A stretch of 64,000 bases of DNA from Branchiostoma floridae (lineage: Eukaryota; Chordata; Leptocardii; Amphioxiformes; Branchiostomatidae): contig NC_049981.1 of the NCBI RefSeq assembly GCF_000003815.2, positions 20,702,505 to 20,766,504 of the forward strand, in the 5' to 3' direction. Position 1 is the stretch's first letter; each line of letters opens with the position of its first letter. Positions 1 to 64,000 of the stretch are shown here, piece after piece. Below the pieces are notes generated by a model, which was not told the origin of the DNA, searched no databases, and saw only the letters and a list, made by a program, of their open reading frames with translations. The translations under genes and the position numbers were made by a program.

Positions 1-653
1 CACTTTTTCCATGTAGGCCTTTGGGCCTGTCATTTGGGAGCATTGTTTTCTCCATTCTAGACATCGATGTAAGAAACACGTGCTCGATATGTCGGAGTAA
101 AATTTTAAAATCAAGTGTACAAAGTTATCACTGATACATTTGGCAGCACAGAAGTCACAACAACAAAATTGATAGATTGACAAAACACAGCAAACGAAAC
201 ACTACAAGAACAAGAAACGTGTATGCAATGTATGTAGCATGATAGCTGTAACAGAATTAAGTTTATGCGCACAATTTATGCTTTCGACTCCATTACTTCA
301 GCTTTCAAACAACAGCTATATGAACAAATGCAAGATGTTCTAAATTGCAAGGTTTAGATTGTTTCTTTTTTCCCAACAGTGTGTTTACACGTGACATCAC
401 AGCCGCCATACTGGTCTTAGAAGATTCCGACTTACAAATTTGCGTATCACAGTTATACTTCCATGACAAATAGAGGTATTGTTTTGGGCTTCCTGTGTCT
501 GTTCGTGTTCGAGTATTTCTCAAATCAAGGAGGTTAACCCCCTTGCTCAAGTCTACTTGGCAACTTCCATGTTTAACCGTCCAGCATGGCGAACATTATG
601 TCATAGTCACGTAAATACAAACACCCTACGCTTGAACCGGACGTGACGTTACC

Positions 654-3600
654 TTATCCAAGAGTGATTGCCAATTGTATCTGTTCCTCGTACATGGCGA
701 GCGCTACCAGGGCGGCCACCCCCAGCAGGAAGCCGATGTTCTGCCCCACGAAGGTCGCTATGGGTGACTTGGACTTGTGGTGCAACAGTTCCGGCAGCTA
801 TAAAGGAAGGAAGGAAGGAAGGATAATTGCATGTAAGTTTTTCATTGGTTATTGTCTACTTTTAAGCGGAGTATTTTGTTTTAACTGGCTGTATGTCGGT
901 ATTAATAATTTATGTTGACAAGGGTTTGAACGTCGCAGACACGTTATTTTTTGTCTCGTGTAAATCGGCCCTATTAAAGTCGTTGCCGTACTTGGTTTGT
1001 GATGGTATTAGTGGGCAGGTGATGTATGCTGCGCCTCCGAAGGTGCATGTCAAATGTGGGCCCTCTTCCTTCTTTCTTTAGCTGTAGATATATAGAGCTG
1101 TAGCGAACACCGTTTTTACAAAAAGAAGTGGTGCCAGATTTGATGGCCTACCATCGTTTTCGGGAACTGCAAGGGCGTTTTTGTCTGATGACTGTCATGC
1201 ATGATTTTTAAACAGCATGTAGCAAAGACGTACCATGTCAACCAAAGAGACGTAGAGAAACATGCCGGCGATGAGAGCGAAGAGCCACTGCCTGACTTCA
1301 AAACTGGCTCCGATCGCCAGTCCGATGTACAGCCCGACAAAGCACCAGCAGGCCGCGAACAGGTTCCACAGCAGGGCGCCTTTGTAGCTCATGCCGCACC
1401 TTATCAGCATGGCGAAGTCACCTGTACACATCGGTAACACGTAGATACAAGAATATCAAAGTCAAAGACAAAGTTAAGAAAATTAGGCATAATTTGTGTA
1501 CATTTCTTAATATGCACTCAACACTTTTTCCGTTCGCTAATTTAAGCGCTAGCTTGCTGTAGGACAGGGGTTTTAAAAAATGGCGTGAGGCAGGACGCGT
1601 CTGTTACATCACGTTTCATGAGCAACTGGGTCAGCCATCTTGAGAAAGGTTGGATAAATCTGACTTCCCTTGTGTTGGTTAATTACACGCTTCCGTTATG
1701 CGATGCATGTCACATACAGCGACCCACCATGATGACGGATCCATGATGTGACCGTGCACTAATTCTAAGAACTGATTGAAGAAAAATGTTTTGAAGGATT
1801 TTTAGCTTGAACTTACCCAGTTCATGTGGCAACTCGTGTGCCCAGACGGCGATGGAAGTGGACAGGCCGACAGCNNNNNNNNNNNNNNNNNNNNNNNNNN
1901 NNNNNNNNNNNNNNNNNNNNNNNNNNNNNNNNNNNNNNNNNNNNNNNNNNNNNNNNNNNNNNNNNNNNNNNNNNCTCCGACTAAATAGCGAAGAGCCACT
2001 GCCTGACTTCAAAACTGGCTCCGATCGCCAGTCCGATGTACAGCCCGACAAAGCACCAGCAGGCCGCGAACAGGTCCACAGCAGGGCGCCTTTGTAGCTC
2101 ATGCCGCACCTTATCAGCATGGCGAAGTCACCTGTACACATCGGTAACACGTAGATACAAGAATATCAAAGTCAAAGACAAAGTTAAGAAAATTAGGCAT
2201 AATTTGTGTACATTTCTTAATATGCACTCAACACTTTTTCCGTTCGCTAATTTAAGCGCTAGCTTGCTGTAGGACAGGGGTTTTAAAAAATGGCGTGAGG
2301 CAGGACGCGTCTGTTACATCACGTTTCATGAGCAACTGGGTCAGCCATCTTGAGAAAGGTTGGATAAATCTGACTTCCCTTGTGTTGGTTAATTACACGC
2401 TTCCGTTATGCGATGCATGTCACATACAGCGACCCACCATGATGACGGATCCATGATGTGACCGTGCACTAATTCTAAGAACTGATTGAAGAAAAATGTT
2501 TTGAAGGATTTTTAGCTTGAACTTACCCAGTTCATGTGGCAACTCGTGTGCCAGGACGGCGATGGAAGTGGACAGGCCGACAGCCAGGTCCCCGCTGAAG
2601 GCGATGCCCAGGGCCAGCCCGTCCGTCAGGTTGTGCAGCGTGTCGCTGAAGACGATCATCATCGCCGTAGGGGTGCATCCTGGGGACAAGGACATCGCAC
2701 GCGTCAATGGTGATCAGGTGTTCTTATGATGTATGGTACTCTCCTCGTCTGTGTAACACAAACTATGCTGTACGGGATGTAACTGGTCCTTCCAGAGGCC
2801 AGCAATGTTGGACGGGCTGTTTAGAAGCTTGGTTACTGAATCAGGCTCGGTACTAGTACTCTCCGAGCAGAGCTTAGGTTCCGACTTGTTTTTGTCGATC
2901 CATCTATTTTGTCTTTTTTCCCCTTTTCATTTGATAGCTGTGCTCACACAAACACACACACACACTCATACACACAGACGCACATGCTAAACATGCACAC
3001 GCATGTTTTCAGTGAACACACTAACCTGCAGAGCAGCAGTTTGGAGTGTCCGCCTCTCCTGACATCTCGGGGAACACGTCCAGTGTTGTTGTGCTTTGTC
3101 CGTTAGTCTACAGCAACAGTCCAGTCATGTCATGTCATCAATGAAGGTAATACGTTGTTTTTTAAAGACAAAATGGGTATTGGAATATTACGTGATCATA
3201 AAACGTGTAAGATTTAACTATTTTTGCAGGCAGCCTCTCGCATGCCATGCCCGCTTCTTACTCCGGTAGCGTTGGCCACCTGTCACCAACCAATCACGTT
3301 GCCGCCTACGGTCAACAGGCAACATGATTGGCTGGTAACTTTCCCTTCCCTCCAGGAGGGGGAGTATCTGATTGGCTGACGACTTGCCAGCGCTAACTCG
3401 TCGAGAACAATGGATCACAGGCCTTAACGACAGAGCCTGGACGTCAGAATGTTTCCTGGGCATAGCATACACAGGCCAGCACCTCGGCTGTAGGGCCAAC
3501 ATGCCCCAAAGAAAATTTTACCGCAGGCCCCGTGAGTTCGACTCGGAGGCCGTTGCTTGACATTTATAAGCGGTGGGCCTAACACGAGAGGAGCAAATCA

Positions 3601-6600
3601 GGGGAGCAGTCCTATATGTACACTACCTCTTTTCATACAGATCTTTTAAAATTACTACAAATACCCACCAACTGTTGCTTGGAGATAGAGAGGCTCTTGG
3701 AACCCATGCTCGGTTCCGGCGGAAGTTTGCTCATCTTTTTCAGCTGCACGTCCTCATGCACGTGCTCCTCCTACATTGGGTGAACGGAAAATGTGGGATG
3801 TTTGTACTCACTTGGCTATAACTATTGTCCGCCATGCTGGATGGTTAAACCTGATGGTTAAACGTTTCCAGGTAGATTCTAATGACTTGCCACCAAGTAG
3901 GAGCATCATTATCATACAGCCTTAGACAATGTTAGACAGTTAGATGTATAGAGTTTAGGTGTGACAGGTTGTTCAGTGTAATATCACCAGCTACATCTGG
4001 CCTCTATGAAGCTTCACATGTCTATGGATAAATAGTGAAAATTGTTCGAACAGCTAGAAATGCCATAAGAATTAGCTGGCCTACATGTACAGTTGGCGCC
4101 AACAGTACTTGTACTTTTTAGTCGGTTAACTCCACTTGTATGTCATCTGTAAACTTTGGTCAATTTCTACTATTTTTCAAGAGACGTGTGGATGCGAAGC
4201 TGGTGTGTTACGTCGGAGGGTGTGTGTGATGCTGGCTATACATATACAGAATTCTGTACTGGTGTTTTACGCTGAAGGGTGGTTATACCGGCGATACAGA
4301 TGCAGATATAGATGGCCTCACCTCGTGATGTCCATGGGAGTGGCCATGACCACCAGGCATGATGAAACTCATCACTCGCTCAAAGACGAAGAAGAAATAG
4401 ATGCCGCCCATGGCGACCAGGAGCTTCCACATGTAGGCTATGTCTTCTGCCCCGTGGTCGTGGTCTGCATGAGCGGCATGGTCCCCGTGCAGTCCGAGAG
4501 CCTGTGGTGGGAGATACGGACAAAGGTAATGTAGATATCCGGTAAAGGTAAATAAAACCGGTGTATTTTGCCAGCCAGTAGGTACCCAATGAGTAATGAG
4601 GCCGATTAACGTGGTCGAGGCACCTCCTCGAATACGGGACCCCCGTTTTACGTCCCTCCCGGAAGACGATTTCGTGGAAAGGTCCCATAGCTGTAGGGAC
4701 AGTGGGTTGGTAATCCACTGTGTCTAGGGCATGGTATTGAAAGGCGGATCAAAGAACTGCATATCCAGTTAAGGTAAAGGTAAAGGAAAAGGTCCCATAG
4801 CCGTAATAACAGTGGGGTTTTAATGGGCGGCCAGGGCTGTTAATCCACTCACCCCGCCCCTTTCACTTCCCCAACCGAAGTCAGGTACCATTTACACCTG
4901 GGGGCTGGGTTCGATGATGACATTCGTGTAAAACGCCTTTTCCATGGACACAGCATCTGTCTAGCCAGGAATGCCAAGAATCAAAACCGTGACCCCTCGA
5001 TCTTACGTCCAGATATCTAGTACTGTACTCCACTGATAAGCATATTTTTGCACCGGTTCGTCAGATACAAGTGTCCCTTACTCCACCTGTTCGAAGTACT
5101 CTGGAGCTCACCTGTGGTAGCAGGTGCAAGAGGGCATCCCCCGATAGCGCCCCGACTCCCAAACCAACCCCGAGCTGCACGATGAACTTGTAGACGCTGG
5201 ACCCAGCCATGGGCAGCACTAACAGGCCGATCAGTGCCAACAGGCTGATGAGGAAGACAGACAGCGTTCCGTAGCCGTATTCTGTGGGAGGACAAGGTAA
5301 GTCATTTCTGGTTGCCGTCAAATCAGATGATATATTCCCTTTATAATCTAGCTTAATTGTATTCTCGATGCCGTCAAATCAGATGCTATGTTCCCTTTAG
5401 TGGGTGTCTCATTGGACTGCGCCAAATTGTGATAGGAAATTGCGAATTTGTGTACTACTTATGATTTTTCATTGCGGTCACATTACACGCATTTGCCAAA
5501 CCTCTATCAGGCTCCGTGGATTGCTGGATTGTAAATAGTAGAAATTGTACAAAATGAGGGAATAATGTGCTAGGGGAGTCGTTTCCCAGGGGTGTCACTG
5601 TCAGTACGAAGGTAACAAACTTACTTTCCAGCATGGTGAGCTCTCCGACAACAGGAGCTGCCGTTGTGTTAGGGGTCGGTGTTTCCCCCACACAGACCCC
5701 GCTGTAGACCTGCTGGAGCAGGGCCGGTGCCATGGCGCTGAACTGGTCACGGGTAACCCCCATCTCCGCCTCCACCAGGAACAGCTTCATTAACTGGGCT
5801 GAATTGAAGCACTGCGTACAAAGACGTAAGTGTACGTTACCGCTGTGTTCTCTTTTTGTATGTTTGTTTTGTATAACAGGTAAACTGCCTATTTTGGCAA
5901 ATACAAGCAGGTTAGCCTCCTTGGTAAATACCAGTTTTGTACGTTATGTTGTTAGGTACAAGCTGCATAAGACAGCCGTGATCAACTTACACCTGGATTT
6001 ACCACAGGCCTACTCTTGTCGATAAGTGAGGTGAGTTTGTGCTCGAGATGTGACTCCTCAAACTCGGGGCCTCTGGCTAAACGTCCAAGAGGGCGTCACT
6101 AACCTATGTATCTATTTGCACCTGAGTTGTGTGATTGAGAATACCAGGGACACATACACACATGTAGTCTTTCAGTATACCCTTACTACAGACGTCATCC
6201 CGTTTCAACATGAAGTCCAGCCGTGTTTGCTTTGGTCCGCCCCAGTCGTCGCTAGGACTCAAACGGCTAGTCCCGTTTGGCATCACGCAAGGTAATGCTG
6301 TCCAACACAAAGTAGATGTAACGTTACTCACGGTGTGGTGAAAGTCCTCTGTGTGTTCGTGGCTATGGTTGTGATCGTGTTCGTCCTCCCGTGTCAGCGG
6401 AGGCAGATCGCGCCTCCGTCTGTGGTCGTGCCCGGCATGGTCGTGCCCATCGTCCACCACCGGCGGCTCAGGCGGCGCCTCCCCACCGATACCGAACGCC
6501 GACAGGATGTGCTCAAGAGCTGTGGTGCACATGTATGAGACAAGACTTAACACAACACTGTTGATGATCTAATACGAATGATTGCATGATAGTCCGTTTT

Positions 6601-9600
6601 AAAAGATACTACAAGTTTAATGCTTTAGTCATATTCGCAAACCCGGGCCAGACCAGGCTGTTTGCGAGATCGAAATATTAAAGAGTGTATCAAGAAATAT
6701 TGCATATTTGTGCATATTCTTATAGTTAGCGTCTCCTGTGTTTTCTTGTCTTCCATATCATACTATTCGTTCCCGCCAACTGCTCGACCTAGCGCCGTTT
6801 TGGAAATGGTGAGTACATATCATCGGTCAAAGTGTTGTTCCCCCAATAGACAGAGATAGGGATATGGGAAGCATTCTATGATGTGTAACTATATGCAGTG
6901 TATGCAGTCTGACCTATAGCAATCAAAATGCACTAAAAATGGCATACCCTCGACTGTGATTGTGAGATTTGTCACGGTCAGAGTGCTCTCCCAGCAGGAG
7001 ATACACATGCACAGGAGTGATGGTTAGTGCTCTATATAGCTTGCACTTTGATCTATCAAAAGGAACTGAATAGGACATACCCTCAACTGTGATGGTACCA
7101 TTGGTTACGTTGAGACTTTTGAAAAGACTGTCTACGAAGAAGCTTTTCTCCGGTAGCTCGGCCTCCCCTATACACAGCCCCTCCAGCACGTTAGCCACAG
7201 TGATTGCTGCTATCTCCCTCAGCTCTGCGTAAGATGCCCCACCGCTCGCTTCACTGGTGTTGATGTGGAGTTCCTCAAACACGGACTCTGCAGTGAAACA
7301 CTGTCAGGCGTACTTTAGTACTGGCGTACAGAAAGAGAGCAGTAGAAAATAGAAAGTCCGACAAAAATGCCTAAAAGTCGAACCTTTGTTTAGATAGTAG
7401 TGTACAGATGTATTAGAGGCCTTGGTCACGCCTGTTTTTTATTATACAAAAAACAAGTCAGCAACGGTTGCAATTACAAATATTTGTAAATAAAACCTAC
7501 CAGTGAAAATAACAATTAGTTTTTGTCTTATTTTGATATCATACTATACTGTAGTACTAGAGACGCTTACTATGCATCATGCAAACATTTTTCTGGTTTC
7601 GTGATCTCACCTTGCCCCAGTTCTCCACGCGGTAGTTGGTGTTGATGTCCTTCAGGACCTGCTGGTAGCTGCTCAGAGTAAACTTGCTTTGTGTGTACCG
7701 CATTAGATTGTCCTCCATCGTCTGATAACCCTTGCCCCCCGGGTCCTCTGTACAGACGCCGTGCGCAGACACGTCCGTGAGAAAGACAGTCAGTACCACG
7801 GCCATCTTGTGGAAGCCTTCCTCATCTACGATGTCGGTCGGTCCGCCAAGAGATAGCTCAATCAAGCCATCGGCCGTCAGACACTGCCAAACACAAACGT
7901 GTTTTATGTACATGTGTGTAATTAGTACTCGTTTCATTTTAATAAACGTACTCAAAGAAGCGTTTTGTGGCAAAACCAAAAAGGTATAATGGATAACAAA
8001 TCTTTATGTTATTGACATTGAATCGCACATTTTGATTAGTTCATATCTATGACATCTTTAAACACAGCAAATACAATTGACTGTGGTTCCTCATTATTTG
8101 TGGTACTAATAAATACACCATAGCAGAATGTTAACACACTGTAAGCACTGCGAGTCGTATGATTCAATGATTTCTATTCCCTGACTATTGTTAACCAACG
8201 CCATAGAGTGGTAAAAACGTGACTTCAAACATTTCCCCAGACTTGCATTTTAGGATATCTGAACAGTAGACTTTTCAACAAAGTCGTCTGGCTTCTACGC
8301 TGGAGGACTTTTTCACGCAACACAAGATAATGGTAGCTAGACTTGGGCATAAGGTGAATGATTGGCAGGGCGTTTGGGTTCAAATCCCCTATTGTCTTGC
8401 CCTTGGGAAAGCCACTTTACAGCAATGTCGTCACTTAAGCCAGGTAAAAACCAGTACGTAGGTTCGGATAGGGAGGTCCCGTATTTAAGGTGACCTCGAG
8501 CTCGTTGAACAAGCCATCATAAACTTCAGTAGAGGCTCATCCCAGTGTGAGTGGTTCAAATAGATCTGTACGGATCTGTAGATTGTACTCTGCAGTACAT
8601 CCCTGCTGTGTTACACCATGAGGCGGTTTACCGCAACACAAACGCACAAACAAATGATTCCACATGTATACTTGTAACTCTTGGTGAAAACAATAGGCAA
8701 TAGACAGGTTTACACAATGACATCTTTGTGTAATTCCCTTTAAAAAGATTTGTATTGCTGTCAGCTCGTGTATTTTGGTTAATCTCCTTGTCTTGTTCTC
8801 TTGTCAGCGCATGTTTACCATGTCGTTACTCATATATCTGAAAGTTGCATACGCATTCATTAAGTAATGTATTTTTTGTGGGATTGGTTTGCATGGAGCA
8901 ACGACTAGAGTGTTAGACTCAGAACCAAGTAGGTCCCAGCGATACTCACCTAAGCCCGACATCATGTGTTTGGAAAAGGCACTTAACGCTTGAACCCTAC
9001 CATGCCGGTGGGTTGACGGCCACCGAGCTTCTTTGGCTAATCTGTTAAAAATGTGCAACGAACACACGGATTTAGTGCGCCAATGTGCCAACATCTGCAC
9101 ATTTGCCACCAAGGGCCGTAATTTTCCCTCTCCTTTTGTTAGTTAGCCCCCCCCCCCCCCATACACGCGCACAAACTTGTGTGCCGTGTGCAAACGCCCC
9201 CCCCTACACGCGCCAAAACTTGTGTGCCGTGTGCAAACATGATGTCGTAAATCAATATGGATCTAACAATGCTCAAAAAGCACGAGTCATGGTACTTTTA
9301 TAAACTACAGACAAATAGCCTACTTCTGACTGGCTTGCGTCAGCAATCACACTGGTTGGGTCAACATCGCGTTTTATGTTATTTACTTTTTTGTGATTGT
9401 AACAATACCCTGCGTCTTTGAGGCAATAATATATTAAGATGTTGTTAGTAGCTGTTTGCTTTGTCTCCGACCCAGGTACAGTAGTGGTAAATCATTACCA
9501 TTGTTATCTCCATCTGCAATCAGCAACCGCATAGTAACCTGAATGTTTCAACATTATTGATACTTCAAGAACGGGCGTTGGTCATTTTGATTAATGGTTT

Positions 9601-11360
9601 GTGAGTATTTGAAAGCTTATACAGTAAATGGCATTTTCATATACATCTACTGCGAATCACCATGGTCCCAATACCATTCCGGCCCCATTTCATTCAATTT
9701 CGTTCCATTCCATTCAATTCCGTTTGCACGTTCTGTACACCGCCACACCTTATGTAAATTTGCTGTTGCATTATGGCACAGCAGTCAGACAATACTTCAC
9801 AGGTATAGTGACGTCAGTGTGGCGACAGTGTGGCGGTGTACATAAAGTGCAAATGGAATGGAATGGAACGAAATTGAATGAAATGGGGCGGAAATGATAT
9901 TGGGACCATGGTGATTCGTAGTAGATGTAGACGAAAATGGCATCTGCTGTATTAGCTGTCAAATAGGCACAAACCGTCAATTGAAATGACCGCCGCCCGT
10001 TGAACACTGTATCACCTTTGTTTAAATCTAACTCATAAATTCCCCCCTTAACCTAGCAAGCATGTTCCGCCTTCAGATCAAAACTGCTAGATCTTCATCT
10101 TCGTTCACAGACAGTAGCGAGTCTTTGTGTGTATTGAGTATTTCTATCAATTACCGTTAACGCTATATGTGTACTAGATACCCAATTCTATGTGATTTTA
10201 TGTGAATATCCATTTATCTACTTCAGGTGCAGTGGTCCATGAAAAAGGTACAGTACAAGCATCTACAATAACTACTCAAAAGCAGTGCTATGACATGGCA
10301 TCTCATGCTGTGAGTACAAGATGGCAATTTGCGCCAAAATGTCGCGAAGAGAAGACTTCGAATTCCCATTGCATCACACGCGTTCCGAGGCGCCAGGATC
10401 CCAGGGGGAAAGCCGCAAAAACTTTCGCCTCCTGGCGTCGAGGGCGTCAACTCCCAACTGTGCAAAAACTGTTTCTGGTGGGCCTAGGCTGCGACTTCGG
10501 GTGATTTTAATGACGTCATGGTAGACTACACGAAGACTCTGTAGCGCACCTGCATTATACCAAAACTGTGCGTAATGCACATCGCAGAGTAATGTGATAA
10601 GAAGGGGGTTCGCTTCGCCTCAGCAGAGCTGCTGAGCGTTCAGATCAATGAGTTAGCTTTTTTGTACAATTTTTGTTTTCTGATGGGGTCATCGTCGGAG
10701 AGATCAGGTGTGATTTGGAGACCGAGGAAACATAGAGCAAAGGCGAGCCGAAAAGCTCCACTGGGGATGAGGCTAAATACCTGTAGAAACCAAACCTAGA
10801 GGGGTTTGCGTCGACAGGTATCAGTACCCAATACATATTGTGGAAAACTTATGGGTACAGTAGAAGCTAGTTGATTACACGACGGATTACCGCACGGATC
10901 CCCAAATCCCAAACCGGTGCTGTCCAGCCAGGCTGGATAACTTCGCATTATTGCACCACCTGGAAAATTGCACGAAATACACTGGCTAATGGGGTGTGCA
11001 ATTAAACGGCTTCTACTGTAATAGGATTAAAGAATTGATTGACAGAATAAGCTTTATATACGCTATAAATGTACAGCTACTGGTACTTTCGTACGATCAA
11101 CATTGTGTCCATCTTACCTCGGCACAGGTGAAATTTCTATCCTCGTCGGCTTCCAGTCTTAGGCAGCGCACCCGGTCCAACATCGTCTTCACGAGCGAAG
11201 TAGACATGTCCAACGTCAAGTTCTGGTTTTCGTCTCCCCCCAGTAGGTGCAGAACGGCGGTGAAAGGGTCTTGTCCATGTTCATGGTCGTGGCCGTCATG
11301 TTGTGACGCGGCAAGCCCACACAGTACAGTAAGAACACCTATCCACAGTGTTCTTTCCAT
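654..11360 (-). CDS. SLC39A4/12-like: LIV-1 subfamily zinc transporter (ZIP4/ZIP12-like), 11 exons, complete
   Basis: Predicted plasma-membrane Zn2+ importer of 683 aa, close in length to human ZIP12 and ZIP4. Coding exons (minus strand): 11360-11118, 7883-7611, 7300-7081, 6519-6332, 5811-5625, 5281-5112, 4501-4322, 3770-3665, 2679-2527, 1421-1234, 797-654. All junctions are GT-AG, phases match and the total is 2052 nt. An N-terminal signal peptide (MERTLWIGVLTVLCGLAASQ) is followed by a Cys-containing ectodomain, a His/Asp-rich loop in exon 4 (HDHAGHDH, HDHNHSHEH) and a PAL motif at 337-339, as in the ZIP4 ectodomain. About eight membrane segments follow. TM4 has HNLTD (538-542) and TM5 has HELPH (567-571), the binuclear metal-site motifs of the family. 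A cytosolic His loop (GHGHSHGHHEEEHVHED) spans the exon 7-8 junction. Exon 10 is taken from the intact copy left of the assembly gap. Assignment to ZIP4 versus ZIP12 is not settled. Confidence 0.9.
1276..1874. repeat. Left copy of a ~600 bp direct duplication abutting the scaffold gap
   Basis: This stretch repeats at 1987-2584 with an offset of 711 then 710 bp. It holds the reading-intact copy of SLC39A exon 10 and a partial copy of exon 9 (1820-1874) that runs into the Ns. I saw two differences between copies: a single-base length change in exon 10 and a CA/AG change giving IAVWAHELPHE here and IAVLAHELPHE in the right copy. The intron between them is otherwise nearly identical. This fits two allelic contigs placed side by side rather than a biological duplication. 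Confidence 0.85.
1875..1974. other. Assembly gap of 100 N
   Basis: A run of exactly 100 N, the usual placeholder for a gap of unknown size. It lies between the two near-identical copies of the SLC39A exon 9-10 segment. Confidence 0.98.
1987..2584. repeat. Right copy of the duplicated SLC39A exon 9-10 segment
   Basis: Copy of 1276-1874. Its exon 10 lacks one T (AACAGGTCCACAG against AACAGGTTCCACAG), which would shift the frame after ALLW. Its exon 9 part joins the complete exon 9 (2679-2527). Only one of the two exon 10 copies can belong to a given transcript. The left copy keeps the frame. Confidence 0.8.
6948..6987 (-). other. Duplicated 40-nt exon end inside SLC39A intron 3
   Basis: On the minus strand these 40 bases match the last 40 bases of exon 3 (7120-7081) at 28 positions. 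Both are followed by a GTATG donor and similar intron sequence. Translation gives STLTVTNLTITVEG against KSLNVTNGTITVEG in exon 3, and both end in phase 1. No clear polypyrimidine tract precedes the copy. It may be an alternative exon end or a decaying local duplication. Confidence 0.5.
9564..10004. mobile_element. Foldback element (MITE-like) with ~170 bp inverted arms
   Basis: The left arm from 9564 and the reverse complement of the right arm ending at 10004 match almost throughout. Both carry GGTCATTT, a CATCTACT-GAATCACCATGG block, CCCCATTTCATTCAATTTCG and GTACACCGCCACA. A unique centre of about 80 bp separates the arms. No long coding frame is present, so it is non-autonomous. No clear target-site duplication could be assigned. 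Confidence 0.75.
10856..11020. mobile_element. TA-flanked mini-transposon, copy 1 (Tc1/pogo-like ends)
   Basis: The 165 bp unit starts TACAGTAGAAGC and ends GCTTCTACTGTA, giving inverted ends inside TA dinucleotides. It matches a second copy at 23206-23356, sharing CCCAAACCGGTG, CTGGATAACTT and GCATTATTGCACCA. There is no transposase. TA flanks and short CAGT ends fit the Tc1/mariner/pogo superfamily. Confidence 0.75.
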
Positions 11361-11501
11361 CTCTGCACTTAGTGACCTTCAGTATTGGAGATCCTGAATA
11401 GGGTAGGCAAGCTACGTCAAGTTAAGGCTGCACTGTACAACAGCTGTAACAGGAAGCGTTACAGTATAGGGCAAAGTGTTGCATAAGCCCTTTCACAGAG
11501 T

Positions 11502-11692
11502 TCAGAACGCATGTGCGGCGATAGGAATTCTGGGTTATATGTCAATGGTAAGGCCCACAAAAAGTAAACAGTCCTTGTTTTGATCATTGGTTCGATTTGC
11601 ATAACAACGTCCAGACGGGTTTTGTTTACTTTTTGTGTGCCTTACCCTTTGACATATTACCTGGAATTCCTGTCACCGCACATGCGTTCTGA
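11502..11692. mobile_element. MITE, TGTCAAAGGTGAA-core family, copy 1
   Basis: The ends TCAGAACGCATG and CATGCGTTCTGA are perfect inverted repeats. Inside them the arms carry a GGAATTC / TATGTCAA / AAAGTAAAC series in mirror order. Related copies lie at 21422-21592 and 53495-53717. The element has no coding capacity. Confidence 0.75.
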
Positions 11693-14600
11693 CTTCAGCG
11701 AAAGCCGGGCTTGTTTACTAAAATCTACATGTAGATTCTAAGTTATGTCGATGACGATTAGGTCAACGAATTCTGGTTAGATTATAGGTTATACAGTATT
11801 GATAGAAGATGCAATGAGGCGTTGTTTATGAAGGTTAGACGTCCAGGTAAACAGTGTTTAAAGACAACTCAATCATCTTCAACTGGAAGTCACTTTAGCA
11901 CTAGCATTCGGAGCTTAGTGTCATATGTTTCGAGTGATATCCATCACTCTTCTTCCGCGTCATTAGAATGTACTGTCAGAACAAAAAGAAATACTTCTAC
12001 ATTGTTGTACATCTAACTGAAAAATCCCACCTTAAACCGGTCCGGAGGACTTCTCGTAGAACTATCCTATACATGGGCCCCCGCTTTACAAAGTAAGGTT
12101 GCTATCCACACATGATTTGTATATGATTGACATTTGCATACAATTTTTGAGAGTCCCTTTGTGAATTGACATGTTTAACCGTTTTTCCTTTTAGTCATAT
12201 TAGTATCAATTTGCCCTGCCAGTCCATTCTAGTAATGATGATGAAAAGTGATGAATGTCACTCGAAAAAGTAGGAAGTAATCTCTGAATTTTATCTCGTA
12301 GATATTGAATTGTTTTTACATATATATACATGTCTACATAGGTATTACGTTAACTATAGGTCGCTATTTCACTGGCTCGTTTTTCCCCATAAAGGTTATG
12401 CTGTGGCCTGGATAGACTGACATTGTGTCCGGACGTGACACAGGGCCATGTTGATTCGATTATACGGATGACATCCGCGCACGCGTGCATGCTGATGTGT
12501 GACTGGGATGAAACTTGGCAGATGTGTTTGTTGACCTGGCACTGAGGTTTGATTTTGGGCGTCCTAGTGTTTGACCTTGGTACTGAATTTGGGCTTCCTG
12601 TTTTGGTATCTTTGGCCCTGGACAAGCTGTGGTCTGGATTTTTTGGTGATGCATAGATTTTAATGTATTGTAGAAATGGTTTCAGTCTGGGCGAGACTGG
12701 AGAGAAGTTTGGTGGCAATTTTCCCTCCAACATCTGTTGTGTTGCTTCTCAGTTGGTTTGGGGCTATGTTAGGGCAAGGACAGGCTACATTCATATGTGT
12801 TCAGGCAGTGGGAGCCTGGCGGTAGGCTATTCCACTCACCAATAAGGGTGTGTAGTCTGTTCGTGTTTCTGAAAATATGTAGTCAGGCAAAACATAAAGG
12901 TCCTTTGGATGATACTTATTAACAAACAAATGCAATTAAATGGGGGTTAGATATATTCTAGGGAGGTGTGAGGTCAACGAACTCTTGTTAACTGTGTAAA
13001 TATGGTACTGAATTGCCTGATTCATGTTCGATGATGTTCACTTTTAGTTAGCTTCCAAACTCCGCAGGTATGAAATTCCAGCCATTGACGGTCATAGTAT
13101 TCTACCAGTAGAATGTTGACATTTATTTTCTAAATAAGGCCTTCATTTGCATGGTTGATATCTGTTGATGTTCCTCTCTTTTTCAGTTACAGCTGTCATA
13201 TGTTTGAAATTGCTGCCATGGAACGCAGGGGATTTATAGAATCCCCTTGTAAATGATGCATGTTAGCTCCTGAGTTAACTGATTAGCATGTCCAGAGCAG
13301 AACATGGGATACCAAAATCAGATGTACTGATGTAGTACCACGGAAAGTCACCGGGGGTATCATCTAATGATTTCTTCATTTTGTCAACACCTAACAACAT
13401 ACCAAATGTCAAAAAGATCTATCTATCCACGGCTTCTCGAGTAATGTTGTTCGAAAACACACACACACAAACACGTGCAGCCCCGAAAACAAATTACTGT
13501 ACTTCTCTGTGCGAAGGTGAAGGTAAACAGACCAGTCAACATTACTCACGGTTGACCTGATAATCAATTTTTGCATGGGGAGGGTGGCCTGTTTACCGGC
13601 ATTGGTTACACACAAATGTTTGTTCCAATACGCCAGTATGTCCCGATATTCCTATGTTCCGATACCTCTAACCATAACACTAACATAGGGTGTCGGAACT
13701 TAACGGCGTCAGAACAAAGGTCAAACCCAAGCCATTTAGACTATACATGTACATGTAGAACAACACCAAATCAATGAGACAGGTCTAGCTGTGCGCCTGA
13801 CAAATAAGTTTGTCCCGAGTCTGACTCGGTATATTGGCTTTTGCCGAGACCAGTTTACACTGCCTACCGTGCACGGCAACACGTCTAGTGGTTTACAGAG
13901 CCTGGCTCCCGTCGTCTCCCTTTCAGTTCAACTCTGATCTTCTACCATGTTGTCAAACGTTATTATGTAATGACGTGAAAAAATTGATAGAAAAGTGTTA
14001 CTTACAGGGTGATGCAGCAGGTATGGACCGGCGAAGGTTCTGCCCAACTCAGATACTTGAGAATGGTGGTAAATACGTCGGCAAGAACACACTGAGACTT
14101 GCTCTTTAATTTTAAAGTTAACGTTTAACTCTGCTACCCGCTGTGTCAACACGTACCGTTCCTAATGTGGTACGGTTTACCCACGGCATAGATAGCGATA
14201 CCATAAGCCTGCCAGGTAACCTCGGAGGCCGCGTTAGGTGTCAAAAGTTCAGCAGACGTTGGCCCTGGTAACTTCGGCATTTTGGCACCAACCTTTCCTT
14301 TGACCTCCTCTCCCCTTATCGTACGCGGGTCTTGTGTAAACCTCCTCTTATCGCGAGATAGATGGTTGTCGATAAACGACACCAAAGCAGTCATGTGATC
14401 TCGCTCTAGTTTGCTGCAGACATTAGAAGTAACTCAATGACGGTCTTCACTCACTAGATAGCTTTAAACAACTATAGAATTTAAATTTGTAAAGGTTAGG
14501 TGTGATAAATTACCCCACGTAATATAACCAACTGTCGCCACGTGCCTGCGAAACTGATGTGTCACGACGAAGGGTGGTTGACAAAAGTTTGGCAGATATG

Positions 14601-15079
14601 GACAGGTTTGCCCTGAGGTATCAAATATCTCTGGAGTCAACGCTTGTCTCATTAGCCAAAACTAAGGTCAAAGGTTGCAGTTTTCGCACGGACCTCTAAT
14701 TAGTTACTAACGGGTTTAGATAGGCCTGTGTGCAGACGATGGCTACAATAGGAATGGATACCAGGCTAACAATCTGATGAACATTTCAACGCGTCGGCCG
14801 ACACGTGATGTCATCAACCGGAAATGGAAACATAATGGCGCATGCATGACGTCAAAATTGCAATATGGCAGCACCTATGGTGCCGGCTGAAAAGCAATAT
14901 ATTTTTGCACTAGAGTTCCATGACCCCATGTACCTTCGCCATGTGATTTTAACATTTACGACTGTATTTCTCATTAATCGTTTGCATAATCTTGATTTAT
15001 CACATTCTTTTCTTTCTGAATTACAGGTTCAAATAGTCCTATATATATCTTGGAACGATTTATAAAATTTCCTCATTGC

Positions 15080-15345
15080 TGCGTACGTACGGCTTCCTTA
15101 CTTTCTCTGCTCGCTGTACGGGGCACGCGCGTCGCCCATACTGGCTCGTATGGGGGTAAATTCGTACCCCGAATGCAGAGAAAGTTTTTCACGAACTTAA
15201 CGTGCTACGGCGTTTCTGCGTGCTCCCGAATTTGCTGGATTCCGTACGATTTCGTACGGAGACGGTACTTAGCACTTACGGATAAAAAAAAAAGATTGCC
15301 CGCGTTTTTGTAGGTAGACACCACGCAGTTGCACGAACGGCGGGT
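15080..15345. mobile_element. Diverged copy of the 17.8 kb foldback-type element
   Basis: It shares GGCACGCGCGTCGCC, TACGGCGT, GATTCC-TACGA, GACGGTACTTA-CACTTACGGAT and the terminal CGGCGGGTTGTGC with 17782-18122 in the same order. The left end is not recognisable, so this copy appears truncated or strongly diverged. Confidence 0.6.
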
Positions 15346-16842
15346 TGTGCTTTTAGCTTCAGTCTTTTTCCCAAGGAATATCTACGACTCAAAAACCACG
15401 GCCGTAACATGTCCAGAACTTGAGATATCAAGACTGGAATTCCCGCTGCAGTACCGTAGCAAGCCGCTATGGAACTCAAAATCTAATCATTTCAAGATCT
15501 CTTGAAGCTACCACAAACCAAATGAGTTATGTCGTCCATCCGGAAACATATATACAAACACACATATACGTAAAACACTGACAAGAACATAACCATCTTG
15601 ACGAAGGTAATAACCTGTAAATAGAGATACAGAGATATTTCCAGTATCAGGGTGAAGCGTCAGATACACAGAAGATAGTCAAGGGTAGATTCTGAGGTTG
15701 TCGGGAGTCACCATTCTCCTACGCAGAGGGACCACAGTCCTGTCGAAACTGCTTGTGGTCACCTCTGCTGTCTGGTGCACTCAGATCAGTTACTGACCGC
15801 CCTGCTTATAAAAATAAACAGTCAGCCGTTGGGGATCGAGCGTAGGAGGATGGAGCTATGTAAGACGTAACATGATTGGCTGATAGCTTCCCAGCGGTCT
15901 TTGCGAGATGGCTTTCGTAAACAGAAAGCCCAAGAAAGGCCCATTCCCTGATTGGCTGACAGCTGGTTTGTGGCGACTCTCACAGTAACTGCTGGTTGGC
16001 CACCAGATAGCAGGGCCCCAATAGGCAGTTAGCTAGCCGTTGGGAACCGTGCGTAGGAGGATGGGAGTCACGTGTGATGAATTAGATGATGTCAGCCTAA
16101 TTTTTGATAGTTCCTGTATTATGATAACAAAAGTGCAAAGTCGCCAGAAGTTAACTCCATTTACTATTTGTTCAAGAGTCGTTGTTACATGTTGAGACAA
16201 TGTGTTGCGGACAAAGGAAAACCGCAGTCAAATTTGGCACCGCTATGTGGCGTCGCGAAGCGTAACGTTATACTGTTTGGCGCAAAGCCCAGAGGTCCTG
16301 GGTTCGAGCCACCTGCGAGGCTCTGACGTGGTGTCCTTGGGATAGCTCAGTATCCGCCCATAATTCCGGAACTATGTCCGTTTTATGATAACCTGGCACA
16401 AAGATGATATCACATATGTAATATATGATGATATCAGCGAAACTCTGACGTCATGGCAAAAGAGAACCGTTCAACTATAAGCTGTAGGGAATGGTGTCTG
16501 TCAGGACACGTTCGTCCCGTGGGCTTTGTTAATGCTACAACAGAATACTGTCTGATATGCGAATTGTCGTCTAAAATTTTTCAATTCGCAATATGGCTCA
16601 AAGCGATGTATTCTGTAAAAGTCACTGCATTTTCTAATGCATTTTCAATCATCAAAATTTGTACATTGGTTGGTTTATTCACATCATTGCTATTTTCAAT
16701 AAGTCGTTTCGTATCTTGTATCTGTACTTCAACCTTCGCCTCCACTGGTTGTTACTACTGATAGTTGCACAGGTAGGGATGGTGTCACAGGAAAAGAAAC
16801 ATTTGCATTTGGAGTGGCGTCCTGCCATCCACATCCGTGCCA

Positions 16843-16878
16843 CTGTTTGCACTCCCAAACAGCACGTAGTCTTGACGT
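16843..16878. promoter_or_regulatory. Upstream dyad module of CUB gene A
   Basis: A perfect 7-bp dyad, CTGTTTG (16843-16849) and CAAACAG (16856-16862), is followed by GACGT at 16874-16878. The same arrangement lies upstream of gene B, and a version with a matched base change lies upstream of gene C. The half-site resembles forkhead sites, but the binding protein is not known. Confidence 0.5.
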
Positions 16879-16888
16879 GCAGGTGAGA

Positions 16889-16896
16889 TATAAAAA
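16889..16896 (+). promoter_or_regulatory. TATA box of CUB gene A
   Basis: TATAAAAA lies 53 bp upstream of the ATG at 16949, so transcription probably starts near 16920. This is a focused promoter, as expected for an abundantly secreted product. Confidence 0.6.
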
Positions 16897-16948
16897 CAGA
16901 TGCTAACATCAAACCGCCTTGACTCTCTGATAATCTGAGCTTTACAGG

Positions 16949-19900
16949 ATGAAGACGTTTGCGCTAGTGTTGCTTTGTATTGGAGCCGCAGCTGGTAAGA
17001 TACCTCCTTTTTACGAACACTTTTTTAAAACCATAGCGTTGCATGTTTTATGGAATAGATTTAAAGTGTTCATTTTGACGATTAATGCGTTTAATTTTCA
17101 TGGAGGTATGAGGTCGCCGAACTCTAGTTTTCTACTTGTTTCAAGTAATACTATTCTGTTGTTACATGAAAAACAGTCTTGGCGAAGGTAATAAAGAATC
17201 ATTTATACTTCTGTAGGCGGCACCGCTCTGACGACATGTGGCGGGGTCCTGAACGAGACTGCCGGCAGCATCAGCCCTCCATACGATGACAACATGGACT
17301 GTATCTGGACCATCAGCGCGCCTGCGGGCTACTTCATTGAGGTGGAGTTCACAGCCTTTGACGTTGAGGATGGCGGATCGTCCTGCAGGTCAGACGAATA
17401 TTTTGTTGAGAGCGTCTGCTGCTAAGGTCATGGTTAATAAAGGGCGCCTATCGGGTAGTTCATGGACTTTTTTTCACTTTCGAGCAAGACCCTGACCGGC
17501 TGTAAATCCGGGCAGATTTTCTAAAATTCCGAGAGGTAATCTCGAAAGTGGCGGATCCTCCTGCAGGTCAGACGAGTCAATGTCTTGTCATAAATTCGTC
17601 TCTGCGACTCGGGCTATAGAATATTCTTCAAGACAAGTTGATGTGTTCACTTAGCGGCACATCGATGATTAAGTTTCCTTGCTACTTCAGTAGCAGGGTA
17701 ATTTTTTACAGGGAGGAGTTTCTATAGCTCTTCCACTATAACATGCTTCAGGCACCCCCTTCGAACGTGGGACCCTATTTTGAGCTAAGGGCACAACCCG
17801 TCGTACGTATAATTTGTCCGTACTTTTTTGGGGGGGATGCCACGTCCGCCACGTATTTCTGAAAACGTTCAGGCTGTACAGGGCAGGCGCGTCGCCAGTA
17901 CTGGCGCGTACGTATACGGGGGGCAAATCCGCAGCCCGATGTTACACAAAGTTTTGCCTGCACGTAAAGTTCTACGGCGTGTATCCGTGCTCCAAAATCC
18001 GTCGGATTCCCTACGAGTTCGTATGGAGGCGGTACTTACCACTTACGGATCTCAAGAGGTTGCCCAGGTTTTGGCACGTAGACAGCACGTATTTGCACAT
18101 ACGGCGGGTTGTGCCCTTAGCTTAAGGTCCCCTTAGAAAAAACAAGAGCAGCCCCAACCAAGATGCCCTTCCCAGGATTTGAACCGGGGTCTCCCAGTTA
18201 CAAACTACTTGGAACCAGGGGCTTAGCTGTGAGGCTGCTGCCTTACTTGATTGGTTTGGCACGTGACTTTCATGTGCTAATGTGACATTGGCGTAAGCAA
18301 TAGGACAAAGGCGCTTGCGTCAGTCATCTTGAGGACGTCAAATACAGTCGCAAATATCCCTTGTGTTGGAAGCGATTTTAACTCTTTAACACGTAAATGA
18401 TATATCTTGTTTCTGATCTTGGTGCCTTATATACACCAACTTGTTCGTATATAATGCATACATGTAGTTGTAGAAACCCTGACAGAAATCGCTGTACTTT
18501 GTTGTATGATCGTGAATAAAAACTTTTCCTGTAATGTTCCAGCTATGACTATGTTGCCGTGTACGACGGGCCAGACACCTCCTCGGAGCTGATCGGTAAG
18601 TTCTGCGGCAGCAGCATCCCGGCTCCCATCCACTCCCACAGCGACATCATCACCGTCAGGTTCGTCACCGATAGGAGCGTGACGGAGTCCGGCTTCACTC
18701 TGGTCTACACAACTACTGACGAGCACCCCATCCACCGTGAGTTTGCTACAGTTTGATGTAGCCAGATCATGTATTCTTTGTATACGTCAGTTTATGTTGA
18801 TTTGATTATAAGGATGACATCCTCAGGAAAGCCCAAACTGATTCAAACGTGCAAAAAAGAAAAGTTTGCCAAATAATGCCTTCAATATACGATCTAAGTA
18901 GTCAAGAAGCTTGGCCTAATGACTGAACACGCAGAGCATGGTATGCCGAACAATGTATTCTTTATTTTTGTTCTTCTACATATTTGACTTTGGGACTGAC
19001 TTTGGGACTGACTTTGGCATTCTACTAGCATATATTTGCACATTTTGCAGTTGCTTTGTACGATTTAAAGTATGGTTGAAAAAATTTTTTGGAAACGGTC
19101 GAAAATTGATGCGCGCACGAATGTCATTCAGATAATCAAATCAATATTTGTCTGAACCAAAAACGAGGTCCAATCTCGGCTGTATCGTTCACGATCATCC
19201 GACATGCACGCTGTTGGACAAGGTTAGGTCATATTCCACGACGAAGCTATTGACACAGAACAGCTTTAGATGCTTGCAGGATGTTATGATGCTGTTACTA
19301 GATCACTAACAAAACAATGTCTTCTGTAGCGTCTGGCTGTGGAGGTCCTGAGTCCCTGACTAATGCCACCGGAACCTTCACCAGCATGAACTACCCCAAC
19401 AACTACGACAACAACGCGAGGTGCCAGTGGGAGGTGGGCCTGAAAACATCCTTTTACGATATGCTGCAGAAAAGCACTGACTACTATCAATTGTTTACGA
19501 TTCTGAATCTCAACTTGCACCACAGCAAGTAAATTTTATGGATGACATCATTGACCGACGCGCTCATTAATTTTCGCCTGATTTTGAAAAAAAGAAGAGG
19601 AAATTTTTCCTTCAACGTGACAAGAAATTACCAAAATGTGGTGTGGTAGCCTTAAGTGTACATGTAGAAATAAGACTAGTCCGTTGTAGAAGTGACCCTG
19701 TGTGGTAGCCGTGAGTGTAGTTTCCAACTTGGTAAGTGATACGAGTCGGTCACACTAGTGTCACTTTGTGTACTTCTTACAGGAATAAAAGAAGTGTTGG
19801 CTCATTGCGATGCCATGTTTGTCACTGCAATTGTTGTTGCAACATTTATGGTGTCTATTTCTGAGGCATCTATCCTTTTTTACCCATTTACCCATCTTGT

Positions 19901-20464
19901 TCATTTTTTTGTTTTTTACCCTCTCGTATTGAATTTGGCGTCTGCAGAGGACGTCGTCCATAACATTTGCTTGCTGTGGCCTTATAAAAACAAGAATGCG
20001 CTTCTGTTTTTATCGCTCTAAATGGAAAGTCACCCCTTAAAAGTGGTTCTCTGTTCACTTTGTTTGCTCCTTCTATTTCTAACAGATCGAGGTGGAGGTT
20101 GGAATGAGGATCAACCTCATCTTCACCGCCTTTGACCTGGAAGCAGAAAGGCTCTGTCCTGAGTATAACGACTACGTGGAGATCTTCGAGAACGACGTTG
20201 GTCTAGGTAAAGCCACACAAACAACTCGTAACACTCTCTAGCTGAAAGGACACAACAGTGTGGAATAAATGACCCATATCATTTGGTATATTGTACACTA
20301 AAATGTGTCCTTTGTATTTTCCCGATTCTCTGTCAGGTCGCCATTGCGGCAGCATACAGCTGCCCCCGATCACTTCTACCTTCAACAGGCTGACGGTGGT
20401 GTTCTACAGCGACAGCAGCACCACCGCGACCGGCTTTTCAGCTCAGTACGCAGCCATCCCGTGA
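16949..20464 (+). CDS. CUB gene A: secreted two-CUB protein, 6 exons, 254 aa
   Basis: Exons: 16949-16994, 17217-17388, 18543-18736, 19330-19433, 20086-20206, 20337-20464 (stop TGA); 765 nt in total, with phases 1,2,1,0,1. Exon 1 is a signal peptide ([16 protein letters not shown]). CUB1 starts at [16 protein letters not shown] and includes [12 protein letters not shown]2 starts at CGGPESLTNATGTF and includes NDYVEIFEN and [12 protein letters not shown]. Both domains keep the acidic residues used for calcium binding in cbCUB domains: FDVE/YDYV and FDLE/NDYV, each followed by a TD or SD pair. No LDLa exon exists in the 222 bp first intron, unlike genes B-D. It is probably an extracellular binding protein; the ligand is unknown. 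Exon 2 and its following intron are nearly identical to gene C. Confidence 0.85.
17782..18122. mobile_element. ~340 bp inverted-repeat element in intron 2 of CUB gene A
   Basis: The ends AGCTAAGGGCACAACCCG and CGGGTTGTGCCCTTAGCT are inverted repeats, extending imperfectly inward (GTACGTATAA against TTTGCACATACG). The interior is GC-rich with many TACG motifs and has no credible protein. A related piece lies at 15080-15345. The superfamily is not determined. Confidence 0.7.
18140..18245 (-). repeat. tRNA-derived SINE fragment
   Basis: On the minus strand it reads GGGAGACCCCGGTTCAAATCC, containing a tRNA-type B box (GGTTCAAATCC), then GGGAAGGGCATCTTGG. A decayed relative lies at 30670-30790 on the plus strand (GGGAGACCCGGCTTATATCC, then GGGATGGGCAT). 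Similar B-box fragments lie near 8380, 16300 and 52590. It does not fold as an intact tRNA gene as far as I can judge. Confidence 0.5.
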
Positions 20465-20819
20465 GCAACATCGATGGATGCAAATACTCAAAGGTGCTTC
20501 CCCCTCTCATCATTTTTGTTTTCTGCTGGAATGGTTTTCTTTAATGACGGGTGTAAGGAGATTGTGAATTGATGCAAAAATACAGGATATTTGCTTTGAG
20601 CAAATATCCTGTAACGAGTAATACTACGAAAAACTTATATAAATCATAGTGACTGATTGGGCTTCTCCGCAGACCCTCTAGGTACGTGCGTTTGGCGTTT
20701 GTGTGCAATTTTCAACATGGGACAGCTACTCTAATACCGATAGAGCTCTATGCACCAGCTCTAGAGTTCCAAGGCTTGAGCTGTTCCTACATATCATCTG
20801 GAAAGACTGACTACTTTGT

Positions 20820-20936
20820 TTTGTCATTTCAGGGGACAAGGCATGAGGAGCTCTGCATAGCTGGCAGTACCAAGGAGATTGCTCAGAGATCACGAACCTC
20901 TTGACCAATGACATTGGTGTACGATTATTGAATAAA
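20820..20936 (+). other. 3' UTR exon and poly(A) signal of CUB gene A
   Basis: A TTTCAG acceptor precedes GGGACAAGGCATGAGG (from about 20832), and AATAAA lies at 20931-20936. Gene B (CCAG then GGGTCCTGAGG near 26964, AATAAA at 27068) and gene D (CCAG then GGGACATGACG near 40360, AATAAA at 40439) show the same arrangement, which supports a spliced 3' UTR exon in the family. Confidence 0.5.
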
Positions 20937-21421
20937 GAGAAGTCCCGTTGAAGGTTTTGAAAGACTTTTGTACGTGCTGTGTCTGATGATCGAGTTCATA
21001 CAATATGATCTTTACTGACACAACAAAAGTACAGAGACTTTCGTAAGGTCTTCTACAAGTAGATCTCTGAACAAACAAGTGTATACGATTAACTGCCTAC
21101 ATGGATCTCTATGAACAGGGATCAATATATCAACATGTTGACTTTAGAGTATCATTTACACAATTGGTTCTAAGGTCTAATTCTTTGATACATCTACCAA
21201 TTTGTACACTGTATGGGTTATCTCCTTCTAGGATGTAGTTTAATTTATCTAGCAAGCAGCGCACATCAAATTCTTTTGAGCAGGCGGAAAGAAATAAGAA
21301 CAGTTCATAAATATAATTCGCCGTACTGGGGGAATATACAGTAAGTAGGAAAGATACACGCTAGCCTCACACTTCGTTTGGTTGGTCATAGTTTGCCATT
21401 GGGAATAAGGAGGTTCATGAC

Positions 21422-21592
21422 TCTAAATGTGCAGCGAAAGGTATTGTGTGTAATATGTCAAAAGTGAATGCAGAGCGAAACAGAAAGCACATTTGGACAT
21501 TGTCATGCAAATGAAGACAGTGGTCACAAGGTAGGGTTATTCACCTTTGACATATTACCCACAATTTATTTCGCTGCGCATGCGTACTTAGA
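21422..21592. mobile_element. MITE, TGTCAAAGGTGAA-core family, copy 2
   Basis: Left arm TCTAAATGTGCAGCGAAA then GTGTAATATGTCAAAAGTGAA. The right arm mirrors it with TTCACCTTTGACATATTAC, then CGCTGCGCATGCGTACTTAGA. Same family as 11502-11692 and 53495-53717. Confidence 0.7.
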
Positions 21593-22103
21593 ATTGTAAG
21601 CTTCCGTACGTCAGGGCTGATGCTTACGTCACTCTGACGTAAGTAACAGCCCTGGGGCAACCAGCGTCAAGAATTTCGGAAAAGGGGGCAGTCACATTCA
21701 AGGGTCAGAGGTCATGGCTGCCAAGATGGTGTCTCTTAGCAGCGGGCAGGCCAACTTCTCATGGTCACATAGATACCTTTGATAGCCTGATTTGGCCGAT
21801 CGTGACTGTTAGATTGAATTTTCCCGTCATCACCATGTCTTATGCCTTATTTGGCGCGTCACGATGGTATTCGGTACTTGGAGCGTATTTTTATGGTTAA
21901 CAGTCCAGATAAAAAACGTGACAAAACACAAAACGTGAAAAAATAGCTCTGAACAAATTTTCTGTATATTCCTTGATAAAAACGTTATTTTTGGTTTCCG
22001 CAAACATCCCGGTCGGGCCCTAGTTTGGAAATGTCACAGTAACATTACACAAGGCAGGAAAAGTAGCAGGTGCACTGGTTTACCTCCGGCTCCGGACGTG
22101 TCA

Positions 22104-22145
22104 CTGTTTGCTTCCCCGGACAAACAGTACGTATTATTTGGACGT
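22104..22145. promoter_or_regulatory. Upstream dyad module of CUB gene B
   Basis: CTGTTTG (22104-22110) and CAAACAG (22121-22127), with a 10-bp spacer, are followed by GACGT at 22141-22145. Element order matches genes A and C. The preceding AGGAAAA motif is also shared. Confidence 0.5.
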
Positions 22146-22156
22146 GCTGGGATGGG

Positions 22157-22165
22157 TATATATTA
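22157..22165 (+). promoter_or_regulatory. TATA box of CUB gene B
   Basis: TATATATTA lies 75 bp upstream of the ATG at 22240 and just after the dyad module. Confidence 0.5.
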
Positions 22166-22239
22166 CATCTGCCAAACTCACATATACGTACACCACCTCA
22201 CATTTCTCTCATCACCGTAAACTGAGCTCACTGTGTACG

Positions 22240-25200
22240 ATGAAGACTTTCGCGCTGGTATTGATCTGTTTGGGAGCCGCAGCTGGTAAGTTTGACTCCC
22301 TGCGTCTACTGTCTGGATGTTTTCCCTGTGTACTGTTTATTTTCATCCCTTTTCTGCAGAATATGAATGTCTGAATGCTGAACAAAACTTATACGTGGCA
22401 GGGTGTAATTAAACTCATACTAATATTGCTAGTAGCTAGACAAGATAGGTCATCCCCTGCACTACGTTTTACCATTGTCTTGTCCACGTCTTGTTTTAGC
22501 CCTTGACACATTATCAGCTGTATGATCTGACGACATATGTTAGAGATGATGATATCCGGATGAATTAATATCGCTCGTTGGTTCCATATTGCAATTTTCC
22601 GTCTCTAAAGATTCCATATTCCAATTTTCCGTCTCTAAAACGGACATCGCCATTCCGAACGGTCGTCGCCATAAAGCTGACTAACCTTTATACCCCTGTC
22701 ACATTATCCACGATCTTCGGGCGTATTGATGGAAGATCGGGCATATTTAAGATCGACAGGGGGCAGGGTTGCGCATATTTTTTACATGAAAACCGTCCCT
22801 GTCACATATAAGAAATACTTTGTACCTTCTACAATCGTTGTGCAATAAAGTTATTATCATAAGCGAGGTATGGGCGATTGCCCCCAAGACTCATCATCCA
22901 ATCGATTTTCGCGCAATGTGACAGGTGTATTTCCAGATCAGAGTGTTTCATGACTAACAAGAACTAAAACGTATGTAAAGAAACATTCAGATTACAAATA
23001 TGCGACAGTGATGTGAGAAGGTGTAAATCACTATCTAAAAAAAGAAAGTGTGTCACTTCGCGTTCAAACCCAAATCAAAAAGCCAAAACCCTGACACCTA
23101 ATGATAAGCAACTACGTAACAAAACATAACGCTATGGAAGGAGGTTAATTTGGTAATACAGTTAAGGTGACTGAGCTTGCTAACGAAAGTCTGATGGAAA
23201 GGGGATACAGTAGAAGCCATGTCAGTTAACAGCGCGGAATCCCAAAATCCCAAACCGGTGCGGTCCAGCTGGATAACTTAGCATTATTGCACCAGCCGGA
23301 TAATTGAACGAAATACGCTGGAAAATAGGCTATGCAATTAAATGGTTTCTACTGTATTGAAAAATGTAGAATTAACATCGTCTGACCATGTCCCAGCCCA
23401 GCTGTGCACTGTGAACCAGTTCCAGTGTGCCAACGGGAACTGCATCCCGCTCCTCTGGGAGTGTGATGACTACAACGACTGTGGAGACAATAGCGACGAG
23501 CACAACTGCGGTGGTAAATAAAGTCTGTTGATTATACTTAATTCCATACCACAGGTATGGGAGAAAATATATTGTTTTTTCCTATTTTGTTTTTCTTCTT
23601 CTCTTTCCTTTTTTTTGCATTTGGTGAATATGGACTCAATTCTTCCATTTATTTCAGGAAAATGACATGAAATGTGGCAGTGTGGTGTGGAGTGGGACCA
23701 GATTTTTGTCAGCCTCTAAATTTTTTGTGTGAACGTTTTTGGTTTTTATTGAACCAAACATGTAAATTTTTGGCTCATGTGACCTGAAATGTGGCACGGA
23801 GGTGCTTATGACATATGCTCACATAGCTGTATTTGTACAATTGGTATACACCACTTAACGTTATTTCATTTGAGGATTTTTAGCTATTTTCAGACCAAAA
23901 ATGTATATTTTACTTTCGCAATAGTGACATTTTCTTTATTTTCGCAGGTACCGGTGGCACCCAATGCGGGATAAACCAGTTCCAGTGCCTGAATGGCGGC
24001 TGCATTTACAGCAGCTGGGTCTGTGACGGTGACAACGACTGTGGCGACATGAGTGACGAGCAGAACTGCAACGGCGGACCGGGGGGATCCAACCCGCTGG
24101 CTGCGTGTGGCGGGAACTTGAACGAGACCTACGGCAGCATCAGCCCTCCTTACAACGACAACCAGGACTGCATCTGGACCATTACCGCCCCCGTGGGACA
24201 CTTCATCGAACTGGAGTTCACAGCCTTTGATCTCGAGGATGGCGGATCTTCCTGCAGGTTAAACAAATAGGTCCTGTTTGCACCAGTGCTCCAGGAAGTA
24301 GGAGTAGTCCCGATCAGGTTCTCAAGCCAATTTTCTTTCCTTTTGATTTCCGGATACCGCGGGGGTACCGCTCTGCGTTTTTTTACGATTAGGTCACGGC
24401 GTCTATTTGTTGACGGGTCACGGGTTGATTTTAACTCCGAGTCAAAGAAATCCTGGGGCCTGGCCCTGACCATGTAGGCGTGACACCCGAAACTGCAGAA
24501 AACAGCCCGTAAACTACCCACAGGGGCCCCTTTTAAGAAAGGGGACCTTGACATTACATCGATTATTATCACTATACCATAAAGTGTTCAATTACATCTC
24601 ATGTAGTAGAATGAACTGGTTCTCCCACTTCGTTCAAGCAACGCTTAAGATGAGTGATGAATGTCACTCGAAGCGTGCGGAAGTAATCCAGTTGTAAATA
24701 CTTTAAATTGTTGTCTTTGAATATTGTCAACCTTCATAAACGTGTCAAGTGTTCTATTTTAGCTTTGAAGATTATCTGTGTTTTTCGATACTATAATGAA
24801 AGAGTTAAACATGTTTCCAACACAAGAAACAAAATCACCGTGTTGGGAGTTTGTGTTTGAAGCATGCATGTATAATTCTTTCCAACTACATTGTTCTAGG
24901 TAGAGCCTTGCCCACGGGTTTATACAATATACTAAAGGAACGCTCTGTTAAACCGGTCTGACGTTTCAACTTTTGTGGGCGTGGCCTAACCAGCTGGCAG
25001 CCAATCAGAATATCGACTGCACCTGTATCCAAAGAAAACATTAAGGTGATTCTCTGATTGGCTGACAGATGGTTAGAGGCCACGCCCACAGAAGTGGAAA
25101 CCTCAGCCCGCTTTAGCAGAGCGTACCCAAGGTATATTATATTGTACATTCAGGCCGCGTGCAAAGTTCTGCGTGAAAGAATGTATAACCACAACTCACA

Positions 25201-26551
25201 TCATTTCCAGCTATGACTATGTTGCCGTGTACGACGGCGCCGACACCAGCGCCCCGCTGGTCGGTAAGTACTGCGGCAACACCATCCCGGGCCCGGTCCA
25301 CTCGCACAGTAACGTGCTGACCGTCAGGTTCGTCACCGACAGAAGTGTCACCGAGACCGGCTTCAGGCTCATCTACACCACCACTGACGAACATCCTGTT
25401 CACCGTGAGTCTGCTACTTATTCTATATAGCCGATAATGTCGATTAAGCAGGTACTAGGTATCACATTGGACAGGGGCAAATTACGTCATGCATTCGCAA
25501 ATTGACTCAAGGTGGCGCAAAACGGTAAACACCGTTTATGACTACAAATCAATTTTAATTACTTTTTAATTATTGTACATTAGTTTCAATTCAGTGGCAA
25601 CACTGCGATTTCCAATGAAGTTATCTTGTATCGAAACTGACAATGCAACATTCCGGGCGCGGCCATTTTGTTGGCTTATCTGAGATTCATATTTTGCGTC
25701 ACACGTCAGTGTGGCCCCAAAGAAAAATTGACGCATATTCGCAAAGTCGGTAGAAGTTCCTAGGGCAATTTGGCCACGTGTGATTTGGCACATACCAGTC
25801 AAACAGTCACGTCAGCTAATTGGTCCGCTCATTAGGACATACTAGGTTATGAACTTATGATGCTGAAAGGCGGGTCCATGTACTTTAATAATGCATTAAG
25901 AGGCTCCCTTTAACATACATGTTATGTTCCCCAGCGTCTGGCTGTGGCGGTCCCGAGCTTCTGACTGCTCCAACAGGTAACTTCAGCAGCATGAACTACC
26001 CCAACAACTACGACAACAACGCGCAGTGCCAGTGGGAGGTGGGTTTCTATGTTTGGGGTGCCGTTTATCTCTCTGCCTCTCTCTGTTCGGACAATTGTTC
26101 AGTGTGTGATGAATCCAGTCTGTTTCTATGACACAATGTTTGATCATGATTGATTTTTGGCAGATCGAGGTGGAGGCCGGCATGAGGATCAACCTCATCT
26201 TCACCGCTTTTGACCTAGAAGCAGAAAGACTCTGTCCTGTGTCCAACGACTACGTGGAGGTCTTTGAGAACGACGTTGGTCTAGGTAAAGTTCAGCAGAC
26301 TATTTTGATCTATAATTTCAACAGCATTGACAATTACAAAACACGAAGAAAAGTTGATCTATCTTTTGGTGTACCTTTTTCCACTAAAAATGAGATTCTT
26401 ACAATTTTGCAATTCTCTGCCAGGTCGCCATTGCGGTAACATACAGCTGCCCCCGATCACTTCTACTGGCAACACGCTGAAGGTGGTGTTCTACAGCGAC
26501 AGCAGCACCACCGCGTCCGGCTTTTCAGCGCAGTACGTGACTATTCCGTAA
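22240..26551 (+). CDS. CUB gene B: secreted LDLa-LDLa-CUB-CUB protein, 7 exons, 339 aa
   Basis: Exons: 22240-22285, 23397-23513, 23948-24257, 25211-25404, 25935-26038, 26164-26284, 26424-26551 (TAA); 1020 nt, all phases consistent. Signal peptide [16 protein letters not shown]. Exon 2 is one LDLa domain (CTVNQFQC...[23 protein letters not shown]). Exon 3 fuses a second LDLa (CGINQFQC...[15 protein letters not shown]) to the first half of CUB1. Both LDLa domains keep the acidic D-x-x-D-C-x-D-x-S-D-E calcium cage. CUB1 and CUB2 resemble gene A throughout. It is probably a secreted calcium-dependent binding protein with no known ligand. The tail of the last exon and the following ~100 bp are almost identical to gene D. 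Confidence 0.88.
23206..23356. mobile_element. TA-flanked mini-transposon, copy 2
   Basis: It starts TACAGTAGAAGCCA and ends TGGTTTCTACTGTA, 151 bp, about 40 bp upstream of the LDLa exon of gene B. It matches 10856-11020 along most of its length. It may contribute sequence just upstream of the splice acceptor region. Confidence 0.75.
24928..25121. mobile_element. Foldback MITE in intron 3 of CUB gene B
   Basis: The left arm (ACGCTCTGTTAAACCGGTCTG, then GTGGGCGTGGCC and AGCCAATCAGA) is mirrored by the right arm (TCTGATTGGCTGACAG, GGCCACGCCCACAGAAGTGG, CTTTAGCAGAGCGT). Arms are about 80 bp. The CCAAT-type and GC-box-type motifs in the arms are features of the repeat. Confidence 0.7.
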
Positions 26552-27079
26552 ACAACGACATACAAGAGGGTAAGGTCAGCTTTTCTTCTCACCATGGCTG
26601 TTTGGGTGACATATTTCCTATCTTTGCGTGAAATGTTATGGGACTGCTGTAGTGTATAACATCTGTTGTGTACATAAGCATCCAGTGAACAAGAAAAACG
26701 GAGGTGAAAATGTAAGGTGTGTATTTGCTTTCACCATCGCTCCTTTTGATAGCGTTGGAGGTTTCACAAATGACTCTGGAATAGATGAATTCTAGCATTG
26801 TCTTGCATGTTACATTACTTACGTGTGAGCAGATACTCGACAGCAAGCAAGGCCGTTTTGAATTTCAGCAAGCGAACAAGAAAAGCGAACATATATTATA
26901 TATTCAGTTCTATTCCACACGAAGTACTGCTTTGAAAGGACTGATCAAACCTTTGTCATTCCAGGGGTCCTGAGGGGTGAAGCTGTCTTAGCGAGATTGT
27001 TTGAAGATCACAGTCATTTGTATAACTTCGATTCTGGTGCACCATCATATAGAATAAGAGAGATCCCAATAAAATTGTT

Positions 27080-28193
27080 GAAGTACTTAATGTTGGTGTT
27101 TTTTTCACATACATGCAATCTGCTTCAACGTAGCCTGAAATGGCCATTACATAAAAGATACACAATACATAGGCTCCAAGTGCTGGTTCTACATTTTCCT
27201 CTAGATTCGTCCAACAAGGAGGGTCTTTTGTTTTCCTCTGTTCTGTGCACAATGAGAAAGTGAGAGTCTAACATGATTTATACGAAGGCCAGAGGTCATG
27301 ACTACCAAGATGGCGTCGACGTCTGTTGAAGTAGAGCCCCATCATTATGCACCAATCCTCGTTTAAGATAGATGTGTTTTTGTGACATCTCTCTGCAACA
27401 TTATGCGGTATGTTATACATGTTGTAATTTAGAGTGTAATTTTTATGTTCGACACTTTACAAGCTGTACCGTTTGGATTAAGACACAACATCAAACCCTA
27501 CCTGCATTGCACTGGTCTGTGATAGTCCTTGCATCGGCATAACGTCAAATTTCTATCACAAGTGTATTTAACAGTACTGGTTAACTGCAACTTTTAAATA
27601 TCCAATACAAACAGTCTAAAGGGAATATTGTTGGGGGCTTCTTGGCTTTCAGTGGTGCCGATGAGCTGACCTATGTAGTCCTTGTAGGAAGCTGGACTCC
27701 AGGTCAATATTGGCCAACGGTGCCTCAGTTAAACCTTTATTAGCGGGTATCCCACTGAAGCTGCAACACGGTGGTGACCTCGGTGGGGCGGAGAGATTGC
27801 AATTTGTTAGTGCGCTCAGCGAATCTATTTTACCGATAAAAAACGAATCTCCTAACGTTTTGTGTGTTTCGTTATCCTTTTAGCTAAACATGTACGTTTA
27901 CATGATATTTCCATTACAAATTCAAGGATTACTCAAATCAAACGTCAGTGAGATACCAGCTTTATAACTATGTTGGGAGGCTTGTTTCGCTATTTACATT
28001 AGCTAACTGCAAACACACGTGAAAAGTGACACACAGGAAAAGGAACAGCTGTATTTTCGGCGACGCCTGCCTTCACGTCAGGGACATTGTTCTATTTGCA
28101 CTCCAGAACAAATAGCATTAAATAATCTAGACGTCATAATTAGGCCAGATGACTAATGCGGAGGTCACATTTGGTATAATAGAGCTGTGCAAG
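27080..28193. other. Intergenic stretch between CUB genes B and C
   Basis: No coding region is recognised. The last 170 bp carry the upstream module of gene C. An AAGATGGCG motif near 27307 sits in a repeat-like context also seen near 21720. Confidence 0.6.
28092..28134. promoter_or_regulatory. Upstream dyad module of CUB gene C with matched changes in both arms
   Basis: CTATTTG (28092-28098) and CAAATAG (28109-28115), with a 10-bp spacer, are followed by GACGT at 28130-28134. Against genes A and B the left arm has G to A and the right arm C to T at the mirrored position, so the dyad stays perfect. The ATG is 79 bp downstream. Confidence 0.5.
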
Positions 28194-31100
28194 ATGCAGA
28201 CACTGGTGCTAGTACTGCTTTACTTCGGGGCCGCAGCTGGTAAGTTACTTCTTTCACTGCATGTTGCAGGCCTCGAGGTTTTGTTGGTGTCTTAATTGTA
28301 ACATTGATGAAAATTTGCAAGTACAAATATGGAACGAATCATAGTAACATAGTCATACTGTTTGATATTGAATGCTCACTACGAAGCTTATGAAATGTTA
28401 TGGAACGAAATATCCAAATACTGTGTAAATACAGTTTCAAATGCACCCATTCGCTAATTGTAACCGTTTGCCTATACTCAGCTCACAGAATAAACATTAC
28501 AAATTTGGAATAAAATATTGATTAAGATACATACGTGGTGGATTAGAGGCTCGGAATGTAACTGTTTGTGAGTTTGCTTTAGCACGACAAGGCATTACCT
28601 GTTTCCTGTCACTGCGTCCTTTTCCCGGCATTAAGGAAGCAGACAAAATTGCTACGTACATAATACCTTTAAATGAAACATTGTATAGCGAGGCACGAGT
28701 TTGATTAAGTTGATCTTATGATGAAGGTAAAGTATCATTAAAACTTGTGAAACCATTGCTTGTCGAACGATTGAATAGTAAAGTTAAAACCGCCTCTTGA
28801 CACCTGTATGATAACGCATGTCCAGGTCAGGTGTGCCACGATTACCAGTTCCAGTGTGCTAACGGGAACTGCATCCCGCTCAGCTGGGAGTGTGATGACT
28901 ACAACGACTGTGGAGACAATAGCGACGAGCAGAACTGTAATGGTAAATAGACCATGTTCTTCTATTGTAGAGTGTAACGTATACCTTATATAACACATGC
29001 TCTACACGCAGAAGTGCTCACAATGCTGAAATGCTTACATTTGCAAGATGTGATGAAAATGATGCACCAACAGTAAAATCATCATGCTGAAAAATAAAGC
29101 TGTCTCTAGCTTTAAATTTTAATCTGCCCCACTCATTATTTGGGAGTCATCTGATATTTTAAGCTTACGAAAATAGTTGTTTTACGAAAAATATTTATTT
29201 TCCGGAAGGATGTGGAGAGGCCAATTAAGGATGACGACTTTACCTTACCTTAAGCTTGAACCGCTGACGTTTCAAGTCATTGTTTGAAACGAACAAAAAT
29301 CACATTTATTCTTCATTAAACAGAACACAAATTAGCTAACTGATAGAAAATCTGTAGGATGACAGCACAGCTGCTTGTTGTGTCTGTATATGTCTCCAGG
29401 CGGCACACAGCAGTGCTCGGCATCCCAGTTCCAGTGCACCGACGGCAGCTGCATACCCACCGTCTGGGTCTGTGATGGCGACAACGATTGTGGCGATATG
29501 AGCGACGAGCAAAACTGCAACGGTTGAAATCTATTTAACCTTAGTGGCGTTGTCCTTTCTGAAAATTTTGTCAACGACAAAGATGTGTATTGCTAAAATA
29601 ATATCTATAAACCAGCCACATATTCAACTTCATTTTCTAACCGTCCGTTATCGATTAGTTCATGTAGTATTTCTCTGTTGTTATTTGTTATCCAAAGTTC
29701 AGTTAATCAATTCATTCAATGATTAATTGTTTATTTGGTTTCAATTACAACTACTTTTGTAGGTTGTTTTCTATCTATTTTTTATCATATATAGTCTGTA
29801 CATTCATAACTTGTTGTTCATTATCACCTTCAGTTACTATTTTGTAAGTCTATGAATGTGGAAGGACTCGTATAGACCTTATTGGTCTCCATGCTACCCA
29901 ACACAATCCAATGTAACGGCACTGTGTTTTTCCTTTTACAAAATAAATAAAAAAATCGAAGAATGTTCCCCTCAGGGGAAGGTGGACTGGCGACATGTGG
30001 TGGGTTCCTGAACGAGACTGCCGGCAGCATCAGCCCTCCGTACGGCAACAACATGGACTGTATCTGGACCATCAGCGCGCCTGCGGGCTACTTCATTGAG
30101 GTGGAGTTCACAGCCTTTGACGTCGAGGATGACGGATCGTCCTGCAGGTCAGACGAATATTTTGTTGAGAACGTCTGCTGCTAAGGTCATGGTTAATAAA
30201 GGGCGCCTATCGGGTAGTTCATGGACTTTTTTTCACTTTCGGGCGTGACCCTGACCGGCTGTAAATCCGGGCAGATTTTTTAAAATTCCGAGTTAGCCGA
30301 GAGGTACCCCACGGTGTCCGGGAGCCCAACCGGACAAAGTTGTGGCTTTGAAGCCCAGCCCAGCCGGGGCTATGTCTGACCTGAGAATCACATCATGACC
30401 AGTTAAGACTATAAAGTCTTCAGTTACATCTCATGTACTAGAATTGACTTGTTTTGTCTCTGCATTCTAGTGGCAATAACGAAGAGTGAGGGATGTTACT
30501 CGAAACTTCCGGAAGTAATCTTTTGTATCATACCTAGTTATAACTTCATTGAATTCTCTTTAAGCACTGTTTGCGTTGATGTCTAACCTCTATAAACGTG
30601 TTATGTGTTCTATTGTAGATTAAAGATTACCTTTGCTGTCCGATTGTCAAAGATGTCCCTGTAACTTAACTGGTAGCTGCCTTACGTTTAAGCTCCCAAT
30701 GCTAATCAGTTGGTAGGTGGGAGACCCGGCTTATATCCTGGGATGGGCATAACGGTTGGGGCTGCAGTAATCTTTCGGAAGGGACACAATGAGACACCTC
30801 GATAACAATAAAGGGAAGGGCTAACAAACTCTCCTTGTAAAAATAACAATATAGGTACGTTAAAGGGGGATGACTAGCCATCCCCGTAAGATATATCTTG
30901 CTACATGTACATAGAAACAGCAAGGAAAGTTGTTGACCAATGTGTCACTAGGTACTACAAGGTGAATAACAACAACATCAGTTTGTCAGTAGCTACCAAT
31001 TGATGTAAATTTTAGCTTTAAGTTACCTCTAACCAGATCCTCTGTACTTGTCAGATATGACTATGTTGCCGTGTACGACGGCGCCGACACCTCCGCCCCG

Positions 31101-32552
31101 CTTCTCGCCAAGCTGTGCGGCAGCACCATCCCGGCCCCGCTCCGCTCACAGGGCAGCGCTCTGACGGTCAGGTTCGTCACGGACTCCAGCATCACGGAGA
31201 CCGGCTTCACACTTGTCTACACAACAACAGACCAGCAGCCCATGCACGCTCAGTTCAAAACTCCTTTCTATCGTGTCCTATGGATGTGCATTCTGTATTT
31301 CCTATACTTTCCATATTGTTTTTGCTTCCACTCCTTATTCTTCCAATTCCTCTTCGTTCCAAACATACAAGGTCAACGACCTGGACCATGAGACATTTAC
31401 CATGATAACTGGTAAAGTAAGAGAATCCCAGTGTCCTATTACATTATGTAGCAAGTGGCAGGACAGAGTTTGTGGGACCGGTTACAATATATATATGCGT
31501 TTGTGTAGCAGTAGAATAAACAGAGCAATTATAGTTTGTCTATGTTGAGGCAAACAGTATGTATTTGTCTGCAATTGTTACCTTTCTAATTAGCGGTCTT
31601 CATCATACCACAACAGGCCAAAGTCACATAAAGTCGGTTTTATCACGATCTGTTTTCCCCAGCGTCTGGCTGTGGTGGTCCTAAGGAGCTGACCGGTCCC
31701 TTCGGCGACTTTTTCAGCATGAACTTCCCAAACAACTACGGCAACAACGCGCAGTGCAAATGGGAGGTGAGCTGGAAAACATGCCATTTTCACTTCTTGC
31801 CCTCAACAAGAAGCTGTCCGCGTGTCAACATGATAACTCTGTCTTAATATTTTGTTTGTGGATAGATATTTTGTTTGTGGATAGAAAGTTTGTTTGTGGA
31901 TAGATATTTTGTTTGTGGATAGATATTTTGTTTGTGATGAGATCTCGAACTGGTCAGATTTTTGCCCCCTTGGCGGCTTTCTACGGTAATGCAGTGAAAC
32001 CGGTGTTAATACTAGTATCTCGTGTCCTGGACTTGCTATGTGGTCATGATATTAACTTCTTAGATAGCTCTTGTTTTCCAATAAAAGATTGCAATCCTTA
32101 CTCTTGAGTAAAATAAACGCAAATGGACCCCTTTTACCATGTTATGAACACACTCACTGCTTGTTCTGTAACTTTTCTTTTTAGATAACGGTGGAAGCAG
32201 GAAAGAGGATCAATCTGGTCTTTCCTATCTTTGAACTTGAGACAGAGAGAGACTGCAACAACGACTTTGTAGAAATCATCGACAACAACATTTCTCAAGG
32301 TAATACATGCAGCTTTCAGCAATTTATTTTACTATTGCCAAGACCTACTGTAACATCCCATATGCGTTATACTTTGTACACTGAAGTATGTCTCTTGTAT
32401 TTTCCAATCCTTTGATAGGACGTCTCTGTGGTAACCTCAACGTGCAGCTGCCACCGTACACTTCTATGTCCAACACGCTGTCTGTGATGTTTTACAGTGA
32501 CGATAGCACCACCGCGACGGGCTTTGCTGCCCAGTATACTACCATTGTATAG
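28194..32552 (+). CDS. CUB gene C: LDLa-LDLa-CUB-CUB protein with a lost donor site
   Basis: Exons: 28194-28239, 28826-28942, 29400-29522, 29976-30147, 31055-about 31273 or 31372, 31663-31766, 32185-32299, 32419-32552 (TAG). Signal peptide [16 protein letters not shown]. LDLa1 has [23 protein letters not shown]. LDLa2 is on its own exon here, not fused to CUB1 as in B and D, and its donor (ACG-GTTGAA) is weak. At the end of exon 5, where the paralogues have CACC-GTGAG, this gene has CACG-CTCAG, so the donor is gone. In-frame phase 1 substitutes are C-GTGTCC (after 31273) and AAG-GTCAAC (after 31372); otherwise translation stops at TGA near 31389. CUB2 is the most diverged of the four. The gene may be functional with a longer linker, or decaying. 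Confidence 0.7.
31853..31935. repeat. Short minisatellite in an intron of CUB gene C
   Basis: A unit of about 18 bp (GTTTGTGGATAGATATTTT, with one variant) is repeated four to five times. Confidence 0.7.
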
Positions 32553-35271
32553 TGATACAACGTGAACACTCTTGGTGTACGCCCGAGACCTTAATGACTA
32601 ATAGCTACTACTTAATAAATATCCAACTAGAGTTGAACGAACCCATCTCTTCGCCAAATAATCATGCCTTTATTTAAGACTTTAAGGTCTTATTCATGTA
32701 TTACTAAATAGCGAATGACTGCATGAACTGTGTTCCTCACAAACATTACCAAAACCAGACTGTGACCTGACAGATGACCTGGTAGCATCCCTGGTCAATC
32801 AGAATTTCATGCTTGTCAATTTAGACTTTGTCCCCAGTGTAAGGGCGTCCTCCAGCAAACCATCTGTATAACAGCTGTGTCCATAGATATAGGTCAAAAT
32901 GAGATGTATAGAGCACAGTTTATTTCTGTTAATAAGTTTTGCTGCAGTACCTTAGGAAGCCGCTAGGGGGCCCACTATCATAATTTATCTTCGTTTTCCT
33001 GACCCCTACCCACCTACCAAATATCATCAGGATTTTTTCAAGGCTTCTCGAGTTATGCATTCCACAAACAAAAGGACGCACACACTCGGCCCGCTACCGT
33101 CCTAACGAAAAATGCTACGTCAACTATTTTCGAACACAACCTTCCTTTCCGCAGCCGCTACTTAAATACTAAATATCATGAAAATCCATACACAGCTTCT
33201 TGAGTTATATGCTGTTGGCATGGATTTAAGAACTTTCCTCATTAATTATGCAAATTAGCTACTGATTTGCATAATTAGTATTACATTGTATAAGTCATCA
33301 CTCATTCTATCTACATACCGAAAATCCTGATGATCTGTTTACACGTTCTCAAGTTATCCTCGTCCAAAGTTTGAACGGAAATCGATGCCTGCAGTTCCCA
33401 AAAATCCGCTAGGGGGTCCAAACTCACAGCACTTACTCTCTGTTCCAAGGGCTATCTACCACTCAAAAATCATGACCACAGCATGTCCAGAACACGAAGT
33501 GCCAAAATTAAAAGTTTTGCTGCAGTACCTTAGGCAGCCACTAGGGTGCCCATTATCAAACTTGACCTTTGTTTTCCTAACCCCAATCCACCTAACAAAT
33601 ATAATCAGGATCCATTCAAGGGTTCTCGAGTTATCTTGCATACAGACAAACGCACTTACATACAAATCCCGCTACAGAACCATAGGTAAGAGCCAGGTAA
33701 ACCATTTTCGCACTTGACCTTCCTCTCCGCTACACACCTACCAAGTTTCGTGAAAATCGCCCAGCTAGATTTTGACTTATGCTGCCAAAAACAAACCGCA
33801 AAAAACATACCAAGCTCGCTGCAGTACCGTAGGAAAACGCCAGGTAAACCGTTTTCAAACTTGGCAGTCCTTTCGACAACTGCTACACACCTACCAAAAA
33901 TTACAAAGTTCCATCCACAATTTCTCGAGTTATATGCTGTTGACCTACATACAGACCCAAGTCAGCAATCTCATACTCTTCTTGGCGAAGAGAATAATCC
34001 AACTTCAGAAAAGAACAAGAAATAGTCTTGCTTCAACCTAAGAATAATGTGTTCAAACGTTTTGCCTAGCATTATCGTAGAGTGAAACTTGTTCCAACCA
34101 AGCCTCATAATGCAGCTTTGAACAACGCTTCCATCTAGATGTGCAAAGGTAAGGTGTCAGCTGCTGCCGAGTGAAGCTGGTGTGTTACAAATAAGGTTGG
34201 TTACACTGGCTACATAGATACAGATTCGATATTATGTACATTCACGTAAACATAGGAACACTGTACATGTATTATATATGGAGGAAGTTTTTGTCATAGA
34301 ACATCAGGCAACATAATTGTATATGAAGTGTAATCTAAAGAAAGAATGCATGTATGCCAAGAGAGTCTCTTGCTATGCTGCTGCAGTACCAAGGCCACAC
34401 ACCAGGGAGCAAAATTGAATTAACTTGACCTTCGTCATCCCAAGTTCTCTCCACATAACAAAAATCATTACAATCCATCTACAGGCTCTAAAGCTACTAG
34501 AATGCTGACGAAAATCTACAGATATATAGACAGGTTGACAGACAGACAGACATCATTATTAGATAGATACACATAAATATAGACACTCATAGACACACGA
34601 AAAACAATACCTCCATTTTCATGAAATTAAAAGATAAAATAAAGCTATCCATAGATATACACATCCATAGATATACATATAACATGAAACAATAGCATCA
34701 AATAATAACAACCGTCCTGCCTAGATTATGACAAACTATTTGTAAACCGGGATGATGTAGCATTGTCATAATAAAACCATCTGGGTGCTTCACATTTTTT
34801 GGCCCGGTAATCAAAGCACGGTCGCTGTTTGCAGTATTGGCAAGGCCCCTTTTCACTAGACGGCGATCGCTGAGTGACTGTGTACCGACCAAAACTGCAT
34901 TTGTATGGCCCTTTATTTCATAATTGGAACAAGATGTAAAATGATATTTAAAAGACATCAAAACACACAGATCTTAAATAAATTCATTCTGTAAAACCCT
35001 TGGAGCCATCTGTAAAATCTGGTCGTGCAGCGGTCGTAGCGAGGTCGCAGGTCCGGTGGGAAGAGAGTGTGATCTCACATACACGCGCGCTACCGCACAC
35101 AGGCCATGGAAAGTAACAGGTGTAGTTTGAGTGACGTGTGCCTCAGGAGGTGTACTCAGGATCAAATAACGGGTATTGTCAACTTCCGTGCGATCCCAAT
35201 CGCTGGTATATAAATATGGTAACGAAGGATATGCCACCTTGCTTTTCTCATTGTGAAGAGAGGTGTACAAC
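32553..35271. other. Intergenic stretch between CUB genes C and D
   Basis: AATAAA at 32614-32619 is the likely poly(A) signal of gene C. From about 32940 to 33960 there are several head-to-tail, diverged units of a dispersed repeat marked by CTGCAGTACCTTAGG-AGCC, TCTCGAGTTAT and CTACCACTCAAAAATCATGACC. The same family occurs in opposite orientation at 38980-39960 and as fragments near 15340, 31930, 46440 and 50440. No gene is seen. Confidence 0.6.
35207..35216 (+). promoter_or_regulatory. TATA box of CUB gene D
   Basis: TATATAAATA lies 56 bp upstream of the ATG at 35272. I did not find the CTGTTTG/CAAACAG dyad upstream of this gene. Confidence 0.55.
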
Positions 35272-38200
35272 ATGAAGGTCCTCGCGCTGGTGTTCCTGTG
35301 CTTTGGAGCCGCAGTCGGTAAGCTTGCTCTCAGAGTAAACTTCCTAGTTAAGACATATTTTCTTACAAAGAGCAAATTTAAGTCAACGTAAGTCTTGCAA
35401 TGCCAAATATACCAGGCCTTATTTTTTATCTACTTTTTGACAAAGACAAAAGCAGTGACAATATGGGAGTGCACTCAAATTTCTAACTTATATCAACAGG
35501 GCTACCAGAAAACAGAACAAACTTGATAATGCTAACAATTTGAACATGCAACAATAATGTAGTGTAGCCCCAACATCCTATCTTCAATCCAACCAGTTTG
35601 TGGAATAAAATGTATTTTGTGGCTCCATAATGTAAAATCTGACCAGTTCAAAACGCTTCACAACTGTTAACAGTACTGGTGAGATTATAACCATTTTGAC
35701 CATTCGTATATTCACACTGATGCTACAAATGCAAATCAACTCGAATACTAGTACCTATTCATTAGGTTGCGTCCACACCTGCCACTGAAATCCCACTCTT
35801 ACGAGCCGAATGGGTGTTGCGCGCCCACGGAAAGCTGCTGGTCAGTTACATTCAATCCAACCCAATACACTTCCGAGAGGTGGATAGATATAATTCGAAT
35901 CAAACCATGATTTGGCTGTTCACATTCAGGAAAATCTATTCGGCCAGATTCGAATTGGCTCTTTTTAAAATTTGAATAGATTTTGCCGAGTGTGAATAGC
36001 TTGGGCCTATGACTATGTTACAAAGATATTATGAACTACGCATATTTTTTCAACAATTGTAATTTTCAACAAGTGAATGTTTCAGCTCAGTTTTGTGTTG
36101 GAGGCGAGTTTGAGTGCGACGACGGGGACTGCATCGACAGCAGTTGGGAATGTGACAATTTCGAAGACTGCTGGGATGGCTCTGATGAAGAAAACTGTGC
36201 CAGCAGTAAGTCCGAAACCTAGCTAACCTTTATCCGGAGTGAGCTGTATCCGTTTGTTGTGCTCTGTCCTTAACCCAGTTGGCATATACGGTATTTAATC
36301 ATTATACTTTGGGCAAAATAATGATAGCATATATTCAGATGTACTGGCAAGCCCACAACTAAAGATCCCTTGACATGTCCCCAGCCGGCCCTCAGCAGTG
36401 CACGTCGTCCCAGTTCCAGTGCCTGAATGGCGGCTGCGTTTCCAACTCCTGGATCTGTGACGGAGACGACGACTGTGGCGACATGAGCGACGAGCAGAAC
36501 TGCAATGGCGGAGGCTCCAACCCTCTGTCCATTTGTGGTGGGAACCTGGACGACGTCGCCGGAACCTTTGGTCCTTTTACCTACACCAACAACCAGGACT
36601 GCGTCTGGACCATCACCGCGCCCGTGGGACACTTCGTCGAACTGCAGTTCACCTCCTTCGACGTCGAGGATGGCGGAGCTTCTTGCAGGTGAGACTGACG
36701 TCCATAGCGCCAAAGATAAAATTTGAAAAAAGTTCCTTGTCTGAAAAAAAGTCGAAGGTATGTGTACCATGGTTGGTAGAGAGAACAAAGTATTTGTCTT
36801 GCATTCGATAGGTTGTCAGTTCGATCATCGGCAGAGTTATGCCAAAGACTTGAAATAAGAAGTACAGACTTTTTCTTTGTAAGAGTACGAGTAAGAATAT
36901 GGTAGTTGAACACACGTCACTACTATTTGACTGGCTTCCTGTTGTAGTGACTGCACAAACTTGTCCCCATCCGTCCTAAAGCAAATAAAAACTTGTGTGG
37001 CCCAAGGCCTTCTTACTCTTAAACGGAGATGGAAGCCGCCCTGTGCACTAATGCGAACTAACTAATGTGTTAGCATCTCACAACAGTTTGTCCGTAATGT
37101 TCCAGCTATGACTATGTTGCCGTGTACGACGGCGCCACCACCGCCGCCCCGCTGATTGCCAAACTGTGCGGCAGCACCATCCCGGCCCCGCTCCACTCCC
37201 ACACCAACGTGCTGACCGTCAGGTGGGTCACCGACAGCAGCGTCACCGATGCCGGCTGGACCGCCGCCTACCTCACCTCCGACGAACATCCCGTGCACCG
37301 TACGTTTGTGAACTCTTAATGCCCGGCTGTTATTTTCTCGACACCTAAATGTCGAAAGGCTTGTAGCTCAAATAGTATCAGCCTCACAGTCGATCTCCTA
37401 TCTTTCTCTTTTCTTGAAACTAGACAGTTTGAGATGTTTCGGAAAAGTTAAAACTTGTCCAGTGTTTATTGTAACTCAGACAGATGGTTCACATTGAACG
37501 ACTGGAGCAAGTTTATGCATGTCGTAGGTTGCTTTCTTAAACAAGGCTTTCCCAACTAGCCTCTGGCTGTGGCGGTCCCGAGCTGCTGACTGCTCCAACC
37601 GGCAACTTCAGCAGCATGAACTACCCCAACAACTATGACAACAACGCGCAGTGCCAGTGGGAGGTGGGGCTGACTTTGCCTACATTTTGACAGAATAATT
37701 GCATGGACGATTATGGAAAGATTAAACTCTTCTCCAACTAACAAAATTGACTCACCGGAACGCACTCAGTCTTCTTCAGGTCTTTGACCCTTTCGCTCTG
37801 GACACATGACCTTTTGCGCATATGACGTTAGCATCCGAAGGGGTCAATCAAAAGAGTCCACATCGCCCCTTTCATTGTTTAGAGAATGTTTGAATGATTG
37901 TACAGTGTCTACAATTATCAATCTTAAGCAAAGACCACAGCTCTACTATAACGTTTTATAGCACCACGATTTCTTTTGTAGATCGAGGTGGAGGTCGGCA
38001 TGAGGATCAACCTCATCTTCACCGCCTTTGACATCGAACCAGAAAGACTCTGTCCTGTGTCCAACGACTATGTGGAGGTCTTTGAGAACGACGTTTCTCT
38101 AGGTAAACACCTTTAACCTAGTATTACAAGAATAGTGGAAAATATAGCCACGGTGGTATAGTCCTCATGTTTGTCTGTATCTTCCCGATTCTTTGTCAGG

Positions 38201-38327
38201 TCGTCATTGCGGCAACCTACAGCTGCCCCCGATCACTTCTACCTTCAACACGCTGAAGGTGGTGTTCTACAGCGACAGCAGCACCACCGCGACCGGCTTT
38301 ACAGCGCAGTACGTGGCTATCCCGTAA
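35272..38327 (+). CDS. CUB gene D: secreted LDLa-LDLa-CUB-CUB protein, 7 exons, 338 aa
   Basis: Exons: 35272-35317, 36086-36205, 36385-36688, 37106-37299, 37560-37663, 37982-38102, 38200-38327 (TAA); 1017 nt, phases consistent. Signal peptide [16 protein letters not shown]. LDLa1 (CVGGEFEC...[16 protein letters not shown]) differs most from the other genes. LDLa2 (CTSSQFQC...[16 protein letters not shown]) is fused to CUB1 in one exon, as in gene B. CUB1 has [19 protein letters not shown]2 has [14 protein letters not shown] and [16 protein letters not shown]. It is very similar to gene B from CUB2 through the 3' UTR. Likely secreted; function unknown. Confidence 0.88.
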
Positions 38328-38979
38328 ACAACGACATACAAGAGGGTAAGGTCAGCTTTTCTTCTCACCATGGCTGTTTGGATGATAAATTTCCTATCTT
38401 TGCGTGAAATGTTATGGGACTGCTGTAGTGTAAAACAATTATTGCGAAAAGGTACCTGAAACGAAGAAAGTTATCCAGATAACATACTGAAGGCGGTACT
38501 CTACGACTAGATCCGTGTGATAGGCAAAGTGCAAAACATGAGGGTAACAGCAAAAGAATAGTATAGTGTGCATAAATGATAAAGAACCCACCACATTCTC
38601 TGATCTTCTCTCTGTCAGTCAGTCTATACAGACTATGACACTGCGCAAAAAAACACTAAGCGGCAGAAGAGACTACAATACAAAAATGTACAAATTGCAA
38701 AAATGTACAATTTCCATCACATACATATAAATATACATATACCAGCATCTACTCAACAAATCTGTGATTTTGAACTTAAAGATATTTGTACAGATTGAGA
38801 AGAGGTAACGGTCATAAACTTGGCAGAATATATAACGCTAGTTTACCTTTTACGACAGTTTCAACTGCAGATACATGTATCCCTAAAATGATTATTACCT
38901 TTGCCAGAATGGCTAAGGTTATGTTTTGGGCTTGTGAGTCTGTCTGTCTGTGTGTCTGTTAACAGTATAACTCGAGAAG

Positions 38980-39960
38980 CCTTGGATGGATCCCGATGAT
39001 ATTTGGTAGGTGGATAGGGGTCGGGAAAACGAAGGTCAAATTCGATAATGGGCCCCCTAGCGGCTTGCTAAGGTACTGCAGCAGAACCTCAATATTTGAT
39101 ATCTCGTGTTCTGGACATGCTGTGGTTATGATTTTTGAGTGGTAGATAGCCCTTGAGACAGAGAGTAAGTACTATAAGTTTGGACCCCCTAGCGGCTTGT
39201 TTGGAACTGCAGTCGCCGATTTCCTTTCAAACTTTGGACGAGAATAACTCGAGAACGTGTTGATGAATCATCACGATTTTTGGTATGTAGATAGCCCAAG
39301 TAAAAATGTACATTATGAAATACTAATTATGCAAATCAGGAACTAATTTACATAATTAATGAGGAAAGTTTATAAATCCACTGCATTTCATGATAGGACT
39401 TTCAAACTTGTCACATGTATAGATGAGAAAGAGAGAAATATCAATGCATGTTAATTATGCAAATGATGACCTCATTTGCATAATTAATGAGAAAATATAA
39501 ACGCATTGATGGATCGTCATGGTTTTTGGTATGTAGATAGCCAAAGGGAAGACTTACATGATGGAATCCTAATCATGCAAATCAACACCTAATTTGCATA
39601 ATTAATTAGGAAAATGTGTAAATCCACTGCATTCCTTTATAGGACTTTCAAACTTGTCACATGTGCAGCTGAGAAAGACAGAAATATCAATACAAATTAA
39701 TTATGCAGATGATGATCTCATTTGCATAATTAATGGGAATATAAACGTGCTGACGGATCGTCATGATTTTTGGTATGTTGATAGCCTAAGTAAAACGTTA
39801 CATAATGAGATACCAGTTATGCAAATTAACAGCTAATTTGCATAATTAATGAGGAAAGTTGATAAATCTACTGTATTCCGTGATAGGACTTTCAGACTTG
39901 TCACATATGTAACTGAGAAAGATGGCAGAGAGTAAGAGGTGTATGTTTGGGTCCGCTAAC
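38980..39960. repeat. Tandem ~245 bp repeat with paired ATGCAAAT-type motifs
   Basis: GGTATGTAGATAGCC-type blocks recur at about 39281, 39528 and 39769, giving a period near 245 bp and about three units. Each unit contains ATTATGCAAAT...ATTTGCATAATTAATGAGG pairs and a GATAGGACTTTCAAACTTGTCACAT block. The flanking part carries the CTCGAGTTAT and GCAGTACCTTAG motifs seen inverted at 32940-33960. Confidence 0.75.
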
Positions 39961-40349
39961 GTCTTTTCTTGAACTGCAGGAGCCGGTTTAGTTTCCTAAT
40001 TTGAAAGATAATAAGTCAAGAAGGGATTGAATGGATCATCATGATTTTTGGTATGTTGACAGCTTAAGTGATGCTTGATACAATTTAATATTAGTATGTA
40101 AATAGGGATCTAATTTGTATAAGCAATGGCAAAATGTTATGAACCAACTCCAGGCATATAAAATAAAATATAATGAGTAGCACATTTATGTCTTCAGACA
40201 TCATTCTACATAACAAACCTGGTTTATTTGGCAAAGGTATGTGTTCGTGGAACTCTAGTGTAATATTTTGGTGATCGAACAGGACGTACAAAATCTATAG
40301 AATGTAGGGAGTACTTTTAGGGGTCTTATTAAGAAGTTGTTACTCGTTT

Positions 40350-40444
40350 GTTATTCCAGGGGACATGACGATCGAAGCCAAGTCCTTGCAGTTTGATCAC
40401 ATGCACCTAGATGTCATCAGTATCGGTGCACCGGCATCAATAAA
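40350..40444 (+). other. Probable 3' UTR exon and poly(A) signal of CUB gene D
   Basis: A TTATTCCAG acceptor precedes GGGACATGACG, with AATAAA at 40439-40444. This matches genes A and B, but here the intron after the stop would be about 2 kb and would contain the tandem repeat. Confidence 0.4.
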
Positions 40445-43053
40445 GAGATATTGCAACAATTCTCAGGAAGTGCTTTCTTTCATTGTGTCCGTGTACTATA
40501 GAAATATATGATATGTTGAACAAATGAGGAAGTACAGTAAAGATATATATTTCGACTTTCACGCTAATTTTGTTATCATATAGATGATTGAATCCATCTT
40601 TAATTAGATACTCACGGGCCTGGTGTCTCAGTGGTGTATGAAACGGTAGTTCCAAATGTTAAATTATTTACACCATTTACATCATTACACTGAGAACCCC
40701 TCCTACTGCCCCACACACATACACAGACGTGGGATATCCAGGGCAGTCAGGGTGATAGCCAAGCAAAACCACAGAAAGGCGAAAAAAACAACACTACAAA
40801 TGCTGTAGGTTTAGACTCCATTGTCATACAGTTCTATAGTTCTCAATTATATTATTCTTCGTTCTTATTCTTATTCTTTAGATATGGAATCCTCACAAGT
40901 AGAATACAAAAAGCGACCCGCAAATGCAGCCATTTGATTCTACATGCAGTGCTATTTTCTAGTAAGATTTTTTTCTAAAAAAATGAGTCCAGGCGGCACA
41001 AAGCGTTTCTATGGTGCTCAGAAGAAATGTACAGATACAACATTGCTGAAATGACTGGTACAGAAGATTACTATTACTAATCACCGTTTGGAAATGTGCA
41101 GCACGCTTTGTTTAACCGTGCGAACAATCACAATACAGGCAATCATCTCACTGATAATTACTGGTGTGTCTAATATACAGTTCAGGGCTCAGATCAGAAG
41201 GGATAATTTATAAAGCTTAAGTCTTACACAAACAAACGAAGCTGCTACAAAAAAGAACGTTTTAAACTTGGATCCAGATAGCCAACTTGTGGCTACTTGG
41301 AGTCATCCAACTGTTCTTACTTGTTTTAATTAACTTAGAAATGAGGCCCATTCCTATATAGTGACGTTCAGAAAAGTCCAGAAAATAGTGTTCAGGCATA
41401 AGTTTATTTACAACGTCAATGATGAAATTACAAGTTGCATCAATAGTAAACTCTTTAGATTTTGTAAAATTTTGAAAAATAGACAACGCTGCTTAAAGGA
41501 GCGATGAAATATATATATGAACAGTCCTACAATGTACAAATATGTAAGACAGATTGTGAGCTCTTAAATAACGTTATCATTTATGCAGAAATGAATGAAT
41601 AATAGCTTATATGTACATTCATACCCTATCCATACCCTATCGTGCCAGGTGCAGGCGTTTTAGTATCAAGAATGTAAAAAAGGTTCTAACACTACTCTAA
41701 TACGCAGATTCGGCTTTTTCTCTGTGATGTTAAGAATATACGTTGAGATGGTTGTCAGTACTAGTCACAGATTCAAAATGAGGAAACGTCCTTACAATCA
41801 CGACTACAAAACACTTCTACCATTAGTGACAAAAGCTACAGTTTACAATAAAGTTGGCTTCGTCTTCTACTTTATTCATGTCACAAAACTGATTCTTTGC
41901 TCAAGAGGTGTGCGGTTGTGCCCTCCTCATTCAATACGTAGTTTGTGACAGCTATTATAATAAACATATTCTTCCAGATCAAAGCAAGATTCCTGACACT
42001 AAGGAAATAACTACATTGGTACTACCGTTTGATACTACTGTGCTATTTTCTAATAAAATGTACATTCTTGGTACAAATGAGTCTGTTACCACGAAGCGTT
42101 TCTATGGCACTCAGAAGAAATGTTGACGCAGATACAACATTGCTGAAATGACTGGTACAGAAGATTAATATTACCAATCACACTGCGCCGTTTGGAAATG
42201 TGCAGCATGCTTTGTTTAACCGTACAAACAATCACAATACAATCAATAATTATTTTGGACAATAACTGGTGTGTCTAATACACAGTTCTGGGCTCAGATC
42301 AAAAGGGATTTTTAATTACGTCTTGCACAAACAGGCGTACCTGCTACAGAAAATGAATTCAGCTCATTTGAAAACAATATCTAGCGGTACAGAACGTTGC
42401 TACAAAAACGTCTATACCAACATACCACAACAAGGATGCAGATTTGCTATTTCCATTCAAGCATTTTGACAACTGTCTTGATCGGCAGTACACATTTAAG
42501 AACTTTCAGTGGGAAAACAGTGAGGAATTTTGTACTTTGAAACAAGGAACTCTAGAATCAGTACTTTCTGTGTACAATCAGATGTCAGGAACTCAAAGAG
42601 TTCGGCCATGCCGATCAAAATTCTGAAAATGTTTGTGGCAACGCAACACAGAAAAAAGTTTTACGTTAAAACAGAGAATCAAAGATTAAACGTAAAAATC
42701 TAGCACAAAATAAAAACTTCTCACCAAGAAAGCCTCTTCGAACAGTCTTATCACATCTTCTGAGTTCGTGTCCGACAATATCACTAACACAACATCAGTG
42801 TTTACAGCTTTTTAATTGGTATCCCGTATTGTCTACCCTTGGTTTTCCAAATGTGCCACATCACACTGCCCATCCTGTCCATCTGTTGTGTCACAAAGAT
42901 TTAACATCTACGTCGAACGCGGCGAGACAAGTTATGATTTATTCTTGAACTCTGTCCTTGTTGCTTTCTTGTTCTTCTGCATTTTCAGAAAACTTCTCAC
43001 AAACGTGATCAGTGTTGTCTGCCGTCGGACAAACCAGTGACAGAGTCTGAAAC
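40445..43053. other. Intergenic stretch with a ~300 bp direct duplication
   Basis: About 40944-41260 and 42041-42360 are direct copies (TTTCTATGG-GCTCAGAAGAAATG, AGATACAACATTGCTGAAATGACTGG and GGTGTGTCTAATA blocks in the same order), roughly 80-85% similar by eye. TTTATT at 42938-42943 is a possible minus-strand poly(A) signal for the LRR-Ig gene. No coding region is recognised. Confidence 0.55.
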
Positions 43054-45861
43054 TTATTTATCTTTCTGTTCTGTTTCCATGTGCCGTTCTTCAGCATTTT
43101 CCTTGTCAGGAAACGTCACATAGGTGTGGTCAGAGTCATCGCCGGCGTTTTCCGTATCAGGGTGTGTCAAATTGGTGTGGTCAGAGTTATCCCCGGCGTT
43201 TTCCGTATCAGGGTGTGTCAAATTGGTGTGGTCAGAGTTATCCCCGGCGTTTTCCGTATCAGGGTGTGTCAAATTGGTGTGGTCAGAGTTATCCCCGGCG
43301 TTTTCGGTATCAGGGAGCGTTATATAGGCGTGGTCAGAGTCATCGCCGGCGTTTTCCGTATCAGGGAGCGTTATATAGGTGTGGTCACCGCTGGCATTTT
43401 CCGTATCAGGGGGAGTTACATACTCATCCTCTGATGCTTCAGTGGCACCTAGAAAAGTGGAGACAGGACTTTTGTCTTCAGCTTTGCTCTCCAATTCTCC
43501 ATGTTCTGTCTCTCGTTCTGCTGATCTGTCCCCAGGTAACGACATATAGTCGTGATCTGAGTCGCTGTCGTCATCGGCTCTTTCGGTGGTGTTTGAAGCG
43601 TTGGCGGTTTTGTCGTTGTCATAGTGGCCAGCTGTCTGTTCTCTGTCATCAGATGCCCTGCCGGCTGAGGTTGCCGTAGCATTCCTGTCGTTTAGGTTTC
43701 GTCTCCCATCTTTCCTGTCGTTGTCATATTGTCCACTTGCTTGTGCTTCAGCATGGATAGCAACAATGTGTGAAACCGACATGGCCATTTTGTTGTTCGA
43801 CACAGCTCGAGTTGTGGCCAAGCCCCTCTTGTTCTGACTAGGTCTGGTCCTTTTGGCTGTAGCAGAAGAGGGTGCGTTCTCTGGTTTCACGCTGGTTGGT
43901 TTGCCTGGTGCTGTCTTGTTTAAGTGTTTACTGACACCAGCATCGGAAAACTGGTCATCGTTCTCATAGTGACCACCGGTGGCTCCATCAGTGTCTGACA
44001 ACTGGTCATCGTTCTCGTAGTGACCACCGGTGGCTCCTTTAGTGTCTGACAACTGGTCATCGTTCTCGTAGTGACCACCGGTGGCTCCTTCAGTGTCTGA
44101 CAACTGGTCATCGTTCTCGTAGTGACCACCGGTGGCTCCTTCAGTGTCTGAAAACTGGTCATCGTTCTCATAGTGACCACCGGTGGCTCCTTCAGTGTCT
44201 GAAAACTGGTCATCGTTTTCGTAGTGACCACCGGTGGCTCCTTCAGTGTCTGACAACTGGTCATCGTTCTCATAGTGACCACCGGTGGCTCCTTCAGTGT
44301 CTGAAAACTGGTCATCGTTCTCGTAGTGACCACCGGCGGCACCTACAGTGTCCGAAAACTGGCCATCGTTCTCGTAGTGACCACCGGCGGCACCTACAGT
44401 GTCCGAAAACTGGTCATCGTTCTCGTATTGTGCGTTCTCAGCACCATCCGAGTCAGAGGACCGGCCACTGGTACCGTGGTGTCCGTCTCCAGCGTCCCTC
44501 TGTCCGTTGGCCCCGTCCACTTGAAACCTGCTCACACAAGCAGCGATCACGCCGATAATAATGGAACATCCACAGAAAGATCCCAGCCCTACAAGTATAA
44601 GCTGGGCAGCAGACAGTTCAAACTTTGGGCGATTTTTCTTCTCCTTGTCGACGACAGCCTTATCCCCTGCTGGCAGTGTGACGATCGTCACTGTCGTCTG
44701 GAGCTCCGGCATGTGCACTCTGGTGGTGTTCTCAGTGTCATTACTGAGAAGGAGCACTGCTGATGCGCTTGCATTGTCTGTATGGTCAGCTGTCACCTGA
44801 CATGTGTACGTGCCCTTTGTGTCGTTACCAACAGAGGGGATGTTTAACACGGAGTAGCACATTCTCCTTGATTCCCAGCTAGTGACGGGAGAGCCTTTGC
44901 AAGACGATCTGCTCACATGCGTGTAGTTGTTGGAGTACTGGTAGCTCGGTGGTTTGTAGTCACCACTTGGCGTAACCCACACGAACGCCAGACCTTCCCG
45001 ACAGTCTGTCCGGCAGGTGAGAGAAATCTTACCTGTAGCAGTCCCATTGTCTAAGGAGATGGACACATTAGGTGAGGCACATCTGAGATCCTTCCAATCT
45101 ACATCCTTTATTTGTTTTCTAGTATCACCGACCATGCACCAAATGTACCACCTCAGATGATTATTTTCGAGAAGCCAGCTCTTGACTTCTCTCAGCTTGC
45201 AATCGCACTGCAGGTGACTGCTTCTTAGACTCAGACTTACAGTAGTAGATATACGGCGTAGTTCCTCAACGTCTGTGATCCATGTGATAGGGTTATCAGA
45301 CAGCAAGAGTTCAATGTCATCAAATGACCAAATTTCTCGAGGAATGCCAGAAAGACAGTTATTATTTAGCGTCAGGAACCCTAGTCTGAAGAGCCCGACA
45401 AATGCTTTGCTGTCGATTTGATGTATCTCGTTATCCTCTAATTCCAAAGTGATAAGCGAAGCCAGGCCCTTAAATGTTTCCGGCTTCAGTTGCCTAATTT
45501 TGTTCCGACGAAGATTCAGTAATTTTAAGGACGGCAAGCTTGCAAAGGCCCCTCGATCTAGCTCCACCACATTGCTGTCCCAGATGTACAGACTCTCCAA
45601 AATCTCATGACGGGGAAAATCTCCGGCTTTGATTTTCCTGATGTCCTGCTGCCGTATAAGCAAGTATTGCAGATTCGTCGGCAATGCCAATGGTGCGGGG
45701 ATGTTGTTGAAATTACAGTTTTTCCAACACGTCAGTATTGATGCAAAGGGATTCAGATCACAACAATCCAGGTTTGATTGAACAGCTGTGCAACTTGATC
45801 TATTCCATGTCACTAAAAGCACTAATACAGTGATCAAATTTTCACACCCTAAAGTCGTCAT
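43054..45861 (-). CDS. Intronless LRR-Ig transmembrane receptor with two cytoplasmic 17-residue tyrosine arrays, 935 aa
   Basis: One uninterrupted frame from ATG to stop. A signal peptide (about 1-25) precedes a Cys-rich LRR cap (C33, C34, C45, C49), about five leucine-rich repeats at 64-190, a C-terminal cap (C220, C222, C242, C261), an Ig-like domain at about 262-375 (TYTCQV around C354), an N-glycosylated stalk, and one membrane span at about 420-444. The cytoplasmic tail of about 490 residues is acidic and low in complexity. It has ten copies of GGHYENDDQFSDTEGAT-like units (tyrosines 479 to 632, every 17 residues), two YDND sites (712, 747), YMSL (772), YVTP (814), and a second array with YITL (829, 846), Asn at 863/880/897, and YVTF (914). 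YxN is the known Grb2 SH2 preference; TYxx(L/I/F) resembles ITSM/ITIM. LRR-Ig receptors are expanded in amphioxus. Signalling role is inferred. Confidence 0.92.
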   Translation of the reverse strand: MTTLGCENLITVLVLLVTWNRSSCTAVQSNLDCCDLNPFASILTCWKNCNFNNIPAPLALPTNLQYLLIRQQDIRKIKAGDFPRHEILESLYIWDSNVVELDRGAFASLPSLKLLNLRRNKIRQLKPETFKGLASLITLELEDNEIHQIDSKAFVGLFRLGFLTLNNNCLSGIPREIWSFDDIELLLSDNPITWITDVEELRRISTTVSLSLRSSHLQCDCKLREVKSWLLENNHLRWYIWCMVGDTRKQIKDVDWKDLRCASPNVSISLDNGTATGKISLTCRTDCREGLAFVWVTPSGDYKPPSYQYSNNYTHVSRSSCKGSPVTSWESRRMCYSVLNIPSVGNDTKGTYTCQVTADHTDNASASAVLLLSNDTENTTRVHMPELQTTVTIVTLPAGDKAVVDKEKKNRPKFELSAAQLILVGLGSFCGCSIIIGVIAACVSRFQVDGANGQRDAGDGHHGTSGRSSDSDGAENAQYENDDQFSDTVGAAGGHYENDGQFSDTVGAAGGHYENDDQFSDTEGATGGHYENDDQLSDTEGATGGHYENDDQFSDTEGATGGHYENDDQFSDTEGATGGHYENDDQLSDTEGATGGHYENDDQLSDTKGATGGHYENDDQLSDTDGATGGHYENDDQFSDAGVSKHLNKTAPGKPTSVKPENAPSSATAKRTRPSQNKRGLATTRAVSNNKMAMSVSHIVAIHAEAQASGQYDNDRKDGRRNLNDRNATATSAGRASDDREQTAGHYDNDKTANASNTTERADDDSDSDHDYMSLPGDRSAERETEHGELESKAEDKSPVSTFLGATEASEDEYVTPPDTENASGDHTYITLPDTENAGDDSDHAYITLPDTENAGDNSDHTNLTHPDTENAGDNSDHTNLTHPDTENAGDNSDHTNLTHPDTENAGDDSDHTYVTFPDKENAEERHMETEQKDK
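43093..43428 (-). repeat. Coding minisatellite, 51-bp units (C-terminal array)
   Basis: It encodes residues 812-923 of the LRR-Ig receptor. The unit is about 17 residues, for example GDNSDHTNLTHPDTENA. Three central units are near-identical in DNA and carry AAT (Asn) where flanking units have TAT (Tyr). Confidence 0.9.
43939..44442 (-). repeat. Coding minisatellite, 51-bp units (YEND array)
   Basis: It encodes residues 474-641 of the LRR-Ig receptor: ten units of 17 residues, each with one YEND. Variation is mostly F/L after DDQ and E/V/K/D after SDT. The first two units (TVGAA) are the most diverged; the middle ones look recently homogenised. Confidence 0.92.
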
Positions 45862-47377
45862 TTTAGTTTTTCATATCAGAAAATCACATACAGCGACGTA
45901 GTCAAGAAACTATGTAAGTGTCAATGAAAAATAGATAGTCTTGCCATTTTCATTGTCCATTTGCCGAAGTCCAGTATGATTTGCGCAATAGTAGCCTCTT
46001 CTACATCAGATAGTTGGTGAACTCAGTGACCCTTCTGGAAACTGTCGTCCTCAAGTTCGGCTCTTCTCTGTCTGCCCCACGGTCCACCAGCACGTTTGCA
46101 GTCCGGCCCACTGAAAGGCAGGAACCTTAAATGAGACAACCTGTACATGTATATTCCTATTCGTTATCGTTTGACGTAATGACCTAAATACCATTTTGCT
46201 TTTCTACAGAAACGATTATTGCTAGCTGTACATAAAACAAGTAAAGAACCTTGAAAAAAAGCAATCATATGAATTTTTTTCACTCGAAACAGACGAATTG
46301 AATATTCTGCATCCTTCTTATCCTTTCTTCTCAGAGAGAATTCAGAACGTGCGTTCAGTTCTTTAAGTATTCAATTGCGACCTAAGCGTTTATGCTAAAT
46401 CCAAAACAGTCCAAAGATATATTACGATGATATTTAGTATGTAGATAGGGGTGATCTTGGTAGTGCAGCATATTCCGTTTGTGTCTTTTGTCTTTGACGA
46501 TTTGTTTGGTGACAGAAAGCTTTTGATGTAAGGAAGAAGTGATGTAAATTCGACCCCCTAGCATCCTGCTCTGGAACTGCAGGGGCGTTTTTTATTTTGC
46601 TATGATATTTCATGAAGGATAACTGAACAAAGAAAAGAAAGGCGAATTTCTATGATATTCGGCTCGATGGTAGCCTTGATAGAGATACACACGATGAAAT
46701 TGAAATTTTTTAAATAAGATCTTGCTTTGCATAATTATAGATGAAAATCTTCGATTCTAGTGTTCTCCACAAGGCCACAGTTAATGTTCATCATCTCTGG
46801 AGGGGATTTTGTTTCAAGTACAGCCGAAATATCCATAAAATATGCTTGCTGTAGCCTTATAGGACTTGAAATCATGCACATAACGAATGTAATATATGAC
46901 AAGTGGAACATCAACAGATGCTAAATCATATGGAATGTACATATTCTTTGGTGCCAACGGGTGGGAATCACATACATGTTTAAGTAAGTGACACGTGTAA
47001 GTAAGGCAAAGGTGTATATCCCTACGCATAGATTATGTAAATGCACGTCATTTGCATACTTTAATTTACGATGAAAGGTAAACATGGAAATCTGACAAAG
47101 AAAATGACTTGTACAAGACAATATGTTAATGTTGGTTGGAAAGACCATCTTTAATTACAGCATTATTTGCATAAAGATCCGTGAGACAAAACAATGAATC
47201 CACAAAGGCTCTAAACATTCAATGGAGGTATGAGATGTCCGTACTCCGGCAATCAAGAAACATTTCAATTCCTTATTCGTAGCAATTTCATATAAACATG
47301 TAGCATAGCTTAGACCACTTCATCTGTTCCTAGTAGACCTCGATGCACAATAGAAGTCAAATGTACAAATAGCAGGT

Positions 47378-47418
<41 letters not shown>

Positions 47419-48247
47419 AATTTGATAGATACTATCAACTATCGACTCTTTGAATCAACGTCGAGCTACGTGTAATCTAACTTAACTTGTATAATTTAGG
47501 TACTTACACTGTTCCTTTCCCTACAGGTTACTTCTATACCTTGTTAACATCGATCTGTACATCCCCGGTGTACCAATTTGCATATTTATAGGCCCCAAAT
47601 AAAGATTGAGGACTCGCTTTTCATCCATGCGCAAGTGCTTTGGCGTGAGTCAGAGATCAGCCACACACTGCGTACATACATATTCACCTTGTAGTACAGA
47701 CAGAAGGTACGCGCTCGAGGACAATTCCTCGAACACGGGACCCCTCTTTTACGTCCCTTCCGATAGACGAATCAGTTCCAACCAAGGTGTTCCCAGGGTT
47801 AGAGGCGGGGTCTCACAGTTACCGACAAACCAGGAGCTCATTTGTGACGCTGATACCAATAAAGCCACAGGGACATCTTTGTGACTAGGACAGGACAAAT
47901 GTTCCCAGAGTCTCATCTTATACGCACTGGAACAGCTGTTAGATGGGGTGTTGCCAGTCCAAGGTCACGGTAAGCCATCCGGCTAGAGACCCTGGAACCT
48001 GCGACCTTCAGCAGAAGGTTACTCCTAAGCAAGATGGCGGAGATGACACGTTCGACACTGTAGAAGGTTAGTAATACATGTTTGTATATCCGTTTCAAAA
48101 GTAGGCATCACAGAATGAAGAAATTCAATCAATTCAATCTTTAATGATATCGCTGTCGTCCGCATGTCATCATAGCTGTTATTTTCTCCTAATCATAATA
48201 ATGTAGCAATATCTGCCATTTTTTAATGGAAAAGTGATACCACATAT
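45862..48247. other. Intergenic stretch between the LRR-Ig and NACHT genes
   Basis: It holds an (AT)n tract at about 47382-47415, repeat fragments near 46420-46750, and a repeat with GGGACCCCTCTTTTACGTCC near 47738 that is also present near 4638. A CAAGATGGCGG motif, which resembles a YY1 core-promoter element, lies near 48030 and is followed by a GTTAGT donor-like site. It may be a 5' non-coding exon of the NACHT gene. Confidence 0.5.
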
Positions 48248-51200
48248 GTGCGTCCTTGTATTTTATGTACAGCTGTGGGTCTTGAACCCTTATCTGGACT
48301 GCCGATCGAAGACAGTAAGTCTTGGCCTACATCCGATCATCATGGTTTCACAAAACGCTGTTCTGCAAAGTGTCGTAAGGGGGCGCTCGATGAAGAGATC
48401 CTAGATGTAGAGCGAACGGTCAGAACATGTTGGGAAGAGATAGAAGAACAATGTAGGACCTGCCCGGGAGAACAGGGAGAGGTGCCTAGTCAAGTACAAG
48501 CCGGCTGGCAAGTAGTGCGAGTCTTCGTATCGTCCACATTTGCAGACTTCCACTCGGAACGGGAAGCACTGGTCAAAAAGGTAACACTACTAGTATCTTT
48601 CCTGTTCTCTCAAATGAGTTGAATACATCTTCAATTGGCTGAAAATAGGCATGAAAGCAATAAACCAGTTCAAAGCAAAGCAGTTTTGGTGCTTCTTAAA
48701 TTGTAGAAATAAAGGATGACTAGCGATGTTCACGCAACAGAGAACTGCAAGTTTAGGACTGATTAAAGAAACCAAATACGCTTTCAGCCATAAAAAGCAC
48801 CTATGTGATAACGTTATCAGTAAGTGGCTTGATCAATTGTTGTGTGGTGCCACCTTCCAGGTGTTTCCTGAATTGCACGAGTGGTGTAAGGGTCGCCAGC
48901 TACACCTGGTGGAATGTGACCTGAGGTGGGGGGTCCCCAAGGACTCCACCTCACAAACAACCATCAGCATCTGTCTGGAGGAGCTGGACAGGTGTCTCAA
49001 GGAGACAGATGGGCAGCCCTTCTTCTTGGCCATGCTGGGAGAAAGGTGGGTACGCAATCATATGATACGGTGTTTTTCAACAAAAGAATTATCGTTATAT
49101 ATACAGTACGGTGAAAATAAATAAAGAATTGATGACAAATTGATGCCTTGTGATTGTCCTTGTTCCCAGGTACGGCTGGATCCCCTCCATCCAGGACGTC
49201 TCGGAGGAGATCAGGGAAAAGTACAGCTGGGTGGACCACCTGTCAATCACCCACATGGAGATAGTCCGAGGTGCTGTTCGCTCCAACAACCCCAACGCCG
49301 CGTTCTTCCTCAGGGATCCTGACTTCCTGAAGGACTTACCTCAGGACCAGCTCGCCAACTTTGTGGACACAGCAGAACTTAATACTCAGCAACAAAAGGT
49401 TAGCAACGAGCATCTAACAGTTTGTGCTTTGTAGGCCCTTGAAACACGTTTAAGACATAAAGACAATTTGGATACTAAATATTTCAATACTGAAAGATTT
49501 AAAAGTAAAACGTTTGTGATCATCATTCCTTGTTTTAAGGTATCAAAAATGAAAATCTCCAAGTAAAGGTAAAGATAAAACGGTCAACTCTCAGATGGGA
49601 GACAAAGCATGGTGCTCTTTCGTTAGCTAGTAGTGCAACGCGGCTTCGCTACATCTCGCGTGGTTTAGGCAAGCATCCGGCCACCCATACTCTTCTCGAA
49701 AAGGGTGTTGGGTTCTTTTGAATTTACATTGATTTGACGTTTGGGGCTTATTAACGGGGCCCCCAGCTTTACGTCACCACCCGAAATGACGTATCTTGTT
49801 ACATGCATGACATGTCTAACCTTCATCGACGTAACTGCTTTCTTCATTCTGTAACTTTTAGGAGCTCAAGTCTTACTTGAGAACGAAGTTTCGCAGCCAG
49901 GTGTACAGTTACAAGTGTAAAGTCGGCAATGTTACAGAGTCGGAGGTGAGACATTCATCAAGCATCAATCTACGGCTTGCTCAAGGAAAACGTCTTAGTG
50001 TGCCACAAACCGATAGGGGGAATCTTAAAGCAGATCTCGAGGATCACAGCTGCTTTTAAAGTCGACGTTCCTCTAAAATGTGAAATGAAACTATTACCAC
50101 AATGCTATTTACACATTCTCATGAGTCCTTATTCAAGTGAAGATCTTTCTTACAGGTTCATTTATCTGGACTAGGAAAATTTTGCAAGCAAGCGGTGAAG
50201 ATTCTAAAGACTGCGATTGGCAGAAGATATCCAGAATCCAGGGGAAACATGTCAGTTCGTGACCAAGGTAACGTTACCATGATTTTCAGAACTTTTGCAA
50301 AATATGAAGAAAAGAAATGGACATTGTTGCCTCGTGTGGATAACGTTATATTTTAATTGAATAATTTCACAACCTTAACTGAAACAATCTGCAAGGGGCT
50401 CGGAGATAGACCACTTCTTCCTGACATTAAGTGCTACCTTTTTGTGTGTTGGCATCCATCTGTCTCGGATTTAAACAATACTACCTACCACAAGCAAGCA
50501 AAATCAACAGCATGTCAAAGGATACAAAACCGCAGTACGTACCAAGGAAATCCACCAGGAGGCCAAAAATCAACATGGACATTTGCCTTCCCAATCTACC
50601 CACGTACAAAATATCATCACAATCCATCTGTAGATTCTTTTAACTTAAAAGTTATTGCTGCAAAACCGGCCCAAACACAGCTAAACAGACATATCAGACA
50701 GACAGACAGATTACAGACAAACTAACTCATAATCATCAAAAACAAAAACAAACAAAAAACTATTTTTTTTGTAGGTAGAAAAAGTGAAGTCCTTGATTCT
50801 GCTAAATGTATCTCTTACATGTAACATTGCGTGTGTTTTTGCACTATCCCTAAAGCTGCCCTGCCACACACAACCTTCATGGAACAGAAAGGGCGTTTCC
50901 TGACAGGTCGCGATGCGGAGATGCAGAGGGTCGTGAAGTTTGCCCTGTCCCATTGGGCCAGCGAACCTTATCAAGATGTCTGTAAGGTGAATGACCAGTC
51001 GGACGTTTCCGGCGAGATCCCGGATGTTGACGAACGACCTGTGCTGTTCGGCGCGAGTCTTGAGCCCGTGTCACGTGACCGGAGCCTGATGGTGGTACTT
51101 GGAGAGTCTGGCACAGGGAAGTCACTGTTCATGGCGCGATGTGCGATGGAGATAAGGAAGGTCAGTTCTCTCTTCAGGAGCTAGTAAGAGGAGGCAGTTC

Positions 51201-54200
51201 TGAAGTAAATGCTTTTGAAGAAGTTAGCATTTTCGGCCAGATTGTGGTGAGGAAATGGAGATTACTAAGCTTTATATTGGTGTAAAGTGATAAAAGTTTT
51301 TCTCTGGCAACAAATAAAGTGCACACATGCGAGGCAGTTGTCACTGCAGGCCAGGTGTAACGTAAAATACCTGACCATGCATGCGCACATGCAGTTTAAA
51401 TTCAATACAGTGTATTACGGCCGCATGCGCCGAAATGAAGAAAAAAACAACATTGTTGGAGAAAACTCTGACGGACCTGGCAGAAAATGATACTGTAACT
51501 AACGTTCATTTCCTCTTACGATCAACCTTTCTCACCCCTTCTTCATGTATGTAGTATATTGTTGTTAACCGGTATTCATGCGACATGTCGATGTTCTGTT
51601 GACAGAAAACGAAGAATTTTCTCTACCATTTTGTTGGTTGCTGTCCAGAGTCGCTCGATGTTAATAACATCCTTCTGCGCCTGCGTGGACATATGGAAAT
51701 CGAGCAATGTGAGAATCGGACGTTACATTCCTCTAATATTTTCAAACGTTTCACGCAATCCCACCACAATGTTATCCTACTATCACATTTTTTCTAACAC
51801 CGTAGTTTAAAAAGGCGTCTGCATAACAAAATCTTGCACCTTGTTTGTACGATCTTGTATGAAATTCATGTCTACCATGCATATCTATCTAGATGCAACT
51901 CTCAAATCCATGAAACTGCTGGCTTGCAAGATCATCTGAGTTGGTAAAACGCATTATGAGATGAAAAGTGTTCACCAACTGAGAAATTGGATCCATTGGG
52001 CATTTCATTCAGTTTTCTTCTTCAATGTTCGACTAAAACACTGTGACGTCAGCAATGGGTCAAAGGTTGGTAGAAGTCGATATCGCCCCCCGTCCCGGTC
52101 GAGAGAGGGTTGGTGCCTAATTTACATATGAATCACGTCTTTTCATCGTGCTATAGGTGACATCGCGGGAGAGTTTGGTGACTTCAAACGCCTCAAGTTG
52201 CAGAGAAAACCGTCGAATTATCTGAACAAATGCCCCCTGAACGAGAGCAGACTCGTTATTTTGATCGACGCGATTAACCATGCAAGTATCCTGACTATAT
52301 GCAACTCCAGTCTGTACTGTACCAACGTGATGTAAATTCTACCTTGAACATGTCAACCACAGCTTTTTTTCTATTGTATGATCTTGCTTGCAAGTAAAAG
52401 TATATAGATAGATAGCTCTTTTGAAGTCAAATAGCTCCCTTTAGGCCGCAGGGACGATGGGCTGCCAATCCTCTACGTCTAGGTTACTGGTAATGGATTC
52501 CATCCCTCTCCTTCCACCACTTTTGCCTGCCTAACCAAATTCACATAACGTTACCCATCTTCATATCTGGGTGTTAAGTGCCTTTCCAAATCCAGGAATC
52601 GAACCCTTGACCTCTTGATCTCGTGCCCACTAGCTCGGTCATTTGACACCGCACCTGGTGCCAAATTGTTATTTTATATCAGATCGTCATAGGAGTATCT
52701 ATTATATTTTTTCACCATTTAGATATCAGACAGCAAGACGCCATCTCACCTCGAATGGCTGCCGCCAGAGTTGCCAGGCAACGTCAGATGCATCGTCAGC
52801 ACAAGCATAGATCCTGCCACCTTGCGGAAACTGAGAGAACGACAACCACCTCCATGCGAAATGAAGCTGCTTGATCTCGACCAGCAAGCAAGACGCAACA
52901 TTGCGACGACATATTTCAAGGAATACAATAAGGTTTTTCACTTCATAATTAGAAAATCGACAGTATGAAGACCTTACCACACCAAGGAGTAGGAGACTGA
53001 AGTGGCATGGCCCCTTGTCACGGTCATTCGGACTAGCCAAAACCATGTGCATTAGGTACTGTCCAGGGTGGCAGAAAGAGCAGAAAGAGGGGAGGATGAT
53101 ATCAGAGAATAGACAGACATGACCCATGACAGGAAACGGTTGTTTGGTCTTATCAGATCTTTATATCAGGTGCCACAATGGTCAAATTGGATTACATCGA
53201 CAACCAGAATTCTTGCCTACGAAGAGAAAGGGGAGGGGATTACAATGTTCACAAAGCTTTGCAGTTGCAAAGGTTTACATAATTCACCTTTTATACATGC
53301 TAACTACGCAAACGCTATTTTCCTCAGATTCTAGACGATGAGCAGCTGGATCTCCTGACGTCATCAGCAGGTGCAGGCAATCCTGTCTGGCTGGCCATGG
53401 CGTGTGAGGAACTCAGGGTGTTTGGAGACTTCAGCAGGGTAAGAAGTGTTAAGCATTTACGGTCACTGGTCATAGGGAAATACTGGTTAAATATAAGCTC
53501 ATTCACAATTTACAGTACACATGCGCGGTGTCAGGAATTGTGGGTAATATGTCAAAGGTGAAAGCCCCTGTCTTGTAAACTGTCCTCTCAACCATTGTCC
53601 CGAGTTGCACAACAATGTCCAGACATGTTTTGTTTCTGTCTCAGGGCCTTCACCTTTGACATATTATCCACAATTCCTGTCGACGCGCATGCGTGGTAGG
53701 AAATGTGAACGAGCTTATTCAGTGTTCCCTATAACCTAAAGAGCGCTGATGGTAATGTTTTTACTTATCATAAGTTGAATTTGAATAGTCGTTCTTTGTC
53801 AGACATTTCTTTTTGTGACATTTCTCCAGCTTACTGAAAAAATCAAATCCCTGCCTGACTCCATGGAGGGCCTGATGCACACCTGCATTACCCGAGTCGT
53901 GAGGGAAGACGACACTGGATGTGTTGAGAAGGTAAAACACGTCTCAGACTAAAGAAATGATAGTTCTTTAGCTAGAGGTCTTGTTTCAGTGACAGTGTAG
54001 AGCGGCCATTGCCATTTTTTATCTATTGAGATCTTTAACGGTGCCTGTCAATTGTCTTGTTTCAGAAATTCGGTGTGTCAAAACTAGCATAATTTCCTTT
54101 TCATCTTGTTTCCAAAATTGGGGAAAATCTGACGTCATCTTCAAAATCAAGCCAGTCTGTCACTGGTCATATTGAAGCTTAGGAGTGGTAAAGATTAGCA

Positions 54201-56558
54201 AAAACGATGCCAGAATGCACCGGAAAGGTGGTGCGGAAGAGGTGTCTCTAAAGCTTTGCACGACGTGTTTGCGAATATAAAGTATCGCCGTCAACCACAT
54301 GCAAACATTACTATTAAAAAAATTTCTAAAGTTTCTCAACTTTTTTTGTCATTAATCTCTTCGTTATAAGATGCACTTGAATGTAATGATACAGAATGTG
54401 TTAAATTTATGTCATAAAACATCTTTGCAGGGGTTTAAGGTTTTGGACCTGAACTCCAAAGGCAGTCTTGACTCTGACGATATAAAAGCCTTCGACTGGG
54501 ATACACTTCGGGTCTTTACACTGGGATTTGAAAACCGAAGAAGAAAAAGTCTATAATTGTACACAGTACAATGTATGGCAACAACTATTACACAAAGTAC
54601 AAAATAGCGTTATATAGAATAAAACATAACATCTTAGTTAACATAAGAATAAGGGCTAATATAATTCTTTGATATAGTATCATAATGGAGTGGGCTAATC
54701 ATTAGTATCGGTATAACAACAAAGCAATCCTTGTTATGTTTGCCTATTTGCAGTATGGGGGTTGTGGCATCTAAAGATATATACAAATCTGTTTGTAGCA
54801 TCTTTCTGTAGCATCTGTGTGTGTCAAACGACCCATCTAAACGACCAATCTAACTCTTTTGTCAGATGCTGTGCCTGATCGAGTGCTCCCAGCTTGGTCT
54901 GCAGGAGCCAGAGTTACAGTTGTTGCTAGGCGACCCTGAGACAGCCACGCCCTTACCTGCGCTGACCTGGGGCCAGGTGCTGAGGAGTCTGAGACGTTTC
55001 CTGAGGAACACGGCCGGGTACCAGAACCTTCCAGTCCTGGGGTTCTTCCATCATTCCATCAGCAAGGTTCTGTATATAAATGTCTCAAAGCGATATCTAC
55101 CATCAAAGTTACAAATATTCTAATATAACGACATAACTCACTTTACAATGTAATGATGTGAACTGGAGAACCTAATGGCACGATTTAATGTAGCGTTAGA
55201 GAGAAACTTGGCAACTTTCATCAGATAGTCTCATTTCAAGTCTGTGAAGTCGGACATTTTGTCAGTATTGGTAATATTGTCGTTGTACAGGTTGTACAGA
55301 AAAGTCTCATCAGGACCCCAGCAGTTCGACAAAGCTACCACAACGTCCTTGCAGCCTACTACCAGGGTCAATGTGCTGTCCAGCAGCTGGTGGCCAGGAA
55401 GCTACCGTACCAGCTCCAGAAGACTGGGATGAACAGCAAACTTGTGGCGTTTTTACAGAAGGATCCAAGATCATTGTACATGACAACAGCGGACAGACAG
55501 ACGTACATCAATGTAAGCTGAGTCAGGAAATATGTCTAGTACAGGAGGACAAAACAACAATGTTACAACTTTGGGATTTGTACTCAAAAGTAGTCTGTAT
55601 GTAAATGATACATAGATGGACCTTGGAATGTTAATGACAAGTATAATAAGCCATAATTACGTGACCAATGAGCACCGAGAAATGGTTAGAGATTTTGACG
55701 TTGATCAGGCACTCACAGCTTCAGTTGCATGGATCAAAAGCGCATGCTATCAATTACTGCCAGTACTGCAGTTACGTAGTATTTCAACGTTCATGAATTG
55801 TCGACCTGTAATGATCACAGCACTTTTGCAGTTTGTTGGTCATTTGTTCGCTCGTATCTACATAAGGAACTTTAATTCGAAAGCTGGAAGTCACAGCGTA
55901 GCGTGTAATCTTGTATAGCTTACTTCTTGCGTTGTATATGCAGGGGGTGAGATGTTCAAACAAGATTCCCATCGAGGAGCTCGGTCTCAGAGCAGCCATT
56001 GTGTTGTGCAAAATGTGTGCAACTAAGAATAAGGCCTTCATCCAATCCAAGGAACTGAACAAGGATGTTTGCGTCATCTGTGGACAGAGAACGACAGCTA
56101 AGTCCCTCAACCAACAGGTAAAGAATTGGGGTTATTCTGTGAATTTTTAATGATTCTGCTTGTGCGTGCCACAACAAAGGTGATTTAACATTAACTGTCG
56201 TGTGGAACAGACTAGTTTTGTCATTAAGTCGTGTTCATTTATGACGTCTTGCTGCAAAGGATGGTGTAACAAAATGGCATAGTTGCTTTTTTAAAGATCT
56301 AATGCTGATCCATGCAACCAGGCTACTGTGGTGTTAGCTACATGTACTAGGCATATTAGCTTCACTCCTATAACATTTTTTCTATCACTACAGGTTCACT
56401 TTTGTGCCCTCCATGACCCACCAGACACAGAAGGGAAAGACTGGTGTATTTCCTGTGAGCAAAGCGGGAGGAAGGTCACGACAAGCAGCAGGGCCCATCT
56501 TTGTGTCCAGTGTAGCTCCAACTCTTTAGAAAACACATGTGCAAAACTTCTGGTGTAG
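48248..56558 (+). CDS. DUF4062-NACHT STAND NTPase with C-terminal CxxC pairs, 15 exons, 886 aa
   Basis: Exons: 48248-48580, 48861-49045, 49170-49398, 49862-49945, 50156-50267, 50856-51160, 51606-51708, 52157-52281, 52723-52932, 53328-53438, 53830-53931, 54866-55066, 55291-55512, 55944-56117, 56394-56558 (TAG); 2661 nt. Residues 90-111 (VRVFVSSTFADFHSEREALV), 129-135 (ECDLRWGV) and GERYGWIP (about 172-178) are DUF4062 hallmarks, as in TEP1 and NPHP3-like proteins. Walker A is GESGTGKS (397-404) and Walker B is LVILID (483-488), followed by a winged-helix-like stretch. Exons 14-15 add CKMC, CVIC, WCISC and LCVQC, suggesting zinc binding. No WD40 or TPR repeats follow. Intron 8 begins GC (CAT-GCAAGT). 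The start is tentative: no better ATG was found, and an upstream exon could exist. AATAAA lies at 57079-57084. It is probably a cytosolic sensor or scaffold; the trigger is unknown. Confidence 0.85.
52440..52665 (-). repeat. tRNA-derived SINE fragment in intron 8 of the NACHT gene
   Basis: The minus strand reads GAGCTAGTGGGCACGAGATC, then AAGGGTTCGATTCCTGG (a B box) and GGAAAGGCACTTAACACCC. The same GGAAAGGCACTTAA tail type occurs near 8980 (GGAAAAGGCACTTAACG). Confidence 0.5.
53495..53717. mobile_element. MITE, TGTCAAAGGTGAA-core family, copy 3
   Basis: Arms: ATGCGCG, CAGGAATTGTGGGTAATATG, TCAAAGGTGAA, mirrored by TTCACCTTTGACATATTATCC, CAATTCCTG and CGCGCATGCG. Outer flanks AAGCTCATTCAC / GTGAACGAGCTT extend the inverted repeat. 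It lies in intron 10 of the NACHT gene. Confidence 0.75.
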
Positions 56559-57438
56559 CGGTAGCACACCAAGTTTGCAATTGTACAAATCAGTAGCATG
56601 ATAATATTGTGACAATAGTATGATTGTCTAAAAGTAATTATACATAGATATATGATTGTAGAAGATATTCAACAGAATAGTCCCAAAGAAACACTATCAA
56701 TTTAATTCTCACCGCAATTTTTAAAACTCACCAGTTGCATCGAAAAAATAGACTGCAGTATTGACCTCGGAAGATAGATGTCGCTGTGAGATTACCTTCC
56801 AACATATCCATGTTTTCGAAAGCACTGCTTGGTACACGAAGTTGTTCCTTCTGTTCAAAGTTTTTTGACACCATCGCCAGTTGAAATGAGGACAGGTACA
56901 TTTCTGTGGCTTAAGATGACCATGTTATTTCTACTGTTTGTGTGTGAAATGATTGCTTGCTAAGGATTGGCAAGAAAATCAGATAAATGTAGCATGTTGC
57001 AAACTAGATTAATGATAATAATAATATCAATAATAATATGAAGTCTAGAATTAAGAGAGTACGTAGTAAATATGGAAAAATAAAGACTCAAGACTATGCT
57101 GTAAGTTGTGTTCAAAGACTTTATATTCTGTCATATAAAAATACATAATATTCATTTACATGCCAATAACATCTTACATTATATAAACATAACTTTCCCA
57201 TTAGAAAATACAAAATATGAAAACAAGCCATGCTCTTTTGTATTTGTTACAAATTCTTTATGAAACAAAAAATGCGATTGACAACAACAATACAAGCTTT
57301 GGGATTTTCTGTGGGGTCAGATTACATGAAAATTATGGAGTTCCACATCAACTTGAAGTCACAAATCAAAAGGTATAAAAAATAGAGTTGCAACTTTTAT
57401 GCTGGCATTATGATATTTTCTTGGTTGACTTTGAGTGA

Positions 57439-62997
<5,559 letters not shown>

Positions 62998-64000
62998 CTG
63001 CAAGGATAAGTGATGGATTATTTTAGCTAAAGCCATATCAATGATTTTTTTCAAATCAATGATGTATCAACTATATAAGCTTTCAAGGTTCTGCTCATTT
63101 GTAGTACAACGTTTGTTTATTGCAATTGGTTGTTATGTGCAAAAACAATAAAAACAATGTCCCTAGACCATATTCTTAATCCAACTCTATCAGCATAGAA
63201 AGATGAAGTAATTCATGTAGGAAATGAGGGTAAGGATCATCAAGATTTAAGATTTAAACTTACAAACAATGTCAAGATTTTAGAAAATAAATAGGGGGGC
63301 ATAGATTGAATTTAGAAGCTATCTTCATATAGTTTGTAATCAATTCTGGTTTGGTGCAACCTTTCAGGACAATCACGTCAAGAATACCGTCTGCGAAATA
63401 TAACAAGAAGACAGGAACTTTCCATTTTGCCCTGTCCTTGGTGCTGAAGTTGTAAGCCATTGTATTCAGCTTTGTCAAGCTATGCCCTACCTTGGTCAAA
63501 CCTAGCAAATTCTTTAAGGCAATGGCTTGGGCCCAAATGTCATACACAAGATGAGAATGATGCTTTATTTGGATAAAGTTCTAATGCACGTCGGTGGAAA
63601 ACTTGTGAGACATTTGAGGATGATTCTAAATGTACTTCACACCAACTGCTGCTGAGTACAAAAAGTCTTGCTAACAATAACTGAAATGGTAGTAAGCAGT
63701 TAACCATACAAATGGTCTAATCATTAACTCAACGTAGCATTAGAAGATGCATTATTTCAGAAGGAAAACCTAAAAGGAGACAGAAGCTTTTGGCTCTGTC
63801 CTTGGTACTGAATTGGTAGTCCTATTGTTATTGGGTGGTAATACTACTATCTCTTCACAATCTGTGAGGAGCTTACAATTGTCTGGGCTAAATTCCAAGA
63901 GCCTGTACATACACAGGATCTATATCTAACATCCTACCCAAGGGACACCCTATTAATTGCACCACACAATCCCACTGTGGATATGAACTGACTTGTTTAG
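62998..64000. other. Right edge: intron of the NACHT paralogue
   Basis: The next expected minus-strand exon (matching 51606-51708, HFVGCCPESLDVNN) was not found here. A CAGTACCAAGGACAG motif recurs near 63445 and 63805, indicating a small repeat. Nothing else is recognised. Confidence 0.5.

What the first reader, a model, noticed from the sequence alone, without database searches (positions are those of the whole stretch)
43939..44442. Ten-fold YEND array in a receptor tail: a possible multivalent SH2 docking polymer
Seen: the intronless LRR-Ig receptor carries ten 17-residue units, each with one YEND, in perfect register (tyrosines 479 to 632), plus two YDND sites. Known: pYxN is the preferred Grb2 SH2 motif, and multivalent adaptor docking can drive clustering (as with LAT). 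Inference: copy number of the 51-bp unit could act as a rheostat for signalling strength and could vary between individuals. I know of no described LRR-Ig receptor with such an array.
Basis: partly seen in the sequence, partly recalled or inferred. Interest (0 to 1): 0.87.

Follow-up and report, generated by a model that had tools for sequence, protein, structure and literature searches.

The report
Amphioxus receptors with repeated tyrosine docking tails
In a lancelet-like genome, a large set of cell-surface receptors carries tails built from many copies of one four-letter docking motif (YEND), which looks like a built-in multi-socket for signalling adaptors; the motif is kept while almost everything around it changes, but no experiment has yet tested it.

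Summary
The 935-aa uninterrupted ORF (43054-45861, minus) has ten YEND units, exactly 17 residues apart.

The window's own genome holds at least 23 loci with the YENDDQ[FL] unit. In the fetched relatives the YEN core is strongly conserved (between-clade pN/pS 0.06) while the spacer is near neutral (0.88); Asn+2, the Grb2-SH2 specificity residue, is the most conserved position. 210 of 325 tail tyrosines are YxN against 31 expected. Much more distant LRR receptors carry YEND arrays with other spacers and periods (14, 17, 18/21, 20, 21 residues). One relative has 17 tandem DYQxL units with ITAM-like spacing.

Best reading: a multivalent phosphotyrosine tail for a YxN-reading SH2 adaptor (Grb2 type), in effect a LAT-like scaffold built into the receptor. 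Unit number differs between recent duplicates (10 against 12). Phosphorylation, SH2 binding, expression and within-species length variation are untested. The tyrosine is less conserved than Glu+1 and Asn+2, and 25 of 208 units lack it.

The parts
43054..45861 (-). uninterrupted ORF, 935 aa: N-terminal leader, LRR, Ig, stalk, TM, ~495-aa acidic tail
   Evidence: leader read from the sequence
45076..45750 (-). LRR region with N- and C-terminal cysteine caps (aa ~38-262)
   Evidence: Pfam LRR_8 5.1e-20; cap limits read from the sequence
44707..45090 (-). Ig-like domain and part of stalk (aa 258-385)
   Evidence: Ig_2 0.0071, below cut-off; profile of 19 paralogous segments hits DSCAM, NCAM, LRIG3 Ig
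44539..44613 (-). transmembrane segment (aa ~417-441)
   Evidence: hydropathy 2.47 for the 19 residues from 421; limits approximate
43927..44436 (-). array 1: ten 17-residue units, one YEND each (Y479-Y632)
43717..43728 (-). YDND site 1 (Y712)
43612..43623 (-). YDND site 2 (Y747)
43534..43548 (-). YMSLP site (Y772)
43081..43431 (-). array 2: seven PD[TK]EN units; Y in 4 (YVTPP, YITLP, YITLP, YVTFP), N in 3 (NLTHP)
   Evidence: TRF 43115-43387
40986..46982 (.). segment also present on contig C15 (main pieces 93.6% and 96.8% DNA identity): gene plus ~1.1 kb 5' and ~2.1 kb 3'

Best explanation
An LRR-Ig cell-surface receptor whose acidic, probably disordered tail is a repeated phosphotyrosine docking array. 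On ligand clustering (inferred) a Src- or Syk-type kinase phosphorylates YEND tyrosines (inferred); each pYEND is read by an SH2 domain that wants Asn at +2, most likely Grb2 or a close relative (inferred from motif conservation); several adaptors per tail cross-link receptors through SOS or adaptor dimers, so one receptor does what LAT does as a separate scaffold (inferred). The C-terminal Y[VIM]T[LF]P sites recruit a second SH2 class or an endocytic adaptor (inferred, weak). More units mean that a smaller share need be phosphorylated to reach a three-site threshold; in a simple binomial count the half-point falls from 0.79 per site for 3 sites to 0.26 for 10. Shown: the arrays, their family-wide conservation, their presence with other spacers in distant receptors, and unit-number turnover between paralogues.
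For: Between six clades pN/pS is 0.063 for YEN and 0.88 for the spacer; N+2 0.01 (cross-ORF 0.076 and 0.84). Leave-one-column-out, N+2 kept 194 of 200, E+1 190 of 203, Y 180 of 206 (threshold 5). TAC and TAT are both common at the Y codon (99 and 84). 210 of 325 tail tyrosines are YxN, 30.8 expected from Asn content, 22 ORFs. Distant LRR receptors have YEND arrays with other spacers and periods. 124 of 128 spacings between neighbouring exact sites are multiples of 3. Grb2 SH2 recognises pY-X-N-X (abstract of PMC3787023 in the listing), with Asn+2 making main-chain hydrogen bonds in a beta-turn (PMC2888578, passages). In a model, trivalent but not bivalent LAT can gel with Grb2 and SOS1 (PMC3291652, passages); an EGFR tail with Grb2 alone condenses (PMC9181613, passages). 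Amphioxus Grb2 co-precipitates an LRR receptor without a cytoplasmic tail, by an unknown mediator (PMC10199209, abstract, passages and Discussion).
Against: No transcript, phosphorylation or binding data. By pN/pS the tyrosine column (0.31, 0.25) is less constrained than E+1, N+2, D+3, D+4, Q+5 and F+6; by pN alone it is about level with D+3, D+4 and F+6. All 25 Y-less units keep Asn+2, so loss of Y does not visibly release Asn, although the way units were picked favours that. In the second group the Y column ratio is 0.71, with low pS because TAT dominates; E and N are fixed there by the selection of sites. Q+5 and F+6 are also conserved in the window's family, so the unit may do more than bind an SH2 domain. 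Asp+3 is not a Grb2 optimum as I recall it. Src SH2 also binds a pYENI peptide. Homogenisation may keep motifs alike within an array (units differ 0.27 within against 0.40 between ORFs). No other lancelet species could be searched.
Confidence: 0.68

Rival explanations
1. The motif is a docking site for a different YxN-reading or acidic-preferring SH2 protein (Grb7/10/14, Fes/Fer, Src-type or a lancelet-specific one), so the Ras/SOS and LAT-like reading fails although pTyr docking holds.
For: Asp+3 and Glu+1 are conserved, Asp+3 pN/pS 0.14 and 0.11; Src SH2 binds pYENI with IC50 1.0 uM (PMC2888578, passages). That Grb7 and others also read YxN is recalled; I saw only listings of such papers.
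Against: Asn+2 is the most conserved residue, as expected for a Grb2-type beta-turn; amphioxus Grb2 precipitates receptors from gut lysate (PMC10199209).
Confidence: 0.2
2. A coding minisatellite: slippage amplifies a harmless acidic unit and homogenisation keeps copies alike; no selected docking function.
For: Units are more alike within than between ORFs; a second array in the same tail lacks Y in 3 of 7 units; unit number turns over between paralogues.
Against: YEN conserved and spacer near neutral between clades; the motif recurs with other spacers and periods; heavy Y decay is seen where translation is cut (L019: C in place of Y in 20 of 26 C-terminal units beyond a premature stop), though one change spread by homogenisation could give the same.
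Confidence: 0.06
3. Non-phosphorylated function: an acidic, Asn/Asp-rich spacer or a trafficking signal (C-terminal YxxL/F sites as AP-2 motifs, recalled; conserved Q+5 F+6 as another hook).
For: Q+5 kept 186 of 208 and F+6 168 of 207; 90 of 378 tail tyrosines are Yxx[LFVIM].
Against: Q and F are not shared by the distant arrays (E+5 in 36 of 52, V+6 in 29 of 52); Y-E-N-D is.
Confidence: 0.06

Closest known systems
[quoted passage not shown]
   Same: several YxN sites in a membrane-bound tail; three distal tyrosines in YXNX bind Grb2 SH2 and can gel with SOS1 in a model (PMC3291652, passages)
   Different: LAT is an adaptor with almost no ectodomain (recalled) and three such sites; here 12 sites (5-16 in full-length relatives) sit in the receptor itself, mostly in tandem
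EGFR cytoplasmic tail with Grb2
   Same: multivalent pTyr tail condensing with Grb2 (PMC9181613, passages)
   Different: no kinase domain here; regular arrays rather than scattered sites
BbLcLRR, amphioxus Lck-associated LRR receptor (PMC8211107; abstract and passages)
   Same: amphioxus LRR membrane receptor with three tyrosines phosphorylated by Lck in Jurkat cells
   Different: 699 aa, WSC rather than Ig domain reported, ITIM or ITIM-like sites DDYATV, HDYSEV, HDYDDP; inhibitory; the term YxN does not occur in the text
FrLRR, amphioxus Grb2-associated LRR receptor (PMC10199209; abstract, passages, Discussion)
   Same: LRR receptor coupled to Grb2, phagocytosis
   Different: GPI-anchored, no tail; the authors suggest an unknown mediator such as a co-receptor, a role this family could fill (my inference)
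CagA EPIYA repeats of Helicobacter pylori
   Same: works like: repeatable motifs in a disordered tail (abstract start of PMC5408210 in the listing; tyrosine dose effect recalled)
   Different: a bacterial effector, other motif, unrelated

Membership tests
LRR-Ig transmembrane receptor (LRRIG type) | extracellular LRR, Ig domain, one TM | tested here: met
   Ig below the Pfam cut-off alone, supported by the profile of 19 paralogous segments; topology not tested by experiment
Grb2-SH2 docking protein | Y-x-N sites in the cytoplasmic tail | tested here: met
   12 of 17 tail tyrosines are YxN
Grb2-SH2 docking protein | phosphorylated tyrosine binds Grb2 SH2 | not testable with these tools
   needs peptides or cells
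LAT-like transmembrane adaptor | minimal ectodomain, juxtamembrane CxxC palmitoylation motif (recalled) | tested here: not met
   ~415-aa ectodomain; one juxtamembrane Cys (C442), no Cys further into the tail
ITAM receptor | YxxL/I-x6-12-YxxL/I (recalled) | tested here: not met
   window array 2 has YITL-x13-YITL; the relative at L029+L030 has x10
ITIM receptor | [SIVL]xYxx[ILV] (recalled) | tested here: not met
   His at -2 of the YMSL and YITL sites
vertebrate LRIG / Toll-like receptors | three Ig domains, or a TIR domain (recalled) | tested here: not met
   one Ig-like region, no TIR among the Pfam matches

The most novel reading that the evidence does not exclude
YEND is a shared docking word of the lancelet LRR-receptor repertoire. 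Dozens of receptors with different ectodomains have built tandem YEND arrays, with their own spacers and periods, and so carry a LAT-like condensation scaffold in cis; evolution tunes signal threshold by adding or losing units, and in one receptor the same trick was played with an ITAM-like YxxL word instead.
Probability: 0.45. Interest if true: 0.9.

Novelty: new variant of a known kind. Interest (0 to 1): 0.78.

Why it matters
Multivalent pTyr scaffolds are known from vertebrate T-cell and growth-factor signalling. Here a non-vertebrate animal, read as a lancelet, appears to carry them in series on the receptors themselves, across a large repertoire, with 5 to 16 YxN sites in the full-length tails read. 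That makes valence against threshold testable on natural proteins, and it offers candidates for the missing mediator between Grb2 and the amphioxus phagocytic receptor FrLRR.

Tried and rejected
AlphaFold2 of the ectodomain as a single sequence gave mean pLDDT 37: useless, so no fold search was run. How the gene spread is open: homology to the C15 copy reaches ~1.1 kb 5' and ~2.1 kb 3' of the ORF, which fits a DNA duplication but could also be long untranslated regions of a retrocopy; I did not look for poly(A) or target-site repeats at the ends, and the 5' flank search did not complete. Numb-type NxxF binding was considered (recalled) and dropped: the spacing here is N-x-x-x-F. Literature searches for LRRIG, intronless, ITAM/ITIM or YENDD receptors in amphioxus showed nothing on this array in the rows listed (listings are capped and the library holds open-licence papers only; one search listed 15 of 31 papers, unrelated by title). 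Pfam 'Bflower_2' over the array (0.0046) is below its cut-off and taken as composition noise. In my first count L035 and L039 were set down as lacking arrays; a recheck found a seven-YEN array in L035 in another frame after the stop, and in L039 only two YEN in each of two frames.

Full report
What is there. The minus strand carries one open frame, 43054-45861, 935 aa: a hydrophobic start, LRRs (Pfam LRR_8 5.1e-20), an Ig-like domain (weak in Pfam, supported by a family profile), one transmembrane stretch and a tail of 495 residues, 23% acidic. The tail holds 17 tyrosines: ten in YEND exactly 17 residues apart (Y479 to Y632), two in YDND, and five in YMSLP, YVTPP, YITLP, YITLP and YVTFP. A second 51-bp array lies at the C-terminus (43115-43387); three of its seven units read NLTHP instead of YITLP.

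The source. The window lies in a genome of 513 Mb in 431 contigs.

The family. Searching the whole genome with the protein gave 84 matches. I fetched 20 regions and read ORFs in them; 22 ORFs with a placed transmembrane segment, the window's own among them, were used for the tree and tail counts. Beside the window's clade there are three other groups and two lone lineages; ectodomain identity to the window protein runs from 95% to 31%. The two most distant, L024 and L028, have long branches and an unsure place. Each of the 22 tails has YxN sites, 2 to 16, the two lowest (2 and 3) in cut frames. In seven pairs tested, ectodomain dN/dS is 0.40 to 0.64 and tail dN/dS 0.36 to 0.79, as expected of coding genes under purifying selection; no sign of diversifying selection over the whole ectodomain.

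What is conserved in the unit. Units were picked without using the Y column: 209 in 26 ORF pieces, 208 scorable, 183 with Y. Leave-one-column-out, at a threshold of five matches: N+2 194 of 200, E+1 190 of 203, Q+5 186 of 208, Y 180 of 206, F+6 168 of 207, D+3 162 of 203, H-1 141 of 203. Codon by codon between clades, pN/pS is 0.01 at N+2, 0.03 at E+1, 0.10 at Q+5, 0.11 at D+3, 0.16 at F+6, 0.25 at Y, and 0.71-1.23 in the spacer (six clades, two of them single ORFs). The tyrosine codon is freely TAC or TAT (99 and 84). So the motif is held while its silent sites and its spacer drift. Against a pure pTyr reading, Y is not the most conserved column, and all 25 Y-less units keep Asn+2; five of those are one inherited SEEN unit at the end of the array in one clade.

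The motif outside the family. The exact coding pattern of YENDDQ[FL] occurs 103 times in the genome, 0 times in the reversed control; the 100 listed places form 23 clusters, and all 23 lie in the window or in fetched loci of this family; three matches were not listed. The pattern for YEND[DN]E occurs 98 times (control 6), in 50 clusters, 22 of them with two or more sites. Together: 70 clusters, 42 with two or more sites; 124 of 128 neighbour spacings are multiples of three. I read ten of the more distant places. Six (L031-L036) were chosen from the protein matches, most of them because the tail also aligned; four (L037-L040) were chosen because they hold several YEND sites; so these are no random sample. 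Nine of the ten have 5 to 10 YEN in one frame: L031 8, L032 10, L033 9, L034 9, L036 9, L037 10, L038 5, L040 6 and L035 7. In L035 and L038 the array is in another frame than the ectodomain (a break or an intron; not resolved). L039 has only two YEN in each of two frames. Spacings differ: L031 17; L032, L034 and L035 mainly 20; L033 18 and 21; L036 13 to 22; L037 10, 11 and 21; L038 21; L040 14. L031, L032, L033, L034, L036 and L038 match LRR and Ig models, L040 LRR only; L037 shows no ectodomain in its frame. Identity to the window protein is 22.5-27.8% in the best BLAST piece for the five compared (L031-L034, L036). Flanking preferences differ (V-1, E+5, V+6 against H-1, Q+5, F+6), so Y-E-N-D is what the groups share. 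In those five Y is kept at 44 of 52 xEN[DEN] sites, where E and N are fixed by the selection; the Y column's pN/pS there is 0.71 with little silent change, so it gives no separate support. Either the arrays were amplified several times around the same four residues, or one ancient array had its spacers replaced; both point to the motif as the selected part.

Other tyrosine words. Across 28 ORF pieces, 378 tail tyrosines are 232 YxN, 90 Yxx[LFVIM], 8 YxxP and 48 other (a few may be ectodomain residues because of crude tail limits). C-terminal units of the x[VIM]T[LF]P kind, picked without Y, have Y 71, C 21, N 4 and five others; 20 of the 21 Cys are in L019, downstream of a premature TAG in its YEND array. 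That is what one would expect if the tyrosines matter only while translated, though one Y-to-C change spread by homogenisation could give the same picture. The relative at C7:1463900-1468300 has 17 DYQ[AFSP][LI] units, 14 residues apart, giving YxxL-x10-YxxL, the recalled ITAM spacing, sixteen times in a row (one unit has Ile). The exact pattern for DYQALKF has 7 matches in the genome, control 0, all between C7:1458758 and C7:1465786, six of them in this locus and one on the other strand about 5 kb away.

Copy number. The C15 duplicate has 12 units (one CEND) against 10 here, at ectodomain dS 0.040; it has six units of the VGAA type against two here, and six against eight of the others, so more than one gain or loss. 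Whether individuals differ was not testable.

Mechanism. Shown: arrays, conservation, recurrence, turnover between paralogues. From the literature: Asn+2 gives the beta-turn that Grb2 SH2 reads (PMC2888578, passages); three Grb2 sites, but not two, allow gelation in a model (PMC3291652, passages); an EGFR tail with Grb2 condenses (PMC9181613, passages); amphioxus Lck restores phosphorylation of another amphioxus LRR receptor in Lck-depleted Jurkat cells (PMC8211107, abstract); amphioxus Grb2 couples to a tail-less LRR receptor by an unknown mediator (PMC10199209, Discussion). Simple binomial arithmetic puts the half-point for at least three phosphorylated sites at 0.79 per site for n=3, 0.26 for n=10 and 0.16 for n=16.

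Verdict. The finding is real and larger than reported: a receptor repertoire with a repeated tyrosine docking word. It is a new variant of a known kind (multivalent pTyr tail); the partner and physiology are open.

Noticed in passing
L029+L030 (C7:1463900-1468300): A relative of the receptor with 17 tandem DYQ[AFSP][LI] units, period 14, meeting the recalled ITAM spacing over and over.
   Followed up: partly
L019 (C1:27967500-27976000): Receptor copy with an in-frame TAG in its YEND array; downstream, 20 of 26 C-terminal units have Cys in place of Tyr, a natural comparison for loss of constraint.
   Followed up: partly
window 43726-43794 (aa ~690-712) and relatives: Stretch before the first YDND site (VSHIVAIHAEAQASGQYDND here) that looks alike in several clades by eye (tails); function unknown.
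   Followed up: no
window 39254-39922 and 39950-40271: 246-bp tandem repeat next to a ~310-bp element with dozens of copies at 94-99% identity across the genome, just beyond the segment shared with C15.
   Followed up: no
window 48227-51184: DUF4062 and AAA/STAND ATPase-like matches, all below the Pfam cut-offs.
   Followed up: no
window 23884-31391: LDL-receptor class A and CUB domain matches in two frames.
   Followed up: no
window 4283-4723: ZIP zinc transporter-like match, below the Pfam cut-off.
   Followed up: no
L040 (C2:27310000-27312600): An LRR receptor without an Ig match that has six YEND units every 14 residues.
   Followed up: partly
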